The position numbers were made by a program, and so were the translations under genes. From Streptomyces sp. NBC_00464 (GTDB taxonomy: Bacteria > Actinomycetota > Actinomycetes > Streptomycetales > Streptomycetaceae), in assembly GCF_036013915.1 (NCBI RefSeq), contig NZ_CP107899.1, positions 2,914,001-2,978,000 of the forward strand: DNA of 64,000 nucleotides, given 5' to 3'. The notes beneath the pieces were generated by a model. The model was given only the letters and a program-made list of their open reading frames with translations. It did no database searches and had not been told where the DNA came from. Shown one piece after another: positions 1-64,000 of the stretch; position 1 is the stretch's first letter; every line of letters begins with the position of its first letter.

Positions 1-2
1 CC

Positions 3-428
3 GCCGTGCTGTTCGTGCCCGCGCTCGGCTATCTGGTGTGGCTGGGCGCGCAGGGCGATTCGACGTTCACCTCCGAGGGCGCCGGCCATGCGGCGCTGCT
101 CGCGGCGACCGGCCTGGTGACCGCCATCCCGCTGATCCTGTTCGGGGCGGCGGCGATCCGCGTGCCGCTCTCCACCCTCGGCCTGCTGCAGTACCTCGCC
201 CCGGTCTTCCAGTTCACGCTCGGAATCGTGTACTTCCACGAGGCGATGCCCCCTGAGCGATGGGCCGGCTTCGGGCTGGTCTGGCTGGCCCTCACGCTGC
301 TGACCTGGGATGCGCTGCGGACGTCGCGGCGCACCAGGGTGCAGGCGCAGGCCGCGCGGCTGGCCGCGGCGAAGCGGGCCGCCCCGGCCCCGGCGGAGAC
401 CTCCACCCCCACTCAAATAATTACCTAG
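3..428 (+). CDS. RarD-like EamA-family membrane permease, C-terminal part
   Basis: C-terminal 141 residues of a drug/metabolite-transporter-fold membrane protein whose start lies before the window. Hydrophobic segments alternate with short loops, and the block GLLQYLAPVFQFTLGI followed by FHE is typical of RarD, a ten-helix EamA permease with unproven substrate. The last helix is followed by a basic, alanine-rich cytoplasmic tail (many A, R, K) ending at TAG 426-428. The gene is followed by an unusually AT-rich junction before the next gene. Family assignment is good; substrate is unknown. Confidence 0.8.
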   Translation, partial: AVLFVPALGYLVWLGAQGDSTFTSEGAGHAALLAATGLVTAIPLILFGAAAIRVPLSTLGLLQYLAPVFQFTLGIVYFHEAMPPERWAGFGLVWLALTLLTWDALRTSRRTRVQAQAARLAAAKRAAPAPAETSTPTQIIT

Positions 429-440
429 TTGCTTTTTTAA

Positions 441-482
441 CTCGGTTGCGTTTCCCTTGGGGTCCACGGACACGCAACCGAG
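441..482 (+). promoter_or_regulatory. Inverted repeat overlapping the ribosome site of the next gene
   Basis: CTCGGTTGCGT at 441-451 is the exact reverse complement of ACGCAACCGAG at 472-482, with a 20-base spacer. The right arm runs into the Shine-Dalgarno GAGGAG (480-485), five bases before ATG 491. In RNA the hairpin would bury half of the ribosome site; in DNA it would be a good operator. The region just upstream (415-440) is much more AT-rich than its surroundings, which fits a promoter. The pairing is seen directly; the regulatory role is inference. Confidence 0.6.
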
Positions 483-490
483 GAGTACGC

Positions 491-2038
491 ATGCCCACAT
501 CCCCGACCACCGTGCTGATCGTCGGCTCCGGGCCGACCGGGCTGACCCTGGCCATCGATCTCGCGCGGCGGGCCGTCGACGTGACGATCATCGACAAGAC
601 CCCGCAGTTCCCCCGCAGCTCCCGGGCCAAGGGGCCCAACGCGCGCTCACTGGAGGTCCTGGAGGACCTCGGCGTCATCGAGGAGGTACTGGCCGCCGGG
701 TCCGCGCCCCTGCCGATGCGCAAGTACCGGGGCGGGGTGGCGATCGCCGACGCCGATCCCTTCGCGGACGTGCACCCGACACCGGACTCCCCGTACGCCC
801 GGCCCCGGACGGTCGCCCAGTGGCGGCTGGAGGAGGTCCTGCGGGACCGGCTCGCGACGTACGGCGTACGGGTCGGACTCGGCCGCGAGCTCGTGGGGCT
901 GACGGAGGGCGACACGTCCGTGACCGCCACGCTCGCCGACGGCGGGGAGATCGAGGCGCGGTACGTCGTCGGCTGCGACGGCGGACACAGCGCGGTACGC
1001 AAACTGCTCGGCGTCCCGTTCGAGGGGAAGACGGACGAGACACAGGCGATGGTCTGCGGCGACGTCGAGGCCGAGGGGCCGGACCGCGGCTTCTGGCACC
1101 AGTGGTTCGACGAGGACGGCGCCGTGATGCTCTGCCCGATCCCCGGCACCCGGTCGGGCTGGTGGTTCCAGGCCGGCCCGGAGACCGACGCCTCCGGCAC
1201 CCCCGTACCCCCGTCGCTGGCGAGCTTCCAGCGACTGTTCGCCAAGCACACGGGCCTGCCGGGCACCCTGCTGTCACAGGCGACGCTGCTCTCCACCTAC
1301 CGGGTCAACGAGCGCATGGTGGACCGCTACCGGGTCGGCCGGGTGTTCCTGGCCGGCGATGCCGCGCATGTGCACTCGATCGCGGGCGGACTGGGTATGA
1401 ACACCGGCATCCAGGACGCGTACAACCTCGGCTGGAAGCTCGCCCGGGTCGCCTCAGGACAGGCGGACCCCGCCCTGCTCGACACGTACGAGGAGGAGCG
1501 GCTGCCCGTCGCGGCCGGCGTCCTGGACCTCAGCGCGGAGCGGCTGCGGGCCACGATGGAGGCCATCAAGAAGCCCGGCGGCGGCCTGGACTCGGCCGTC
1601 ACTCCGCAGACCCGCAACCCGGGGGACGGCTACCCCTGGAGCTCCCTGGCCCGCCTCGGCGCCACATCGCGGCTGCGCGCGGGCGACCGCGCCCCGGACG
1701 CCCCCTGCCGCGACATGGCCACCGGCACCCCCCGCCGACTGTTCGAGGCCTTCGCCGGACCGCACTTCACCCTGCTCGGCTTCGGTGCGGGCACGGCGAC
1801 CGCGCTGCGGGAGGCGTCGGCGGCGCACGAGGGCGAGCTGCTGGCGTACGGGGTGGACGCGGGCACCACGCACGGCCTGGCCGACGACGGCCACGCCCGC
1901 TCGGCGTACGGCATCGGGCCCGGCGAGGACCTCCTGGTCCTGATCCGGCCGGACAGCCACATCGGACTGATCACCCGGCCCGGAAACCTCGGGACGGTCG
2001 GGGAGTACCTGCGCGCTGCGGCATTGGAGCGGGCTTGA
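491..2038 (+). CDS. FAD-dependent aromatic monooxygenase (PheA/TfdB-like)
   Basis: 515-residue flavoprotein hydroxylase of the PheA/TfdB/rifampicin-monooxygenase group (FAD_binding_3). The N-terminal Rossmann motif VGSGPTGL (residues about 11-18) binds the ADP of FAD, and GRVFLAGDAAHVHSIAGG with the downstream GMNTGIQDAYNLGWKLA is the ribityl/pyrophosphate GD motif of the class. The C-terminal 120 residues form the thioredoxin-like tail usual for this family. Members use NADPH and O2 to hydroxylate aromatic compounds, including antibiotics. ATG 491 is chosen because GAGGAG lies five bases upstream; longer in-frame extensions run through the hairpin and have no ribosome site. The actual substrate cannot be read from sequence. 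Confidence 0.88.
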   Translation: MPTSPTTVLIVGSGPTGLTLAIDLARRAVDVTIIDKTPQFPRSSRAKGPNARSLEVLEDLGVIEEVLAAGSAPLPMRKYRGGVAIADADPFADVHPTPDSPYARPRTVAQWRLEEVLRDRLATYGVRVGLGRELVGLTEGDTSVTATLADGGEIEARYVVGCDGGHSAVRKLLGVPFEGKTDETQAMVCGDVEAEGPDRGFWHQWFDEDGAVMLCPIPGTRSGWWFQAGPETDASGTPVPPSLASFQRLFAKHTGLPGTLLSQATLLSTYRVNERMVDRYRVGRVFLAGDAAHVHSIAGGLGMNTGIQDAYNLGWKLARVASGQADPALLDTYEEERLPVAAGVLDLSAERLRATMEAIKKPGGGLDSAVTPQTRNPGDGYPWSSLARLGATSRLRAGDRAPDAPCRDMATGTPRRLFEAFAGPHFTLLGFGAGTATALREASAAHEGELLAYGVDAGTTHGLADDGHARSAYGIGPGEDLLVLIRPDSHIGLITRPGNLGTVGEYLRAAALERA

Positions 2039-2094
2039 GCGCGTCACAGCGGGTAATCCGTCATTGACACACAGTTTATATTTTCCTCACACTT

Positions 2095-3621
2095 ATGACC
2101 CGACCCCTGCGCACTTCCGGGACGTCACGCACGCTCCTGCGCACCGCGACCACCACCGCCGCCCTGTCCGCCCTGACGCTCCTCGCCTGCGGGATCGCTC
2201 CCACCGCAGGCGCGGACGACACGGTGCGGACCGTCCACCCGTCGGGCCTCGGCCCGGCAGGCCCCTGGTTCCGGCTCCAGGAAACGACCCCCGACCGGGA
2301 TCCAGGCATCCAGGAGGTCTCCCCGAAGCCCGACCCGGTCCATCTGAACGGCAGCCTGCACCTGGCCATCGGCCCCGGCGAACAGGCCCAGGCCGCCCAC
2401 TACTTCAACGCGACCTGGACACCCGAGCCCATGCAGCCGCTGCTGGACGCGGGCATCTCCTACTGGGCGTACACCTCGACCGAGGGATCCAGCGCCACCA
2501 ACATCGGCGCCAACCTTCAACTCCCGGCTTCCTGCGGCGGATTCACCACCCTGTCGTTCGAACCCGGCAGCAATACGGACGAGCAGGGCAAGGCGCTGAA
2601 GCCGGACACCTGGCAGAAGTACCGCTTCACCGCCGACTCGGTGATGCGGACCTCGCGCGCCGTGGCCGGTGTCCCGGCGGGCGGGGACGCCCCGCTGTCG
2701 CACTTCATCGCGGAGTGCGAGGGGGCGTACGGGGTGATCGCCAACATCGGCCGGCTCGGCGACGCCGTGAACGGCAAACTCAGCACCTACGTCGACAACA
2801 TCACGGCCAAGGGCACCACCTGGGACTTCGCCGTCACCGGCAAGGCGACGGCCGCGCTCACCGTCCCCGAGGAGATCGAGGCGGGCGACGGCCCCCGTCC
2901 GGCCGACGCCTCCTACACCGATCCGGACGACGGGCCGCAGTACCCCGGCATCGGCACCCGCCTCACCCTCAAGGGACCGGCCGGTCTCCGGGCGGACCAG
3001 CTGACCGTCATGTCCGAAGGCGCCGAAGTCCCCCTGACCCAGGGGACGGACGGGAAGCTCACCGGCGAGCTGCGGACCAACCTCCGGGCGGGCGGCACGC
3101 TGGAGCCCGGCGGAAAGGCGGGCGCCGCGTTCACCCTCGCCGCCGCCGAGGGCGCGCCCACGGGCCCGCTCGATGTGACGACCGAACTGACCGTCACCCT
3201 CACCGGAGTCGACGGCCCGCAGCGCACCGGCGTCAGTGCGACGGACCGCACCCTGATCACCGCCGAGGACGTGGAGCCCAGCCCGTCGCCCAGCCCCACC
3301 CGCACCCACCACCCCAAGCCGACCCCGTCCGGCGGCGGCCACGGCAACGGCCACTGGGGCGGCGGCCACGGCAACGGGCACGGTAACGGGAACGGCGGCA
3401 GCAGCGGCGGTCACGGGAACGGCGGCAGCAGCAGCGGCGGCCACGGCAACGGCCCGATGCCCAACGGCCCGGTCGACGCGGGCGACGGTTCCACCGCCCT
3501 GACCGGCACCGGCTCCACCGGCCTCTCCGGTACGGGCCTGGCGGCCGGCGCGGCCGGGCTGCTGGCAGTGGCGGGCGCCGCTCTCGGCGGGCTCCGCACG
3601 GTCCGGCGCCGGCGCGGTTGA
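2095..3621 (+). CDS. Secreted Gly/His/Asn-rich surface protein
   Basis: 508-residue exported protein of unrecognised function. A Sec signal peptide spans residues 1-39 (basic start, hydrophobic core, PTAGA then DD). A long folded region follows to about residue 385, then a proline/serine hinge, a low-complexity block built from GHGNG-type repeats (about residues 415-460), and a C-terminal hydrophobic helix followed by RRRR. This is the layout of a wall- or membrane-attached protein, but no canonical LPXTG or LAXTG precedes the helix. The stop overlaps the TTG start of the sortase gene, so the two are translated together. No ribosome site precedes ATG 2095; TTGACA at 2064-2069 sits in an AT-rich patch, but its spacing gives no convincing promoter. 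Confidence 0.75.
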   Translation: MTRPLRTSGTSRTLLRTATTTAALSALTLLACGIAPTAGADDTVRTVHPSGLGPAGPWFRLQETTPDRDPGIQEVSPKPDPVHLNGSLHLAIGPGEQAQAAHYFNATWTPEPMQPLLDAGISYWAYTSTEGSSATNIGANLQLPASCGGFTTLSFEPGSNTDEQGKALKPDTWQKYRFTADSVMRTSRAVAGVPAGGDAPLSHFIAECEGAYGVIANIGRLGDAVNGKLSTYVDNITAKGTTWDFAVTGKATAALTVPEEIEAGDGPRPADASYTDPDDGPQYPGIGTRLTLKGPAGLRADQLTVMSEGAEVPLTQGTDGKLTGELRTNLRAGGTLEPGGKAGAAFTLAAAEGAPTGPLDVTTELTVTLTGVDGPQRTGVSATDRTLITAEDVEPSPSPSPTRTHHPKPTPSGGGHGNGHWGGGHGNGHGNGNGGSSGGHGNGGSSSGGHGNGPMPNGPVDAGDGSTALTGTGSTGLSGTGLAAGAAGLLAVAGAALGGLRTVRRRRG

Positions 3622-4304
3622 GCGCCCGCACCCAGCGGGAACGGCCCTCACGGCGGCCGTTCCCGCGCCTGCTCGCGGCGGCCGGGCTGATCCCGGCCGC
3701 CGCGGCGGCACTCGTCCTGTTCCTGGGCTCCCCCCTGACGGAGCCCCGCGCCTCCGACGCCCCCCGGTCCGGCGCCGCGTCCACGACGACGGCGCCCCTG
3801 CCCGCCCCCCGCCCCCTCCGCGTCGACATCCCCGCCCTCCACGTCAGCGCGCCCCTGGTGGACCTGACCCTGGACGACCGGGGCAAGCTCGGCGTACCCG
3901 ACCCGGCGGAGCGCAATCTGGCCGGCTGGTACCGGGACGGGGTGACACCGGGCTCCCCCGGCACCGCCGTCGTGGTCGCCCACGTCGACACCCCGACCGG
4001 CCCGGCCGCCTTCGCCGGACTCGACACGCTGCGCCCCGGCGCGACGGTCGACGTGCGCCGGACGGACCGGACGGTCGCGGCCTTCCGCATCTACGCGATC
4101 GAGGAGTTCGAGAAGAGCGACTTCCCCAGCAGCCGCGTCTACGGACCGGCGAAGGACGCCCAGCTCCGCCTCCTCACCTGCGGCGGCGCCTACGACCCGG
4201 CCGCGGGCGGCTATCAGTCGAACGTGGTGGCCTTCGCCCGCCTGGTGGCGATTCACCCCCCGGAATCAACCCTTCCGGGCAAGAATGCCCCTCATGACTC
4301 TTGA
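3618..4304 (+). CDS. Class F sortase
   Basis: 228-residue membrane-anchored cysteine transpeptidase of the actinobacterial class F sortases. A short cytoplasmic N-terminus and one helix (about residues 17-38) are followed by the sortase beta-barrel. The expected catalytic residues are visible: His122 in AHVDT, Cys188 in LLTCGG and Arg208 in VAFARL. The start is TTG at 3618, overlapping the stop of the upstream surface-protein gene in TTGA, a strong coupling signal. Class F sortases are often not tied to a genome-wide set of substrates, so the coupled Gly/His/Asn-rich protein is the obvious candidate substrate or partner; this is inferred from position only. Confidence 0.85.
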   Translation: MSARTQRERPSRRPFPRLLAAAGLIPAAAAALVLFLGSPLTEPRASDAPRSGAASTTTAPLPAPRPLRVDIPALHVSAPLVDLTLDDRGKLGVPDPAERNLAGWYRDGVTPGSPGTAVVVAHVDTPTGPAAFAGLDTLRPGATVDVRRTDRTVAAFRIYAIEEFEKSDFPSSRVYGPAKDAQLRLLTCGGAYDPAAGGYQSNVVAFARLVAIHPPESTLPGKNAPHDS

Positions 4305-4743
4305 CTGGAAAGTCGTCATCGATGCCGCCGACCCACACGCCCAGGCGGGCTTCTGGTCGGCGGCACTCGGCTACGAGATCGAGGACAACAGCCCCTTGGT
4401 CGAACGCCTCCTGGGCCTCGGAGCCGTACCGGAGGCGATCACGACGACCGCGCACGGGCGCCGGGCCTGGCTCGACCTGGCAGCGGTGCGGCACCCGGAC
4501 GACCCCCACGAGGAGGAGAGCGGGACGGGACTGGGGCGGCGGCTGCTGTTCCAGCGCGTACCGGAGCCCAAGACGGTGAAGAACCGCCTCCACCTCGACC
4601 TGCACGCCGGACCGGAGCGCCGGGACGCGGAAGTGGCCCGGCTGGAGAAGCTGGGCGCGAAGGTGCTCCGCAAGGTGGCGGAGCCGGGCGGGACGTGGAC
4701 GGTGCTCAGCGACCCGGAGGGCAACGAGTTCTGCGTGCAGTGA
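4285..4743 (+). CDS. VOC (glyoxalase-like) family protein
   Basis: 152-residue protein of the vicinal-oxygen-chelate fold, the variant common in actinomycetes with WKVVIDAADPHAQAGFWSAALG at its start and WTVLSDPEGNEFCV at its end. Such proteins bind a metal or small ligand between two beta-alpha-beta-beta-beta modules; some confer bleomycin-type resistance, but most are uncharacterised. The frame overlaps the end of the sortase gene by 20 bases. ATG 4285 and ATG 4294 are both possible starts. It converges on the next gene with one base between stop codons. Confidence 0.8.
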   Translation: MPLMTLDWKVVIDAADPHAQAGFWSAALGYEIEDNSPLVERLLGLGAVPEAITTTAHGRRAWLDLAAVRHPDDPHEEESGTGLGRRLLFQRVPEPKTVKNRLHLDLHAGPERRDAEVARLEKLGAKVLRKVAEPGGTWTVLSDPEGNEFCVQ

Positions 4744-4744
4744 C

Positions 4745-5602
4745 CTATTCGCGGACCCGACGCGCATCCACCGATGCCCGCGCGTCACCGCTTTCCTCGC
4801 CCAGCCCCGCGAGCAGGCGCAGCCCGTCCTCCGCGGGGCTGCCGGGGGCCGCCGACAGCACCAGCAGCTCCATGCCGGAGTCGTCCGGCAGCGCGAAGTT
4901 CTCCTGGTGCAGTTCCAGCAGTCCGACCAGCGGGTGCCGGTACGCCTTGCGGCCATGGGTGCGGGCGCGCACGTCCGCGCGGGCCCAGAGGCGGCGGAAG
5001 CGCTCGCTGCCCATCGCCAGCTCGCCGATGAGCGAGGCCAGGCGGGGATCCTCGGGATATCTGCCGGCCGCCAGGCGCAGGTGCCCGACCGCGTCGAGCG
5101 TGCAGGTCTCCCAGTCCGCGTAGAGGCCGCGCTCGGTCTCCTCCAGGAAGAGATGCCGGGCGGTGTTCAGCCCCGGCACGGGCCGGCCGTAGAGGAGCCC
5201 GGCGAGACGGTTCCCCGCGAGCACGTCCAGGCGGTGGTCCATGATCAGCGCGGGTGCGTCGACGACCAGGTCGAGGACGCGCAGCACCTCCGGCCGCACC
5301 CGCCCTCCCGGCGCCTTCGCGCGTCGCCGCCGCTGCCGGGCGAGACGGTGAAGGTGCTCGCGCTCGGTCTCGTCGAGGCCGAGGACGCGGGCGAGCGCGT
5401 CGAGTACCTGCTCGGAGGGCTGGGTCGCCCGGCCCTGCTCCAGGCGTACGTAGTAGTCGACGCTGACTCCGGACAGGTGGGCGACCTCTTCGCGGCGCAG
5501 CCCCTCGACCCGGCGCCGGCTGTCGGTCGGGATGCCGACGTCCGCCGGGTCGACCCGGGAGCGCCGGGTCCGCAGGAAGCCCGCGAGATCGAGATCGTCC
5601 AT
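4745..5602 (-). CDS. XRE-type regulator with MmyB-like ligand-binding domain
   Basis: 285-residue transcription factor. The N-terminal helix-turn-helix contains LRREEVAHLSGVSVDYYVRLEQGR (split at about residues 35-60), the signature of MmyB-type regulators, and residues 100-285 match the MmyB-like PAS-fold domain (NRLAGLLYG and similar) thought to bind a fatty acid or other small ligand. ATG 5602 follows GGAGG closely. It is divergent from an NAD(P)H oxidoreductase 145 bases away, a common Streptomyces pairing in which the regulator controls its neighbour and itself. Ligand unknown. Confidence 0.87.
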   Translation of the reverse strand: MDDLDLAGFLRTRRSRVDPADVGIPTDSRRRVEGLRREEVAHLSGVSVDYYVRLEQGRATQPSEQVLDALARVLGLDETEREHLHRLARQRRRRAKAPGGRVRPEVLRVLDLVVDAPALIMDHRLDVLAGNRLAGLLYGRPVPGLNTARHLFLEETERGLYADWETCTLDAVGHLRLAAGRYPEDPRLASLIGELAMGSERFRRLWARADVRARTHGRKAYRHPLVGLLELHQENFALPDDSGMELLVLSAAPGSPAEDGLRLLAGLGEESGDARASVDARRVRE

Positions 5603-5747
5603 TCCTCCAGTATCGCCGCGGTGCGGCCCGTGAGGGTGGCCCTGCCAGTCCCAGGAAGTCCGGTCCGACGGAAGAGGCGCCCCTGAACGCCGGGCGCCCG
5701 AGCGTCTTGAATCGAAGGCATCCGATACGCGAAACGCAGGAGCCCCC

Positions 5748-6527
5748 ATGAAGACGCTGATCGTCCACGCCCACCCGGAGCCGAAGTCGCTCAACAGCTC
5801 GCTGAAGGACCTCGCGGTGTCCACCCTGGAAGCCGCCGGCCACGAGGTGCGGGTGAGTGATCTGTACGCGATGAACTGGAAGCCGGTCGTGGACGCCGCG
5901 GACTACGGCCCCGACGCCTCCAGCCCGCTGAGGGTCGCCCGGGACTCGGGCCGGGCCTTCGACGCCGGAACGCTCACCCCGGACGTCCGCGCCGAGCAGG
6001 AGAAGCTGCTGTGGGCCGACACGATCATCTTCCAGTTCCCGCTGTGGTGGTACTCGATGCCCGCGATCCTCAAGGGCTGGGTGGACCGGGTGTTCACCTT
6101 CCACTTCGCGTACGGCGTCGGGGAGCACAACGACACCAAGTACGGCGAGCGCTTCGGCGAGGGCACCCTCGTGGGCCGCAGGGCCCTGCTGTCGGTGACG
6201 GTCGGCGGCCAGGAGTCGCACTACGCCGCTCGCGGGATCAACGGCCCCATCGACGACCTGCTGTTCCCGATCCAGCACGGCATCCTCTACTACCCGGGCA
6301 TCGAGGTGCTGCCCCCGTTCGTGCTCTACGGCACCGACCGGATGACCGACGCGGACTTCCCGGACGCCGCCAAGGCCTGGGAACAGCGTCTGCTCACCCT
6401 GGAGTCGACCGAGCCGATCTCTTTCCGGCGCCAGAACTTCGGTGACTACGAGATCCCGTCACTGCACCTGAAGGACGGCCTGGAGCCGGCGGGCCGCGCG
6501 GGATTCGGGCTGCACGTGCGCGGCTGA
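5748..6527 (+). CDS. NAD(P)H-dependent quinone/flavin oxidoreductase (MdaB/NQO1 type)
   Basis: 259-residue flavodoxin-fold enzyme. MKTLIVHAHPEPKSLNSSL at the N-terminus is the phosphate-binding loop for FMN/FAD, and FQFPLWWYSMPAILKGWVDRVF is the hallmark dimer/active-site segment of NQO1-like two-electron quinone reductases. Such enzymes reduce quinones without semiquinone formation and protect from electrophile stress. AGGAG lies seven bases before ATG 5748. Divergent transcription from the MmyB-type regulator suggests direct control through the 145-base shared region. Confidence 0.88.
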   Translation: MKTLIVHAHPEPKSLNSSLKDLAVSTLEAAGHEVRVSDLYAMNWKPVVDAADYGPDASSPLRVARDSGRAFDAGTLTPDVRAEQEKLLWADTIIFQFPLWWYSMPAILKGWVDRVFTFHFAYGVGEHNDTKYGERFGEGTLVGRRALLSVTVGGQESHYAARGINGPIDDLLFPIQHGILYYPGIEVLPPFVLYGTDRMTDADFPDAAKAWEQRLLTLESTEPISFRRQNFGDYEIPSLHLKDGLEPAGRAGFGLHVRG

Positions 6528-6595
6528 TCCGTGCAACCACGTGTCACGAGAGTCGAATTCATGCCGGCCTGGCTCGTCACCGGAGGGCTCCCGCG

Positions 6596-7369
6596 TCAGC
6601 GATCCGCGCAGGCGCGGAAGGCGAGCCGCCCGAGCCCCGTCCCGGGCCGGTCCGGCCCGCGGAACTCCTCACCTCCCACGGAGATCCCGCCGTCGTGCTG
6701 CCGGCCGGTATGGCGGCCCGTCATGCCGTCCCCACCCGACTGGAGGACCTGGAGCTCGGAGCGGCCGTCGTGGTCGGTGTCCGTGACCCACACCGCGTAC
6801 ACGAACGCCTGGCTGCCTGTTCGGATGGTGCCGGTCCTGTCACCGCTCAGGTCGCGGGCGAGGGGCCCGTACCGCACCTCGTGCACGAGCATGTTGTCCC
6901 GCGTGCTGTCGCCGGCGTCGTGCTGGCTGTAGAAGAGAGCCAGATCGAGGTACCCGTCGCCGTCGAAGTCGCCGAAGGTCCCCCGTGTCACCATGTCCTC
7001 CTTCGGTGCGCCTCGCAGCTTCGGCCAGAACCCGCGGGCATCGCCCACACCGACCGTGGTGCGGTGGCCTTCCCCCCGGAAGACCACCGAACCGGCACCG
7101 TCGCGGTTCCGGTCGCGGATCTCGTCCAGGTGCCCGTCCGCATCCACGTCGGCGCGCAGGGTGGCGGTGTCGGATGCGCATACGGTCATGGGCGCATGGT
7201 CACCCGGCTGCGGCCCGGCGCCCAGAAGAGGCCACAATCCTCCGGCGATCACGACGAGACCGGCTCCGGCAGCCGTGAACCGACGCCGACGCGAGCGCCG
7301 CCGACGCTGCCTCAGCAACGAGATCTCTTCCCCTAGCGTGAGTTTCCTCGGAACACCGGACGGGGGCAT
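6596..7369 (-). CDS. Membrane-anchored FG-GAP/VCBS-like calcium-loop protein
   Basis: 257-residue protein with a basic cytoplasmic start, one membrane helix at about 33-51 and an outside domain holding three DxDxDG calcium-loop motifs: DVDADG near residue 74, DFDGDG near 135 and DTDHDG near 197. This spacing is that of FG-GAP/VCBS beta-propeller blades, although three blades are too few for a closed propeller, so it is a partial or oligomerising form. The ATG lacks a Shine-Dalgarno but is six bases after a minus-strand TAGAGT, suggesting a leaderless transcript. Function unknown, likely adhesion or sensing at the surface. Confidence 0.72.
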   Translation of the reverse strand: MPPSGVPRKLTLGEEISLLRQRRRRSRRRRFTAAGAGLVVIAGGLWPLLGAGPQPGDHAPMTVCASDTATLRADVDADGHLDEIRDRNRDGAGSVVFRGEGHRTTVGVGDARGFWPKLRGAPKEDMVTRGTFGDFDGDGYLDLALFYSQHDAGDSTRDNMLVHEVRYGPLARDLSGDRTGTIRTGSQAFVYAVWVTDTDHDGRSELQVLQSGGDGMTGRHTGRQHDGGISVGGEEFRGPDRPGTGLGRLAFRACADR

Positions 7370-7375
7370 GGCCGA

Positions 7376-7381
7376 ACTCTA
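7376..7381 (-). promoter_or_regulatory. -10 box for leaderless FG-GAP gene
   Basis: On the minus strand TAGAGT is followed by six bases and then the ATG at 7369, so the predicted transcription start falls on the start codon. TAGAGT fits the TAG-purine-purine-T form of the actinobacterial -10. No good -35 is visible. Confidence 0.45.
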
Positions 7382-7530
7382 GGTCCTGCCCGGATTTCCC
7401 CGTCCCCGCCCGACGCACGGCACACTGCCGGTGCGTTTCCTCCCGGTACACACCCCGCCCTCTCCGGGCCGCCTCCCTGAACCGGACCATCGCCGCAGGT
7501 CAGGGCCGTACAGCGGGAATCGTAGATCTC

Positions 7531-7536
7531 TAGGCT
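7531..7536 (+). promoter_or_regulatory. -10 box for leaderless HAD gene
   Basis: TAGGCT (one mismatch from TAGGAT) is followed by six bases and ATG 7543. There is no Shine-Dalgarno before the ATG, so the gene is probably transcribed without a leader. No clear -35. Confidence 0.5.
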
Positions 7537-7542
7537 TGCCCC

Positions 7543-8349
7543 ATGCCTCTCCCGCCCGCACATGCCCTCGTCGCCACGGACCTGGACGGCACCCTGCTGC
7601 GCCGCGACGACACCGTGAGCCCCCGCACCCGCGCCGCGCTCGGCCTCGCCGCAGCCGCCGGAGCCCGGCACCTCGTGGTCACCGGGCGGCCGGTGCCGGG
7701 GGTACGGGCGTTGCTCGCGGCTCTGGACTACCGGGGGCTCGCGGTCTGCGGTCAGGGCACGCAGTTGTACGACGCCGGGGCGGGGCGCATCGTGCGCGCG
7801 GTCACCCTGGACCGGGAGTTGGCCGATGCCGCGCTCGGCAAGATAGAGGCGCAGGTGGGGCCCGTGTTCGCGGCGGTCGATCAGGACGGGGCCGAGGGCC
7901 GGACCCTGATCGAGCCCGGCTACCTGATGCCGCACCCCGCACTGCCGGCCCACCGGACCCTCCGACGGGCCGAGTTGTGGGCTGCCCCGGTCATCAAGGT
8001 GCTGATCCGGCACCCGGAACTGGACGACGACACACTGGCGGCCGCCGCCCACGCGGCCGTCGGCGACCTGGCCACCGTCACGCTGTCCGGTCCGGGGACG
8101 GTCGAGCTTCAGCCGTACGGGGTCGACAAGGGCGCCGGAATCGCGGCGGCCGCCGAGCACCTGGGCCTGGACCCCTCGACCGCGATCGCCTTCGGCGACA
8201 TGCCCAACGACCTGCCGATGTTCCGTAGTTGCGGGTACGGCGTGGCGATGGCGAACGCCCACCCGCTCCTGCGGGCGGCGGCGGACGAGGTGACGCTGTC
8301 CCACGAGGAGGACGGGGTCGCGGTGGTCCTGGAGCGCGTCTTCGGCTGA
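7543..8349 (+). CDS. HAD-superfamily phosphatase (Cof type)
   Basis: 268-residue hydrolase. The nucleophile motif DLDGT is at residues 13-17 (Asp13 nucleophile, Asp15 acid/base), a Thr at VVTGRP forms motif II, and the late AFGDMPNDLPMF is motif IV that holds Mg2+. The large C2-type cap between motifs II and III and the spacing are those of Cof/YbiV sugar-phosphate and flavin-phosphate phosphatases. It stands alone between divergent and convergent neighbours. Exact substrate unknown. Confidence 0.87.
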   Translation: MPLPPAHALVATDLDGTLLRRDDTVSPRTRAALGLAAAAGARHLVVTGRPVPGVRALLAALDYRGLAVCGQGTQLYDAGAGRIVRAVTLDRELADAALGKIEAQVGPVFAAVDQDGAEGRTLIEPGYLMPHPALPAHRTLRRAELWAAPVIKVLIRHPELDDDTLAAAAHAAVGDLATVTLSGPGTVELQPYGVDKGAGIAAAAEHLGLDPSTAIAFGDMPNDLPMFRSCGYGVAMANAHPLLRAAADEVTLSHEEDGVAVVLERVFG

Positions 8350-8378
8350 CGCCGGCGAGACGCCGATGGCGCCGCCCG

Positions 8379-8969
8379 TCAGCTCGCCCCGGCCCCCAGC
8401 GACCGCAGCACGTGCCCGACCAGGGACGCCACCGCCTCCGCGTCCTGCACGGGCCGGCGCAGGACATGGCGGTAGTAGAGCGGCCCGTACAGCATCTCCA
8501 CCGCCAGCCGCAGGTCCGCGCCCGGCGGGATCTGGCCCTGTTCCTGTGCGCTGCGCAGCCGGGCGACGGCCGCTTCGACGCGGGGATCGATCAGCTGTGT
8601 GCGGACCGTTTCGGCCAACGCGTCGTCGTGGTGGAGCTCGGAGAGTATTCCGGCGTACGCGGGACCGAAGGGCGGCTCGGCGAGGAATCGCACCGCGGCC
8701 GTCACATGGGTGCGCAGGTCCGCGGCGATCTCGCCGGTGTCGGTGAACGGCGTGGCGACGACGAACGCCTCCGTGAACGCCTCCAGCAACACCGCACTCT
8801 TCGACGGCCACCAGCGGTAGATCGTCTTCTTGCTGACACCGGCCCGGGCCGCGATGGCCTCGACCGTGACGCGGCCGTACCCCTTCTCCGTGCACAGATC
8901 CAGGGCGGCCTCCAGCGTCGCCCTGCGGGAGCTCTCGCTCCGGCGCAGCGAACTCGGCGATGTGATCAT
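8379..8969 (-). CDS. TetR-family transcriptional regulator
   Basis: 196-residue repressor-type protein. Residues 10-57 form the TetR DNA-binding domain (RRATLEAALDLCTEKGYGRVTVEAIAARAG with the recognition helix VSKKTIYRWWPSKSAVL); the rest is an all-helical ligand-binding domain. ATG 8969 is preferred over a 21-residue extension because the family alignment starts shortly after it and a minus-strand TATGCT sits six bases upstream, pointing to a leaderless transcript. Neighbours are a HAD hydrolase (convergent) and the end of an ABC exporter operon, so no target is obvious. Confidence 0.85.
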   Translation of the reverse strand: MITSPSSLRRSESSRRATLEAALDLCTEKGYGRVTVEAIAARAGVSKKTIYRWWPSKSAVLLEAFTEAFVVATPFTDTGEIAADLRTHVTAAVRFLAEPPFGPAYAGILSELHHDDALAETVRTQLIDPRVEAAVARLRSAQEQGQIPPGADLRLAVEMLYGPLYYRHVLRRPVQDAEAVASLVGHVLRSLGAGAS

Positions 8970-8975
8970 TCGGTG

Positions 8976-8981
8976 AGCATA
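8976..8981 (-). promoter_or_regulatory. -10 box for leaderless TetR gene
   Basis: Minus-strand TATGCT, six bases before ATG 8969, with no ribosome site between. The -35 is not clear, so the assignment is tentative. Confidence 0.4.
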
Positions 8982-9061
8982 GGTCTGTTTGAGCCAATCC
9001 TTGTTGACAGTCCGTCGCCAAAAGTCGAACAATGCTCAGGCGGGAAACGGAACGTACCGTG

Positions 9062-9117
9062 TCGGCTCGTTCCTTACCTTTCGCACCGTTCGTGCCGTTC
9101 GTGCCGCGACGAGCCGA
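9062..9117 (-). terminator. Long-range hairpin after the ABC exporter operon
   Basis: TCGGCTCGT at 9062-9070 pairs perfectly with ACGAGCCGA at 9109-9117. The 38-base loop contains two tandem copies of GTTCGTGCC. It lies 50 bases downstream of the ABC permease stop and upstream of the TetR gene on the same strand, so it could end the exporter transcript; the large loop makes this uncertain. Confidence 0.3.
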
Positions 9118-9166
9118 TCGGGGGACGGCTCGCCGGCCGACGGTACGGTCACCGGAGCCGCTCCCG

Positions 9167-10057
9167 TCAGGCGGTGATGTCCTTCGCCGTGAACCTGGCC
9201 CAGGCCGCCGAGCCGAACACCGCCGCGTACAGCGCCTGCAGCTCCAGGTTCTTCAGCACGTCGTCCCAGTAGACGGGGGCGCGCATCAGGTCCGCGAAGG
9301 ACAGCCAGTAGTGCGGGAAGAGATACGGGTGGATCCCGCTGAGCTGCGGAATGGTGTCCACGATCTGCACGGTGATCAGCACCCCGACCGTCGCCGCCAT
9401 GGCCGCGATCCCGCTGTTGGTGAGGGTCGAGACGAAGAGTCCGAGTGCCGCGAAGCCGATCAGTGACGCCGCGACCGCCACCGCGACGAGCCCCGCTCTC
9501 AGCAGCCCCTCCCCGAAGCCGATCCGGGTCCCGGAGATCGTCGTGACCTCGCCGACGGGGAAGAGCAGCGCGCCCACGGCGAGTGCGGAGGCCGCCACGA
9601 CGAGGGTCGCGACCAGGCAGAAGGCCAGGGTGGAGGCGTACTTGGCGAGCAGCAGCCGGGTCCGGCCGGCCGGCGCGACCAGGAGATAGCGCAGCGTTCC
9701 CGCGTTGGCCTCGCCCGCGATCGCGTCGCCCGCGATGACGCCCACCGCCATCGGGAGGAAGACCGGGAGGGTCGCCGCGAGGGAGGCGAAGACCAGGAAG
9801 AGGCCGTTGTTGGTCACCTGGGAGAGGAACGCGGGTCCTCCCCCGCCCCCGCCGGGACCGGTCGACGAACCGTCGGCCGTCTCGATGCGGACCGCGATCC
9901 CGATCAGTACGGGGACGGCCGCCAGCACGCCGAGCAGGGCCAGGGTGCGCCACCGGCGCAGGGTGGTGGTCAGTTCGGAGCGCAGGATGCCGAGCGTCCA
10001 CAGCGGATTGCGCCGGGCCCGACCGGCCCGGACGGGTGCGAGTTCAGCCTGCGACAT
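9167..10057 (-). CDS. ABC-2 type exporter permease
   Basis: 296-residue membrane protein with about six helices (near residues 38-58, 88-110, 135-160, 190-215, 220-242 and 275-290) and a glycine-rich outside loop after the first helix. The block GEANAGTLRYLLVAPAGRTRLLLAKY is the cytoplasmic coupling region of ABC-2 permeases. The start overlaps the end of the ATPase gene by 14 bases, so the two form one exporter. The substrate is not predictable; the LolA-like neighbour suggests a lipid or hydrophobic cargo, which is only a guess. Confidence 0.88.
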   Translation of the reverse strand: MSQAELAPVRAGRARRNPLWTLGILRSELTTTLRRWRTLALLGVLAAVPVLIGIAVRIETADGSSTGPGGGGGGPAFLSQVTNNGLFLVFASLAATLPVFLPMAVGVIAGDAIAGEANAGTLRYLLVAPAGRTRLLLAKYASTLAFCLVATLVVAASALAVGALLFPVGEVTTISGTRIGFGEGLLRAGLVAVAVAASLIGFAALGLFVSTLTNSGIAAMAATVGVLITVQIVDTIPQLSGIHPYLFPHYWLSFADLMRAPVYWDDVLKNLELQALYAAVFGSAAWARFTAKDITA

Positions 10058-10997
10058 CGAATCCCTCTCCGGTGAGTGCGACGAAGGCGTCCTCCAGCGA
10101 GGCCCGCTCGACGCCGAAGGACCGGACCCGGACCCCGGCGCCGACCAGCGCGGCGTTCAGGTCGGCGAGCTCGACGGAGCCGTCCGGGGCGTCGGTGCGC
10201 ACCCGGTCGCCGTCGAGGGTGATGCCGGTGATGCCGTGCTCCTTCAGGATGCGGGCGGCGTCGGCCGGGTCCGGCGTGGTGACGGCGAGCCGGCCGAGTG
10301 TGCCGGCGGCGAGGTCGGCGACGGGCCCCTGGGTGATCAGCCGGCCCCGGGCCATGACGGCGGCGTGGGTGCAGATCTGCTCGATCTCGTCGAGAAGGTG
10401 GGAGGAGAGGAAGACCGTGGTGCCCTCGGCGGCCAGCTCCCGGACCAGGGCGCGGATCTCCCGCATGCCCTGCGGGTCGAGGCCGTTGGTCGGTTCGTCC
10501 AGGACGAGCAGTCGGCGGGGCCGGAGCAGGGCGGCGGCCAGACCGAGGCGCTGCTTCATGCCCAGCGAGTACGCCCGGGCCTTCTTGCCGGCCGCCGCGG
10601 CAAGGCCGACCCGCTCCAGGGCGTGGCCGACGCGGGCGCCGCGGGTGCGCGGATCGGCGGTGGGGTCGGCCCGGTCGTAGCGCACGAGGTTGTCCCGGCC
10701 GCTCAGGAACCCGTACAGCGCGGGGCCTTCGATCAGCGCACCGACCTGGGGCAGCACGGTACGGGCGGCGCCCGGCATGGGGTGCCCCAGGACGCTCGCG
10801 GTGCCGGACGTCGGATCGATCAGGCCCATCAGCATCCGGATCGTGGTGGTCTTCCCGGAGCCGTTGGGCCCGAGGAAGCCGAAGACGCTGCCGCCCGGGA
10901 CGGTGAGGTCGAGCCCGTCGACGGCGAGCTGGCCGCCCCGGTAGCGCTTGGTGAGCCCCTGCGTCTCGATCACGGGCGCGGTGTCGGCCCCTGTCAT
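10044..10997 (-). CDS. ABC exporter ATP-binding protein
   Basis: 317-residue ATPase of the CcmA/DrrA-like exporter class. Walker A GPNGSGKT at residues 43-50, the signature YSLGMKQRLGLAAALL and Walker B LLVLDEPTNGLD are intact, followed by a C-terminal extension typical of drug/lipid exporters. It is downstream of a strong hairpin terminator that separates it from the LolA-like gene, so the exporter probably has its own promoter despite the shared orientation. Confidence 0.93.
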   Translation of the reverse strand: MTGADTAPVIETQGLTKRYRGGQLAVDGLDLTVPGGSVFGFLGPNGSGKTTTIRMLMGLIDPTSGTASVLGHPMPGAARTVLPQVGALIEGPALYGFLSGRDNLVRYDRADPTADPRTRGARVGHALERVGLAAAAGKKARAYSLGMKQRLGLAAALLRPRRLLVLDEPTNGLDPQGMREIRALVRELAAEGTTVFLSSHLLDEIEQICTHAAVMARGRLITQGPVADLAAGTLGRLAVTTPDPADAARILKEHGITGITLDGDRVRTDAPDGSVELADLNAALVGAGVRVRSFGVERASLEDAFVALTGEGFDVAG

Positions 10998-11017
10998 GTC
11001 TACTCCCCAGATCGCGC

Positions 11018-11060
11018 CCGCCCCGCCCCGCCGTACGGAGGCTACGGCGGGGCGGGGCGG
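11018..11060 (-). terminator. GC-rich terminator hairpin
   Basis: An 18-base-pair stem (11018-11035 with 11043-11060) and a seven-base loop, built almost only of G and C plus a TA at the loop side. It lies 33 bases after the stop of the LolA-like gene and before the ABC ATPase start. There is no U-run, which is normal for Streptomyces terminators. Confidence 0.7.
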
Positions 11061-11092
11061 TGCCGGTGCACGAGACTGCGAACGACGTGGTG

Positions 11093-12331
11093 TCAGCCGG
11101 CGTTGTTCGCCGCGTTCACCAGCGCGTCCTTGGTGACCGCGCCGACATAGACGCGGCCGTCGTCCGTCATCAGAGCGTTGACCAGGCGGGTCTTGAAGAC
11201 CGTGCCCGAGCCGAACTTTCCGGTGACCTTGTCGCCGAGGGCGTCCAGGAACTGCTGCGCCTCGGCCGGTACGTCGCCCGACTCCGCCGACGGGAGGGCC
11301 GCCCCGCCGGGGGTCTTGATCTCGGCGATGGTGTTCCAGCCCTTGCCGATCACGTTCATGCCTTCGAGCGCGCTCAGGTCGCCCTTCGCCTTCTCGGCCT
11401 CGGCCTTCCCGTGTCCCTCGGCCTCGTCCGCCTCGGTCACCTCGGCGCCCTTGGGCGGGGTGAAGGAGAACGAGGACGCGTCGGGCTTGCCGAAGTCGAC
11501 CGAGGTGAACCCGGCGTCGACCGCCGCCTTGCCGCCGCCGCTGGGCTGCAGGGTGAACTTGAGCGGTACGCCGTTCTCCGCGTCGACCGCGACGGTGATC
11601 GAGCCGATCGTGGAGCCGCTCTGCTCGGGCTTGATGACCAGCCGGTAGGCGTCACGCCCGGCGACCTGCGCGGTGCCGTCGACCGTGACGGACGTGGTGC
11701 CGTCGGCGGCCTTCAGCGCCTGCTCGGCCAGGGCCTTCGGAGTGGTGGGTACGCCGTCGGGGGCGGCCTGCTCCTTGCCCCGGCCGGCCTTGTCGTGTGC
11801 GTTCCCGGCGTTCTGTGCGTGGTAGACCGCGTTCGACTTGCTGTCGTACGCCCAGACCTGGTCCCCGTTGTGGATCAGGCTGTACTCGGAGGCCTTGTCC
11901 AGGATGGACACCCGCTGCTTGTCGGGGCCGTCGGCGGCCACCCGGAGGGTGTGCGTGCCGGATGCCAGCTCCGTCAGCTTGGTCTGCGGGTCGGCGCTCG
12001 CCGAGCCCTTGTCGCCCGCGCCGTCCGGCATGAAGGAGCCGGCCAGCCCGCCCAGCGACGGGATGCCGAGGTCGGTGCTGATCTTCACCGTGCCGGAGAG
12101 CTGCTGCGTGTCCGAGGCGGCGATCTTCTCGATGAGTTCCTGCGCGGTGATCTCCGGCAGATCGGGGTCTCCCGAGCTCGCGAGCGCCGGGACCAGACCG
12201 ATCGTCGCGGCCGCCACCCCCGCCACCGCGAACGGGACGATGTAGCGCACCGCCTTCCGACGGCCTACGACGGCGCCCTTGGTGCCGGGCGCTGCCGTGC
12301 CGTTGGTGCCTGCGCTGTCGTTCGGTGCCAT
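11093..12331 (-). CDS. LolA-like (DUF2092-type) exported carrier protein
   Basis: 412-residue protein with a basic start, one membrane helix at about 29-51 and a large outside domain. The pattern of residues about 55-300 (SGTVKISTDLGIPS, LIHNGDQVWAYDSKSNAVYH, YRLVIKPEQSGSTIGSITVAVDAENGVPLKFTLQ) is the half-barrel of LolA/LppX-like lipoprotein or lipid carriers. A Lys/Glu/Ala-rich hinge leads to a C-terminal region that reads like a lipoprotein-carrier tail (RLVNALMTDDGRVYVGAV). ATG 12331 follows GGAGG. The same gene beside this ABC exporter is a recurrent Streptomyces arrangement, suggesting a lipid-handling unit. Confidence 0.78.
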   Translation of the reverse strand: MAPNDSAGTNGTAAPGTKGAVVGRRKAVRYIVPFAVAGVAAATIGLVPALASSGDPDLPEITAQELIEKIAASDTQQLSGTVKISTDLGIPSLGGLAGSFMPDGAGDKGSASADPQTKLTELASGTHTLRVAADGPDKQRVSILDKASEYSLIHNGDQVWAYDSKSNAVYHAQNAGNAHDKAGRGKEQAAPDGVPTTPKALAEQALKAADGTTSVTVDGTAQVAGRDAYRLVIKPEQSGSTIGSITVAVDAENGVPLKFTLQPSGGGKAAVDAGFTSVDFGKPDASSFSFTPPKGAEVTEADEAEGHGKAEAEKAKGDLSALEGMNVIGKGWNTIAEIKTPGGAALPSAESGDVPAEAQQFLDALGDKVTGKFGSGTVFKTRLVNALMTDDGRVYVGAVTKDALVNAANNAG

Positions 12332-12548
12332 GTGTGCCCTACCTCCGTGGTCGGCGGCTTCCGTCCGGATGCACTCATCCACTCCGTGCCGCCATTCTCA
12401 CCCGTTTTGGTCAGGAGTGGTTGTCCTCCATCTGACCAAATCGGGCGGCTGAAGGCGTCAGCCCGCGGGAGCAACTCCGCGTACCTCTCCGGGATGACAC
12501 CGGGAGGCGGTTCCTGCACCAACCAGTAGGGGTTCAGGCGGAAGGCAC

Positions 12549-13559
12549 TCAGCCCGCGCGGTGCACCACGGCGTCGCACATCTCTTCGAGGGCGTCCTTG
12601 GCGTAACACGAGGGCAGCGGCATGAGGGTGGCCCGCGCCTCCTGTGCGTACCGGACCGTGTCGCGTCGTGCCTGGTCGAGCGCCGGGTGGGCGCGCAGTC
12701 GGCGCAGCGCCTCGTCGAGCCGGCCCGGCTCGTTCAGATCACTGTCCAGCAGCTCGACGAGCTCCAGGTCGTCCGGCTTGCCGTCGGCCGCGGCCTGCGC
12801 CCTCAGGTGGAGAACGGGCAGGGTCGGAATGCCTTCGAGGAGGTCGGTGCCGGGGGTCTTGCCGGACTCGTGGGAGTCGGAAGCGATGTCGAGGACGTCG
12901 TCGGCGAGCTGGAAGGCGACGCCGAGGCGCTCGCCGTACTGGGTGAGGATGTCGGTCGCCGACTCGTCGGCGCCGGACATCATCGCGCCGAACCGGCAGG
13001 CGACGGCGATCAGCGAGCCGGTCTTGCCGCGCATCACGTCGAGGTAGTGCTCGACCGGGTCGCGCCCGTCACGCGGGCCCGCGGTCTCCAGGATCTGGCC
13101 GGTGACCAGGCGCTCGAACGCCTCCGCCTGGATGCGGACGGCCTCGGGGCCGAGGTCGGCCAGGATGTGCGACGCGCGCGCGAAGAGAAAATCGCCGGTC
13201 AGCACGGCCACCGAGTTGCCCCAGCGGGAATTGGCGCTGTCGACTCCGCGCCGCACGTCGGCCTCGTCCATCACGTCGTCGTGGTACAGCGTCGCGAGGT
13301 GCGTCAGCTCGACGACCACGGCGGCGGGCACCACGCCCGGGGCGTCCGCGTCACCGAACTGGGCGGCGAGCATCGCCAGCAGGGGCCGGAACCGCTTGCC
13401 GCCCGCGCGCACGAGGTGCTGTGCGGCCTCCGTGATGAAGGGCACCTCGCTCTTGGTGGCATCGAGCAGCCCCGACTCGACAGCAGCCAAACCGGCCTGG
13501 ACACCGGCCTCAAGAGCCTGGTCCCGCACGCTCAGTCCGAACGGCCCGACGACGGTCAC
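12549..13559 (-). CDS. Long-chain polyprenyl (hepta/octaprenyl) diphosphate synthase
   Basis: 336-residue trans-prenyltransferase. The first aspartate-rich motif DDVMD (94-98) and second DDVLD (220-224) chelate Mg2+ and the allylic diphosphate; GGKRFRPLL (residues 53-61) binds isopentenyl diphosphate. The small residues and His/Leu before the first motif (LATLYH) are those of long-chain enzymes rather than GGPP synthases, so the product is probably the menaquinone side chain. The start is GTG 13559 with AGGAG eight bases upstream. It is divergent from the peptide transporter. Confidence 0.9.
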   Translation of the reverse strand: MTVVGPFGLSVRDQALEAGVQAGLAAVESGLLDATKSEVPFITEAAQHLVRAGGKRFRPLLAMLAAQFGDADAPGVVPAAVVVELTHLATLYHDDVMDEADVRRGVDSANSRWGNSVAVLTGDFLFARASHILADLGPEAVRIQAEAFERLVTGQILETAGPRDGRDPVEHYLDVMRGKTGSLIAVACRFGAMMSGADESATDILTQYGERLGVAFQLADDVLDIASDSHESGKTPGTDLLEGIPTLPVLHLRAQAAADGKPDDLELVELLDSDLNEPGRLDEALRRLRAHPALDQARRDTVRYAQEARATLMPLPSCYAKDALEEMCDAVVHRAG

Positions 13560-13715
13560 GAGGGGATCTCCTGTCTGCTGACGATCACACGGAATGTCGA
13601 TGTGTCGCTGTCATCACTCAAGTCAGCGTATCCGGTCCCCTTTGGATCACCGTGGGCGCCTTCCCGCCACCGCCGGTATGTTCGGGATCAGCTCATACGA
13701 TCAGGAGTTGTCCCT

Positions 13716-15215
13716 TTGTCCCACACAGCCGCAGACACCGAGCCCACCCAGCCACCGCCGGGCGACGACCATGCCTTCTTCGGCCAGCCACGGGGCCTGA
13801 TGACCCTGTCCGGCCTGGAGGTCTGGGAGCGGTTCTCGTTCCTCGGCATGCAGGCCATCCTGGTCCTCTACTTCGCCGACACCGTCGCCAACGGCGGCAT
13901 GGGGATGGAGGCCGGCACCGCCGCGTCCGTCTCCGCCGCCTACGGCACCCTCGTCTACCTGGTCTCCGTGGCCGGCGGCTGGCTGGCCGACCGCATCCTC
14001 GGCTCGTACCGCGCCGTCCTGTACGGCGGCATCCTCATCGCCTTCGGGCACTACTCCATGGCGGTGCCCACCGACACCATGACCTGGGTCGGCCTGGGCC
14101 TGATCAGCGCCGGAACGGGCCTGCTCAAGCCCAATGTCGCCACCATGGTCGGCAAGCTCTACCGCACCGACGACGAGCGCCGCGACGCCGGCTTCGCCCT
14201 GTACTACATGGGCATCAACATCGGCGCCTTCCTCGGCCCGCTGATCACCGGCTGGCTCGGTGACCACGCGAGCTGGCACTGGGGCTTCTCGGCCGCCGCC
14301 TTCGGTATGACGCTCGGCCTGATCCAGTACGTACTGGGCCGCCGTCACCTGGCCGGGCGTAAGAACGCCGCCGAGTTCCCGCTGGCCCCCGGCCCCATGC
14401 GCCGGGCGATCCGGCTCATGGTCGTCGGCGTGCTCGTCGTCGCCGCGCTGGCCACCGCGCTGGCCCTGGCGGGCTGGCTCACCATGGACCGCTTCGTCGA
14501 CCTGCTCACGATCGTGTCCGTGATCGCGCCGGTCGTGTACTTCGTGGTGATGTTCAGGAGTCCCCGGGTCACCTCGGAGGAGCGCGGCAGGCTGCGCCCC
14601 TACGTGGTGCTGTTCCTGGCCTCCGTCGTCTTCAACTTCATCCTCTTCCAGGCGTACTCGACGATGATGCTGCTCGCGTCGACCAACGCCCGCACGGAGA
14701 TCTTCGGCTTCCACTTCCCGGCCAGCTGGTACGCCTCCGCGCTCGGCGCCTTCGAGGTGGCACTCGCTCCGGTGGTCGCGGCCGTCTGGGCGAAGATGGG
14801 GCCCCGCCAGCCGCACGCGTCCAACAAGATCGCGTTCGGGGTGATCCTCGGCGGGCTCTCGTTCCTGCTGATGGTCCTGCCCACCTCCGGGCACGCCGAC
14901 GACACCTACAAGATGGCCGCCTGGTGGATCGTCGGCTCGTACCTGCTGCTCGGGCTCGGCGACATCCTGCTGGAGACCTCCGGCATGTCCGCCACCACGA
15001 AGCTCGCCCCGAAGGCGTTCGCCAGCCAGACGATGGCGCTCTGGTTCCTCTCGCTGGCCCTCGCCAACGGCATCCAGGCCCAGATCGTGAAGCTGTACGG
15101 CGAGGTCTCCAACCCCGCCTACTTCGGTGTCAATGGCGCTATCGCGGTGGTGGCCGGTGTGGCCGTCATCGCCGCCGCACCCTGGCTCAAGCGCACCATG
15201 CACCCCGTCCACTGA
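13716..15215 (+). CDS. Proton-coupled oligopeptide transporter (POT/PTR family)
   Basis: 499-residue integral membrane protein with about 14 helices. The family motifs are visible: LEVWERFSFLGMQAILVLYF (helix 1 ExxERFxYY-like) near residues 31-50 and GLLKPNVATMVGKLY with YYMGINIGAFLGP, the PTR2 signatures. It imports di- and tripeptides with protons. The start is TTG 13716: AGGAG at 13703-13707 is eight bases upstream and no ATG or GTG is suitably placed. It ends nine bases before the CocE hydrolase, so a peptide importer and an X-Pro-peptidase-like enzyme are probably co-transcribed. Confidence 0.9.
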   Translation: MSHTAADTEPTQPPPGDDHAFFGQPRGLMTLSGLEVWERFSFLGMQAILVLYFADTVANGGMGMEAGTAASVSAAYGTLVYLVSVAGGWLADRILGSYRAVLYGGILIAFGHYSMAVPTDTMTWVGLGLISAGTGLLKPNVATMVGKLYRTDDERRDAGFALYYMGINIGAFLGPLITGWLGDHASWHWGFSAAAFGMTLGLIQYVLGRRHLAGRKNAAEFPLAPGPMRRAIRLMVVGVLVVAALATALALAGWLTMDRFVDLLTIVSVIAPVVYFVVMFRSPRVTSEERGRLRPYVVLFLASVVFNFILFQAYSTMMLLASTNARTEIFGFHFPASWYASALGAFEVALAPVVAAVWAKMGPRQPHASNKIAFGVILGGLSFLLMVLPTSGHADDTYKMAAWWIVGSYLLLGLGDILLETSGMSATTKLAPKAFASQTMALWFLSLALANGIQAQIVKLYGEVSNPAYFGVNGAIAVVAGVAVIAAAPWLKRTMHPVH

Positions 15216-15224
15216 GGTACCCCC

Positions 15225-17219
15225 ATGCACATCCAGACCTCCTTCCCGTACGAGACCACCCGCGAGGACATCTACATCCCGCTCCCGGACGGCACCCAGC
15301 TGTACGCCCGGATCTGGCGGCCGGTGACGGACGAACCCGTCCCGGCGCTGCTGGAGTACCTGCCGTACCGGCTGAGCGACTGGACCGCGCCGCGCGACTG
15401 GCAACGCCACCCCTGGTACGCCGGGCACGGCTACGCCTCGGTCCGGGTCGACGTCCGCGGCCACGGCAACAGCGAGGGGATGCCGGGCGACGAGTACGAC
15501 GCGACGGAGCTCGCCGACGGAGTGGCCGTCATCCACTGGCTGGCCCAGCAGGAGTGGTGCTCGGGCCGGGTCGGCATGTTCGGCATCTCGTGGGGCGGCT
15601 TCAACTCGCTCCAGATCGCCGCGCTCGCCCCCGAGCCGCTGAAGGCGATCGTCACCGTCTGCTCGGCCGACGACCGCTACGACAACGACGTCCACTACAT
15701 GGGCGGCTCGGTCCTCGCCGTGGACATGCACGCCTGGGCGGCGACCATGCTCGCCTTCGTCTGCCGGCCGCCCGACCCGGCGGACGTCGGCGACGACTGG
15801 CGGCAGATGTGGCTGGACCGGCTCGAAGCCGTGGACCCCTTCATCCACACCTGGCTGGCCCACCAGACACGCGACGACTACTGGAAGCACGGCAGCGTCT
15901 GCGAGGACTACTCCGCCATCAAGGCGAACGTCCTCGCGGTCGGCGGCTGGCACGACCCGTACCGCGACACCGTGCTCCGGCTCGTCGAGCACCTGGACCC
16001 GGCGAAGGTCCGCGGGCTGATCGGGCCCTGGTCGCACCAGTACCCCGACCGCGGGCTGCCGCCCGGTCCCGGCATCGGCTTCCTCCAGGAGACGCTGCGC
16101 TGGTGGGACCAGCATCTGAAGGACCACGACACCGGCGTCATGAAGGAGCCGCTGCTGCGGTCCTGGATCAGCGAGTCGCACCGGCCGGCCACGGTGTACG
16201 AGACGCTGCCCGGCCGCTGGGTCGGGGACACCAGCTGGCCCTCGGAGAACGTGGCGCCGGTCGCGTACGCCCTCCAGGGCGGGCCGCAGATCGTCGACTC
16301 GCCGCAGCAGACCGGGCTGGACGCCGGGCGGTTCTTCCCGTTCGGCAACGACGCCGACCTGCCGCCCGACCAGCGTGACGAGGACGCCAAGTCGGTGTGC
16401 TTCGAGTTCCCCGTCGAGGGCGCCCCGATCGAGATCCTGGGCCGCCCCCGGGTGAAGCTGCGGATCCGGATGGACGTGCCGCGCGGCCAGGCCATCGCCC
16501 GGCTCTGCGATGTCGCCCCCGACGGCTCCTCCACCCTCGTCACCCGCGGCGTCCTCAACCTCGCCGCCCGCGACGGCCGGGACCGCACCGAGGACTGGCC
16601 CCTCGGCGAGACCGAGGACGTCACCTTCGACCTGAACGGCATCGGGCACACCTTCCCGCCCGGCCACCGGATCAGGCTCGCGGTCTCCTCCTCGTACTGG
16701 CCCTGGATCTGGCCGCAGGCAGGCTCGGCGGGCTTCACCCTGGACGCCGACGGCAGCTTCGTCGAACTCCCGGTGCGCCGGCACACCGAGGACCCCTCGA
16801 TCCGCTTCGAGGAGCCCGAGCAGTCGGAGCCGCTCGGCGTCGTCTTCCCCGTCACGCTCGACGAGCAGCGCCCCGAGCGGCTGGTCGTGCGCGATGTCGC
16901 CAAGGGCGAGTGGCGGATGGAGGTCGACCCGCGTTACGGCGGCACCCGGGTCTATCCGGACGGCCTGGAGTTCACCGAGGACGCGGTGGAGACGTACACG
17001 ATCCAGGAGAGCGACCCGCTCTCCGCGCGCACCCGATCCGACTGGACGGTCCGGCTGCACCGGCCGGAGATGGCCTGGGACGTGCTGGTCGAGACGCATT
17101 CCGAGATCTCCGCCGACGCCGACGACTTCATCACCTCCAACGAGGTCGTCTGCAAGGAGGGCGACGAGGTCGTCTTCCACCGGACCTGGGAGAAGCGGAT
17201 TCCGCGCACAGCGGGGTGA
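15225..17219 (+). CDS. CocE/NonD-family serine hydrolase (X-Pro dipeptidyl-peptidase S15-like)
   Basis: 664-residue alpha/beta hydrolase. The nucleophile elbow GISWGG places Ser122, the aspartate is in GGWHDPYRDTV and the histidine in IGPWSHQYP, completing the triad. The C-terminal 250 residues form the jelly-roll X-Pro-DAP domain (DVTFDLNGIGHTFPPGHRIRLAVSSSYWP). Relatives hydrolyse cocaine esters, beta-lactam esters, glutaryl groups or X-Pro dipeptides. No signal peptide is present, so it acts in the cytoplasm. Together with the upstream peptide transporter it may process imported peptides, an inference from position. Confidence 0.88.
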   Translation: MHIQTSFPYETTREDIYIPLPDGTQLYARIWRPVTDEPVPALLEYLPYRLSDWTAPRDWQRHPWYAGHGYASVRVDVRGHGNSEGMPGDEYDATELADGVAVIHWLAQQEWCSGRVGMFGISWGGFNSLQIAALAPEPLKAIVTVCSADDRYDNDVHYMGGSVLAVDMHAWAATMLAFVCRPPDPADVGDDWRQMWLDRLEAVDPFIHTWLAHQTRDDYWKHGSVCEDYSAIKANVLAVGGWHDPYRDTVLRLVEHLDPAKVRGLIGPWSHQYPDRGLPPGPGIGFLQETLRWWDQHLKDHDTGVMKEPLLRSWISESHRPATVYETLPGRWVGDTSWPSENVAPVAYALQGGPQIVDSPQQTGLDAGRFFPFGNDADLPPDQRDEDAKSVCFEFPVEGAPIEILGRPRVKLRIRMDVPRGQAIARLCDVAPDGSSTLVTRGVLNLAARDGRDRTEDWPLGETEDVTFDLNGIGHTFPPGHRIRLAVSSSYWPWIWPQAGSAGFTLDADGSFVELPVRRHTEDPSIRFEEPEQSEPLGVVFPVTLDEQRPERLVVRDVAKGEWRMEVDPRYGGTRVYPDGLEFTEDAVETYTIQESDPLSARTRSDWTVRLHRPEMAWDVLVETHSEISADADDFITSNEVVCKEGDEVVFHRTWEKRIPRTAG

Positions 17220-17225
17220 ACCCCA

Positions 17226-17259
17226 CCGCCGTGTCCCCGTGTTCACGGGGACACGGCGG
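17226..17259 (+). terminator. Perfect hairpin terminator after CocE
   Basis: A 16-base-pair uninterrupted stem (17226-17241 with 17244-17259), closing on TT, six bases after the CocE stop and followed by AATTTT. It is the cleanest terminator in the window and ends the POT-CocE transcript. Confidence 0.9.
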
Positions 17260-17304
17260 AATTTTCCGGGCATTGGGGATGATTGAGGCACTGCCGCCGG
17301 GGGA

Positions 17305-17330
17305 TGTCCCCCACGTAACGTGTCCCCCAC
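17305..17330 (+). repeat. Two direct repeats TGTCCCCCAC upstream of fumarylacetoacetase
   Basis: TGTCCCCCAC occurs at 17305-17314 and again at 17321-17330, a 16-base period (about 1.5 helical turns). The first copy is the right part of a GGGGGATGTCCCCC palindrome (17299-17312 region). They lie 29-54 bases before ATG 17359 and look like a protein-binding site; no factor is known. Confidence 0.5.
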
Positions 17331-17358
17331 AGCGACCTGGAAAGCGAGGCAGCAACAG

Positions 17359-18588
17359 ATGCCCGAGCAGAGCAGCCCGCTCGAACTGGCCGAGGGCGAT
17401 CCCTTCGGCCCGCACAACCTTCCGTACGGTGTCTTCTCCACCACCGACCGGCCCGACGAGCGGCGGGTCGGCGTCCGCATCGGCAACCACGTGCTGGACG
17501 CCGGGGCGGCCGCGCACGCGCTGGGTTCGCCCTACGCGCAACTGCTGGCCCAGCCCGACCTGATGCCCCTGCTCGCGGCCGGCCGCACCGCCTGGAGCGA
17601 TGTGCGCCGGGCCCTGACCGCGTGGGTGACGGTGCCGGCCCACCGCGCGGACATCGAACCGTTGCTGCATCCCGTCGAGTCGGTGACCCTCCACCTGCCC
17701 TACCGGGTCGCGGACTACGTGGACTTCTACGCCAGCGAGCACCACGCCACCAACGTCGGCCGCATCTTCCGCCCCGACGGCGACGCCCTCACCCCCAACT
17801 GGAAGCACCTGCCGATCGGCTACCACGGCCGCGCGGGCACCGTCGTGGTCTCGGATACGGACGTGGTGCGCCCGTCGGGACAGCGCAAGGCCCCCGCCGA
17901 CCCGGCTCCCGTCTTCGGCCCGTCCGTCAAGCTGGACATCGAGGCCGAGGTCGGCTTCGTCGTCGGCGTCGGCTCGGAGCAGGGCCGGCCGGTACCGCTG
18001 GCCGACTTCCGCGAGCACGTCTTCGGCCTGTCGCTGCTCAACGACTGGTCGGCGCGGGACATCCAGGCCTGGGAGTACGTCCCGCTGGGCCCCTTCCTCG
18101 GCAAGTCCTTCGCCACCTCCGTGTCGGCGTGGGTGACACCGCTGGAGGCCCTGGACGCCGCCCGGACCGCCCCGCCCGCCCGCGACTTCCCGCTGCTGCC
18201 CTACCTCGACGACGCGGACGACGAGGAGCCCGGCGGCTTCGACCTCCGGCTCTCCGTCGCGATCAACGGCCAGGTGGTCTCCGAGCCGCCGTTCACCACC
18301 ATGTACTGGACGGCCGCCCAGCAGCTGGCGCAGATGACGGTCAACGGCGCCTCGCTGCGCAGCGGTGACCTGTACGGCTCCGGCACCATCAGCGGCGCCC
18401 AGCCGGCCCAGCGGGGCTCCCTGCTCGAACTCACGTGGAACGGGCGCGATCCGCTCGAACTCCCGGAGGGCAAGCGAACGTTCCTGGAGGACGGCGACAC
18501 GGTGACCATCACCGCCTGGGCCCCCGGCCCGGACGGCACCCGCGTCGGTCTCGGCGAGGTGACCGGACGGATCGTACCGGCACCATGA
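17359..18588 (+). CDS. Fumarylacetoacetase
   Basis: 409-residue enzyme that hydrolyses fumarylacetoacetate to fumarate and acetoacetate, the last step of tyrosine/homogentisate breakdown. The N-terminal SH3-like domain (residues 1-110) and the FAH domain are both present; metal and substrate residues lie in YVDFYASEHHATNVG, PIGYHGRAGTVV, EAEVGFVVG and LNDWSARDIQAWEYVPLGPFLGKSF. Length matches the family. ATG 17359 has GCGAGG nine bases upstream; an earlier GTG at 17320 falls in the repeat region. No homogentisate dioxygenase gene is adjacent. The stop overlaps the next start (ATGA). Confidence 0.92.
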   Translation: MPEQSSPLELAEGDPFGPHNLPYGVFSTTDRPDERRVGVRIGNHVLDAGAAAHALGSPYAQLLAQPDLMPLLAAGRTAWSDVRRALTAWVTVPAHRADIEPLLHPVESVTLHLPYRVADYVDFYASEHHATNVGRIFRPDGDALTPNWKHLPIGYHGRAGTVVVSDTDVVRPSGQRKAPADPAPVFGPSVKLDIEAEVGFVVGVGSEQGRPVPLADFREHVFGLSLLNDWSARDIQAWEYVPLGPFLGKSFATSVSAWVTPLEALDAARTAPPARDFPLLPYLDDADDEEPGGFDLRLSVAINGQVVSEPPFTTMYWTAAQQLAQMTVNGASLRSGDLYGSGTISGAQPAQRGSLLELTWNGRDPLELPEGKRTFLEDGDTVTITAWAPGPDGTRVGLGEVTGRIVPAP

Positions 18589-19232
18589 CCCAGCCTCCCG
18601 GCCCCGGACCGACGCTGCCCGAGGAACTGCTGCTGCTCGCGCTGGACCCGCAGCGCGGCAAGCCGTACTGCCGCAACCGTTTCCTGGAGTACGCGCTGGC
18701 CGGGGCGGCCCTCGCGGAGCTGGAGCTGCAGGGGCGGATCGCCGGACAACGCGGCGAGATCCAGGTGGTCGACCCGCTGGAGCCGCCGGACCCGCTCCTG
18801 GCCGCGCTGATGCCGAGCCTGCCCGCGCCGGGCAAGGGCGGGCGCGGTTCGGGGGCCTCGGCCAGGAGCTGGGTCCGGCGCGCCGCACGGCAGGTCGGGG
18901 GCATGTATCTGGAGTCCCTGGTGCGGCAGGGCATCCTGCTCCGGGAGACCCGCCGCCTCCTCGGTCTGGTGCCGTACCACCGCCACCCGGTGGCGGCGGA
19001 GGATGTGGCCGAGCAGGCCCGTTGGCGCTACACCGCCGCTGAGCAGGAGGGCTTCCCCGACCCCCGCAGCCGGGCGCTCGCCGCGCTCGTCGCGGCCGCC
19101 GGCCTGACCCGCCACGCCGGCGACGGCCGCGCCGACCGGGGTGCGATGCGCCGCCTGATCCGGGAAAGCTGGCCTGCCCTCGCGGTGCAGCGCAACATCC
19201 GCCGGGACCGGGCGAACCAGGCGGGGAACTAG
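18585..19232 (+). CDS. GPP34/GOLPH3-family protein
   Basis: 215-residue, mostly helical protein. TLPEELLLLALDPQRGKP at residues 9-26 and the following ALAGAALAELELQGRI, with the later RQGILLRE-type strand and the ALAALVAAAGL block, are the fold markers of GPP34 (GOLPH3/Vps74-like) proteins, which in eukaryotes bind phosphatidylinositol-4-phosphate on Golgi. Actinomycetes carry many copies with unknown roles, possibly membrane-lipid binding. The start ATG overlaps the fumarylacetoacetase stop (ATGA), so expression is coupled, although no functional link is known. Confidence 0.82.
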   Translation: MTQPPGPGPTLPEELLLLALDPQRGKPYCRNRFLEYALAGAALAELELQGRIAGQRGEIQVVDPLEPPDPLLAALMPSLPAPGKGGRGSGASARSWVRRAARQVGGMYLESLVRQGILLRETRRLLGLVPYHRHPVAAEDVAEQARWRYTAAEQEGFPDPRSRALAALVAAAGLTRHAGDGRADRGAMRRLIRESWPALAVQRNIRRDRANQAGN

Positions 19233-19362
19233 GAGCTCCCCGTACGGCCCCCGGGTGGCAGATCTTGCCCCGGTCAGAGGCGTCACCGCAGGTCACAGCC
19301 GTTCCATCACGGCCCCCAAGTGGCGCAACACTGCGGCAACACCATCTCCCCCACGGCGTCGG

Positions 19363-19368
19363 TATGGT
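19363..19368 (+). promoter_or_regulatory. -10 box for leaderless GntR gene
   Basis: TATGGT is followed by seven bases and ATG 19376, with no Shine-Dalgarno between. Position and form fit a leaderless promoter; no clear -35 is present. If the upstream in-frame ATG 19364 were the start, this box would lie inside the gene. Confidence 0.4.
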
Positions 19369-19375
19369 CCACCGC

Positions 19376-20146
19376 ATGCCAGCCGAACGCATCCGTGAGC
19401 ACACCGTGCCCGTCGCCGCCGCCCGCCGGCGCCGGCTGCGCGCGGACGGTGCCCGGCTCCTCGCCGACCTGCTGCGCCACCAGGTGCGCACGGGTGCGTT
19501 CCCCGGTGGCGTCCTGCCGTACGAGGACACCATCGGCACCGACTACCGCGTCTCGCGCAACACCGTCCGCCAGGCCCTCGATCTGCTGCGCGGCGAGGGG
19601 ATCGTCGAACGGCAGCCGGGCGTCGGCACCGTCGTCGTCGGCGAGAAGTACCCGCACGCCGTGGACCGGCTCCAGGGACTCGCCGAGACCCTGCACGAAC
19701 ACGGCCGGGTCACCAACGAGGTCCGTACCGTCGGACCGGTCCCCGCACCCGCCCCCGTCGCCCGGCGGCTCGGCGTCGACGAGCACACCGACGTGCTCTA
19801 CATCGAGCGCCGCCGGCTGCTGAACGGGCTGCCGCTCTCCCTCGACCTCACCTATGTCCCGATGGACCTCGGCGCCGGGCTGCTCGGCTCCGATCTGGAG
19901 AACACCGACGTGTTCCGGCTGCTGGAGTCACTGACCGGGCAGCCGCTGGGCAGCGCCGACATCACCCTGGAGGCCGTCAACGCCGACGCGCACTCCGCCG
20001 CCGTCCTGGAGACCCCGCGCGGCTCCGCCGTCCTGATGCTGGAGCGCCTCACCCATCTCGCCGACGGACGCCCCGTCGACCTGGAGTTCATCCGGTTCCG
20101 CGGCGACCGCATCAGCATGAACGGCGTGCTGCACCGGACCGGCTGA
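19376..20146 (+). CDS. GntR-family regulator, HutC/UTRA type
   Basis: 256-residue transcription factor. Residues about 10-75 form the winged helix (YEDTIGTDYRVSRNTVRQALDLLRGEGIVERQPGVGTVV) and residues 95-250 form a UTRA ligand-binding domain (LYIERRRLLNGLPLSLDLTYVP, VLMLERLTHLADGRPVDLEFIRFRGDR). It is directly upstream, on the same strand, of the ferredoxin/ABC/flavoprotein cassette, so it is the likely local regulator with a cassette-related small molecule as inducer. Confidence 0.86.
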   Translation: MPAERIREHTVPVAAARRRRLRADGARLLADLLRHQVRTGAFPGGVLPYEDTIGTDYRVSRNTVRQALDLLRGEGIVERQPGVGTVVVGEKYPHAVDRLQGLAETLHEHGRVTNEVRTVGPVPAPAPVARRLGVDEHTDVLYIERRRLLNGLPLSLDLTYVPMDLGAGLLGSDLENTDVFRLLESLTGQPLGSADITLEAVNADAHSAAVLETPRGSAVLMLERLTHLADGRPVDLEFIRFRGDRISMNGVLHRTG

Positions 20147-20201
20147 CCCGGCCTTCGCCTCCCTACCGCCCGTCCGAACACCCCTTCCCTGGAGCCCCGC
20201 C

Positions 20202-20429
20202 ATGCCTCTGGCGCCCCAGCGGGCCGACGTGCCCGTGACCATCGACGAGTCGAAGTGCATCGACGGCTGCACCCTCTGCGTCGACATGTGCCCGCTCGAC
20301 TCCCTCGCCATCCACCCGGACAACGGCAAGGCCTACATGCACGTCGACGAGTGCTGGTACTGCGGCCCCTGCGCGGCCAGGTGCCCCACCGGAGCGGTGA
20401 CCGTCAACATGCCCTACCTCCTGCGCTGA
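20202..20429 (+). CDS. Dicluster 4Fe-4S ferredoxin, AprB-like
   Basis: 75-residue iron-sulfur protein with two clusters. Cys19, 23, 26 and 30 (C-x3-C-x2-C-x3-CP) and Cys51, 54, 57 and 61 (C-x2-C-x2-C-x3-CP) are the ligands. The spacing, KAY before the second cluster and CPTGA after it resemble the beta subunit of dissimilatory adenylylsulfate reductase (AprB) more than generic ferredoxins, although it is shorter. It should pass electrons to or from the flavoprotein encoded at the end of the cassette. GGAG precedes ATG 20202. Fourteen bases separate it from the binding-protein gene. Confidence 0.88.
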   Translation: MPLAPQRADVPVTIDESKCIDGCTLCVDMCPLDSLAIHPDNGKAYMHVDECWYCGPCAARCPTGAVTVNMPYLLR

Positions 20430-20443
20430 AAGGCCCGACTCCC

Positions 20444-21811
20444 ATGCGAAGCAAGGCATTCGGCGCGCTGTCCGGCGCCGCGCTGCTCGTGATGCTCACC
20501 GCGGGCTGCGGCGGCGGGGCGAGCGCGGACGACAGCGGCACGGTCACGGTGACCGTCGGCTACCAGTCACGGACCATCAACACGGTCACCGCCGGCACCC
20601 TGCTGCGCTCCCTCGGCTACTTCGAGGACGAACTGCGCAGCCGCGGTGAGCGGGACGGCGTCACGTACGAGGTGAAGTGGCAGGACTACGCCACCGGCGC
20701 ACCGATCACCGCGCAGATGACCGCCGGAAAGATCGACATCGGTTCCATGGGCGACTTCCCCCTGCTCATCAACGCGGCCCGCGGCAAGCAGCTCGACCGC
20801 CCCACCCGGCTCGTCTCGGTCACCGGCTACAACCTGGCCGGCGGCCTCAACACGGTGGTCACCGGACCGGATTCGAAGCTGGACTCGCTCACCGACCTGC
20901 GCGGCAAGAAGGTATCCACCAGCGTCGGATCGGCAGCGGACGGCACCCTCGTCCGCGCGCTCCAGCAGGCCGGGCTCGACCCGGAGAAGGACATCCGCAA
21001 GCTCAACCAGCAGCCCGCGGTGGGCGCTTCGGCGCTCCAGGCCGGCAGCGCCGACGCCCTCTCGCAGTTCGTCGCCTGGCCCGGACTGCTCGCCTTCCAG
21101 GGGCGGGCGAAGGCACTGTACGACGGCGCCGAGCTGAAGCTGCCGACCTTCCACGGGGTCACGGTCCGCCAGGACTTCGCCACGAAGCGGTCCGCCGTGG
21201 TGGAGGACTTCCTGCGCGCCCAGGGCCGGGCGACCGACTATCTGCACGAGCACCCGGTGGCGGCGTCCGAGTCGGTCGCGAAGGCGACCGGGCTGCCCGC
21301 CGAGGTCGTCCACCTCTACAACGGCGCCCAGGGCATCGCCACCTTCGACACCACGCTGAAGCCCGCCCTGATCGCGGCGCTGAAGAAGGACGTCCCGGTG
21401 CTGCGCTCGGCGAAGCTCGTCGGTGACGTGGATGTGGACGCGTTCGTCGACGACAGCTATGTGAAGCGGGTGTACGGCTCCGGCTACGCGAAGGCCCTCG
21501 CCGCCGGCCCGCCCGCACGTCGCGGCGGCGAGGTCTGGCCGAAGGGGAAGGACACCACGACGTCGTACGCCACCTCCGCCGAACTACTGCGGTACGTGGC
21601 CGCGCACCGCGACGCGGTCCGGGTGGCGTACGTCCCCGACGCGTCCACCGGCACGCTCTGGTTCGCGGACCGGGCGGTGTGGGTCGCAGACGGGGACGCG
21701 CTGCGGCCCTACGTCACCGAGTCCGCGGCCCACGCCGATGTGCGGGCCCACGCCGGCGCCCGCACGGTCCCGTACGCCACCGCGCTGAGCCTGGCCCGGG
21801 GCGTGTCATGA
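20444..21811 (+). CDS. ABC importer substrate-binding lipoprotein (SsuA/TauA-like) with extra C-terminal domain
   Basis: 455-residue lipoprotein with lipobox LTAGC, so the mature protein starts at Cys22. Residues 35-340 are a NMT1/SsuA-type periplasmic-binding fold (GTLLRSLGYFEDEL, GSMGDFPLLINAARGK, LRGKKVSTSVGSAADGTLVRALQQAGLD) used for sulfonates, nitrate or thiamine precursors. About 100 further residues are unusual for the family; the final 75 (ELLRYVAAHRDAVRVAYV, TGTLWFADRAVWVADG) resemble the NosL fold in pattern, which is only an eye match. The stop overlaps the permease start (ATGA). Confidence 0.85.
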   Translation: MRSKAFGALSGAALLVMLTAGCGGGASADDSGTVTVTVGYQSRTINTVTAGTLLRSLGYFEDELRSRGERDGVTYEVKWQDYATGAPITAQMTAGKIDIGSMGDFPLLINAARGKQLDRPTRLVSVTGYNLAGGLNTVVTGPDSKLDSLTDLRGKKVSTSVGSAADGTLVRALQQAGLDPEKDIRKLNQQPAVGASALQAGSADALSQFVAWPGLLAFQGRAKALYDGAELKLPTFHGVTVRQDFATKRSAVVEDFLRAQGRATDYLHEHPVAASESVAKATGLPAEVVHLYNGAQGIATFDTTLKPALIAALKKDVPVLRSAKLVGDVDVDAFVDDSYVKRVYGSGYAKALAAGPPARRGGEVWPKGKDTTTSYATSAELLRYVAAHRDAVRVAYVPDASTGTLWFADRAVWVADGDALRPYVTESAAHADVRAHAGARTVPYATALSLARGVS

Positions 21812-22671
21812 GCGGCGGCCGGTGGTCCCTCGTCCGACGCGCGCTCTCGCTGGTCGCGGCACTCGGTCTGTGGCAGGCACTGACCTCCTACGACATCAAC
21901 CTGTGGCTGCGCTTCGAACAGTTCCCGACGGTCACGGAGGTGGCCCGCGCCTACGCGGACCGGATCACGGGCGACGCGTACTGGCAGGACCTCACCGACA
22001 GCCTGACCAGGATCGTCACCGGTTTCGCGCTGGCCGCCGTCCTCGGGGTCACCGTCGGCACAGCCATCGCCCGCTCGCGGCTCGCCGCCGATCTGCTCGG
22101 CCCGGTCCTCGAAGTGCTGCGCCCGGTCCCGGCGATCGCGCTCGTCCCGGTCGCGATCCTGCTCTTCCCCAGCAACGAGCAGGGCATCGTCTTCATCACC
22201 TGCACCGCGGCGTTCTTCCCGGTCATGGTCTCCACCCGGCACGCGGTGCGGGCACTGACGCCGGTGTGGGAGGAGGCCGTCCTGACGATGGGCGGCGGAC
22301 GGTGGCGGATCCTGTGGTCCGTCGTGCTGCCCGGCGCGCTCCCCGGCATCCTCGGCGGGCTGTCCGTCGGCATCGGGGTGTCGTGGATCTGCGTCATCTC
22401 GGCCGAGATGATCTCCGGCGAGTACGGGGTCGGCTACCGCACCTGGCAGGACTACACCGTCGTCGACTATCCGGGCGTCTTCGTCGGCATGGCCACCATC
22501 GGGCTGCTCGGCTGGCTGACCTCGACGGCCGTGGAGCTGCTCGGCCGCAGGCTGACCCGTTGGCTGCCGCGCACGGAGAACCGCCCGGTGGCTCCCGCAC
22601 GCCGCCGGCCCGCCCCGGCGGCGACCGCCGTCCCCTCGGTCCGTACAGCACAGGAACGGGTGCGTTCATGA
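21808..22671 (+). CDS. ABC importer permease (SsuC/TauC type)
   Basis: 287-residue BPD_transp_1 permease with about six helices. The EAA-type cytoplasmic loop that contacts the ATPase reads EEAVLTMGGGRWRILWSVVLPGALPGI near residues 150-178, matching nitrate/sulfonate permeases. Starts with ATGA overlap on the binding-protein stop and ends with ATGA overlap on the ATPase start, giving strict translational coupling. A basic Pro/Ala tail follows the last helix. Confidence 0.9.
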   Translation: MSGGRWSLVRRALSLVAALGLWQALTSYDINLWLRFEQFPTVTEVARAYADRITGDAYWQDLTDSLTRIVTGFALAAVLGVTVGTAIARSRLAADLLGPVLEVLRPVPAIALVPVAILLFPSNEQGIVFITCTAAFFPVMVSTRHAVRALTPVWEEAVLTMGGGRWRILWSVVLPGALPGILGGLSVGIGVSWICVISAEMISGEYGVGYRTWQDYTVVDYPGVFVGMATIGLLGWLTSTAVELLGRRLTRWLPRTENRPVAPARRRPAPAATAVPSVRTAQERVRS

Positions 22672-23405
22672 GCACGAACCTCCACGGTGTCCGGCTCACC
22701 CTGCGCGACGCCACGCTCGGCCGGGCCGGGGTGCCCGTCCTGGACGGGGTCGACCTCGACGTCGTACCCGGCGAGGTCCTCACCGTCGTCGGCCCGTCCG
22801 GCTGCGGGAAGTCGACGCTGCTGCGCACCCTGGCCGGGCTGCTGCCGGCGCTCGGCGGCGAGGTGAGCCAGGACGGCGAACCCGTCACCGCGCCCCGTGC
22901 CGAACGGGCCCTCGTCTTCCAGGACGACGCGCTGCTCCCCTGGCGCACGGTCCGCGCCAACGTCGAACTGCCCCTCGCCATCCAGGGGATGGGGCGCGCC
23001 GAACGACGGGAGCGCGCCGAGGACTGGCTGGCCCGGGTCGGCCTCGCCGAGCACGCCGCCAAGCTCCCGCACCGGCTCTCCGGCGGTCAGCGCCAGCGCG
23101 TCCAGCTGGCCCGTGCCCTGGCGGCCGGGCCCCGCGCGGTCCTGATGGACGAGCCGTTCGGCGCGCTCGACGCCCAGACCAGGGCCGGGATGCAGCAGCT
23201 GCTCGTCGAGGTACTGCGGGGCAGCGGCGCCACGGTCGTCTTCGTCACGCACGACGTGGACGAGGCGCTGTTCCTCGGCGATCGCCTCGCGCTGCTCCCG
23301 ACGGGCCGGGTGCTGCCCGTGCCCCGTCCGCGCGAACGCGCCGCCCACGCCGATCCGGCGACGGTCGCGCTGCGCCGCGAGGTCCTGGAATCCCTCACTC
23401 CTTGA
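22668..23405 (+). CDS. ABC importer ATP-binding protein (SsuB/TauB type)
   Basis: 245-residue ATPase. Walker A GPSGCGKST near residue 44, Q-loop FQDDALLPWRTV, signature LSGGQRQRVQLARAL, Walker B VLMDEPFGALD and switch VFVTHDVDEAL are all intact. The FQDDALLPW Q-loop is typical of nitrate/sulfonate/taurine importers. Ends just before the flavoprotein gene; the possible TTG start of that gene overlaps this stop. Confidence 0.92.
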   Translation: MSTNLHGVRLTLRDATLGRAGVPVLDGVDLDVVPGEVLTVVGPSGCGKSTLLRTLAGLLPALGGEVSQDGEPVTAPRAERALVFQDDALLPWRTVRANVELPLAIQGMGRAERRERAEDWLARVGLAEHAAKLPHRLSGGQRQRVQLARALAAGPRAVLMDEPFGALDAQTRAGMQQLLVEVLRGSGATVVFVTHDVDEALFLGDRLALLPTGRVLPVPRPRERAAHADPATVALRREVLESLTP

Positions 23406-23431
23406 ACTTCCTTCTCCTGAAAGGCCCTCCC

Positions 23432-26152
23432 GTGCAGATCCCCGCCCTCGCCGACGCCGAGGAACTCTCCTGCGACGTGCTGGTGGTCGGCGGCGGTACG
23501 GCCGGCACGATGGCGGCCCTCACCGCCGCCGAGCACGGCGCCTCGGTCCTCCTGCTGGAGAAGGCGCACGTCCGGCACTCCGGCGCGCTCGCCATGGGCA
23601 TGGACGGAGTGAACAACGCCGTGATCCCGGGCCGCGCCGAGCCCGACGACTACGTCGCCGAGATCACCCGCGCCAACGACGGCATCGTCGACCAGTCCAC
23701 CGTCCGGCAGACCGCGACGCGTGGCTTCGCGATGGTGCGCCGGCTGGAGTCGTACGGGGTGAAGTTCGAGAAGGACGAGCACGGCGAGTACGCGGTCCGC
23801 CAGGTCCACCGCTCCGGCTCGTACGTGCTGCCGATGCCCGAGGGCAAGGACGTGAAGAAGGTCCTCTACCGGCAGCTGCGCCGCCGCGAGATGCGCGAGC
23901 GCATCCGCATCGAGAACCGCGTCATGCCGGTGCGCATCCTCACCGGCGACGACGGCCGGGCCATCGGCGCGGCCGGCTTCAACACCCGCACGGGACAGTT
24001 CGTCACGGTCCGGGCGGGCGCAGTCATCCTCGCCACGGGTGCCTGCGGACGACTCGGCCTGCCGGCCTCCGGCTACCTCTACGGTACGTACGAGAACCCC
24101 ACCAACGCCGGTGACGGCTACGCCATGGCGTACCACGCGGGCGCCGAACTGACCGGCATCGAGTGCTTCCAGATCAATCCGCTGATCAAGGACTACAACG
24201 GCCCGGCCTGCGCCTACGTCGCCAACCCCTTCGGCGGCTATCAGGTCAACCGGCACGGCGAACGCTTCGTGGACTCCGACTACTGGTCGGGCCAGATGAT
24301 GGCGGAGTTCGCGGCGGAGGTAGCCTCCGACCGGGGACCGGTCTACCTGAAACTGAGCCATCTGCCGGAGGAGTCCGTCAGCGCGCTGGAGACGATCCTC
24401 CACTCCACCGAGCGGCCGACCCGCGGCACGTTCCACGCGGGACGCGGCCACGACTACCGCACCCACGACATCGAGATGCACATCTCCGAGATCGGACTGT
24501 GCGGCGGCCATTCAGCCTCCGGCGTCCGCGTCGACGACCACGCCCGCACCACGGTGGACCGCCTCTACGCGGCCGGCGACCTCGCCTGCGTACCGCACAA
24601 CTACATGATCGGCGCGTTCGTCTTCGGCGATCTGGCGGGCGAGGACGCGGCCCGGTTCACCGCGTACGAGGGCGAGTTGCCGGCCGACCAGCTCGACGCG
24701 GCCCACGAGCTGGTCTACCGGCCGCTGCGCAACCCGGACGGGCCTCCGCAGCCGCAGGTCGAGTACAAGCTGCGCCGCTTCGTGAACGACTACGTGGCCC
24801 CGCCCAAGTCCGGTGCCCGGCTCTCGATCGCCCTGGAGTCGTTCGAGCGGATGCGGACGGACCTCGCGGAGATGGGCGCGAAGACCCCGCACGAGCTGAT
24901 GCGGTGCGCGGAGGTGTCGTTCATCCGGGACTGCGCGGAGATGGCGGCCCGCTCCTCGCTCGCCCGTACGGAGTCCCGCTGGGGCCTCTACCACGAGCGC
25001 ACGGACCATCCGGAGCGGGACGACGCGGACTGGTTCCACCACCTGGACCTGTACAAGTCGGCTTCGGGCGCGATGGAGTTCACGGCCCGGCCGGTGGCGC
25101 CGTACCTGGTTCCGGTGGAGGGCTTCGCCCCGGCCGGCGGGCCGGTACGGCGGATCGGCGAGGTGGAGCCGGAGGGGGTGGGGACTGCGGGTGCGCGGGA
25201 CGCGGCGCCGGTGTCCACGTCCGCCCGTACGCGCGCGCCGGAGGCCCCCGGGCCGGTCCCTTCCACCTCCCCGCGCATTCTGGAGCTGCTGGCCCTGAAC
25301 GAGGACGAGCCGGAACTGGCGACCCTCACCCCCTACCTGGCCGACCCCGACCCGGCCGTCCGCCGCGCCGCCGTCGCCGCGCTCACGGAGTCCACCCCGA
25401 CGGGCGCGGGCCCCGCCCTGGCGGCCGCGCTCGCCGACCCGGCCGCCCCCGTCCGCACGGCCGTCGCCGCGTCCCTGCGGGAACTGGTCGAGGTGCTGGA
25501 ACCCTCGCCCGCCCTGCGCACGCCCCTGGTCACCGCGCTCTCCTCGGCCGACCCGGTGGTCCGCGCCGCCGCCCTGGACACGCTGCGGGCGCTGCGGCTC
25601 GGCGATGCGGAGCTGTACGGCGCCACGCTCACCGACCCGGATCTCGATGTACGGGTCGAGACCGTCCGGGCCCTGGTGTCCGTGGACGCGGTGGAGGGGC
25701 TGGCCCTGGCCGCCGCCGACCCGGCCCGCGAGGTGCGGGTGGCGGTGGCGAAGGGGCTGGCCGCTGTCCGCTCCCCCGCCCCGGATCCGCTGGCTCCGCT
25801 GCTGGACGACCCGGACGCGCTGGTGCGGGCGGCGGCTCTGGCCGCGCTTGCGGGGACGGGGTGCCCGGCGGCGTACGCCGAGCGGGCGGTGGCCGCGCTG
25901 ACGGACCCGGCCTGGCGGGTACGCGCGGGCGCGGCGACGGCACTGTCCTCGGCGGATCCGGAGGAGGCGACCGGCCCGCTGGCCGGTGCGCTGGCCGACC
26001 CGAACGCCGATGTGCGCAAGGCGGCGGTGCTGGCGCTGCTGCGTCACCCGGGGCACGCGGCGGCGCGGGAGGCCCTGGCGGGGGCGGTGGCGGACCCGGA
26101 CGCGGATGTGCGGGCCTATGCGGGGAGAGGGATGGCGGTCAACGGCGCGTGA
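23432..26152 (+). CDS. AprA/fumarate-reductase-like flavoprotein fused to HEAT repeats
   Basis: 906-residue protein. Residues 15-570 are an FAD_binding_2 flavoprotein: dinucleotide motif VVGGGTAGTM (about 18-27), AGAVILATGACG, the FQINPLIKDYNGPACAYV active-site-region block and LYAAGDLACVPHN with NYMIGAFVFGDLAGEDA. The arrangement resembles AprA and succinate/fumarate dehydrogenases. After a Pro/Ala linker, residues about 615-900 are roughly nine HEAT-like repeats with the recurring pattern LxDPDxxVRxAAxxAL. GTG 23432 is preferred since GAAAGG is eight bases upstream, the same CTGAAAGGCCC leader seen before the binding-protein gene; a TTG at 23402 overlapping the ATPase stop is the alternative. 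Probable partner of the small ferredoxin; substrate unknown. Confidence 0.85.
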   Translation: MQIPALADAEELSCDVLVVGGGTAGTMAALTAAEHGASVLLLEKAHVRHSGALAMGMDGVNNAVIPGRAEPDDYVAEITRANDGIVDQSTVRQTATRGFAMVRRLESYGVKFEKDEHGEYAVRQVHRSGSYVLPMPEGKDVKKVLYRQLRRREMRERIRIENRVMPVRILTGDDGRAIGAAGFNTRTGQFVTVRAGAVILATGACGRLGLPASGYLYGTYENPTNAGDGYAMAYHAGAELTGIECFQINPLIKDYNGPACAYVANPFGGYQVNRHGERFVDSDYWSGQMMAEFAAEVASDRGPVYLKLSHLPEESVSALETILHSTERPTRGTFHAGRGHDYRTHDIEMHISEIGLCGGHSASGVRVDDHARTTVDRLYAAGDLACVPHNYMIGAFVFGDLAGEDAARFTAYEGELPADQLDAAHELVYRPLRNPDGPPQPQVEYKLRRFVNDYVAPPKSGARLSIALESFERMRTDLAEMGAKTPHELMRCAEVSFIRDCAEMAARSSLARTESRWGLYHERTDHPERDDADWFHHLDLYKSASGAMEFTARPVAPYLVPVEGFAPAGGPVRRIGEVEPEGVGTAGARDAAPVSTSARTRAPEAPGPVPSTSPRILELLALNEDEPELATLTPYLADPDPAVRRAAVAALTESTPTGAGPALAAALADPAAPVRTAVAASLRELVEVLEPSPALRTPLVTALSSADPVVRAAALDTLRALRLGDAELYGATLTDPDLDVRVETVRALVSVDAVEGLALAAADPAREVRVAVAKGLAAVRSPAPDPLAPLLDDPDALVRAAALAALAGTGCPAAYAERAVAALTDPAWRVRAGAATALSSADPEEATGPLAGALADPNADVRKAAVLALLRHPGHAAAREALAGAVADPDADVRAYAGRGMAVNGA

Positions 26153-26238
26153 CTCGTTCACACGTTCAGGCAGGCCCGTGCCGGTTCTGTGCGGATACGC
26201 TGGACGGACCCGCCAGACTCCGGCTTATGGGAGCACTG

Positions 26239-26847
26239 ATGAGCGTCGAACCCGAGGCCCCCGAGCCGCGGTGGGCGGTTCCGCCCGTGGGCGGCTGGAC
26301 CGCCGATGACCTGGACACACTCCCGAATCTGCCTCCGCACACGGAGCTGATCGACGGGAGCTTGGTTTTCGTGGGTCCGCAGACCGTTTTCCACGAGCGG
26401 GCGATCGACTACCTGAAATGGCAGTTGCAGTCGCTGGCACCGCTCGATCTGGAGGTCTTCCGGGAATTCACCATCGACGTCGACTTCCAGAACCGGCCCG
26501 AACCCGATGTGGTCGTCGTCCGCGGCGACGCGGTCGAGAGTCTGCGGCAGACCCGGTTCCCCGCGAGCAGCGTGCTGCTCGCGATCGAGGTCGTGTCCGA
26601 CGAGTCCGTCACCCGCGACCGGGAGACCAAGCCCGTGAAGTACGCGCGGGCGAGGATCCCGCACTACTGGCGGGTGGAGAACCAGGACGGCCGTGCGGTC
26701 GTCTACGTCTTCGAACTGGAGCCGGCGACCGGGGCCTACACCTCCACCGGGATCTTCCACGACCGGATGAAGGTCTCCGCGCCCTTCCCCGTCGATCTCG
26801 ACCTCACCGCGATCGTCTCGCGCCGCCGGGCGGCGGACCCGCAGTAG
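26239..26847 (+). CDS. Uma2-family (DUF820) PD-(D/E)xK nuclease-like protein
   Basis: 202-residue protein of the Uma2 group. The nuclease core is visible as ELIDGSLVF, RPEPDVVVV, LLAIEVVSDES and RDRETKPVKYARARIPHYWRV, giving the Asp, Glu and Lys of a PD-(D/E)xK active site. Copies are abundant in Streptomyces and cyanobacteria, and the cellular role is unknown. GGGAG five bases before ATG 26239 decides the start; ATG 26227 is also in frame. It stands alone downstream of the flavoprotein. Confidence 0.87.
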   Translation: MSVEPEAPEPRWAVPPVGGWTADDLDTLPNLPPHTELIDGSLVFVGPQTVFHERAIDYLKWQLQSLAPLDLEVFREFTIDVDFQNRPEPDVVVVRGDAVESLRQTRFPASSVLLAIEVVSDESVTRDRETKPVKYARARIPHYWRVENQDGRAVVYVFELEPATGAYTSTGIFHDRMKVSAPFPVDLDLTAIVSRRRAADPQ

Positions 26848-26872
26848 ATCCGCCGCACCCCCTCCCTCCGCC

Positions 26873-28897
26873 TCAGTCGAACTCCGGCGGCTCCTCGTCC
26901 CAGCCGAACTCCGGGTCGGGGGCCGCTGACGCGGCCGGGGTGGCGGGAGCAGAGGGCCGGGGCGCCTCCGCCGGTGCCGCGGGTTCCGCCTCGTCCGGGA
27001 GCCCCGAGAGCCCTGCCAGGACCTCCAGCACCCCCTCCCCGTACGTCGCCAGCTTCTTCTCGCCCAGGCCGCTGATCCCGCCCAGCTCGCCGAGCGACGA
27101 CGGGCGCAGGGTCGCGATCTCGCGCAGCGTCGCGTCGTGGAAGATCACATACGCCGGGAGGCCCAGCTCCTTCGCCTGGGCGCCGCGCCAGGCGCGCAGC
27201 GCCTCGAAGACCGGGACCGCCGCCTCCGGGAGGTCGGCGGCCGCCGCCTTGCCCTTCCGCTCGCCCTTCGACGCGGAGGAGCGGGACGACGTGGCCTGCT
27301 TCGCCTCCTTGCGCAGCAGCACCTCGCGCTCGCGGCCGAGCACGGTGCCGCTCTCTTCCGTGAGCACCAGCGTGCCGTACTCGCCCTCGACGGCGATCAG
27401 GCCCTGGGCCAGCAACTGCCGGACCACGCCCCGCCATTCCGCCTCGGCCAGCTCCTCGCCGATGCCGAAGACCGAGAGCTGGTCGTGGTCGAACTGGATG
27501 ACCTTCGCGGTCTTGCGGCCGAGCAGGATGTCGATGATCTGGCCGGCGCCGAACTTCTGTCCGCGCTCCCGCTTCAGCCGCACCACCGTGGACAGCAGCT
27601 TCTGGGAGACCACGGTGCCGTCCCAGGTCTCGGGCGGGGCCAGGCAGGTGTCGCAGTTGCCGCAGGAAGCTGTGGTGGGGTCCTGGCCGAAGTACTTCAG
27701 CAGCTGGGCCCGGCGGCACTGCACGGTCTCGCACAGGGCCAGCATCGAGTCCAGGTGCGCGGCGGCCCGGCGGCGGAACGCCTCGTCGCCCTCGCCGCCC
27801 TGGATGAGCTTGCGCTGCTGGACGACGTCCTGGAGTCCGTACGCCATCCAGGCCGTGGACGGGGCGCCGTCACGGCCGGCCCGGCCGGTCTCCTGGTAGT
27901 AGCCCTCGACCGACTTCGGCAGGTCCAGGTGGGCGACGAAGCGCACGTCCGGCTTGTCGATACCCATGCCGAACGCGATCGTCGCGACGACGACCAGGCC
28001 CTCCTCGCGCAGGAAGCGGGACTGGTGGACCGCGCGGGTGCCGGCGTCCAGACCCGCGTGGTACGGCACGGCCTCGATGCCGTTGCGGCAGAGGTACTCG
28101 GCGGTCTTCTCCGTGGAGTTGCGCGAGAGGCAGTAGACGATGCCCGCGTCCCCCTCGTGCTCCTCCTTGAGGAAGGACAGCAGCTGCTTCTTCGGGTCGG
28201 CCTTGGGCACGATGCGGTACTGGATGTTGGGACGGTCGAAGCCGGCCACGAAGTGCTTGGCGTCGGGCATGCCCAGGCGCTGGGTGATCTCCCGGTGCGT
28301 GGCCTCGGTCGCCGTCGCCGTGAGCGCGATGCGCGGGACGTCGGGCCAGCGCTCGCCCAGCACGGACAGGGCCAGGTAGTCGGGCCGGAAGTCGTGGCCC
28401 CACTGGGCGACACAGTGCGCCTCGTCGATCGCGAAGACGGAGATCTCGCCGCGGGAGAGCAGGCCGAGCGTGGAGTCCAGGCGGAGCCGCTCCGGCGCCA
28501 GGTACAGGAGATCCAGCTCACCGGCGACGAACTGGGCCTCCATCGAGCGGCGCTCGTCGAAGTCCTGCGTGGAGTTGATGAACCCGGCCCGCACGCCGAG
28601 CGCCCGCAGCGCGTCCACCTGGTCCTGCATCAGGGCGATCAGCGGGGAGATGACGATGCCTGTGCCCCGTCTGACCAGGGACGGGATCTGGTAGCAGAGG
28701 GACTTGCCGCCGCCGGTCGGCATGAGCACGACGGCGTCTCCGCCCGTCACCACATGGTCGACGACCGCTTCCTGCTCGCCGCGGAACGTCTCGTAGCCGA
28801 AGACCCGGTGCAGCGTCTGCCGCGCCTCGCTCTCGGTCACGCCCGTGGTCGCGTCAGTGGTCATGTCCGTCACGCCTGTCCCGCCCGTCATGCTCAT
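26873..28897 (-). CDS. recQ: ATP-dependent DNA helicase RecQ
   Basis: 674-residue superfamily 2 helicase, 3'-5', acting in recombination and repair. Walker A MPTGGGKS, the DEAH box ([18 protein letters not shown]), SALTATAT-like motif III (ALTATAT) and [10 protein letters not shown] motif VI are intact. The RecQ-C zinc site uses CETVQC then CGNCDTC, followed by a winged helix. A single HRDC domain ([20 protein letters not shown]) lies near residues 560-630, and the tail is acidic and Pro/Ala rich. ATG 28897 has GGGGGAA upstream. It is the first gene past the nuo terminator, same strand. Confidence 0.95.
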
Positions 28898-28974
28898 CGC
28901 TCTGTTCCCCCGACGACTGGTCCCGTTCTGTCCCTGCGCTCTCCCCTGCCACGATAGGCGCCGCCTACGACAAA

Positions 28975-29007
28975 GCCGGACGGGCTTGACTTCCAAGCCC
29001 GTCCGGC
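28975..29007 (-). terminator. Terminator of the nuo operon
   Basis: A 14-base-pair perfect stem (28975-28988 with 28994-29007) with loop of five bases, 26 bases after the nuoN stop. On the minus strand it is followed by TTTGTCG, so it reads as an intrinsic terminator for the long nuo transcript. Confidence 0.85.
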
Positions 29008-29032
29008 GCTGTCGAAGCGGTGGTGCGTCCGC

Positions 29033-30697
29033 CTACCTCACGAACACTCCGGCCTGGCTCGCCAGGTCCAGGAAGTACTGCGGGGCCAGGCCCAGCACCA
29101 GGGTGACCGCGACACCGACCGCGATCGTGGTCATCGTCAGCGGGGACGGGACGGCGACCGTGGGGCCGTCCGCCTTCGGCTCGCTGAAGAACATCAGCAC
29201 GATGACCCGGATGTAGAAGAACGCGGCGATCGCCGAGGAGATCACACCGACGACGACCAGGCCGCCCGCACCGCCCTCGGCCGCGGCCTTGAACACCGCG
29301 AACTTCCCGGAGAAGCCCGAGGTGAGCGGGATACCGGCGAAGGCCAGCAGGAACACCGCGAAGACCGCGGCGACCAGCGGGGAGCGCCGGCCGAGTCCGG
29401 CCCACTTCGACAGATGCGTCGCCTCGCCGCCCGCGTCACGCACCAGGGTGACGACGGCGAAGGCGCCGACCGTCACGAAGGAGTACGTGGCCAGGTAGAA
29501 GAGCACCGAGGAGATGCCCTGCGGGGTGGCCGCGATGACACCGGCGAGGATGAATCCGGCGTGCGCGATCGAGGAGTAGGCCAGCAGCCGCTTGATGTCG
29601 GTCTGGGTGATGGCGACGATCGCTCCGCCCACCATCGTGACGATCGCGATGCCCCACATGACCGGGCGCAGGTCCCAGGTGAGGCCCGGCAGCACCACGT
29701 ACAGCAGGCGCAGCAGCGCACCGAACGCGGCGACCTTCGTGGCCGCGGCCATGAAGCCGGTGACCGGGGTCGGGGCGCCCTGGTAGACGTCCGGGGTCCA
29801 CATGTGGAACGGGACGGCGCCGACCTTGAAGAGCAGACCGGTCAGGAGCATCGCGCCGCCGATCAGCAGCAGCACGTCGTTGCCCATGGTGTCGGCGAGC
29901 GCCGGGTCGATCTGCTGGATCGAGCCGTCGACGACGGTGGCGATCTGCGCGTACGAGACGGAGCCCGCGTATCCGTAGAGCAGCGCGATCCCGAAGAGCA
30001 GGAACGCCGAGGAGAAGGCGCCGAGCAGGAAGTACTTCACCGCGGCCTCCTGCGACATCAGCCGCTTGCGGCGGGCGACGGCGCACAGGAGGTAGAGCGG
30101 GAGCGAGAAGACTTCCAGGGCCACGAAGAGTGTCAGCAGGTCGTTGGCCGCCGGGAAGACCAGCATGCCCGCCACCGCGAAGAGGAGCAGCGGGAAGACC
30201 TCGGTGGTGGTGAACCCGGCCTTGACCGCGGCCTTCTCGCTGTCGCTGCCGGGGACCGAAGCGGCCTGTGCGGCGAACGAGTCGACTCGGCTGCCGTGCG
30301 ACTCGGGGTCGAGCCGCCGTTCGGCGAAGGTGAAGACGGCGACCAGCGACGTCAGCAGGATGGTGCCCTGGAGGAACAGGGCGGGCCCGTCGACGGCGAT
30401 GGCGCCCATCGCGGCGATGTGTGCCTTTGTCGTACCGTATCCGGCGGCGGCCAGGCCGATCACCGCGGCGAACGCGGCGACCAGCGCGACGACGGTCAGG
30501 AAGACCTGCGTGTAGTAGCGGGCCCGGCGCGGCACGAAGGCCTCGACGAGCACGCCCAGGACGGCGACTCCGATCACGATCAGGACCGGGGTCAGCTGGG
30601 TGTACTCGATGACCGGGGCCTTGAACTTCTCGTCCGGGGCGGCCGATGTCACCCCGCCCGCCATTGTCCACAGGCTGTGGACAGCTGTTGCGCTCAC
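29033..30697 (-). CDS. nuoN: NADH-quinone oxidoreductase subunit N
   Basis: 554-residue antiporter-like membrane subunit of complex I with 14 or more helices. The buried pumping residues lie in blocks such as VGAVPFHMWTPDVYQGAPTPVTGFMAA and TDIKRLLAYSSIAHAGFILAG. It sits at the end of the membrane arm closest to NuoA/J/K. An insert of about 40 residues after helix 3 (DPESHGSRVDSFAAQAASVPGSDSEK, split) is longer than in enteric NuoN and is common in actinomycetes. GTG start overlapping the nuoM stop (GTGA). Last gene of the operon. Confidence 0.95.
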   Translation of the reverse strand: MSATAVHSLWTMAGGVTSAAPDEKFKAPVIEYTQLTPVLIVIGVAVLGVLVEAFVPRRARYYTQVFLTVVALVAAFAAVIGLAAAGYGTTKAHIAAMGAIAVDGPALFLQGTILLTSLVAVFTFAERRLDPESHGSRVDSFAAQAASVPGSDSEKAAVKAGFTTTEVFPLLLFAVAGMLVFPAANDLLTLFVALEVFSLPLYLLCAVARRKRLMSQEAAVKYFLLGAFSSAFLLFGIALLYGYAGSVSYAQIATVVDGSIQQIDPALADTMGNDVLLLIGGAMLLTGLLFKVGAVPFHMWTPDVYQGAPTPVTGFMAAATKVAAFGALLRLLYVVLPGLTWDLRPVMWGIAIVTMVGGAIVAITQTDIKRLLAYSSIAHAGFILAGVIAATPQGISSVLFYLATYSFVTVGAFAVVTLVRDAGGEATHLSKWAGLGRRSPLVAAVFAVFLLAFAGIPLTSGFSGKFAVFKAAAEGGAGGLVVVGVISSAIAAFFYIRVIVLMFFSEPKADGPTVAVPSPLTMTTIAVGVAVTLVLGLAPQYFLDLASQAGVFVR

Positions 30698-32265
30698 TTG
30701 GCGGCCTCCACCTCGGGCTGGGGGTCCTTCTTCTGTACGTCGGACATGGTGTGCTGCACCGCCGGGTTGACGATCTCGGTCAGCGGCTTCGGGTAGACGC
30801 CCAGGAAGATCAGCAGCGCGATCAGCGGGACGACCACCACCAGCTCACGGACCTTGAGGTCCGCCATGCCCTGGACCTCGGCCTTGACCGGTCCCGTCAT
30901 CGTCCGCTGGTAGAGGACGAGGACGTAGATCGCGGCGAGCACGATCCCGGTGGTGGCGATGATGCCGACCGCCGGATACGCGGCGAACGCACCGACCAGG
31001 ACCAGGAACTCACTGACGAACGGAGCGAGCCCCGGCAGCGACAGCGTGGCCAGACCGCCGATCAGGAAGGTGCCGGCCAGGACCGGTGCCACCTTCTGCA
31101 CTCCGCCGTAGTCGGCGATGAGCCGCGAACCGCGCCGGGTGATCAGGAAGCCCGCCACCAGCATCAGCGCGGCCGTCGAGATGCCGTGGTTGACCATGTA
31201 GAGCGTCGCGCCCGACTGGCCCTGGCTGGTCATGGCGAAGATGCCCAGGATGATGAAGCCGAAGTGCGAGATCGACGCGTAGGCGATCAGCCGCTTGATG
31301 TCGCGCTGGCCGACGGCGAGCAGCGCCCCGTAGATGATGCTGATCAGCGCGAGGACCAGGACCACCGGGGTGGCCCACTTGCTGGCCTCCGGGAAGAGCT
31401 GGAGGCAGAAGCGCAGCATCGCGAAGGTGCCGACCTTGTCGACGACCGCGGTGATCAGCACGGCGACCGGCGTGGTCGCCTCGCCCATGGCGTTGGGCAG
31501 CCAGGTGTGCAGCGGCCACAGCGGGGCCTTCACCGCGAAGGCGAAGAAGAACCCGAGGAAGAGCCAGCGCTCGGTGCTCGTCGCCATGGAGAGCGAGCCG
31601 TCGGCGCGGGCCGCGGCGATCTCGGAGAGCGAGAACGTCCCCGTGACCACGTACAGCCCGATCACCGCGGCCAGCATGATGAGGCCGCCGACCAGGTTGT
31701 AGAGGAGGAACTTGACTGCCGCGTACGAGCGTTGCGCGGCGGCGTTCTCGTCGCTCCCGGCGTGGGCCCGGTCGCCGAAGCCGCCGATGAGGAAGTACAT
31801 CGGGATGAGCATGGCTTCGAAGAGGATGTAGAAGAGGAAGACGTCGGTGGCCACGAAGGAGAGGACCACCATCGCTTCCACCATCAGGATCAGGGCGAAG
31901 AAGCCCTGGGTGGGGCGCCAGCGGGAGGAGTTCGTCTCCAGGGGGTCGGCGTCGTGCCAGCCGGCCAGGATGACGAAGGGGATCAGCAGGGCGGTGAGCG
32001 CCATGAGCGCCAGCCCGATGCCGTCCACCCCCAGCTCGTACCGCACGCCGAAGTCCTTGATCCAGGCGTGCGATTCGGTGAGCTGGTAGCGGCTGCCGCC
32101 GGGTTCGAAGCGGACGAGCGCGATACCCGCCAGCACCAGGGTGCCCAGCGAGAAGGCGAGCGCCAGCCATTTGGCGGCGGTGCGCCGGGCGGCCGGGACG
32201 GCGGCGGTGGCGACCGCACCGATCGCCGGGAGCGCCGCCGTCGCTGTCAGGAGGGGAAAGGACAT
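30694..32265 (-). CDS. nuoM: NADH-quinone oxidoreductase subunit M
   Basis: 523-residue antiporter-like subunit in the middle of the proton-pumping arm. The conserved Lys/Glu channel is in KAPLWPLHTWLPNAMGEATTPVAVLI and DIKRLIAYASISHFGFIILG. Fourteen helices are visible. ATG 32265 has GAGGGGAAAGG upstream. Four bases separate it from the nuoL stop. Confidence 0.95.
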   Translation of the reverse strand: MSFPLLTATAALPAIGAVATAAVPAARRTAAKWLALAFSLGTLVLAGIALVRFEPGGSRYQLTESHAWIKDFGVRYELGVDGIGLALMALTALLIPFVILAGWHDADPLETNSSRWRPTQGFFALILMVEAMVVLSFVATDVFLFYILFEAMLIPMYFLIGGFGDRAHAGSDENAAAQRSYAAVKFLLYNLVGGLIMLAAVIGLYVVTGTFSLSEIAAARADGSLSMATSTERWLFLGFFFAFAVKAPLWPLHTWLPNAMGEATTPVAVLITAVVDKVGTFAMLRFCLQLFPEASKWATPVVLVLALISIIYGALLAVGQRDIKRLIAYASISHFGFIILGIFAMTSQGQSGATLYMVNHGISTAALMLVAGFLITRRGSRLIADYGGVQKVAPVLAGTFLIGGLATLSLPGLAPFVSEFLVLVGAFAAYPAVGIIATTGIVLAAIYVLVLYQRTMTGPVKAEVQGMADLKVRELVVVVPLIALLIFLGVYPKPLTEIVNPAVQHTMSDVQKKDPQPEVEAAK

Positions 32266-32269
32266 GTGA

Positions 32270-34171
32270 TCAGACCGCCCTCATCAGCAGGGTCGCGGCG
32301 ATGACGACCGCCGTACCGCCGAACATCGAGACCGCGTAGGAGCGGGCGTAGCCGTTCTGCAGTTTGCGCAGCCGGCCGGAGAGCCCGCCCATGGAGGCGG
32401 CCGTGCCGTTGACGACGCCGTCGACCAGCGAGTGGTCGACGTAGACCAGGGAGCGGGTGAGGTGCTCGCCGCCGCGGACCAGGACCACGTGGTTGAAGTC
32501 GTCCTGGAGGAGATCGCGGCGGGCCGCCCTGGTGAGCAGCGAGCCGCGCGGGGCGACTGCGGGCACGGCCTTGCGTCCGTACATCGCCCAGGCGATGGCG
32601 ACACCGATGACGAGCACCACCATGGTGGCGGCGGTGACGGTGGTCGCGCTGACCGGGGCGTCCCCGTGGCTGTGACCCGTGACGGGCTCCAGCCAGTGCA
32701 GGAAGCGGTCACCGATGGAGAAGAACCCTCCGGCGAACACCGAGCCGAACGCCAGGACGATCATGGGGATGGTCATGGACTTCGGGGACTCGTGCGGATG
32801 CGGGTCGTGGCCCTCCGCGTCCGGCTGCCAGCGCTTCTCGCCGAAGAACGTCATCAGCATCACGCGTGTCATGTAGAACGCGGTGATCGCGGCACCCAGC
32901 AGCGTGACCGCGCCGAGGATCCAGCCCTCGGTGCCGCCCTTGGCGAAGGCCGCCTCGATGATCTTGTCCTTGGAGAAGAAGCCGGACAGACCGGGGAAGC
33001 CGATGATCGCGAGGTAGCCGAGTCCGAAGGTGACGAAGGTGACCGGCATGTACTTCCGCAGGCCGCCGTACCTCCTCATGTCCACCTCGTCGTTCATGCC
33101 GTGCATGACCGAACCGGCGCCGAGGAAGAGCCCGGCCTTGAAGAAGCCGTGCGTCACCAGGTGCATGATCGCGAAGACGTAGCCGATCGGGCCGAGCCCG
33201 GCGGCCAGGATCATGTAGCCGATCTGCGACATCGTCGACCCGGCGAGAGCCTTCTTGATGTCGTCCTTCGCGCAACCGACGATCGCCCCGAAGAGCAGCG
33301 TGACCGCTCCGACGATCACGACGACCAGCTGGGCGTCCGGAGCGCCGTTGAAGATCGCGCCGGAGCGGACGATCAGATAGACGCCCGCGGTGACCATGGT
33401 GGCGGCGTGGATCAGGGCCGAGACCGGGGTCGGGCCCTCCATCGCGTCACCGAGCCAGGACTGCAGCGGCACCTGGGCCGACTTGCCGCATGCGGCGAGA
33501 AGCAGCATCAGGCCGATCGCCGTCAGCTTGCCCTCGCTCGCCTGACCGCCTTCGGCGGCCTCCAGGACAGGGGCGAAGGCGAAGGTGCCGAAGGTGGTGA
33601 ACATCAGCATGATCGCGATCGACAGGCCCATGTCGCCGACCCGGTTGACCAGGAACGCCTTCTTCGCGGCGGTGGCCGCACTGGGCTTGTGCTGCCAGAA
33701 GCCGATGAGCAGGTACGACGCCAGACCGACGCCCTCCCACCCGACGTACAGCAGCAGGTAGTTGTCGGCGATGACCAGGATCAGCATCGCCGCGAGGAAC
33801 AGGTTCAGATAGCCGAAGAAGCGGCGCCGGCGCTCGTCGTGCTCCATGTAGCCGATCGAGTAGATGTGGATCAGCGTGCCCACACCGGTGATCAGCAGTA
33901 CGAAGGTCATCGACAGCTGGTCGAGCTGGAAGGCCACATCGGCCTGGAAGCCCTCGACCGGAATCCAGCTGAACAGCATCTGGTGCAGCGCGCGGTCGTC
34001 GGCGCTCCTGCCCAGCATGTCGGCGAAGAGCACCACGGCGACGACGAAGGAGGCGCCGGCGAGCGCGGTGCCGAGCCAGTGGCCCACGCGGTCAAGGCGT
34101 CGGCCGCCGCAGAGCAGCACCGCCGCTCCGAGCAGGGGCGCCGCGACGAGCAGCGCAATCAGGTTCTCCAC
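32270..34171 (-). CDS. nuoL: NADH-quinone oxidoreductase subunit L
   Basis: 633-residue distal antiporter-like subunit. Key segments are [54 protein letters not shown] and [21 protein letters not shown], and a C-terminal lateral helix region follows residue 500 ([22 protein letters not shown] then a final helix). The His-rich loop after residue 440 ([15 protein letters not shown]) is a local feature. GTG start; 14 bases separate it from nuoK, the only sizeable spacing in this half of the operon. Confidence 0.95.
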
Positions 34172-34185
34172 AGTTCAAACGCCCC

Positions 34186-34485
34186 TTACAGCTTCATCAG
34201 GCTGGCGTCGTCGACCGAGGCCGAGTGGCGGGAACGGAACAGCGACACGATGATCGCGAGCCCGACCACGACCTCCGCGGCGGCGACGACCATCGTGAAG
34301 AAGGCGATGATCTGGCCGTCGAGATTGCCGTGCATCCGGGAGAAGGTCACGAACGCGAGGTTGCAGGCGTTGAGCATCAGCTCCACGCACATGAACACCA
34401 CGATCGCGTTCCGCCTGATCAGCACCCCGGCCGCGCCGATGGTGAACAGCAGAGCGGCGAGATAGAGGTAGTTGACCGGATTCAC
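34186..34485 (-). CDS. nuoK: NADH-quinone oxidoreductase subunit K
   Basis: 99-residue, three-helix subunit. Membrane glutamates needed for proton transfer are in [15 protein letters not shown] (Glu near 36) and [14 protein letters not shown] (Glu near 70), at the E. coli-like positions. GTG start overlapping the nuoJ stop (GTGA); TAA stop. Confidence 0.95.
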
Positions 34486-35312
34486 TTGGCGACCTCCTCT
34501 TCTTCTGCGGTGTCCCGGCCGAGCCGCTCACCGGAGCGCTGCTCCAGTGCCTTGAGGCCGGCCAGCGACTCGTTGGACACATCGCGCATCTGGCCGCGCT
34601 TGCGCAGCGTCTGCATGACGGTGAGTTCGGACGGTGTGCCGTCCGGGAGCAGTCCGGCGACGTCCACGGCGTTGTGCCGGGCGTAGACGCCGGGTGCGGG
34701 CAGCGGCGGCAGGTGGTTGCTGCGCACGCGGTCCTCGGACATCTCCCGCTGGGTCTTGGCCCGTTCGGTGCGCTCGCGGTGCGTGAGCACCATCGCGCCG
34801 ACCGTCGCGGTGATCAGCAGCGCGCCGGTGATCTCGAAGGCGAAGACGTACTTGGTGAAGATGAGGCTGGCGAGCCCCTCCACGTTTCCGCCGTGCTCCG
34901 CGTTGGCCGTGCCGAGTCCGTTGAAGCTGTTCAGCGAGGCGTTGCCGATGCCGGCGATCAGGAGGACGCCGAAGCCGAGCCCGCATCCGGCGGCCAGCCA
35001 GCGCTGGCCCTTGAGGGTCTCCTTCAGCGAGTCCGCCGCCGTGACACCGACGAGCATGACCACGAAGAGGAACAGCATCATGATCGCGCCGGTGTAGACG
35101 ACGACCTGGACGATGCCGAGGAAGTAGGCGCCGTTGGCGAGGTAGAACACCGCCAGGATGATCATGGTCCCGGCGAGGCTCAGCGCACTGTGCACCGCCC
35201 TCTTCATCAGTACGGTGGACAGGGCGCCGATCACGGCGACCGTGCCCAGTACCCAGAACTGGAAGGCCTCACCAGTCGAGGTCTGGGAGGCCGCAGCGGC
35301 CAGGCCGGTCAT
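34482..35312 (-). CDS. nuoJ: NADH-quinone oxidoreductase subunit J
   Basis: 276-residue membrane subunit with five helices, including the flexible helix 3 ([22 protein letters not shown]) whose pi-bulge links quinone chemistry to pumping. Compared with E. coli (about 184 residues) it has a C-terminal soluble extension of about 90 residues (from [12 protein letters not shown] on, ending in an acidic EEEE tail) that is typical of actinobacteria. ATG 35312; overlaps nuoI stop by four bases. Confidence 0.93.
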
Positions 35313-36019
35313 GCGTCCACCTCCTTCGCCGCGCCGTTGCTCTCGTCGGCCCCGTCGTCCGGCTTCTCGCCCTTGGAGACGGCGAGCTGGCGTTCCGTAC
35401 CGGGAGCGGCCTCGGTCACCAGGCCCCGGTAGTAGTCCTGTTCGTCCGTGCCGGGGAAGATCGCGTGCGGGCTGTCGACCATGCCTTCCTCCAGGCCCGC
35501 GAGCAGCTCGTCCTTGGTGTAGATGAGGCTCTCGCGGGTGGTGTTGGCGAGCTCGAACTCGTTGGTCATCGTGAGCGCCCGGGTCGGGCAGGCCTCGATG
35601 CACAGTCCGCAGAGAATGCAGCGCGCGTAGTTGATCTGGTAGACGCGGCCGTAGCGCTCCCCCGGGGAGTAGCGCTCCTCCTCGGTGTTGTCCGCGCCCT
35701 CGACGTAGATCGCGTCCGCCGGGCAGGCCCAGGCGCACAGCTCGCAGCCGACGCACTTCTCCAGGCCGTCCGGGTGGCGGTTGAGCTGGTGCCGGCCGTG
35801 GAAGCGCGGCGCCGTCACCTTCGGCGTCTCCGGATACTGCTCGGTCAGCCGCTTCTTGAACATGGCCTTGAAGGTCACGCCGAAGCCGGCCACCGGATTC
35901 TGGAACTTGTCCTCCGAAGAATCCGAGGACCGCGAAGATCCCGGGGCCTCCGAGGAACCGGAAGCCTGCGTGGACTTCGCCGGCTTCTTGGACCCCGGCG
36001 ACTCAGACAGTTCAGACAC
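35309..36019 (-). CDS. nuoI: NADH-quinone oxidoreductase subunit I (2x 4Fe-4S)
   Basis: 236-residue peripheral-arm protein carrying clusters N6a and N6b: [12 protein letters not shown] and [12 protein letters not shown]. It passes electrons from NuoG to NuoB. Ser/Pro-rich N-terminal (about 40 residues) and acidic C-terminal (about 45 residues) extensions flank the ferredoxin core and are not in the E. coli protein. GTG 36019 is preferred: GGAGG lies six bases upstream, while a 21-residue extension would run deep into nuoH. Overlaps nuoH by eight bases. Confidence 0.93.
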
Positions 36020-37415
36020 CGTCGGCCTCCTTTCCGTCACTCGGATTTCCGTCACTCTGAGTATCCACGCCGCCACTGACAACGAGCTCCCGCTCGCGGC
36101 GCGGCCTGCGCCGCGGCACGGGCGGCAGGGTCTGTCCGGGCAGCGGCGGCACCGGGAACCCGCCCGCCATCGGGTCGAACGCCGACTCCGGTTCCGCTTC
36201 GGCCGCGGCTTCCCGGCCCTTCTTGTCGCGGAAGATGTCGACGACGAAGGAGATCAGCAGGACCGCGATCACGGCCCCGGCCACATAGAGCAGGATCTTC
36301 GAGAAGTCGTAGCCCTCGTTGCGCAGCGCCCGCACCGTCGCGACCATCATCAGCCAGACGACGGAGACCGGGATCAGGACCTTCCAGCCCAGCTTCATCA
36401 GCTGGTCGTAGCGGACCCGGGGCAGCGTGCCGCGCAGCCAGATGAAGAAGAACAGCAGCAGCTGGACCTTGAGGACGAACCAGAGCATCGGCCACCAGCC
36501 GTGGTTCGCGCCCTCCCAGAAGGTGCTGATCGGCCACGGGGCCCGCCAGCCGCCCAGGAACAGGGTCGTGGAGACCGCGGAGACGGTGACCATGTTGACG
36601 TACTCGGCGAGCATGAACATCGCGAACTTGATCGACGAGTACTCGGTGTTGAAGCCGCCGACCAGGTCGCCCTCGGACTCCGGCATGTCGAACGGGGCGC
36701 GGTTGGTCTCACCGACCATCGTGACGATGTAGATGATGAAGGAGACCGGCAGCAGGATGATGAACCAGCGGTCCTCCTGCGCCTCCACGATCTTCGAGGT
36801 CGACATCGACCCGGAGTAGAGGAAGACCGAGGCGAACGCGGCGCCCATCGCGATCTCGTAACTGATCATCTGCGCGCAGGACCGGAGCCCGCCGAGCAGC
36901 GGGTACGTCGATCCGGAGGACCAGCCCGCCAGCACGATGCCGTAGATCCCGACCGAGGCGACCGCGAGGATGTAGAGCATCGCGATCGGCAGGTCGGTGA
37001 GCTGCATCGCCGTACGGTGCCCGAAGATCGAGACCTCGTTGCCGGACGGTCCGAACGGGATGACCGCGATCGCCATGAACGCCGGGATCGCCGCGATGAT
37101 CGGGGCGAGGACGTAGACGACCTTGTCCGCCCGCTTGACGATGACGTCTTCCTTCAGCATCAGCTTGATGCCGTCGGCGAGCGACTGGAGCATGCCCCAG
37201 GGACCGTGCCGGTTGGGGCCGATGCGCAGCTGCATCCAGGCGACGACCTTGCGCTCCCACACGATGGAGAAGAGCACGGTCACCATCAGGAACGCGAAGC
37301 AGAACACCGCCTTGATGACGACGAGCCACCACGGATCGGTGCCGAACATCGACAGGTCCTCGGCGGCGAGCACGGCGCCGTGCGGGGCCGTGGCCAGTTG
37401 AGCGAAGGCACTCAC
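36012..37415 (-). CDS. nuoH: NADH-quinone oxidoreductase subunit H
   Basis: 467-residue membrane subunit that forms the quinone tunnel with NuoB and NuoD. Eight helices are visible; [24 protein letters not shown] and [22 protein letters not shown] are the diagnostic loops that line the quinone entry. The C-terminal 60 residues ([16 protein letters not shown], then Pro-rich and Arg-rich) form an added cytoplasmic tail. GTG start overlapping the nuoG stop (GTGA). Confidence 0.95.
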
Positions 37416-39919
37416 GCCCCCACCTCCGGTGTGACGTCGGAAATGCCGGGTGCGGCGGGACCGATCCGGACCGGACCGCCGGACATGGCACCGGTGTCGG
37501 CCGGGACACCCCGCCCGACGGAGTTCAGCGGCACCCAGACCACCCGGTCAGGCATCTCGGTGACCCGGAGCGGCAGTTGTACGCTGCCCGCCGGGCCGGA
37601 CACGGCCAGCAGATCGCCGTCCTTGACGCCCGTCTCGGCCGCGGTGGCGGCGGAGAGCCGGGCGACCGCGGCGTGCCGGGTCCCGGCCAGCGCCTCGTCG
37701 CCCTCCTGGAGCCGGCCCAGGTCGAGCAGCATCCGGTGGCCCGCGAGGATGGCCTCGCCGTCGCCGGGCCGGGGCAGCGGCTTCGCCGAGGCGCGCGGGT
37801 CGTCGGCGTGCGTCCCCTGCCAGCCGCCGAGCCGGTCCAGCTCGCGGCGTACGGACTTCAGGTCCGGCAGCGCGAAGTGGACGTCGAGCGCGTCGGCCAG
37901 CATGTGCAGCACCCGGGCATCGCCCGGCGCGAGGTTCCGCGTCATCTGCTCGGGCTTCAGCGCGGCCTCGAACATCCGCGCTCTGCCCTCCCAGTTGAGG
38001 AAGGTGCCGGACTTCTCGGCGACCGCGGCCACCGGGAACACCACGTCGGCGCGGTCGGTGACCTCGCTGGGCCGGAGCTCCAGCGAGACCAGGAAGCCGA
38101 CCTGGTCCAGGGCCTCCAGGGCCCGGGCCGGATCGGGCAGGTCGTCGGCCTCGACACCGGCGACGAGCAGCGCGCCCAGCTCGCCGGTGGCCGCGGCCTC
38201 GACGATCTGGCCGGTGTCGCGGCCGAAGCGGGACGGGAGTTCGGCGACGCCCCACACGGCCGCCACCTCGTCCCGGGCCCGCGGGTCGGTGGCCGGGCGG
38301 CCGCCGGGCAGCAGCGACGGGAGTGCGCCCGCCTCCACCGCACCGCGCTCGCCGGCCCGGCGCGGGATCCACACCAGGGTGGCCCCGGTCGCGGTGGCCG
38401 CCCGTACCGCGGCGGTCAGCCCGCCGGGCACTCCGGCCAGCCGCTCGCCGACCACGATCAGGGCGCCCGCACCGCGCAGCGCCTCGGCCGCGACGGCACC
38501 GTCGCCGTCCAGGCCGACCCCGCCCGCGATCGCGTCCAACCACTCGGTCTCGGTGCCGGGGGCGGCGGGCAGCAGCGTGCCACCCGCCTTCGTGAGGCCG
38601 CGGGTGGCGTGCGAGGCGACGGAGAAGGTGCGCTGTCCGTGCTTGCGGTTCGCCTTGCGCAGCCGCAGGAAGACGCCGGGCGCCTCCTCCTCGGACTCGA
38701 ACCCGACCAGCAGCACGGTCGGGGCCTTTTCCAGCGAGGTGTACGTGACACCCGAACCGTCCAGGTCACGGCCGCGTCCCGCGACGCGGGCGGCCAGGAA
38801 GTCGGCCTCCTCGTCGCTGTGCACCCGGGCCCGGAAGTCGATGTCGTTGGTGTCCAGGGCGACCCGGGCGAACTTGCTGTACGCGTACGCGTCCTCGACG
38901 GTCAGCCGGCCGCCCGTGAGGACACCGGTCCTGCCGCGTGCGGCGGAGAGTCCGGCGGCCGCGGCGGCCAGCGCCTCGGGCCAGCTCGCCGGCTCCAGCT
39001 CGCCCGCCTCGTTACGGACCAGCGGGGTGGTGAGCCGGTCGCGCTGCTGGGCGTAGCGGAAGCCGAAGCGGCCCTTGTCGCAGAGCCATTCCTCGTTGAC
39101 CTCGGGGTCGTTGGAGGCGAGGCGCCGCATGACCTTGCCGCGCCGGTGGTCGGTGCGGGTGGCGCAGCCGCCCGCGCAGTGCTCGCACACCGAGGGCGTC
39201 GACACGAGGTCGAAGGGGCGGGAGCGGAACCGGTACGCCGCCGAGGTCAGCGCCCCGACCGGGCAGATCTGGATGGTGTTGCCGGAGAAGTACGACTCGA
39301 ACGGGTCGCCCTCGCCGGTGCCGACCTGCTGGAGCGCACCGCGCTCGATCAGCTCGATCATCGGGTCGCCCGCCACCTGGTTGGAGAACCGGGTGCAGCG
39401 CGCGCAGAGCACGCACCGCTCACGGTCCAGCAGCACCTGGGTGGAGATCGGGACGGGCTTCTCGTACGTCCGCTTCTTCCCGTCGAAGCGGGAGGTCGCG
39501 TCGCCGTGCGACATCGCCTGGTTCTGCAGCGGGCACTCGCCGCCCTTGTCGCAGACCGGACAGTCCAGCGGGTGGTTGATGAGCAGCAGCTCCATCACAC
39601 CGCGCTGTGCCTTGTCGGCGACCGGCGAGGTGATCTGCGACTTGACGACCATGCCGTCGGTGCAGGTGATGGTGCAGGACGCCATCGGCTTGCGCTGGCC
39701 CTCGACCTCGACGATGCACTGGCGGCAGGCGCCGGCCGGGTCGAGGAGCGGGTGGTCGCAGAAGCGCGGGATCTCGATGCCGAGGAGTTCGGCGGCCCGG
39801 ATGACCAGGGTGCCCTTGGGCACGCTGATCGAGATGCCGTCGATGGTCAGCGTGACCAGGTCCTCGGGCGGGAGCGCCGCCTCGCCGCCCCCGGAGGGCG
39901 CACTCGTGGTGACTGTCAT
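37412..39919 (-). CDS. nuoG: NADH-quinone oxidoreductase subunit G
   Basis: 835-residue iron-sulfur subunit. The N-terminal 2Fe-2S domain ([16 protein letters not shown]), a His/Cys 4Fe-4S region ([20 protein letters not shown]), two further clusters ([10 protein letters not shown]) and CEHCAGGC (the N7-type site) precede a molybdopterin-oxidoreductase-like domain without a cofactor site, degenerate in sequence after residue 500. ATG 39919 overlaps the nuoF stop (ATGA). Confidence 0.94.
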
Positions 39920-41280
39920 GCGTTCACCCCCTGGGATGCGTTCTTGTCGTCGGCCCAGACGGTCGACCTGGCGGGATCGAAGGGGCAGCCCTTGCCGGTG
40001 ATGTGCTGCTCGTACTCGTCGCGGAAGTACTTCAGCGAGGAGAAGATCGGCGAGGCGGCGCCGTCGCCGAGGGCGCAGAAGGACTTGCCGTTGATGTTGT
40101 CGGCGATGTCGTTCAGCTTGTCGAGGTCCGACATCTGGCCCTTGCCGGCCTCGATGTCGCGGAGCAACTGGACCAGCCAGTACGTGCCCTCACGGCATGG
40201 CGTGCACTTGCCGCAGGACTCGTGGGCGTAGAACTCGGTCCAGCGGGTGACGGCCCGCACCACGCAGGTGGTCTCGTCGAAGCACTGGAGCGCCTTGGTG
40301 CCGAGCATGGATCCGGCAGCGCCGACACCCTCGTAGTCGAGGGGCACGTCGAGGTGCTCCTCCGTGAACATGGGGGTGGAGGAGCCGCCCGGGGTCCAGA
40401 ACTTCAGCCGGTGGCCGGGGCGCATCCCGCCGCTCATGTCGAGGAGCTGGCGCAGCGTGATGCCGAGCGGTGCCTCGTACTGGCCGGGTCCCGAGACATG
40501 GCCGCTGAGCGAGTACAGCGTGAAGCCCGGGGACTTCTCGCTGCCCATGGACTTGAACCAGTCCTTGCCCTTGTTCAGGATCGAGGGAACCGAGGCGATG
40601 GACTCGACGTTGTTCACCACAGTGGGGCAGGCGTACAGACCGGCGACCGCGGGGAAGGGCGGGCGCAGCCGGGGCTGGCCGCGGCGTCCTTCGAGCGAGT
40701 CGAGCAGTGCGGTTTCCTCACCGCAGATGTACGCACCGGCGCCCGCGTGCACGGTGAGTTCCAGATCGAGTCCGGAGCCCATGATGTTCGTACCGAGATA
40801 GCCCGCCTCGTACGCCTCGCGTACGGCCTCGTGCAACCGCCGCAGTACGGGGACGACTTCGCCGCGCAGATAGATGAAGGCGTGCGAGGAGCGGATCGCG
40901 TAGCAGGCGATCACGATGCCTTCGATCAGGCTGTGCGGGTTGGCGAAGAGGAGCGGGATGTCCTTGCAGGTCCCGGGCTCCGACTCGTCGGCGTTGACCA
41001 CCAGGTAGTGCGGCTTGCCGTCGCCCTGCGGGATGAACTGCCACTTCATCCCGGTGGGGAAGCCGGCGCCGCCACGGCCGCGCAGACCGGAGTCCTTGAC
41101 GTACGCGATGAGGTCGTCCGGGGACATGGCCAGCGCCTTGCGCAGACCCTCGTATCCCTCGTGGCGGCGGTAGGTCTCCAGGGTCCAGGATTCCGGCTGG
41201 TCCCAGAAGGCGGACAGGACAGGCGCGAGAAGCTTCTCGGGACTGGTCCCGTTCTTGTCGATTTCGGCGGCCAACGTCAT
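39916..41280 (-). CDS. nuoF: NADH-quinone oxidoreductase subunit F
   Basis: 454-residue NADH- and FMN-binding subunit where electrons enter. [16 protein letters not shown] binds FMN/NADH, the glycine-rich [20 protein letters not shown] continues the site, and [14 protein letters not shown] with a later Cys holds cluster N3. ATG 41280 shares one base with the nuoE stop (TGATG) and has AGGAGG seven bases upstream; a GTG one codon earlier is the alternative start. Confidence 0.95.
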
Positions 41281-42128
41281 CACTCCCCCTCCTCGGCGGC
41301 GGGACCGGCCGGGTGGTCCGGGTCGGAGGCCGAGGTCTGCTGTGGCGCGTCATGGGAGCTGAGGTGTTCGGCGCCCTTCTGCGGTTCGTCGCGCGGCGCC
41401 TCGCCTCGCGGTCCCACCACGCGCGCCTGCGGCCCGGCTTCGCCCTTGGCCAGCTTCAGGCCGATGAGCGAGGCGGGTCCGGCGCCGCCGGAGGCCTCCA
41501 CCGCGCCGGGGCGCTCGTCGGGGAAGCCGGCCAGGATCCGGGCGGTCTCCTTGTACGAGCACAGCGGGGCGCCGCGGGTCGGCTCGACGGTGCGGCCGGC
41601 GATCAGGTCGTCGACGAGCTGCGTCGCGCTCTCGGGCGTCTGGTTGTCGAAGAACTCCCAGTTGACCATCACGACGGGCGCGAAGTCGCAGGCCGCGTTG
41701 CACTCGATGTGTTCGAGAGTGACCTTGCCGTCCTCGGTCGTCTCGTCGTTGCCGACGCCGAGGTGGTCCTTGAGCCGGTCGAAGATGGCGTCGCCGCCCA
41801 TCACCGCGCAGAGCGTGTTGGTGCAGACGCCGACCTGGTAGTCGCCGCCGGCCTTGCGCCGGTACATCGTGTAGAAGGTGGCGACCGCGGTGACCTCGGC
41901 GGTGGTGAGGCCGAGCAGTTCGGCGCAGAACGCCATGCCCGTACGCGAGACGTACCCCTCCTCGGACTGCACGAGGTGCAGCAGCGGCAGCAGCGCGGAG
42001 CGGCTGCCGGGGTAGCGGGCGATCACCTCCTTCGCATCCGCTTCGAGCCTGGCGCGCACCTCGGCCGGGTAGGCGGGGGCGGGGAGCTGCGGCATCCCCA
42101 GACTGACTTCGCTACGTGCTTCGGTCAC
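41280..42128 (-). CDS. nuoE: NADH-quinone oxidoreductase subunit E
   Basis: 282-residue thioredoxin-fold protein holding the off-path 2Fe-2S cluster N1a: VCTNTLC and ECNAACD supply the four Cys. It is much longer than E. coli NuoE (166); the final 80 or more residues are Pro/Gly/Ala/Glu rich and probably disordered. GTG 42128 overlaps the nuoD stop (GTGA) and gives the usual family start [18 protein letters not shown]. Confidence 0.93.
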
Positions 42129-43447
42129 CGGTCGACGCCTCCCATCACGGGGTCGATGGATGCGACGGCGACGATGACGTCGGCGACCTGGCCGCCCTCG
42201 CACATCGCTGCCATGGCCTGGAGGTTGGTGAACGACGGGTCACGGAAGTGGACCCGGTAGGGACGGGTGCCGCCGTCCGAGACGACGTGCACGCCGAGTT
42301 CGCCCTTGGGCGACTCGACCGCGGTGTACGCCTGCCCGGCCGGGACCCGGAAGCCCTCGGTCACCAGCTTGAAGTGGTGGATCAGGGCCTCCATGGAGGT
42401 GCCCATGATCTTCTTGATGTGGTCGAGCGAGTTGCCGAGTCCGTCCGGTCCGAGCGCGAGCTGCGCGGGCCAGGCGATCTTCTTGTCGGCGACCATGACC
42501 GGTCCCGGCTCCAGCCGGTCGATGCACTGCTCGACGATGCGCAGCGACTGGCGCATCTCCTCCAGCCGGATGAGGAAGCGGCCGTAGGCGTCGCAGCTGT
42601 CCGCCGTGGGGACGTCGAACTCGTAGTTCTCGTACCCGCAGTAGGGGTCGGTCTTGCGCAGGTCGTGCGGGAGTCCGGCGGAGCGCAGGACCGGGCCGGT
42701 GGCGCCGAGCGCCATGCAGCCGGTGAGGTCGAGGTAGCCGACGTCCTGCATGCGGGCCTTGAAGATGGGGTTGCCGGTGGCGAGCTTGTCGTACTCCGGC
42801 AGGTTCTTCTTCATGGTCTTCACGAACTCGCGCAGCTGGTCGACCGCGCCCGGGGGCAGGTCCTGGGCGAGTCCGCCGGGGCGGACGAACGCGTGGTTCA
42901 TCCGCAGGCCGGTGATCAGCTCGAAGAGGTCGAGAACGAGTTCACGATCGCGGAAGCCGTAGATCATGATCGTCGTGGCGCCGAGCTCCATGCCGCCGGT
43001 GGCGATGCACACCAGGTGCGAGGAGATCCGGTTGAGCTCCATCAGGAGCACGCGCAGGACGGTGGCCCGGTCGGGGATCTGGTCCTCGATGCCGAGGAGC
43101 TTCTCGACCCCCAGGCAGTACGCCGTCTCGTTGAAGAACGGCGTCAGGTAGTCCATGCGCGTGACGAACGTGGTGCCCTGCGTCCAGTTCCGGAATTCGA
43201 GGTTCTTCTCGATGCCGGTGTGGAGGTAGCCGATGCCGCAGCGGGCCTCGGTGACGGTCTCGCCGTCGATCTCCAGGATCAGCCGGAGCACGCCGTGCGT
43301 GGACGGGTGCTGGGGCCCCATGTTGACGATGATGCGTTCGTCGTCGGACTTGACCGCCGATTCGACGACCTCGTCCCAGTCGCCGCCGGTGACTGTATAT
43401 ACAGTCCCCTCGGTCGTGGCCCTGGGTGTTGCGTGGGGAGTGGTCAT
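42125..43447 (-). CDS. nuoD: NADH-quinone oxidoreductase subunit D
   Basis: 440-residue 49-kDa-type subunit that, with NuoB, forms the quinone-reduction site. [18 protein letters not shown] carries the quinone-binding His, and [13 protein letters not shown] and [14 protein letters not shown] are conserved. The N-terminal region contains a palindrome of rare codons (43391-43406). ATG 43447 shares one base with the nuoC stop. Confidence 0.95.
43391..43406. promoter_or_regulatory. Perfect 16-base palindrome inside nuoD
   Basis: GACTGTATATACAGTC is a perfect palindrome in coding sequence for residues about 15-19 of NuoD (ACT GTA TAT ACA GTC on the minus strand). GTA, TAT and ACA are all rare Streptomyces codons, so amino-acid sequence alone does not explain the choice. 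It has the look of a dimeric repressor operator; no factor is assigned. Confidence 0.5.
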
Positions 43448-44160
43448 CAGGAGTACGACCTCCGCTGGTCCGGAGCCGGGATCTGGGCGCCCTTGTACTC
43501 GACGGCGATGCCGCCGAGCGGATAGTCCTTGCGCTGCGGGAAGCCCTGCCAGTCGTCCGGCATCATGATCCGCGTGAGGGCGGGGTGCCCGTCGAAGATC
43601 AGCCCGAAGAAGTCGTAGGTCTCGCGCTCGTGCCAGTCGTTGGTCGGGTAGACCGCGACGAGGGACGGGATGTGCGGATCACTGTCCGGCGCGGAGACCT
43701 CCAGCCGGATGAGCCGGCCGTGGGTGAGGGACCGCAGGTGGTAGACGGCGTGCAGCTCGCGTCCCTTGTCACCGAGGAAGTGGACGCCGCTCACCCCCGT
43801 ACAGAGCTCGAAGCGCAGTGCCGGGTCGTCGCGCAGGGTCCTGGCGACGGTGGGCAGGTGCTCGCGGGCGATGTGGAAGGTGAGCTCGTCGCGGTCGACG
43901 ACCGTCTTCTCGATGGCGTTGTCGGGAAGCAGACCCTGTTCCTCCAGGGCCCCTTCGAGCTCGTCGGCCACCTCGTCGAACCAGCCGCCGTACGGGCGCG
44001 AGGTGGCGCCCGGCAGGGCGACGGTACGGACGAGGCCGCCGTAGCCGGAGGTGTCGCCGCCGTTGTCGGCGCCGAACATTCCCTTGCGTACGCCGATGAC
44101 CTCGCCGTGCTCGTCGCGCGGGGCGGGGACGCCGTTGCCGTTCTGCTCCTGGTCGCTCAT
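43447..44160 (-). CDS. nuoC: NADH-quinone oxidoreductase subunit C
   Basis: 237-residue 30-kDa-type subunit of the peripheral arm. The family block [47 protein letters not shown] is present near the C-terminus (described in pieces: [13 protein letters not shown], then RKDYPLGG). A Gly/Asp-rich N-terminal extension of about 60 residues precedes the fold. It is separate from nuoD, not fused as in E. coli. Overlaps nuoB stop by ATGA. Confidence 0.94.
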
Positions 44161-44711
44161 CGCAGAAGCCCCTTCATCTCGATCAGGGGCAGTGCGTTGA
44201 GCGCCGCTTCCTCCGCCTCACGGGCGGCCTCCTCGGCGTTGACCCCGAGCTTGGAGCCCTGGATCTTCTGGTGGAGCTTGAGGATCGCGTCCATCAGCAT
44301 CTCGGGCCGCGGCGGGCAGCCCGGCAAATAGATATCAACCGGGACAATATGATCAACACCCTGAACAATGGCGTAATTGTTGAACATTCCGCCCGATGAC
44401 GCGCAAACGCCCATGGAGATGACCCACTTGGGGTTCGGCATCTGGTCGTAGACCTGCCGCAGGACGGGCGCCATCTTCTGGCTCACCCGCCCCGCCACGA
44501 TCATCAGGTCCGCCTGGCGCGGCGATCCGCGGAAGACCTCCATGCCGAACCGGGCCAGGTCATAGCGCCCGGCCCCGGTCGTCATCATCTCGATGGCGCA
44601 GCAGGCGAGTCCGAACGTGGCCGGGAAGACGGAGGACTTCCGTACCCAGCCGGCGGCCTGCTCGACAGTGGTCAGCACGAAGCCGCTGGGCAGCTTCTCT
44701 TCGAGTCCCAT
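44157..44711 (-). CDS. nuoB: NADH-quinone oxidoreductase subunit B
   Basis: 184-residue subunit holding the last cluster, N2: Cys37 and Cys38 (LACCAIE), Cys103 (MGVCASSGG) and Cys132 (LPGCPPRPE). It donates electrons to quinone at the NuoD interface. Codon use changes sharply for residues about 108-130, between the third and fourth cluster Cys, where A/T-ending codons dominate (see the AT-rich patch). ATG 44711; 17 bases separate it from nuoA. Confidence 0.95.
44325..44390. other. AT-rich codon patch with inverted repeat inside nuoB
   Basis: By my count 26 of 66 bases are G or C (39%) in a gene otherwise above 65%. It includes the imperfect inverted repeat TGAACAAT (44362-44369), six bases, ATTGTTGA (44376-44383), and two related GAT(AT)CAAC elements at 44331-44339 and 44351-44357. 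On the coding strand it gives codons such as AAT, ATT, GTT, GAT, CAT, TAT and TTG. The protein sequence is fully conserved-looking, so this is a DNA- or RNA-level peculiarity. Confidence 0.7.
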
Positions 44712-44728
44712 ATGTGCCCCTCAGCCCC

Positions 44729-45088
44729 TCAGTCCCATTCCAGGCCGCCGCGACGCCATACATACGCATAGGCGACGAAGACGGTGAGCACGAAGAGCAG
44801 CATCTCGACGAGCCCGAAGATCCCGAGGGCGTCGAAGGTGACCGCCCAGGGATAGAGGAAGACGATCTCGATGTCGAAGACGATGAAGAGCATCGCCGTC
44901 AGGTAGTACTTGATGGGAAAACGGCCACCTCCGGCTGGAGTCGGGGTGGGTTCAATACCGCACTCGTACGCTTCGAGCTTCGCCCGGTTGTACCGCTTGG
45001 GGCCGATAAGCGTGGCACTGACCACGGAGAAGATCGCAAACCCCGCCCCGAGGGCACCGAGCACGAGGATGGGCGCGTAGGCATTCAC
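44729..45088 (-). CDS. nuoA: NADH-quinone oxidoreductase subunit A
   Basis: 119-residue three-helix membrane subunit. YECGIEPTPTPAGGGRFPIKYY and FIVFDIEIVFLYPWAV are diagnostic; the loop between helices 1 and 2 contains the Cys that senses the active/deactive state in mitochondria. GTG 45088 is chosen over a 14-residue extension because GGAGCGAGGAG lies just upstream and the family starts here. First gene of the operon, with a Rex-type operator 82-97 bases upstream. Confidence 0.94.
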   Translation of the reverse strand: MNAYAPILVLGALGAGFAIFSVVSATLIGPKRYNRAKLEAYECGIEPTPTPAGGGRFPIKYYLTAMLFIVFDIEIVFLYPWAVTFDALGIFGLVEMLLFVLTVFVAYAYVWRRGGLEWD

Positions 45089-45169
45089 GCTCCTCGCTCC
45101 TTCCAGTCGTCCTTGACCGTTGGACCGCATCGGGCGACCTGGCTCGCCACCTCACCAAGATCGTGCACA

Positions 45170-45185
45170 TGTGAGGCAGTTCACA
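45170..45185. promoter_or_regulatory. Rex (redox) operator upstream of nuoA
   Basis: TGTGAGGCAGTTCACA matches the Streptomyces Rex operator form TGTGAACGCGTTCACA at both outer arms (TGTGA and TTCACA). Rex senses the NADH/NAD+ ratio and represses respiratory genes until NADH is high; nuo is a sensible target and control of nuo by Rex has been proposed in S. coelicolor, as I recall. It lies 82-97 bases before the nuoA start, suitable for covering the promoter. Confidence 0.7.
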
Positions 45186-45617
45186 AGCCCGACTGCCCCG
45201 CATCCTATGCCTGCCGTCCTGTGATCTGCGACACGGGGTACGACAACGCCTTTGTGATCTCCACCACCTGACGAACGATCATGAAGTCGGATGAGCGGTG
45301 ATCTTCATACGCGAAGCGGCCGAGTGATCACGAGACGTGACATCCACTGCCGTTACCGCTGGTCAAAGGGGTGTCGCCCTATCAAGCCGCAGCAGCATGC
45401 GCCAAATTGGCGATGGACTCGATCGGGTGATAAAGGGATCTGCCCCACTCTGCGATCAGGGCGGGTCACTCGCACGGGAGGCCGCTCGGGACGAAGTGGA
45501 TGCATCTCGACATCCACCCCTTACAGGGCGAATCGGTCGCGATGTGCCGTCAGTTCCCGGCCGGCGGGAGGCCCCGCGCGCCGGGCCCTCGTATGCCCAT
45601 CACACCGAGAGCATGCT

Positions 45618-45631
45618 GTGACCTGCGTCAC
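45618..45631. promoter_or_regulatory. Crp-like site upstream of the NlpC/P60 gene
   Basis: GTGACCTGCGTCAC fits the GTG(N)6GNCAC motif described for Streptomyces Crp, which acts in germination and development. It lies 239 bases before the hydrolase start. The motif is short enough to occur by chance. Confidence 0.35.
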
Positions 45632-45869
45632 TCCACAAAGGCCGCCACACAAGCGGGCTTGGCCAACCGTGTGAACGGATGGTAAGTGACGGGCAATTCG
45701 GGCGTATTGCCGAAAGCCCGTGATCACAGCCGTGTTGACGCATGCCCGATTTGCCCGTTACGGCGTCAATAAGGGCTCCCAGAAAGCGGATTCACAGGTT
45801 CCGGACGTAACTGTGTCGCAACACACGTTTCTTGATGGGACCCCTGAGGCCCTGATAGCGCTAGTACCC

Positions 45870-46724
45870 ATGTCCCACACCGCTCTCATACCCAGCCACC
45901 GGAAGCCCCGCCGAAACGCCTCGAAGACGGCGCTGCGGGCCGGAGTTGCCGGTGGCGTCCTCAGCACCATCGCGGTCGCAGGCGCTGCCGGTCCGGCCCA
46001 GGCCGCCGAGCCGGTGACCCAGACCATCGAGATGCCCACCATCACGGCCGGGCTCTCCACCACCGTCGCGGCGTCCGCCGAGGCCACGCAGCAGGTCGCC
46101 CTGGACCTGGAGACGCAGGCGCACGAGGAAGCGGCGGCCACCACCGCCGCCAAGGCCGCCAAGAAGGCCAAGGCCGAGGCGGTCCGCAAGGCCGAGGCCA
46201 AGAAGAAGGCCGAAGCCAAGGCGAAGGCCGAAGCGCAGGCCAAGGCGGAGGCCGCCGAGCGCGCCTCCCGCTCCGCCGCGCGCACGACGCTGAGCGCCTC
46301 CACCGGCTCCGGCTCCTCCTCCTCGGGCTCCTCGTCGTCCGCCACGACGTCGTACAGCTCCACCGCCACGGGCTCCGCCGCCTCCGTCGTCGCGTTCGCG
46401 CAGGCGCAGGTCGGCGACGCGTACGTGTCCGGCGGCACCGGCCCCAACTCCTGGGACTGCTCCGGCCTCGTCCAGGCCGCGTTCCGCACGGTGGGCGTCG
46501 ACCTGCCGCGCGTCTCGCAGAGCCAGTCGACCGCGGGCACCCAGGTCTCGCTGAGCAACCTCCAGCCGGGCGACATCCTGTACTGGGGCGGCGCGGGCAG
46601 CGCGTACCACGTCGGTATCTACGTGGGCGGCGGCCAGTTCGTCGGCGCGCAGAACTCCTCCACCGGTGTGGTGCAGAAGTCCCTGGACTACGACCCGCCG
46701 TCGGGCGCGGTCCGCGTCCTCTGA
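45870..46724 (+). CDS. Secreted NlpC/P60 (C40) peptidoglycan endopeptidase
   Basis: 284-residue exported cell-wall hydrolase. Signal peptide 1-45 (ends PAQA before AEP), then a Lys/Ala/Glu-rich segment (about 80-135) expected to form a coiled coil or wall-binding stalk, a Ser/Thr-rich hinge and the C40 domain. Catalytic Cys197 (NSWDCSGLVQ) and His247 (SAYHVGIYVGG) are present. Such enzymes cut D-gamma-glutamyl-diaminopimelate bonds during growth or germination. Long leader region upstream; terminator at 46757-46798. Confidence 0.9.
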   Translation: MSHTALIPSHRKPRRNASKTALRAGVAGGVLSTIAVAGAAGPAQAAEPVTQTIEMPTITAGLSTTVAASAEATQQVALDLETQAHEEAAATTAAKAAKKAKAEAVRKAEAKKKAEAKAKAEAQAKAEAAERASRSAARTTLSASTGSGSSSSGSSSSATTSYSSTATGSAASVVAFAQAQVGDAYVSGGTGPNSWDCSGLVQAAFRTVGVDLPRVSQSQSTAGTQVSLSNLQPGDILYWGGAGSAYHVGIYVGGGQFVGAQNSSTGVVQKSLDYDPPSGAVRVL

Positions 46725-46756
46725 GTTCACGGATTCACAAGCGCCTCGGCGCACAT

Positions 46757-46798
46757 CGAAGGGCCGTCGCTCCCCCGCTCGGGAGCTGCGGTCCTTCG
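46757..46798 (+). terminator. Terminator after the NlpC/P60 gene
   Basis: An interrupted stem, with the outer arms CGAAGG/CCTTCG and the inner arm GCTCCC/GGGAGC around a CCGCTC loop, starting 33 bases after the stop. GC-rich and followed by TCGTTT. Confidence 0.65.
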
Positions 46799-46810
46799 TC
46801 GTTTCCGGCC

Positions 46811-46855
46811 GGTTCGCGACGTCACCCCCGGCGGCCACGGGTGAGGTCGCGAACC
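46811..46855. repeat. 17-base inverted repeat upstream of the MFS gene
   Basis: 46811-46827 pairs with 46839-46855 at 16 of 17 positions around an 11-base loop. It is separate from the preceding terminator and ends 76 bases before ATG 46932. It could be a second terminator, an operator for the exporter, or a leader hairpin; there is no U-run. Confidence 0.55.
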
Positions 46856-46931
46856 TGCCGGACTCCGTCCGCCGGAGCTTGTGAACTGGGGCGAACAGCC
46901 CCCGCGTCACCGAGCACAGGACGGCCCCGTC

Positions 46932-48143
46932 ATGTCCACCACGACCACCCCCCACACCGGCACCACGTCCCGGACGCCCTTACGCGGCCGCCTGGCCGTC
47001 CTCTCCGTGACGCTGGGCATCTTCGTCGTCGTCACCACCGAGATCCTGCCGATCGGCCTGCTGAAGCCCATCGGGGCCGACTTCGGCGTCGCGGACGGCA
47101 CGGCGGGCCTGATGATGACGATGCCGGGCCTCCTCGCCGCCGTCGCCGCCCCGGTGGTGACCCTCGCAACGGCCCGCGCCGACCGCCGGCTGATGCTCTG
47201 CGCCCTCGTCCTGCTGCTCGCGGTGGCCGACTTCCTCACCGCGGCCGCGACGTCCTACTGGCTGGTGCTGGTCGCCCGGGTCCTCGTCGGCATCACCATC
47301 GGCGGCTTCTGGTCGATCGGCGCCGGTCTGGCCGGCCGGCTGGTCCGCCCGGCATCGGCCGGCCGGGCGACGGCGGTCATCTTCGCCGCCGTCCCCCTCG
47401 GTTCCGTGCTCGGCGTCCCCGCCGGCACCCTCATCGGCGATCTGGCGGGCTGGCGCACCGCGTTCGTCACGATGGGCCTGCTGTCCACGGGCGTGCTGGC
47501 CCTGCTGCTCCTGACTCTGCCCGCGCTGCCACCGGACCGGGTCACCCGCCCCGCCGTGCTCCGCGCCCTGCTGCGCGGCCCGGACACCCGGTTCGCGCTG
47601 TTGTTGACGTTCCTCGTCGTCCTGGCACATTTCGGCACGTACACGTATGTAACGCCGTTTCTGCGGGAGTTCACCCACGCCGGTCCGGGGACGGTCACCG
47701 GCTTCCTGCTCGTCTACGGGGCCGCGGGCGTGGCCGGCAACTTCCTCGGGGGCGCCCTGGTGACGCACCGCCCGCACACCGCGTTCGCGTCGGCCGCCGC
47801 GACGATCGCCGCCGCGACGGCCCTGCTGCCCGTCCTCGGCCGGTCCGAGGCGGGCGCGCTCGCACTCCTCGTCCTCTGGGGCCTCGGCTACGGCGCGGTA
47901 CCGGTCTGCTCACAGACCTGGTTCGCCCGCGCCGCACCACGGAACCCCGAGGCGGCCACGGTCCTGTTCACCGCGTCCTTCCAGGCGACGATCGCCGCCG
48001 GCGCGCTGGCGGGCGGCCACGTCGTCGACCGGGCCTCGCTCGGCGCGGTGATGTGGTGCGGGGCGGTGACGGCCGGCCTGGTGGTGCTCGTCGCCCTCCG
48101 GGCGAAGGGCCGCCCCGGGGCGGCGCCCCCGCCAAGCCGTTGA
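46932..48143 (+). CDS. MFS efflux transporter (DHA1/AraJ-like)
   Basis: 403-residue transporter with 12 helices. The helix 2-3 loop DRRLMLCA-type motif is weak, but the helix 4 RVLVGITIGGFWSIGAGLAGRL block and GSVLGVPAGTLIGDLAGWRTAFV (motif C, antiporter signature) are typical of drug or sugar exporters of the YdhP/AraJ/chloramphenicol-export group. ATG 46932 follows CAGGACGG. Codon 17 (46980-46982) is TTA, so efficient translation should need the bldA tRNA and so be linked to development or secondary metabolism. Confidence 0.87.
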   Translation: MSTTTTPHTGTTSRTPLRGRLAVLSVTLGIFVVVTTEILPIGLLKPIGADFGVADGTAGLMMTMPGLLAAVAAPVVTLATARADRRLMLCALVLLLAVADFLTAAATSYWLVLVARVLVGITIGGFWSIGAGLAGRLVRPASAGRATAVIFAAVPLGSVLGVPAGTLIGDLAGWRTAFVTMGLLSTGVLALLLLTLPALPPDRVTRPAVLRALLRGPDTRFALLLTFLVVLAHFGTYTYVTPFLREFTHAGPGTVTGFLLVYGAAGVAGNFLGGALVTHRPHTAFASAAATIAAATALLPVLGRSEAGALALLVLWGLGYGAVPVCSQTWFARAAPRNPEAATVLFTASFQATIAAGALAGGHVVDRASLGAVMWCGAVTAGLVVLVALRAKGRPGAAPPPSR

Positions 48144-48165
48144 CGACGCGGGCGCGTTCCCCGGT

Positions 48166-48618
48166 TCACCAGCGGTCCGGGGCGCGTTCGACGAGAACGA
48201 ACCAGACCGTCTTGGCGGTCCGTACCCGCCCGCCGCGCGTCGTGGTCCCCCAGCGGTCCGTCAGGCTCTCCACGATGACGAGGCCGCGCCCGCCCTCCGC
48301 GTGCGGCTCGGCGCCCGGCTTCGGCAGCAGGCCCGGTGCGTCGTCGGTCACGTAGACCATGACCTGACGGCGGTTCACCGTGACATCGACCCGGATGCGC
48401 GCCGACGACGTGTGGCGGTACGCGTTGGACACCACCTCGCTCACGCACAGCCGGGCGTCGTCGACCAGTCCGGGATGCCCGGTGGTCCGCAGCAGGGTGC
48501 CCACGAAGTCGCGTGTGACGCGGGGCGCGGCGGGGGTGTTCGGCGCGACGAGCCGGTAGCGCTCGCCGCGCTGCGGGAGGAAGGGTGCGGGCGGGGGCGG
48601 AAGAGTTACGGAGGTCAT
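48166..48618 (-). CDS. HATPase_c anti-sigma-like regulatory protein
   Basis: 150-residue protein with a GHKL/RsbW-type ATPase fold: VSEVVSNAYRHTSSARIRV is the N-box that binds Mg-ATP, DDAPGLLP and GGRGLVIVESLTDRWG are the G boxes. Stand-alone forms bind sigma or anti-sigma-antagonist proteins; in Streptomyces such AbaA/SpoIIAB-like proteins often sit beside WhiJ-like XRE and DUF397 genes, as here, where the next gene is a divergent WhiJ-like regulator. GGAGA lies before ATG 48618. Confidence 0.88.
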   Translation of the reverse strand: MTSVTLPPPPAPFLPQRGERYRLVAPNTPAAPRVTRDFVGTLLRTTGHPGLVDDARLCVSEVVSNAYRHTSSARIRVDVTVNRRQVMVYVTDDAPGLLPKPGAEPHAEGGRGLVIVESLTDRWGTTTRGGRVRTAKTVWFVLVERAPDRW

Positions 48619-48775
48619 GGCGCGGTCTCCCTGCGTGAGCGGTTCTCCGGTACGTCTGCGGGCGCTTCCGGTGAACCGTGGCATCGGCCGGTCCCGGGCG
48701 AGGCGAACTCGCTTGCGGGGGGCTGCACTTCGAGACACCGAGCCGTTTCCGGTCGACACCATTGGACGCTAGGGC

Positions 48776-48848
48776 ACAACATTGGGACGGCGCAACAGTG
48801 GGACGGCCGTAACACTCATACGAGTGGACCAGTGGCACAGTGGGGCGG
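48776..48848. repeat. Tandem operator-like repeats between the HATPase and XRE genes
   Basis: CAACATTGGGACGG (48777-48790) and CAACAGTGGGACGG (48793-48806) are 16 bases apart; a third, degenerate copy, GCACAGTGGGGCGG, is at 48835-48848, ending 31 bases before the regulator start. The same word appears in both arms of a palindrome after the DUF397 gene. Most likely binding sites of the adjacent XRE regulator. Confidence 0.65.
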
Positions 48849-48879
48849 CACACTCATAGCCGCACGAAAGGGAGGGCCG

Positions 48880-49728
48880 ATGCCGCCAAGGAGCTACCCG
48901 ACCGCCAGGCAGAAGCGATTGGGCGCGGAGCTGCGCAAGCTGCGCGAGCGCGCCGGAATGTCGGGGAGCGAGGCCGCCGCCTTCCTGGGTGGCGAGCGCG
49001 CCCAGATAAGCCACATCGAATCCGGCCGTTACGGCGTGAGCGACCAGCGCGTCCGCCGCCTGGCCGCCCATTACTCGGCCGGCGACAAGCACCTGGTGGA
49101 CGCCCTCGCGAGCATGGCCGAGGAGCGCACGAAGGGATGGTGGGACGACTATCGGGGCGTGCTCTCGCCGGGATTCCTGGACCTGGCCGAGCTGGAGCAC
49201 CGCGCCACCTACCTCCGCGCCATTCAGATGCTGCACATTCCAGGGATCTTCCAGACGGAGTCGTACGCACGGGATCTGATCCGGAGCGGCGTCTCCGACC
49301 TTCCGACCGCCGAGCTGAACGCCCGTGTCGAACATCGCGCGAGGCGTCGCGACATTCTCGACCGGCCCGCCCCGACCTCCTTCGAGGCATTTGTTCACGA
49401 GGCCGCGCTCCGCATGCGCTACTGCGACACCGACACCATGCGCGAGCAGCTCAACTTCCTCCACACAGCGTCCACCTGGCCGTCCGTAACGATCCGGATC
49501 ATCCCGTTCACGGCACAGATCACCGGATCGGCACATTCGATGCTGTACGCCGGAGCCAGCATTCCGGCGCTCGACACCGTACAGATCGACAGCGCCTTCG
49601 ACGCTGGATTCCTGGACGCCGAAGCGCAACTCGCCAGGTACCGAGAGCTGCTTGATTCCGTCGAGTCGATCTCCCTCGGCCCGGAGGACTCAGCCCAGTT
49701 CATCCAATCCATCGCACAGGAAACGTGA
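48880..49728 (+). CDS. WhiJ-like XRE regulator with DUF5753 domain
   Basis: 282-residue regulator. Residues 10-65 are an XRE helix-turn-helix (LGAELRKLRERAGMSGSEAAAFLG, ISHIESGRYGVS) and residues 100-275 the DUF5753/Scr1-like domain (LEHRATYLRAIQMLHIPGIFQTESYARDLI, IRIIPF). In the WhiJ system such proteins repress developmental genes until relieved by a DUF397 partner, which follows here. ATG 48880 has GGGAGG four bases upstream. Tandem repeats precede it and are candidate autoregulatory operators. The stop overlaps the DUF397 GTG start. Confidence 0.9.
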   Translation: MPPRSYPTARQKRLGAELRKLRERAGMSGSEAAAFLGGERAQISHIESGRYGVSDQRVRRLAAHYSAGDKHLVDALASMAEERTKGWWDDYRGVLSPGFLDLAELEHRATYLRAIQMLHIPGIFQTESYARDLIRSGVSDLPTAELNARVEHRARRRDILDRPAPTSFEAFVHEAALRMRYCDTDTMREQLNFLHTASTWPSVTIRIIPFTAQITGSAHSMLYAGASIPALDTVQIDSAFDAGFLDAEAQLARYRELLDSVESISLGPEDSAQFIQSIAQET

Positions 49729-49940
49729 GTCGAAGCGATATGACCGACGAAATCAACTGGCAGAAGTCGTCATTCTCGGGAGCGGACAACAACCAGAGCT
49801 GCATCGAGCTGGCGCCCGTGGACGGCGCAATCAAGATGCGCGAGAGCGATGACCCCGACCTGGTCGTCACGACGAGCGTCGCCAAGCTCCGCGCCTTCGT
49901 CCTCGGTGTCAAGGCCGGCGAGTTCGACCACCTGATCTGA
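49725..49940 (+). CDS. DUF397 protein, small partner of the WhiJ-like regulator
   Basis: 71-residue protein. INWQKSSFSGADNNQSCIELA is the DUF397 core, and the remainder (VDGAIKMRESDDPD and SVAKLRAFVLGVKAGEFD) is standard. These small acidic proteins act with WhiJ-like XRE regulators. GTG 49725 overlaps the regulator stop (GTGA) and has AGGAAA upstream; ATG 49740 is the alternative start. Ends before a clear terminator. Confidence 0.9.
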   Translation: MSRSDMTDEINWQKSSFSGADNNQSCIELAPVDGAIKMRESDDPDLVVTTSVAKLRAFVLGVKAGEFDHLI

Positions 49941-49954
49941 CCAACCCAACCGAG

Positions 49955-49985
49955 TGCCCTCCGCCTGCATGCCAGGCGGAGGGCA
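49955..49985 (+). terminator. Terminator of the WhiJ-like/DUF397 operon
   Basis: A perfect 12-base-pair stem (TGCCCTCCGCCT at 49955-49966 with 49974-49985) and seven-base loop, followed by TTTCG, 14 bases after the DUF397 stop. Confidence 0.88.
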
Positions 49986-49994
49986 TTTCGCATG

Positions 49995-50034
49995 GTGCGG
50001 CGCAACTTAGGGACGTCCCACTGTTGCACCGCAC
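49995..50034. promoter_or_regulatory. 40-base palindrome matching the regulator operator repeats
   Basis: Left half 49995-50014 and right half 50015-50034 are reverse complements at 16 of 20 positions. The inner arm of the right half read on the minus strand contains GCAACAGTGGGAC, the same word as the repeats upstream of the XRE regulator. It sits between the DUF397 terminator and the next gene (start 50189), so it is well placed to be a second binding site controlling that gene. Confidence 0.65.
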
Positions 50035-50188
50035 GCCGCAGTGACGCTACCGTCACCCTACGTCGCAACGCCGATCGAGCGCGCCGCTCGGCCGCGCGTG
50101 AAGTCTTCGTAACTGCCCCTGCATCAGCGCCCGTTGAGGGCCACGCGCTCATTCCGCGCACCCCCACGCCGTGATCGGACGGTCGACC

Positions 50189-50572
50189 ATGCGTACATCA
50201 CCCCAAGTCACCCCCTTCGAGGCCCGCGTCGCACGCGGCTTCCGGTTCGAAGTGCTTCGGTACGGCCCCGCCACCGGCTTCGTCCCCGAACCCGTCGACC
50301 TCCGCGTCCTGGCCGGCCCCCGTGAGGCGATCCGCGTCATCCGCGTCCAGCTCCGCGCGAGCCACGTCCTGGGGCTGACCCCGCACGAAGCGGCTCGGGC
50401 GCTCTACTGGGCCGACCAGGGCGGCTGGGTCCAGGCGCTCGGGGCGCTGCATCGCGGCGAGCCCTGCGGGTTCACGCTGCTGCTCCGCAAGGGGCGCCAT
50501 ATCGAGTGGCACGTACGCCCCGTGCTCCACCTGACGCTCACCCCCTCGGGGCCTCCGTCGAGAGCACACTGA
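50189..50572 (+). CDS. Small protein of unknown function beside the WhiJ-like locus
   Basis: 127-residue protein with no motif I recognise. It is mixed alpha/beta by eye (FEVLRYGPATGFVPEPVDLRVL, then a helix with HEAARALYWADQGGWVQALGALH) and has no signal or membrane helix. ATG 50189 has GGACGG upstream; a GTG at 50171 would add six residues. Codon use is normal. It lies after the 40-base palindrome, suggesting control by the WhiJ-like regulator. The DNA right after its stop is a rearrangement junction. Confidence 0.65.
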   Translation: MRTSPQVTPFEARVARGFRFEVLRYGPATGFVPEPVDLRVLAGPREAIRVIRVQLRASHVLGLTPHEAARALYWADQGGWVQALGALHRGEPCGFTLLLRKGRHIEWHVRPVLHLTLTPSGPPSRAH

Positions 50573-50574
50573 TC

Positions 50575-50700
50575 CGAACGCAAGGGGGTGATAAGCCGGT
50601 TCTCACCGAGGGCACGGAGGAAGGCGGGGGCGGCGCCGAGCGTTTCCGCGGCCCGGCCCATGGTGTGGGCGGGGTAGTCGTCATCGTCAAAGGTGTCGGC
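50575..50700 (-). pseudogene. Relic of a MerR-type regulator (N-terminal part)
   Basis: The minus strand encodes DDDDYPAHTMGRAAETLG and APAFLRALGENRLITPLRS, which is the DNA-binding start of a common Streptomyces MerR-like regulator. The match stops abruptly after TPLRS, where the GGHRRYSR wing should follow, three bases beyond the stop of the convergent neighbour. No start codon or rest of the gene remains, so it is a broken fragment. Confidence 0.7.
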
Positions 50701-50749
50701 AGAACGGGGGCTGCGTCTGCTTCTGCGGCCCCGGCAGCCCCTCGCCTCG

Positions 50750-50932
50750 CAGCGCGGCGCGAACAAAGACACCAACGGCCTGCTCCGCCCGCGCTCCCCC
50801 AAGACCACCGGCCTCGCCACCCACAGCCGCGAGCACCTCGATGCCGTCGCCGCCGAACTCAACAGCCGCCCACGCAAAACGCTCGGCCGGGAAACCCCAG
50901 CCGAGCGCCTGCCCAAACCGCTCGCAGCCTAA
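50750..50932 (+). pseudogene. Relic of an IS30-family transposase (C-terminal end)
   Basis: Encodes the last 60 residues of an IS30-type transposase: TNGLLRPRSPK, HSREHLDAVAAELNSRPRK and TLGRETPAERL, then a stop at 50930-50932. The DDE core and the rest of the gene are absent; upstream sequence switches to unrelated DNA next to the MerR relic. No terminal inverted repeats were recognised. Confidence 0.8.
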
Positions 50933-51008
50933 ACCATCGGCCACGTGTTGCAACGCCCCTCGGGTTCGCCCCTACGGGCGCCTCGTCATTCCTGCGGGAG
51001 CCGGATCC

Positions 51009-51437
51009 TCAGGCGTGGACCGACCACCCGTCGGAGCACGACTCGTCGGAGCCCTTGACCAGGCAGAGCTGGATGTTGTACCAGTTGCCCTCCGTGAGGT
51101 CCCCTGTCTTCTTCACCGTGACAGGAGAGCTCAACCCTCGGGTCGAGGCGACCCGGCCCGTACTCATACGAGCCTCGATCCCCCACCCGTCCGCGTTGAC
51201 ATCCTTGGCGATGAGCGTGTCGCCGTTGGCCTGCCAGTGGGCGCTTCCCGCGAGGCCGCATGCGCCATTGCAGGTCCAGTAGAACTCGATGGTCCGGCTT
51301 CCGTCGGCAGCCACCGGGGAGATCTCGAACCTATCCACCCCCGCGCTCGCACTGCCCGCCCCCACCGTGACCGCAATCCCTGTAAAGGCCACAACCGCCG
51401 TACACAGTGCGACAACTCTGGTGCGTACCTTGCTCAT
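51009..51437 (-). CDS. Small secreted protein of unknown function
   Basis: 142-residue exported protein. Signal peptide 1-32 (SKVRTRVVALCTAVVAF core, cleavage after ASA). The mature part of about 110 residues is beta-rich with four Cys (two in CNGAC, two in the C-terminal CLVKGSDESC), expected to make two disulfides. Aromatic and Asp/Asn content suggest a compact extracellular domain. ATG 51437 is preferred because the signal peptide begins there; upstream in-frame sequence is not protein-like. No homologue recognised by eye. Confidence 0.72.
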   Translation of the reverse strand: MSKVRTRVVALCTAVVAFTGIAVTVGAGSASAGVDRFEISPVAADGSRTIEFYWTCNGACGLAGSAHWQANGDTLIAKDVNADGWGIEARMSTGRVASTRGLSSPVTVKKTGDLTEGNWYNIQLCLVKGSDESCSDGWSVHA

Positions 51438-51575
51438 TGCCTGTTCCCCGTTCACCTCGTGTACATGGCCTGATGCCATGACTTCAGCGAAGTGCAGTAT
51501 AGGCAGGCCCACTTCGAGGCCATCTCGCGGCCGTCCCTGCTGCGCGGTCGACCAGGGCGAGGGTCCGGGGGCGTG

Positions 51576-51607
51576 GGTCCTGGCACCGCCATCGCGGTGC
51601 CAGGACC
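51576..51607 (+). terminator. Orphan perfect hairpin followed by TTT
   Basis: A 14-base-pair perfect stem (51576-51589 with 51594-51607), four-base loop CATC, followed by TTT on the plus strand. No plus-strand gene ends nearby, and the nearest gene on the minus strand starts 139 bases away at 51437, so the transcript it ends is unknown. Confidence 0.6.
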
Positions 51608-51806
51608 TTTGAGGAGCCGCTCGCGGCAACGAGTCCGCTCCCTCTCCGGAACTGAATTTGCCCGCAGTACATCGGAGAGCCCCGCAGCGGAAACAGGCCT
51701 GCTGCGGGCGCACCGTCAAAGATCGGGTATCCGCGCCGTCAGGTCAATACGGAGACACGGCTGCGGATAACACGACCGCTCCGAGCCCATGAGCTGGGAC
51801 GAAGCG

Positions 51807-51826
51807 CTTCCGGCCATGGCCGGAAG
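51807..51826. repeat. 20-base perfect palindrome
   Basis: CTTCCGGCCATGGCCGGAAG is its own reverse complement and lies about 300 bases before the small membrane-protein gene. Candidate operator or recombination relic. Confidence 0.5.
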
Positions 51827-52124
51827 GGGTACAAGTCGGCGGGACGCCAGCGCGCTTATCCACTTACCCCTCCAAAGCGGACACCGAAAAGGTGGGACGG
51901 ATCTGCGGAAACATGCGCCTCATCTCTGCCCTGACCAGGCGAGAAGCCCCGCGAATGTCGATGGTCCGCCCAGTTCGGCACAGGGACACCCGTGCGGTTA
52001 CGGCGTGCCTGGGGATAGTCCGGACGCCGCGCATGCTGCAACATCAATACCTACACAGGCGGCGGCAACCGCCTTGCACCACACACCTGTTCGCCCGCAA
52101 TACACGTACGTCTGGAGAACAAAC

Positions 52125-52355
52125 ATGAACGACAGCCTGCTCTGCGGCACGTTCGATGCCGTGCCGTCCCGGCCTCTCACCGTCCCCGAAGTCGTCGTCC
52201 TGATCGTCATCGTCGTCGCAACCACCACTCTCGCCCTCGCCGGACTCCCGGTCATCAGCGCGGCCGTACTGCTCGCCGAGGCGACGGTCCTGGGCATCCG
52301 GCTGCTTCGACGGCTGCGCGACGACTCCACCGAGCCGGGCCCGGCCGAGGTCTGA
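52125..52355 (+). CDS. Small single-membrane-span protein
   Basis: 76-residue protein. A short N-terminus with one Cys is followed by a long hydrophobic stretch (about residues 23-58, VVVLIVIVVATTTLALAG and onward), enough for one long or two short helices, then a basic and acidic tail (RLLRRLRDDSTEPGP). ATG 52125 has GGAGAA seven bases upstream. It ends six bases before the next gene, so the two form an operon. No family recognised. Confidence 0.7.
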   Translation: MNDSLLCGTFDAVPSRPLTVPEVVVLIVIVVATTTLALAGLPVISAAVLLAEATVLGIRLLRRLRDDSTEPGPAEV

Positions 52356-52361
52356 CCGACG

Positions 52362-53687
52362 ATGGGGCGCCGCGAGAAGCCGATCTCCCAGTGCAGCAAG
52401 TCCCTGGGCGCACTGGCGACATGGTTGCGAGCAGGCCGTGATGAGGCCGGGCTGACCTACCACCAGCTCGCCGCTCGTACGGACTTCAGCGCCGACACTC
52501 TCGCGCGCGCCGCCTCCGGATGCGGCGTGCCGCAGAACCTGAACGTGGTCACCTCCTACGCACGGGCCTGCGGCCGCAGCACGAAAGAGGCCGAACGCCT
52601 GTGGAAGCACGCCCGCCGCGACGAGGTCCGCGCCCAGGGCGTGCTCACGGGGCACCGTGGCGGAGCGCACATCAGCGTCGTCAAGGGCTTCGCAGACCTG
52701 CACTCCGCCATCGTCGACCTGTACCAGGACGACGGAAGCCCTCCGCTGCGGAGCCTGGACCCGCGCCTCGGCAGTGTGGGAAGGCTCCCTCGCAGTACGG
52801 CCGGCCGGGTCCTCAAGGGGCGGTCGACGCCGAGCCGCGACTTCGTCCTCGCGTTCGCGGAGGCCTGCGGCATCCGCAGGGCCGACCTCGCGGAATGGGG
52901 GAAGGCCTGGGACCGGGCGGACGCGGACCGCAGCAGCACCCGTGCGCGTCACCCGCAGAACGACCGTCTCATCACACATGACCGCATCACGCCGCGGGAC
53001 CTGCAACTGCTCATGAGCGACCTGGAGTCCTCGGCGCGGAAGGAACCCGGACTCAAACTGCTGGTCGACATCCCCCATCAGGACAGCGGCGCCGGACGGA
53101 AGTCGGCCCGTATGACCCGGGAACTGCTCGTGGACCAGGCGCAGCGGCGCGGAGAGCTCGCCTGTCCGCAGTGCCGCCGGCCGTCCTTCGGCTACAACGG
53201 CGCGCGAGGGTGGACCGCTGCCCTCTGCGCCGACTGTGTGCCCGCACAGGCATCCGAACCGTCCCCGCCCCATCCCCTGGACACCCCGACCCTGGTCCTG
53301 CGGCTCCCCGCCTCGGTTCCCCGCGCACCGCTCCCCCGTCGGGTACCGAAGCCGGCCTGGTCCCGTCCGCCGGATCAGCCGCCCACCCGGCCGCAGTACA
53401 TCGGCGCCGCGGCAACGCCCGGCGGGCCGCCCCCCGGCAGTCCGCCGCGGGCACCGGACTGGTTCGCTCCGCCCGCAGGTCCGGGCCGCCCGTACAAGTA
53501 CTGTCCGTGTGCCGCATGCCAGAACCCGGAGCGGCCACCGCCGGCCACGATCCCGCCCCCGCCGGTGCCGGACGGACCCCGGTCCACCACTCTCACCACC
53601 CGGATCCGGATCAACATCCCCGGCAGAAGGCCCATCCCGCCCGTCGTCATGCGTACGCCGCCGCCTCCGCCGACCGACCGTCAGTGA
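52362..53687 (+). CDS. Double helix-turn-helix, zinc-ribbon, proline-rich regulator-like protein
   Basis: 441-residue protein. Residues 12-85 form an XRE-like HTH (LATWLRAGRDEAGLTYHQLAART, then SADTLARAASG), and residues 105-185 repeat the theme (STAGRVLKGRSTPSRDFVLAFAEACGI). A four-Cys zinc site follows at Cys268, 271, 289 and 292 (CPQC, CADC), then about 140 mostly Pro/Arg-rich disordered residues with a second CPCAAC knot near 390. Related duplicated-HTH proteins occur in Streptomyces, but this full order is not one I know. Coupled to the small membrane protein upstream, it may be held at or released from the membrane; this is speculative. Confidence 0.7.
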   Translation: MGRREKPISQCSKSLGALATWLRAGRDEAGLTYHQLAARTDFSADTLARAASGCGVPQNLNVVTSYARACGRSTKEAERLWKHARRDEVRAQGVLTGHRGGAHISVVKGFADLHSAIVDLYQDDGSPPLRSLDPRLGSVGRLPRSTAGRVLKGRSTPSRDFVLAFAEACGIRRADLAEWGKAWDRADADRSSTRARHPQNDRLITHDRITPRDLQLLMSDLESSARKEPGLKLLVDIPHQDSGAGRKSARMTRELLVDQAQRRGELACPQCRRPSFGYNGARGWTAALCADCVPAQASEPSPPHPLDTPTLVLRLPASVPRAPLPRRVPKPAWSRPPDQPPTRPQYIGAAATPGGPPPGSPPRAPDWFAPPAGPGRPYKYCPCAACQNPERPPPATIPPPPVPDGPRSTTLTTRIRINIPGRRPIPPVVMRTPPPPPTDRQ

Positions 53688-53724
53688 CACCGGCCGGCGA
53701 GGCGGAGCGGCCCTGCCCGCCCGG

Positions 53725-55008
53725 TCAGGCCTTCGGAGCCACCTTCGAGAGCCCGTTGATGATGCGGTCCATCGCGTCGCCGCCCGTCGGGTCGGTGAGG
53801 TTGGCGAGCATCTTCAGGGTGAACTTCATCAGCAGCGGGTGCGTCAGGCCGCGCTGGGTGGCGACCTTCATGACCTTGGGGTTGCCGATCAGCTTCACGA
53901 AGGCGCGGCCCATCGTGTAGTAGCCGCCGTAGGTCTCCTTGAGCACCTTCGGATAGTTGTTCAGGGCCAGTTCGCGCTGGGCCGGGGTCGCGCGGGCGTG
54001 CGCCTGGACGATGACGTCCGCGGCGATCTGGCCCGACTCCATGGCGTACGCGATGCCTTCGCCGTTGAACGGGTTGACCATGCCGCCCGCGTCACCGACG
54101 AGCAGCAGGCCCTTGGTGTAGTGCGGCTGGCGGTTGAAGGCCATCGGGAGGGCGGCGCCGCGGATCGGCATCGTCATGTTCTCGGGGGTGTAGCCCCAGT
54201 CCTCCGGCATGGACGCGCACCAGGCCTTGAGGACCTCGCGCCAGTCCAGCTCCTTGAACGCGGAGGAGGAGTTGAGGATGCCGAGGCCGACGTTGGAGGT
54301 GCCGTCGCCCATGCCGAAGATCCAGCCGTAGCCGGGCAGCAGCCGGTCCTCGGCGCCGCGCCGGTCCCAGAGTTCCAGCCAGGACTCCAGGTAGTCGTCG
54401 TCGTGGCGGGGCGAGGTGAAGTACGTACGCACCGCGACACCCATCGGGCGGTCCTCGCGGCGGTGCAGGCCCATCGCGACGGAGAGCCGGGTGGAGTTCC
54501 CGTCGGCGGCGACGACGAGCGGGGCGTGGAAGGTGACCGGGGTCTTCTCCTCGCCGAGCTTCGCGTGCACGCCGATGATCCGGCCGGTGCGCTCGTCCTT
54601 GATGGGGGCGCCGACGTTGCAGCGCTCGTACAGCCGCGCGCCGCCCTTCTGCGCCTGGCGGGCCAGCTGCTCGTCGAAGTCGTCGCGCTTGCGGACCAGT
54701 CCGTAGTCCGGGTACGAGGCGAGATCCGGCCAGTCCAGCTGGAGCCGGACACCGCCGCCGATGATGCGCAGGCCCTTGTTGCGCATCCAGCCGGCTTCTT
54801 CGGAGATGTCGATGCCCATGGAGACGAGCTGCTTGGTGGCGCGCGGCGTGAGGCCGTCACCGCAGACCTTCTCGCGCGGGAAGGCGGTCTTCTCCAGGAG
54901 CAGGACGTCGAGTCCGGCCTTGGCGAGGTAGTAGGCGGTCGTGGAGCCGGCTGGGCCTGCCCCGACGACGATCACATCCGCGCTGTGTTCGGACAGGGGC
55001 TCGGTCAC
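53725..55008 (-). CDS. Geranylgeranyl-reductase-family flavoprotein, MenJ-like
   Basis: 427-residue FAD enzyme. VIVVGAGPAGSTTAYYLA (about residues 13-30), CGDGLTPRA (the family PxxY/W-CGDG motif) and LLLVGDAGGMVNPFNGEGIAYAMESG are the FAD contacts of geranylgeranyl reductases. In mycobacteria the homologue MenJ saturates one isoprene unit of menaquinone. Streptomyces use partly saturated menaquinones (for example MK-9(H4), H6, H8), and this gene shares the window with menG, mqnC, a polyprenyl synthase and complex I, so a menaquinone role is likely. GTG 55008 has GGGAGA seven bases upstream. Confidence 0.85.
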   Translation of the reverse strand: MTEPLSEHSADVIVVGAGPAGSTTAYYLAKAGLDVLLLEKTAFPREKVCGDGLTPRATKQLVSMGIDISEEAGWMRNKGLRIIGGGVRLQLDWPDLASYPDYGLVRKRDDFDEQLARQAQKGGARLYERCNVGAPIKDERTGRIIGVHAKLGEEKTPVTFHAPLVVAADGNSTRLSVAMGLHRREDRPMGVAVRTYFTSPRHDDDYLESWLELWDRRGAEDRLLPGYGWIFGMGDGTSNVGLGILNSSSAFKELDWREVLKAWCASMPEDWGYTPENMTMPIRGAALPMAFNRQPHYTKGLLLVGDAGGMVNPFNGEGIAYAMESGQIAADVIVQAHARATPAQRELALNNYPKVLKETYGGYYTMGRAFVKLIGNPKVMKVATQRGLTHPLLMKFTLKMLANLTDPTGGDAMDRIINGLSKVAPKA

Positions 55009-55105
55009 GGTCGGATCTCCCGAAGACTCGCATTCGCGTGCCGCGCGGCACATGGCCAGGGCAGTCTATGGGGGCCTGCCGATCAACCTTCCGAAGGGCT
55101 CCCCG

Positions 55106-55630
55106 ATGTCGCTCGCACCTCCCGCACTCCCCGTCGTGACCCTGCGTGTCCCGACCGACGAGGACGCGGTGTCCTGGCACCGCGCCTTCGACGACGCGGA
55201 GGTGATGGAGTTCTTCGGCGGTACGTCCGAGGAGCTGTCCCTGTACGAGGAGTGGACCGCCCGTCAGCGCAGGCACGACGCGGAACTCGGCTTCTGCCTG
55301 TGGACCGTGCTGGACGGGAACGGCGAGGTGCTCGGCTTCACGGGCGCGCAGCCGTGGCCGCAGAGCGCGTACGGACCGGTGGGCGAGACCGAGATCGGCT
55401 GGCGGCTGACCCGGTCCGCCTGGGGCCGGGGTTACGCGACCGCGGCCGCGCGCCTCACGCTGGAGCGGCTGCGCGCGGCCGGGGTGGAGCGGGTGGTGGC
55501 GACGATCGACGCGTTCAACGAGCGGTCGATCGCCGTGGCCCGGCGCCTGGGCATGGCGGAGGCGGAGAGCTTCACGACGCCCCGGGCGGGCCAGGAGGTG
55601 CGGTGCTTCCGGCTGGAGCTGGACCGGTGA
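55106..55630 (+). CDS. GNAT-family N-acetyltransferase (RimJ/RimL-like)
   Basis: 174-residue acetyltransferase. EIGWRLTRSAWGRGYATAAARL contains the acetyl-CoA pyrophosphate loop (Q/RxxGxG/A, here RGYATAA), and NERSIAVARRLGMAEAE is motif B. The layout is that of the RimJ/RimL group acting on protein or small-molecule amines. ATG 55106 has GAAGGG seven bases upstream. Divergent from the MenJ-like gene and convergent with the zinc-ribbon membrane protein. Confidence 0.88.
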   Translation: MSLAPPALPVVTLRVPTDEDAVSWHRAFDDAEVMEFFGGTSEELSLYEEWTARQRRHDAELGFCLWTVLDGNGEVLGFTGAQPWPQSAYGPVGETEIGWRLTRSAWGRGYATAAARLTLERLRAAGVERVVATIDAFNERSIAVARRLGMAEAESFTTPRAGQEVRCFRLELDR

Positions 55631-55646
55631 CGCCGCACCTCGGGGC

Positions 55647-57212
55647 CTACGGGCCCGGAGGTGCCGGGTACGCCGGAGGGGCCGCCTTCGCCCGCCCCGT
55701 CAGCCGCAGCAGGTACGGCGCGACGAGCACGGCGGCGCCCACCCACAGCAGGCCGAACAGCAGTACCTCCGGCAGGTTCAGGGCGAATTCGGCGGTGCCT
55801 CGGTCATCCCTGTCGGTGAGGCCGCTGGAGACTCCGCCCAGCCCGGCCAGCAGCAGGAACAACAGCAGGAACAGCCCGCCCGCGGTGGCCTGTTCGCCCC
55901 GGCCGGCCGAGCGGCGCGCGGCCAGCAGTCCGACCATGAGCGCGCAGACGACACCGGTGGCCAGCGCCCCGGTCAGGGCCCAGCCGCCGAACTCGTCCTC
56001 CAGACCGGACAGGCCGAAGCCTCTGTCCCGCAGACCGGAGCCGGAGAAGTCCAGCCACCCCTGGATGTCGTACTCGATGTGGGCGCCCCAGCTCAGGCCG
56101 AGCACGTGCAGTCCGATGTTGGGCAGCACCGGCAGGGCGATCAGCAGGGCCTGACCGTCGACGTCGTCCGCGGTGGCGTACAGGACGAAGCCGATCAGGG
56201 AGCAGAGCAGCAGCACGGCTCCCATCGCCCGGACCGCCGAACCGGCGGCCCGCACCAGGGTCTGCGCCCCGGGCCGGCCCGCCAGCCACTGGGCCGCCGC
56301 GTCGCGTTGCAGGACACCGCCGGTGACCAGCAGAGCCATGACGAGGGCGCCGAGCGCGGCAAGGACCGGGGCGGACGAGACCTCGACGTCCGCGACCTCG
56401 GGCTGCGCGAAGAGTCCGAGGAGCAGGACGGCCGCGGTGGACACGAGGCTGATCCGTACCGCCGCCTCCAGACCGCCGCCCTGTCTGCGGGCCGCACGGG
56501 CGCCGAGGATCAGCGCACCGATCCAGAGCACGGTGACGGTGAGCGGGACGAGGGAGAGCGTGTAACTGCCCTGGGTGCCCGGGTCCAGGCTCCCGAAGTC
56601 CGATCCGAAGTCCGATCCGCCGGAGCCGTAATCGGAGCCGTAGTCGGAGCCGTAGTCGTAGTCGGAGCCGTAGCCGGAACCGTTGGGACCGCCGGACCCG
56701 GCCGGGCGCACCTCGAAGCCGCCGCCGAACGCCTGGAGCAGCATCGCGAGCGCGAGCCGCAGCCGGTCGCTCCAGCCGACGACGATGTCGTCGCCCTGTC
56801 CGTACGTCGGGATGGAGAGCGCCACCGCGAGCGCCACGATCAGGCCGCTCGGCCAGGCGGCGGCCTTCACCGAGCCCGCCCAGTCGCCCCGGAACACCCG
56901 GCCGAAGAAGGCGCCGAGCGGGGACGGCCCCGCCGGGGCCACCGGTATCGGCGCGTACCCGGGCGGCGGGGGCGGACCCGCCGCCGGAGCGAACGGGACC
57001 GCGGCGGGCGGCGGTGCAACGGGTGACGGAGGCGTTGCGGGCGGAGGCGCCGGCGCCATGGGTCTCTGCGGGGGCGCTGCGGGGGCCTGAGGAGGTGGCG
57101 CGGGCGCCTGCGGCGGTGCCGCGGGTGTCTGCGGGCGTTCGCGCCCGCACTTCATGCAGAAACGCGCCTCGTCCGGCGCCTGGGTTCCGCAGAAGGGGCA
57201 GTACGACGGCAT
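55647..57212 (-). CDS. Zinc-ribbon polytopic membrane protein
   Basis: 521-residue protein. Residues 4-24 form a zinc ribbon (CPFCG and CMKCG), followed by about 80 Pro/Ala-rich residues, then a membrane domain with roughly ten helices. A low-complexity outside loop (about residues 195-225) is built of repeated GSDYGSD/SDFG units coded by near-identical 12-15 base repeats (about 56590-56690). Function unknown; similar proteins are frequent in Streptomyces. ATG 57212 follows GGAG. Confidence 0.8.
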   Translation of the reverse strand: MPSYCPFCGTQAPDEARFCMKCGRERPQTPAAPPQAPAPPPQAPAAPPQRPMAPAPPPATPPSPVAPPPAAVPFAPAAGPPPPPGYAPIPVAPAGPSPLGAFFGRVFRGDWAGSVKAAAWPSGLIVALAVALSIPTYGQGDDIVVGWSDRLRLALAMLLQAFGGGFEVRPAGSGGPNGSGYGSDYDYGSDYGSDYGSGGSDFGSDFGSLDPGTQGSYTLSLVPLTVTVLWIGALILGARAARRQGGGLEAAVRISLVSTAAVLLLGLFAQPEVADVEVSSAPVLAALGALVMALLVTGGVLQRDAAAQWLAGRPGAQTLVRAAGSAVRAMGAVLLLCSLIGFVLYATADDVDGQALLIALPVLPNIGLHVLGLSWGAHIEYDIQGWLDFSGSGLRDRGFGLSGLEDEFGGWALTGALATGVVCALMVGLLAARRSAGRGEQATAGGLFLLLFLLLAGLGGVSSGLTDRDDRGTAEFALNLPEVLLFGLLWVGAAVLVAPYLLRLTGRAKAAPPAYPAPPGP

Positions 57213-57387
57213 GAGGACTCCGCAAGGAGGAGACGGGGACGGCCGGAACGGTGACACACGGAAACGGGAAAGACGCGTGCCGTATCAACGGACACATCTT
57301 CCCCGTTACCCGGTTCCCGTCAACTCCGATTGCCGACACCGGACTTCACCGTGCGGGCGATCCCGTCGGGGCGCGTGCGCCGGAGTG

Positions 57388-58080
57388 TCAGGCGCGCACG
57401 CCCCGGTGCAGCGCGACCACACCGCCCGTGAGGTTGCGCCAGGCGACCTTCGACCAGCCGGCCCGCTGGAGCTTGGCCGCGAGACCGGCCTGGTCGGGCC
57501 AGGCGCGGATGGACTCGGCGAGATAGACGTACGCGTCGGGGTTGGACGACACCGCGCGCGCGACCGGCGGCAGCGCCCGCATCAGGTACTCGGTGTAGAC
57601 GGTCCGGAACGGCGCCCAGACCGGCTGGGAGAACTCGCAGATGACCACCCGGCCGCCCGGCTTCGTCACCCGGTACAGCTCGCGCAGCGCCGCGTCCGTG
57701 TCCTGGACGTTGCGCAGACCGAAGGAGATGGTCACCGCGTCGAAGGTCTCGTCGCGGAACGGCAGCTTCGTGGCGTCGCCCGCGGTGAAGGGCAGCCAGG
57801 AATTGCGCTTCTTGCCCTCGCGCAGCATGCCGATGGAGAAGTCGCACGGCACGACGTACGCACCCGTCGCGGCGAACGGCAGGGAGGACGTCGCGGTCCC
57901 GGCGGCCAGGTCGAGTACCTTCTCCGCGGGCCGGGCGTGCACCGCCTTCGCGACCTCCTTGCGCCACAGCCGCGCCTGGCCGAGCGAGAGCACATCGTTG
58001 GTGAGGTCGTAGTTCGCCGCCACGCCGTCGAACATCGAGGCGACTTCGTGCGGCTGCTTGTCCAGGGAGGCTCGGGTCAC
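57388..58080 (-). CDS. menG: Demethylmenaquinone methyltransferase
   Basis: 230-residue UbiE/MenG methyltransferase that adds the ring methyl in the last step of menaquinone synthesis using S-adenosylmethionine. [16 protein letters not shown] is SAM motif [21 protein letters not shown] is UbiE signature 1, and [13 protein letters not shown] with [18 protein letters not shown] is signature 2. GTG 58080 gives the family start [21 protein letters not shown]; upstream in-frame sequence is not conserved-looking. Confidence 0.93.
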
Positions 58081-58298
58081 CCACCCATTCAAGCAGCCCG
58101 GCCGGGCCGCGCCGGGGCGGGCCCGCTGTCGGCGGTGCGGTGGCTCCCCGGCAAGGAACCGCAGGGGGATGCGCCTGCCCCTGCGGTTCCCCCTCGCACG
58201 AGTTCCGGCCCCCCCTTCAACCTTTCCGGCCCGGCGGTGCTCAGTACCGGGCGTAGTGACCACCGACAGACCACCGACAGACGCAGAGAGGAGGCCGG

Positions 58299-58808
58299 AT
58301 GACCGCCGGACGCAGCGCGAACACCGCCGCCTTCGAGGAGTTCGCCCGCGCGAGTCAGCGCCGGCTGTTCCGCACCGCGTATCTGCTGTGCGGGGACGCC
58401 GACGCCGCCCGTGACCTGACCCAGACGACGCTGGCGAAGCTGTTCCAGCACTGGGGCCGGGCGAGCGCGGCCGACTACCCGGACGCCTACGCCCGCACGG
58501 TACTGACCCGCACCTACATCGCCGAACGCCGACGCCGGCTGCGCGATTTCCGTGCCCATACGCCGATCGCCGCGCACCCGCCCGCGGTCGGCCCCGAGCT
58601 GACCGTCACGTTGCTGGCCGCGCTCGCCGAACTGCCGCCCCGTGCACGGGCGATGGTCGTCCTGCGGTACTGGGAGGACCTGAGCGTGGAGACGGTCGCC
58701 GAGCTGCTGCGCTGCAGCGCGTCCACTGTGAAGAGCCAGTGTTCACGCTCGCTCGCCACGCTGCGTACCCGCCTGGGCGACGCGCATCTCTACACCACCC
58801 GAAGCTGA
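58299..58808 (+). CDS. SigE-family (ECF group) RNA polymerase sigma factor
   Basis: 169-residue small sigma factor. Region 2 ([38 protein letters not shown]) and region 4 ([36 protein letters not shown]) are intact and have the SigE/SigM-like form common in Streptomyces. GAGGAGG lies before ATG 58299. The next gene, a membrane protein ten bases downstream, is the probable partner, as in many ECF operons. Confidence 0.92.
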
Positions 58809-58818
58809 GGAGACCGTC

Positions 58819-59724
58819 GTGGACATGTTTACCGACCGCTCCTCCGGACCCCTCCCGGGCCCGGAGACCGAGGACCGGCTGATCAGGACGGCCATGAAGC
58901 AAACGGCCGAAGGTGCGCCACCGCCGCCCGATCTGGTGTCCGTCGCCCTGGTCCAGGGCCGTCGGCGCCGCACCCGTGCCCGTGCGGCCCTCGGGGCGGG
59001 AGTGACGGGCGTGGTGGCCCTGGGAGTGTTCGGCGTGGCGCTGCCGATGTGGGGGGCGGGAGGGGGTACGCAACCGGCGCAGACCGGGTCCGTCACCACG
59101 CCGGCCACGACCTCCGCCCCCTCTCCGGCCTCCGCCGACCGGCCCGTCCCCAAGCCCGTGCACCTTGAGCCGAGCGACGGCGAGACGCCCATGGCCGACC
59201 TGCCTGTGGCCGAACGGGACCGGCAGAAGAAATTCCAGCTGAAGGTGGCGGTGCTGCTCGACGAACTGCTTCACGAGCAGCTCGGCGCCGTTCGTCCGGT
59301 CGACCTGGAGGTGCGCCGGTATCAGGGTGGATCGGGTGGGCACGCCTTCCCGGTCATCGTCTCGGTACGTCCCCGGGCCGATGCGGAAGCCCTCGGCAGC
59401 GCGAACCCGCCGTGCCGCGACATCACCACGAAGGGCATACGGTGCAAGACGGTGACGCTGCCGGGCGGCATCAAGGCCCGCGCCCTCACCTGGGAGGGAA
59501 ACGGGAACGGCGCACAGACCCTCACCAACGTCGAACTCGCCTTCACCTACGGCAACAGCAGCGTCAGATTGTCGGTCAGCGGTGACGATGCCGCGATGGT
59601 GTCGTCACCGGTCACCGCGGACCAACTGGTCGCCGTCGCAAGCGACTCCAGGTTCCTGGAACTCGTGAAGTACGCGGACGGGCATCCGATGGAGGACAAG
59701 GAGCATTTCGTAGATGGCGGCTGA
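58819..59724 (+). CDS. Membrane-anchored protein, partner of the SigE-family factor
   Basis: 301-residue protein. N-terminal cytoplasmic part of 53 residues, basic patch GRRRRTRAR, one helix (about 56-77), a Thr/Ser/Pro/Ala-rich hinge and an outside domain from about 110 with two Cys (PPCRD, RCKTV). The topology is that of a sigma-factor partner or anti-sigma factor, but the cytoplasmic part shows no recognised zinc anti-sigma motif. GTG 58819 follows AGGAGA; an ATG two codons on is possible. Its end overlaps the next gene by 11 bases. Confidence 0.75.
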   Translation: MDMFTDRSSGPLPGPETEDRLIRTAMKQTAEGAPPPPDLVSVALVQGRRRRTRARAALGAGVTGVVALGVFGVALPMWGAGGGTQPAQTGSVTTPATTSAPSPASADRPVPKPVHLEPSDGETPMADLPVAERDRQKKFQLKVAVLLDELLHEQLGAVRPVDLEVRRYQGGSGGHAFPVIVSVRPRADAEALGSANPPCRDITTKGIRCKTVTLPGGIKARALTWEGNGNGAQTLTNVELAFTYGNSSVRLSVSGDDAAMVSSPVTADQLVAVASDSRFLELVKYADGHPMEDKEHFVDGG

Positions 59725-60589
59725 ACCGGGGCGGCGCCGGGCACAGCGGCCAGGACGGGGAAACCGGCGCCGCCGGCGGCACAGCCGGATACGGGTGCCG
59801 GCCGCGGTACTCGTCATGGCGGCGGTGATCGGCGGCGCCGTGACCGCCGCGCCCCGATGGGCCGTCGGGGACGGCCGGCCGGCCGCGGCGGCTGCGCCGG
59901 AGCCCTCGGACACCCCCCGGGACCCGGTGCCCGACAGCACGTCGCCCTCCCCCGCCGCGAAGCCGAAGCCGAGGGCGAAGCCGGCCACCGCGTCCCCTTC
60001 CCCCTCCCCGTCCGCCACCGCGCCTCCCCGTGTCCCGGCATCCGGCCCGGGCACGTTCACGGTGGCCCGCGCCGGCGCCTCCTCCGGTGGCGGGAACGCC
60101 TACCGGGTCGAGGTCGAGGACGGTTCGGGCGTCGACCCGGACACGGCGGCGGCCCTGATCGCCGACGTCCTGGCCGCACCGCGCGGCTGGGCACACGCCG
60201 GGGCGCGCTCGTTCCACCAGGTGGCCGCGGGTCCCGCCGGGATGGTGATCCGTATCGCCACCGCGGCGACCACCGACCGCATCTGCGCGACGGGCCACAT
60301 GAACACCCACGGGGAGGTCAACTGCCGGCTGGACGAGGTGGTGATGGTGAACCTCAAGCGCTGGCAGACCGGTTCGCCCGAGTTCCACGGGCCGCTCGCC
60401 GACTACCGCGCGCTGATCATCAACCACGAGGTCGGGCACTGGCTCGGCCACGGCCACGAGACCTGCCCCGGCAAGGGCCGCCCCGCCCCCGCGATGATGC
60501 AGCAGATCTACGGCCTCAAGGGATGCGTCTCCAACGCCTGGCCCTACGACGCACAGGGGCAGTACCTCGGCGGCCCTTCCGTGAGGTGA
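59714..60589 (+). CDS. DUF3152 secreted zincin-like protein, copy 1
   Basis: 291-residue exported or membrane-tethered protein. Basic start, hydrophobic helix (about 26-46), Pro/Ser/Lys-rich hinge (60-110) and the DUF3152 domain. That domain holds HEVGHWLGHGHE at residues 238-249, a zinc-protease-type HExxHxxGHxH motif (His238, Glu239, His242, His248), and three Cys (CATG, NCRL, CPG, with a fourth in CVSN). A metal-dependent hydrolase is likely but unproven. Overlaps the upstream gene by 11 bases, so it belongs to the sigma-factor operon. Confidence 0.83.
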   Translation: MAAEPGRRRAQRPGRGNRRRRRHSRIRVPAAVLVMAAVIGGAVTAAPRWAVGDGRPAAAAAPEPSDTPRDPVPDSTSPSPAAKPKPRAKPATASPSPSPSATAPPRVPASGPGTFTVARAGASSGGGNAYRVEVEDGSGVDPDTAAALIADVLAAPRGWAHAGARSFHQVAAGPAGMVIRIATAATTDRICATGHMNTHGEVNCRLDEVVMVNLKRWQTGSPEFHGPLADYRALIINHEVGHWLGHGHETCPGKGRPAPAMMQQIYGLKGCVSNAWPYDAQGQYLGGPSVR

Positions 60590-60704
60590 CGTTCCGCCGG
60601 ACCCGTGCCCGGCAATCGATATGTGTGTGGACTGAACCAATCGGCCCCGGCGCCGGTCCTTACAGGGGGGAGTGGAAACCACCGAGCACTGGGGAGGGGC
60701 ACGG

Positions 60705-61400
60705 ATGTCCGCAGGGGATGTGCGCCGCAGGGGGCAGCGGGAACGCGGCCGGGACCGGCTGTTGGCCAAGGCCGTGGTGCCGGTTGTCCTGGTCGCGGCG
60801 GCCGTCGTGGGCATCCGGTGGAACAACGCGCACGGTCCGAGTACGTCCGCCGCCTCCGCCACCTTCACGGTCGCCCGTGCGGGCGTCTCGGAGACCGGCA
60901 AGGGCGACGCCTACCGGGTCGAGGTGGAGAAGGGCTCCGGCCTGGACGCGGACGAGGCCGCCGCCGAGGTCGCCCGCATCCTGGCGGCGCCGCGGGGCTG
61001 GGCGCACCACGGGGAGCATTCCTTCCGCCAGGTCGCCGGGGGGCCGGCGGGGCTGGTCATCCGGATCGCCACCCCCGCGACCACCGACCGCATCTGCGGG
61101 AAGGGCGGCCTCGACACCCACGGCGAGGTCAACTGCCGGGTGGGGACCGACGTCATGGTGAACCTCAAGCGCTGGGAGACGGGTTCGCCCGAGTTCGACG
61201 GTCCGCTGGCCGATTACCGTGCCCTGATCATCAACCACGAGGTCGGGCACTGGCTCGGCCACGGCCACGAGACCTGCCCCGGCAAGGGCCGCCCCGCCCC
61301 CGCGATGATGCAGCAGATCGACGGCCTCAAGGGATGCGTCTCCAACGCCTGGCCCTACGACACCGACGGGAAGTACCTCGGCGGCCCTTCGGTGCCGTGA
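60705..61400 (+). CDS. DUF3152 secreted zincin-like protein, copy 2
   Basis: 231-residue tandem paralogue of the preceding gene without its long Pro/Ser hinge. Short basic start, helix (about 22-38), then the DUF3152 domain with HEVGHWLGHGHE at residues 178-189 and the same Cys pattern. A 96-base stretch (61224-61319) is identical to 60413-60508 of copy 1, and the match continues nearly unbroken to the end, unlike the more diverged first halves. ATG 60705 has GGGGAGGGG upstream, so it can be expressed on its own. Confidence 0.85.
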   Translation: MSAGDVRRRGQRERGRDRLLAKAVVPVVLVAAAVVGIRWNNAHGPSTSAASATFTVARAGVSETGKGDAYRVEVEKGSGLDADEAAAEVARILAAPRGWAHHGEHSFRQVAGGPAGLVIRIATPATTDRICGKGGLDTHGEVNCRVGTDVMVNLKRWETGSPEFDGPLADYRALIINHEVGHWLGHGHETCPGKGRPAPAMMQQIDGLKGCVSNAWPYDTDGKYLGGPSVP

Positions 61401-61409
61401 CAGTGGGCC

Positions 61410-62054
61410 CTACCGGCCCCGGTACACCAGTCGCCCCGCCGCCACCGTCGCCACGCAGCTCGCCCCGCCCGCCGCGAGGAGCGCGTCCTCGTCCGGCGCG
61501 TCGAAGGCGGCGAGATCGGCCCGCCCCCCGACCGTGAGCGGCGACGCCATGGCGTCGGCCACCGCCCCGGCCCCGGCCAGCGGATCGAGCCCCGGCGTGC
61601 CACCGGAGTGCGCCGGAGCGCCGATGACCAGCAGCCCGGACCGGCGCATGGCCGTGATCAGGGCGGGCGGTGCGGTGGGGGCGGCCGTCGCCGCGGTCGT
61701 CCCGTGACGCAGCATCCGGTGCAGCCCGCGGCGTACGCTGCCGGCACGCCAGGTGTCGTCCGGCCCGAGCGCGTCGAGCGCCTCGCCGGTCAGCGGCGCC
61801 GTGCCCAGGGTGTCCGCCTCACGCGGATCGGGGAAGTACGACTCCTCCAGCAGCCGGACGGCGCCCCGTTGCACGAGTCCCGGGGTCAGGACGCCCGGCC
61901 AGCGCCGGACCCGGGCGGCGGGATGGAGGGCGGCCAGCTCCTCGTACGGGCCGAAGGACGCGACCACCCCGTCCCTGACGGCGACCGCCCCGCCGGGCAC
62001 GGGAGCACGGCCGCCGCCCGGCAGGAGCAGGGCGGCGGCGTGGATCGTCAGCAA
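61410..62054 (-). CDS. Degenerate amidohydrolase-like (imidazolonepropionase-like) protein
   Basis: 214-residue protein that keeps the beta-sandwich ends of the amidohydrolase fold: VRDGVVASFGPYEEL and LTPGLVQ near residues 28-60 and ADLAAFDAPDEDALL near the end. The metal-binding HxH expected right after PGLV is replaced by QRGAV, and the central barrel is shortened, so it is unlikely to be a classic metal hydrolase. It is translated 11 bases after mqnC; TTG 62054 is the only plausible start. Position suggests a menaquinone-related or structural role; this gene type recurs beside mqnC in Streptomyces. Confidence 0.68.
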   Translation of the reverse strand: MLTIHAAALLLPGGGRAPVPGGAVAVRDGVVASFGPYEELAALHPAARVRRWPGVLTPGLVQRGAVRLLEESYFPDPREADTLGTAPLTGEALDALGPDDTWRAGSVRRGLHRMLRHGTTAATAAPTAPPALITAMRRSGLLVIGAPAHSGGTPGLDPLAGAGAVADAMASPLTVGGRADLAAFDAPDEDALLAAGGASCVATVAAGRLVYRGR

Positions 62055-62065
62055 GGCGACGGACC

Positions 62066-63265
62066 CTAGTTGGCGCTGAGGAGCTTGAGCTCCGGGTGGG
62101 CGGTGCCGCCCTCGATCGCGGTGGACGAGATGTGCGAGACGACGCGCTCGTCGACCGGGTCGTTCGCCGGGTCGTCGTGCACGACCAGGTGCTCGTACGT
62201 GGTGGCGCGCTGCGCCGGGACCCGGTCCGCCTTGCGGATCAGGTCGATGATCTCCAGGCGGTTGGAGCGGTGCTTGGCACCGGCGGAGGAGACGACGTTC
62301 TCCTCCAGCATGATCGAGCCGAGGTCGTCCGCGCCGTAGTGCAGCGACAGCTGGCCGACCTCCTTGCCGGTGGTGAGCCAGGAGCCCTGGATGTGGGCGA
62401 CGTTGTCCAGGAAGAGCCGGGCGATCGCGATCATCCGCAGGTACTCGAAGAGCGTGGCCTGCGTCTGGCCCTTCAGCTTGTTGTTCTCCGGCTGGTACGT
62501 GTACGGGATGAAGGCGCGGAAGCCCCCGGTCCGGTCCTGCACGTCGCGGATCATGCTCAGGTGCTCGATGCGCTCGGCGTTCGTCTCGCCGGTGCCCATC
62601 AGCATGGTGGAGGTCGACTCGACACCGAGGCCGTGGGCGATCTCCATGATCTCCAGCCAGCGCTCGCCGGACTCCTTGAGCGGGGCGATGGCGGTGCGCG
62701 GCCGGGCCGGCAGCAGCTCGGCGCCGGCGCCGGCGAAGGAGTCGAGACCGGCGGCGTGGATCCGGCTGATGGCCTCCTCGGCGGAGACCTTCGAGATCCG
62801 GGCCATGTGCTCGATCTCGGAGGCGCCCAGCGAGTGGATGACCAGCTGCGGGAACGCCTTCTTGATCGCGGAGAAGTGCTCCTCGTAGTACTCCACGCCG
62901 TAGTCCGGGTGGTGCCCGCCCTGGAACATGATCTGCGTGCCGCCGAGCTCGACGGTCTCCGCACAGCGGCGCAGGATGTCGTCGAGGTCGCGGGACCAGC
63001 CCTTGGCGGTGTCCTTGGGCGCGGCGTAGAAGGCGCAGAACTTGCACGCCGTCACGCAGACGTTCGTGTAGTTGATGTTGCGCTCGATGATGTACGTCGC
63101 GATGTGCTCCGTACCGGCGTAGCGGCGCCGGCGCACGGCGTCCGCGGCCGCGCCCAACGCGTGCAGGGGCGCCGACCGGTAGAGGTCGAGGGCCTCCGCC
63201 GGAGTGATCCGGCCGCCTTCGGCGGCTCGGTCGAGGATGGGCTGGAGGTCGGCCTTCTCGGTCAC
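62066..63265 (-). CDS. mqnC: Cyclic dehypoxanthinyl futalosine synthase
   Basis: 399-residue radical-SAM enzyme of the futalosine menaquinone pathway, turning dehypoxanthine futalosine into its cyclic form. The iron-sulfur motif C-x3-C-x2-C is at Cys70, 74 and 77 (CVTACKFC); FQGGHHPD and SLGASEIEHMARIS, followed by GAGAELLPARPRTAI and STSTMLMGTGET, are family markers distinguishing it from MqnE and CofH. GTG 63265 follows GGTGACAG, a weak ribosome site. It shows that this organism makes menaquinone by the futalosine route. Confidence 0.93.
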   Translation of the reverse strand: MTEKADLQPILDRAAEGGRITPAEALDLYRSAPLHALGAAADAVRRRRYAGTEHIATYIIERNINYTNVCVTACKFCAFYAAPKDTAKGWSRDLDDILRRCAETVELGGTQIMFQGGHHPDYGVEYYEEHFSAIKKAFPQLVIHSLGASEIEHMARISKVSAEEAISRIHAAGLDSFAGAGAELLPARPRTAIAPLKESGERWLEIMEIAHGLGVESTSTMLMGTGETNAERIEHLSMIRDVQDRTGGFRAFIPYTYQPENNKLKGQTQATLFEYLRMIAIARLFLDNVAHIQGSWLTTGKEVGQLSLHYGADDLGSIMLEENVVSSAGAKHRSNRLEIIDLIRKADRVPAQRATTYEHLVVHDDPANDPVDERVVSHISSTAIEGGTAHPELKLLSAN

Positions 63266-63337
63266 CGGGCTGTCACCTTTCGGCGGTTTTTCAACGGATC
63301 TACGGACCGGTTCAGCGTACGCCAGCGCCGGTACGGG

Positions 63338-64000
63338 TCAGCGGCCGGACCGGGTCAGCGTGCCGTACGGGAGTCCGGCACCCCGCTCGTCGGACCGGAA
63401 CCGCAGGGTTCCGTCGGCCGCACGGGTGAAGTGGAGGTCGGCGGGCGTGGTGGTGCACAGCCCGGCCGTGCCGGGGCGTTCGGGATCGGCGCGTTCCCTG
63501 AGCTTCAGCTCCTTGTCCGTCCCGGAGGTGAGGGTGGCGATGCTGTAGCAGCTGACGTCCACGCCGAGTCCGGTGATCGTCGTCGTCATGTGGACGACCT
63601 CGGCACCCTTCTTCCCCTTCTCGAACACCGCGGTGAGTGTGCCGTGCGGCGCCCCGGTCGTCTTCTCGGTGAGCGGCCCCCGCCACGTACCGACGAAGGC
63701 GTCCGGGACCGCGTCCACCCGGTCCGGTGAGCCGGTGGCGGAGTCCGCGGGCGCGGACGGATCGGCGGAGGCGGTGCCGCTCGGAGAGGTGGCCGCCGGG
63801 GTGTTGCCGTGCTCGGCGCTGTCGGCGCCGCTCCCGCCCGGCATCAGGTCGAAGAGGAACGCGCTGCCCACCGTCACCGCGGCAAGCGCACCGGCCACCG
63901 CGAGGGCGACGGTGCAGCTGAGCCTGCGTCCCCGGTGCTCGCCGGGTCGCGAGTCCGCGCTCATGGTGACGGCGAACCGGGGATCGGGCGTGCGCTGCCC
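63338..64000 (-). CDS. Membrane-anchored protein, C-terminal part
   Basis: At least 220 residues, open to the window edge: there is no stop upstream of the ATG at 63964, and no ribosome site, so the real start may lie outside. A helix (about 15-40 after that ATG) leads to a Ser/Thr/Ala/Pro-rich hinge and a beta-rich outside domain (FVGTWRGPLTEKTTGAPHGTL, then two Cys in SCYS and LCTTT). This layout, preceded by PDPRFAVT, is seen at the ends of Streptomyces Ser/Thr protein kinases, but the kinase part is not visible here. Confidence 0.6.
   Translation of the reverse strand, partial: GQRTPDPRFAVTMSADSRPGEHRGRRLSCTVALAVAGALAAVTVGSAFLFDLMPGGSGADSAEHGNTPAATSPSGTASADPSAPADSATGSPDRVDAVPDAFVGTWRGPLTEKTTGAPHGTLTAVFEKGKKGAEVVHMTTTITGLGVDVSCYSIATLTSGTDKELKLRERADPERPGTAGLCTTTPADLHFTRAADGTLRFRSDERGAGLPYGTLTRSGR

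Follow-up and report, generated by a model that had tools for sequence, protein, structure and literature searches.

A six-gene Streptomyces operon common to distant bacteria seems to join the import of a compound to a relative of APS reductase

Introduction

The genome of Streptomyces sp. NBC_00464 raises the question of what a relative of APS reductase does when it is encoded beside an ABC importer. In the stretch of DNA analysed here (64,000 nucleotides, hereafter the window), genes for a GntR/UTRA regulator, a ferredoxin with two [4Fe-4S] clusters, an ABC importer and an APS-reductase-like flavoprotein form a single co-directional block of six genes on the plus strand. Judged from its sequence, this operon, which is common to distant bacteria, seems to import a compound and to deliver it to the APS reductase relative, perhaps with release of its sulfur.

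A preliminary description of the locus had listed the system as a candidate for an undescribed one, which does not hold, since its Acinetobacter counterpart has already been published under the heading of efflux. The A. baumannii operon A1S_1717-1722, composed of the same GntR, flavoprotein, ferredoxin, substrate-binding protein (SBP), permease and ATPase genes, appeared in a 2026 paper under the name 'GntR-ABC efflux system', where it was read as efflux and ROS defence (PMC13104710), whereas we read the window operon as uptake joined to a redox enzyme. According to the accessible part of that report, the operon is a single transcript, GntR binds and activates its own promoter, knock-outs of the permease and of gntR show H2O2 sensitivity and were complemented, and the flavoprotein and ferredoxin are named there, not studied; its authors link the operon to the H2O2/OxyR response, not to sulfur. 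In the available part of a further study, the ferredoxin gene A1S_1719 appears among biofilm-only transcripts, under iron acquisition (PMC3758355). Among the matches listed in the literature, we recognised no other description of the operon.

Results

The six genes initially proposed were all recovered on one strand, each backed by Pfam, including the UTRA type of the regulator (Table 1). The four-base overlaps described for the importer genes were confirmed as ATGA at the SBP/permease and permease/ATPase junctions. A third overlap, between the ATPase and flavoprotein genes, holds only if TTG 23402 is taken as the flavoprotein start; GTG 23432, which leaves a 26-base gap, is the likelier start given the GAAAGG before it and the closest homologue (P0001), which is 906 aa long. 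Upstream of gntR, four sequence blocks lie within conserved stretches of the alignment with other Streptomyces loci, and no shared operator was found among the inverted repeats of this region in these loci.

Table 1. Coordinates of the operon features within the window
Feature	Coordinates	Strand	Basis
Putative promoter/operator region, partly conserved	19254..19373	+	window aligned with Streptomyces loci
Conserved block GGTGGCAGATCTTG, upstream of gntR	19254-19267		Streptomyces locus alignment
Conserved block CCGCAGGTCACAG, upstream of gntR	19286-19298		Streptomyces locus alignment
Conserved block AGTGGCGCAACACTGCGGCAACAC, upstream of gntR	19319-19342		Streptomyces locus alignment
Conserved block CGGTATGGTCCACC, upstream of gntR	19360-19373		Streptomyces locus alignment
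GntR/UTRA transcriptional regulator, 256 aa	19376..20146	+	PF07702 3.8e-35, PF00392 1.6e-13
AprB-like ferredoxin, 75 aa, 8 Cys, two [4Fe-4S]	20202..20429	+	Pfam Fer4-type
Substrate-binding lipoprotein (SBP), 455 aa	20444..21811	+	NMT1; SsuA_fam below cut-off
ABC permease, SsuC/TauC type	21808..22671	+	PF00528 (BPD_transp_1) 2.4e-19
ABC ATPase, TauB/SsuB type	22668..23405	+	PF00005 (ABC_tran) 5.2e-32
Flavoprotein, FAD-binding, APS-reductase-like catalytic part	23432..25126	+	FAD_binding_2 and Succ_DH_flav_C; NF010374, NF006131; 8a8o_A; tree; residues
Flavoprotein, C-terminal HEAT-repeat domain	25322..26152	+	PF13646/PF02985, residues ~641-908

The importer and redox genes stay together in relatives, and their grouping exceeds chance. 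The exact gene order is kept in 19 of the 20 highest-scoring further Streptomyces carriers (out of 50), and the SBP is present in 48/50 Streptomyces flavoprotein carriers compared to 0/100 others (E 1e-60; Fisher 2.6e-37), in line with an importer that is kept with the redox pair, as had been suggested. Gene presence outside Streptomyces was counted by tblastn in 88 loci: flavoprotein, ferredoxin and HEAT gene occur together in 82, the ferredoxin in 84, the HEAT gene in 82 and a cassette-type SBP in 43, a match to the latter being absent from the other 45. The HEAT repeats, missing from the preliminary description, occupy the final third of the window flavoprotein; in most other loci they are encoded by a gene of their own, and they are unfused in one Streptomyces (L168). 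The Nostoc and window flavoproteins share 61% identity. A role in phage defence was discarded, as scanning three proteins returned a generic HEAT match alone.

The SBP bears a lipobox-like LTAGC and combines an SsuA/NMT1-like domain with a C-terminal stretch resembling NosL in relatives (PF05573 in 21 of 26 family SBPs with E up to 1, best 1.3e-6); with the same limit, Pfam did not report NosL in the window SBP itself. The latter reaches 132 bits against the SsuA_fam model (cut-off 163.5) and 70 of 304 bits against TauA, and thus passes neither, and it also matches the NMT1 and phosphonate-binding families; a second SBP of the host genome, located in a cys cluster, passes the SsuA cut-off (205 of 163.5). 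The permease has SaoP and TauC as its best NCBIfam matches, both below cut-off, and the ATPase scores 227 bits against the taurine ATPase model, below the cut-off of 357. Composed of one SBP, one permease and one ATPase from the TauABC superfamilies, the importer resembles the SsuABC/TauABC sulfonate importers; it differs from them in an SBP that stays below the SsuA cut-off, is about 130 residues longer and has the NosL-like end in relatives, and in having an AprAB-like pair, not SsuD/TauD, as its partner.

This composition bears on the published reading of the A. baumannii copy, by which the ABC genes would form an efflux pump for oxidative stress with the redox genes as passengers. The transcript, GntR-promoter and H2O2-sensitive knock-out data speak for such a pump in the accessible part of that report (PMC13104710), and a locus with the same gene order (L041) lies beside a chromate transporter. 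Against it, the ferredoxin and HEAT genes are more constant across the 88 loci than the cassette-type SBP, and H2O2 sensitivity can stem from lost sulfur or Fe-S supply. The pairing of a TauC/SsuC-type permease and an SBP lipoprotein is typical of importers, so that the anatomy of the Acinetobacter operon, like that of the window, says importer in opposition to the efflux label; we therefore regard efflux as very improbable.

The flavoprotein exceeds the cut-offs of NCBIfam NF010374 (1628 bits; 1196) and NF006131 (867 bits; 587), that is, PRK13800 and PRK08275, which carry a generic name, whereas in our tree the family groups next to APS reductase and not fumarate reductase. Its best PDB match is 8a8o_A, the alpha subunit of the PAPS reductase from M. 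thermolithotrophicus (2.5e-57), followed by AprA. In the tree, which includes L025 and L034 and omits L014 (the same protein as L131), L015, L017, L018, L019 and L027, the family clade (100/100) has as its sister group AprA together with the archaeal PAPS reductase (support 99/98) and lies outside the SdhA, FrdA and NadB rows. This phylogeny had been proposed at the outset as a check, and on its outcome we rejected an ordinary fumarate reductase, an ordinary succinate dehydrogenase and an aspartate oxidase.

We then compared nine family rows with AprA, by alignment alone. AprA Asn74 and His398, in contact with the oxygens of the sulfate according to the accessible part of the structural report (PMC2211403), correspond to the invariant Asn71 and His370 of the family, whereas the two other sulfonyl contacts, the sulfate-polarising Arg265 and Trp234, are replaced by Leu261 and Tyr230. 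Among the nucleotide-side residues, 9/9 rows retain His446, and Arg265, Arg317, Gln145, Tyr95 and Gly274 are changed to Leu, Met, Val, Glu and Cys, likewise in 9/9; with five of six residues replaced, the sulfonucleotide site of AprA is not found in this family, which would fit a substrate other than a sulfonucleotide. Of the APS-reductase-like layout claimed initially, the AprAB-like redox pair and its cysteines thus stand, and the active-site block is only partly kept, so that the name 'APS reductase' is unwarranted for the flavoprotein.

The partner protein is an AprB-like beta subunit in having eight cysteines and the electron-wiring Trp (DECW), the latter kept in 92/92 aligned family ferredoxins; the AprB-type C-terminal tail is absent. 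The pair therefore resembles AprAB of Archaeoglobus fulgidus (1jnr/2fja; 6.6e-32 for the flavoprotein) in its clusters and Trp; it differs in the mostly lost nucleotide site, in the lack of a genomic Sat and of a DsrA over cut-off, and in a flavoprotein that lies outside the AprA clade and, at 133 of 642 bits, well short of the aprA cut-off. Closest among the solved structures is MtPAPSR of Methanothermococcus thermolithotrophicus (PDB 8a8o; PMC10322725), which likewise consists of a FAD alpha and a two-[4Fe-4S] beta subunit, with the Trp wire and Asn/His at the sulfonyl position; in contrast, the window family is a sister clade that shares about 30-33% identity with L130 and L131 of the MtPAPSR clade, is without Sat and the beta tail, has most nucleotide residues replaced, and adds an importer and the HEAT part.

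An MtPAPSR-like assimilatory (P)APS reductase is the least probable of the readings weighed here, despite this shared design with the closest solved structure and the retained His446. The window flavoprotein, outside the MtPAPSR clade, fails the adenylyl-sulfate reductase alpha model NF005331 (266 of 557 bits), which L130 passes with 812; L130 adjoins Sat, whereas the host genome is without a Sat match and uses CysDN, and most nucleotide-site residues are replaced. The host also has CysH over cut-off.

A fumarate-reductase-type hydride chemistry, acting on a C-C or C-N bond of an imported sulfonate or carboxylate with the sulfur left uncleaved, would be consistent with the common superfamily, with the NCBIfam name 'fumarate reductase/succinate dehydrogenase flavoprotein subunit' and with the loss of two of the four AprA sulfate contacts. 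The position outside the SdhA/FrdA/NadB rows and the RLGTNSLL region of the host SdhA, which is not common to the family, argue otherwise, as does the AprB-type wiring: ordinary SdhA/FrdA use a different iron-sulfur subunit. We consider this chemistry unlikely.

The absence of Sat and Dsr genes noted near the locus extends to the whole host genome, where Sat gave no match and the best DsrA score, 38 of 393 bits, stays under the cut-off; dissimilatory sulfur metabolism was rejected for this host. CysH, CysD and CysN are over cut-off, and a sulfite/nitrite-reductase-like gene lies below all model cut-offs. With this set, the host could use sulfite, and (P)APS reduction is already covered.

The organosulfur theme of the preliminary description recurs in some of the relatives. 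Strict scoring places one or more sulfur genes near 38/88 loci, and none in the fetched flank of the other 50; SsuA-like genes occur near 24, SsuD-like near 8, YeiH-type exporters near 6, TauE/SafE-like genes near 3, and encapsulin 2A with cysteine desulfurase and CysE near 8, all as raw counts, a random-placement expectation having been computed for encapsulin alone. The sulfur-starvation encapsulin is at most 9 kb away in 8 of the 14 genomes having one, compared to 0.05 expected if placement is random. Some relatives adjoin sulfonate monooxygenases and exporters, TauE/SafE-annotated genes also adjoin the cassette in Aquabacterium and Rhizobium, and many relatives encode a cluster-delivery factor (Mrp/ApbC or DUF971) beside it.

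A non-sulfur anion, i.e. a nitrogen, phosphorus or metalloid compound, could alternatively be the substrate, as the regulator resembles HutC/PhnF models (below cut-off), the SBP matches NMT1 and phosphonate-binding families, and the cassette occurs in sulfur-oxidiser groups. The sulfur neighbourhood in several lineages and the APS-reductase kinship of the flavoprotein make this improbable.

The Methylobacterium cluster contains FdxA and a ferredoxin-NADP reductase, and in eight loci the cassette occurs with a FAD/NAD(P) oxidoreductase and FdxA; either combination could, on gene content, supply electrons. Four of these eight belong to sulfur-oxidiser groups (A. caldus, Hydrogenophilales, Halothiobacillus, Thiobacillus) and four are MAGs without genus assignment. 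No CysH/CysD-family match was found in the six hosts searched out of these eight, whereas 30/30 other genomes have one. The cassette in sulfur oxidisers does not fit sulfur scavenging well, as such hosts should not lack sulfur.

These loci are compatible with the opposite direction, in which the imported sulfur compound, or sulfite derived from it, would be oxidised at the flavin and electrons would leave via the ferredoxin. The FAD oxidoreductase could equally pass electrons to NAD(P)+, and APS reductase is discussed for both directions in the accessible part of the structural report (PMC2211403). On the other side, the loss of most AMP-binding residues makes sulfite plus AMP an unlikely couple, and the scavenging-type neighbours suggest assimilation. 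In aerobic heterotrophs, a ferredoxin-NADP reductase encoded next to FdxA normally feeds the ferredoxin, and the Methylobacterium genes thus point to electron feeding. Oxidation is unlikely in our view, albeit the most credible of the alternatives.

Discussion

We favour, with a probability of just under one half (about 0.48), a model in which the operon is a nutrient-uptake unit and an imported sulfonyl compound is reductively cleaved to sulfite. The SBP lipoprotein, permease and ATPase would import a small organosulfur anion of sulfonyl type (-SO3-), to be reduced by a soluble cytoplasmic APS-reductase-like complex. Electrons from NADPH would pass via a ferredoxin-NADP reductase or FdxA into the small ferredoxin, through its two [4Fe-4S] clusters and Trp, and on to FAD, whose reduced N5 would attack the sulfur held by Asn71 and His370, as in AprA acting on APS. 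The organic part would then depart, and the flavin-sulfite adduct would collapse to sulfite, which may be assimilated by the usual pathway. A probable function of the HEAT part, be it domain or subunit, is docking of the ferredoxin or of the cluster-delivery factor, and the UTRA regulator may sense the substrate or a product. Because attack at sulfur with expulsion of carbon from an unactivated alkyl sulfonate is chemically hard, only activated substrates are easily imagined, such as S-sulfonates, thiosulfate-like compounds and alpha-carbonyl or aryl sulfonates. The model draws on the sister position to AprA and the PAPS reductase, the invariant Asn71 and His370, the AprB-type Trp, the co-occurrence of the SBP and the sulfur neighbours; against it count the replaced Arg265 and Trp234, the retained His446, the SBP score below the SsuA cut-off, the 50/88 loci whose fetched flank has no strictly scored sulfur gene, the 45/88 without a cassette-type SBP match, the sulfur-oxidiser hosts and the H2O2/OxyR assignment in Acinetobacter.

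More tentatively, the family might form a third APS-reductase branch that abandoned the nucleotide and carries out a ferredoxin-driven, O2-independent release of sulfite from imported organosulfur anions, as a counterpart of SsuD/TauD in Actinomycetota, Cyanobacteriota (Prochlorococcus included) and Pseudomonadota, in some members coupled to the sulfur-starvation encapsulin; we hold this broader proposal to be possible, with doubt prevailing.

Overall, these results concern a widespread and strongly conserved protein which is publicly labelled 'fumarate reductase/succinate dehydrogenase' though it is kin to APS reductase, and which would represent a natural case of the APS-reductase scaffold re-aimed at another substrate. 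If reductive sulfonyl cleavage is true, the operon would provide aerobes with an O2-independent route to organic sulfur and would bear on how bacteria of soil, plant nodules and the sea obtain sulfur, and an Acinetobacter operon linked in print to stress and virulence would be seen in a new light.

A six-gene operon with a fused flavoprotein

Gene calls and domain search recovered, within this 8.96-Mb genome, all six co-directional genes that had been proposed from the sequence, as listed in the table below. The four-base overlaps ascribed to the importer genes were found as ATGA at two junctions, whereas the third depends on a TTG start of the flavoprotein, which is unlikely; we prefer GTG 23432 as start, given the ribosome-binding-like site there and a length of 906 aa for the closest homologue among the matches listed. 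The HEAT repeats of the flavoprotein were absent from the preliminary description.

Features of the operon, its surroundings and the loci compared with it
Feature	Position	Description
Six-gene operon	window 19376-26152	co-directional
Operon gene 1		GntR/UTRA regulator
Operon gene 2		ferredoxin, 75 aa, eight Cys
Operon gene 3		lipoprotein substrate-binding protein (SBP), 455 aa
Operon genes 4, 5		permease, then ATPase
Operon gene 6		large flavoprotein; HEAT repeats at residues ~641-908, after the catalytic part
FAA-hydrolase gene	window 17320-18588	fumarylacetoacetate-hydrolase family (PF01557), steady operon neighbour
GPP34 gene	window 18435-19232	Golgi phosphoprotein 3-like (PF05719, 1.7e-39), upstream of gntR
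RecQ helicase	window 26873-28996 (-)
Subunit gene	window 29033-30697 (-)	looks like NADH dehydrogenase subunit N, judged from its sequence
CysH/CysD/CysN	about G000:C1:965000-971000	one cluster in the window's genome
L168, draft Streptomyces	4236-11200	gntR, flavoprotein, HEAT stretch, ferredoxin, SBP, permease, ATPase
L130, draft genome	5829-14042	PAPS-reductase-type AprAB, ATP sulfurylase, sulfite-reductase-like gene, genes resembling a sulfonate-type ABC transporter
L035, beside the Tsukamurella copy	13275-17561	nucleotidyltransferase, ThiF, Mov34 and SAVED genes

Placement of the flavoprotein family

Of 7998 candidates scored, at least 6493 proteins, wider superfamily members included, matched the flavoprotein at E <= 0.001. 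The window protein exceeded the curated cut-offs of two NCBIfam models (1628 of 1196 and 867 of 587 bits), both named generically 'fumarate reductase/succinate dehydrogenase', and stayed under those of the APS reductase models (266 of 557 and 133 of 642 bits). Its best match among solved structures was the alpha subunit of the Methanothermococcus thermolithotrophicus PAPS reductase, with AprA second and SdhA and NadB lower. In a maximum-likelihood tree of 40 rows, the 15 family members, drawn from three phyla, formed a single clade (support 100/100), whose sister (99/98) comprised AprA and PAPS-reductase-like proteins. The kinship with AprAB proposed earlier thus withstood phylogeny, the clade lying outside the SdhA, FrdA-like and NadB-like rows; the outgroup rows are long-branched and their order is therefore unsure, which leaves the family clade unaffected.

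Active site and electron wire

As described in PMC2211403, AprA contacts the sulfate oxygens through Asn74 and His398 and, via water, through Arg265 and Trp234, clamps the adenine between Arg317 and Leu278, and may contact the ribose/phosphate through Arg265, Val273, Gly274, Tyr95 and His446; PMC10322725 adds Gln145 and a loop that may select PAPS. When nine family rows were aligned to those of AprA and PAPS reductase, Asn74 and His398 were invariant (Asn71 and His370 in the window), and His446 was retained in all nine, which counts against complete loss of the nucleotide site. All nine rows carried Leu for Arg265, Met for Arg317, Glu for Tyr95, Cys for Gly274, Val for Gln145, Tyr for Trp234 and Tyr for Phe448, the last being Tyr in PAPS-reductase rows also. 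The AprA active-block layout first noticed persists in part, at Asn74, His398 and His446. With these three kept and most other contacts replaced, the flavoprotein is predicted to retain half of the sulfonyl grip and to have lost most of the nucleotide grip.

The AprB-like character of the ferredoxin, with its Cys layout, was borne out. All 92/92 family ferredoxins aligned (73-82 aa, motif DECWxC, rows with stops or odd lengths excluded) conserve the Trp positioned, in AprB, between the cluster and FAD. In contrast to the PAPS-reductase-type relative L130, these ferredoxins have no long C-terminal tail.

Conservation and decay in Streptomyces

In a draw of 150 Streptomyces species, the flavoprotein was over cut-off in 50, and the SBP (E 1e-60) was found in 48, every one a flavoprotein carrier (48/50). 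One of the SBP-less carriers (G308) has a ferredoxin-flavoprotein interval (L146) without transporter genes, and the 4314-base contig of the other (G373) stops 870 bases upstream of the flavoprotein gene. The exact six-gene order recurred in 19 of 20 fetched carriers (the 20 highest-scoring not yet seen, of the 50), and importer and redox genes are thus kept together in relatives. Five further genomes gave partial matches only: operon-gene fragments only were found in four (L157, L158, L159, L161), and none in the stretch of the fifth (L160). The same FAA-hydrolase gene occurs in 17 of the 20 fetched stretches and next to three of the four decayed copies. The four fragment-only genomes suggest repeated loss at an ancestral site, and their fragments indicate that the operon tends to decay as a block.

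A wider draw from the phylum placed 8 of 296 genomes over the NF006131 cut-off. At L168, where the gene order is unlike that of the window, the flavoprotein measures 594 aa and the HEAT stretch occupies a separate frame, an unfused arrangement that supports the view of the window fusion as joined partners; an FdxA-like match lies downstream and a YeiH-exporter-like match upstream.

Spread beyond Streptomyces

A plasmid collection held 51 records with a relative at E <= 1e-40, a few of them of chromosome size, and we analyzed 88 loci outside Streptomyces, comprising eight from plasmid records and the best 80 of at least 587 relatives from a species-genome scan, selected by similarity to a Nostoc sequence. 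In 82/88 loci the flavoprotein is accompanied by both a ferredoxin and a HEAT gene; of the other six, L035 is fused, L043, L080, L089 and L117 have 43-2332 bases left past the flavoprotein, and L070 has 5291 bases and gave no match. Cassette-type SBP, permease and ATPase were present in 42 loci, GntR in 41, Mrp/NBP35 in 34 (all cyanobacterial), DUF971 in 30 and a nearby SsuA-like gene in 24. Thirteen cyanobacterial loci have a LysR gene near the cassette. The one scanned (L053) has a C-terminal SBP-like domain (PF03466 with NMT1_2), and at six of these 13 loci it is the LysR gene that the cassette SBPs match best (31-40% identity); such a regulator may act as an intracellular sensor of the imported ligand. 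A NosL-like C-terminus (PF05573, E up to 1) was seen in 21 of 26 aligned SBPs, NosL being a copper-chaperone family.

The genes adjoining the Tsukamurella copy resemble a CBASS defence set, and Qat defence genes are annotated near the Methylobacterium copy (L164).

Sulfur genes and possible electron supply

L130, from the same phylum as the window, scored above cut-off for adenylyl-sulfate reductase (812 of 557); it adjoins an ATP sulfurylase (583 of 387 bits) as well as a gene resembling sulfite reductase that stayed under its cut-offs, and probably represents assimilatory sulfate reduction by AprAB. In contrast, an ATP sulfurylase of this kind had no match in the window's whole genome, and DsrA reached only 38 of 393 bits there, under cut-off, so that the absence of Sat noted for the neighbourhood extends genome-wide, as does that of a DsrA over cut-off. 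CysH (268 of 154), CysD (456 of 397) and CysN (546 of 336 bits) were all over cut-off in that genome, next to a nitrite/sulfite-reductase-like gene below all cut-offs (373 of 594 bits) and an SsuA-family SBP over its own (205 of 163.5 bits).

The fetched flank contained one or more strictly scored sulfur genes at 38/88 loci. An SsuD-like neighbour passed the NCBIfam cut-off in the single case tested (L106, 605 of 518 bits) and a YeiH-type exporter in L038 stayed under its own (197 of 233 bits); others were SsuA-like, TauE/SafE-like (by annotation) or family 2A encapsulin, the last together with its cargo cysteine desulfurase and a gene resembling CysE. Sulfur starvation induces encapsulin 2A, which encloses a cysteine desulfurase, according to PMC8049743 and PMC8346489. 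Among 36 proteobacterial genomes (from 42 such loci), SsuD was over cut-off somewhere in 28 and encapsulin was present in 14, in eight of them <9 kb from the flavoprotein against 0.05 expected under random placement; these eight (four Acinetobacter, three Paraburkholderia/Burkholderia, one other betaproteobacterium) point to perhaps three independent events.

The Methylobacterium radiotolerans cluster includes FdxA and ferredoxin-NADP reductase, and FdxA is paired with a long FAD/NAD(P) oxidoreductase at eight loci, four of them from A. caldus, Thiobacillus, Halothiobacillus and Hydrogenophilales and four from MAGs without genus assignment. Either pairing allows and, in our judgement, favours reduction. 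Of these eight, the six searched (L084, L086, L088, L092, L107, L116), several of them draft genomes, gave no CysH/CysD-family match, which all 30 other genomes of that search did. The cassette's presence in sulfur oxidisers speaks against a pure scavenging role.

The Acinetobacter operon and a functional reading

One fetched locus (L041) is the same operon as A1S_1717-1722 of Acinetobacter baumannii ATCC 17978, with its genes in identical order and a chromate transporter upstream; of the five intergenic gaps, three match (28, 19, 34), and the two that differ (20 against 74, 1 against 16) perhaps reflect start-codon choice. The 2026 paper on A1S_1717-1722 (PMC13104710) describes a single transcript, a GntR that binds the promoter and activates, gntR and permease mutants that are sensitive to H2O2, and a transporter termed an efflux pump; for H2O2 induction it cites Juttukonda 2018. 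The combination of a lipoprotein SBP and COG0715/COG0600/COG1116-type partners is, however, the anatomy of an importer, on which grounds we infer that the H2O2 phenotypes follow from lost uptake.

Overall, the best fit to these sequence data is that an imported sulfonyl compound would be reductively cleaved by the APS-reductase-like enzyme, releasing sulfite; its weak points are the occurrence in sulfur oxidisers, the retention of His446 and the chemistry that unactivated sulfonates would demand. Our strongest claim is a structural one, that the family constitutes a third branch beside AprA and PAPS reductase, found in aerobes with the nucleotide site mostly lost, in which the flavoprotein is wired to an AprB-like ferredoxin and accompanied by a HEAT partner and usually by an importer.
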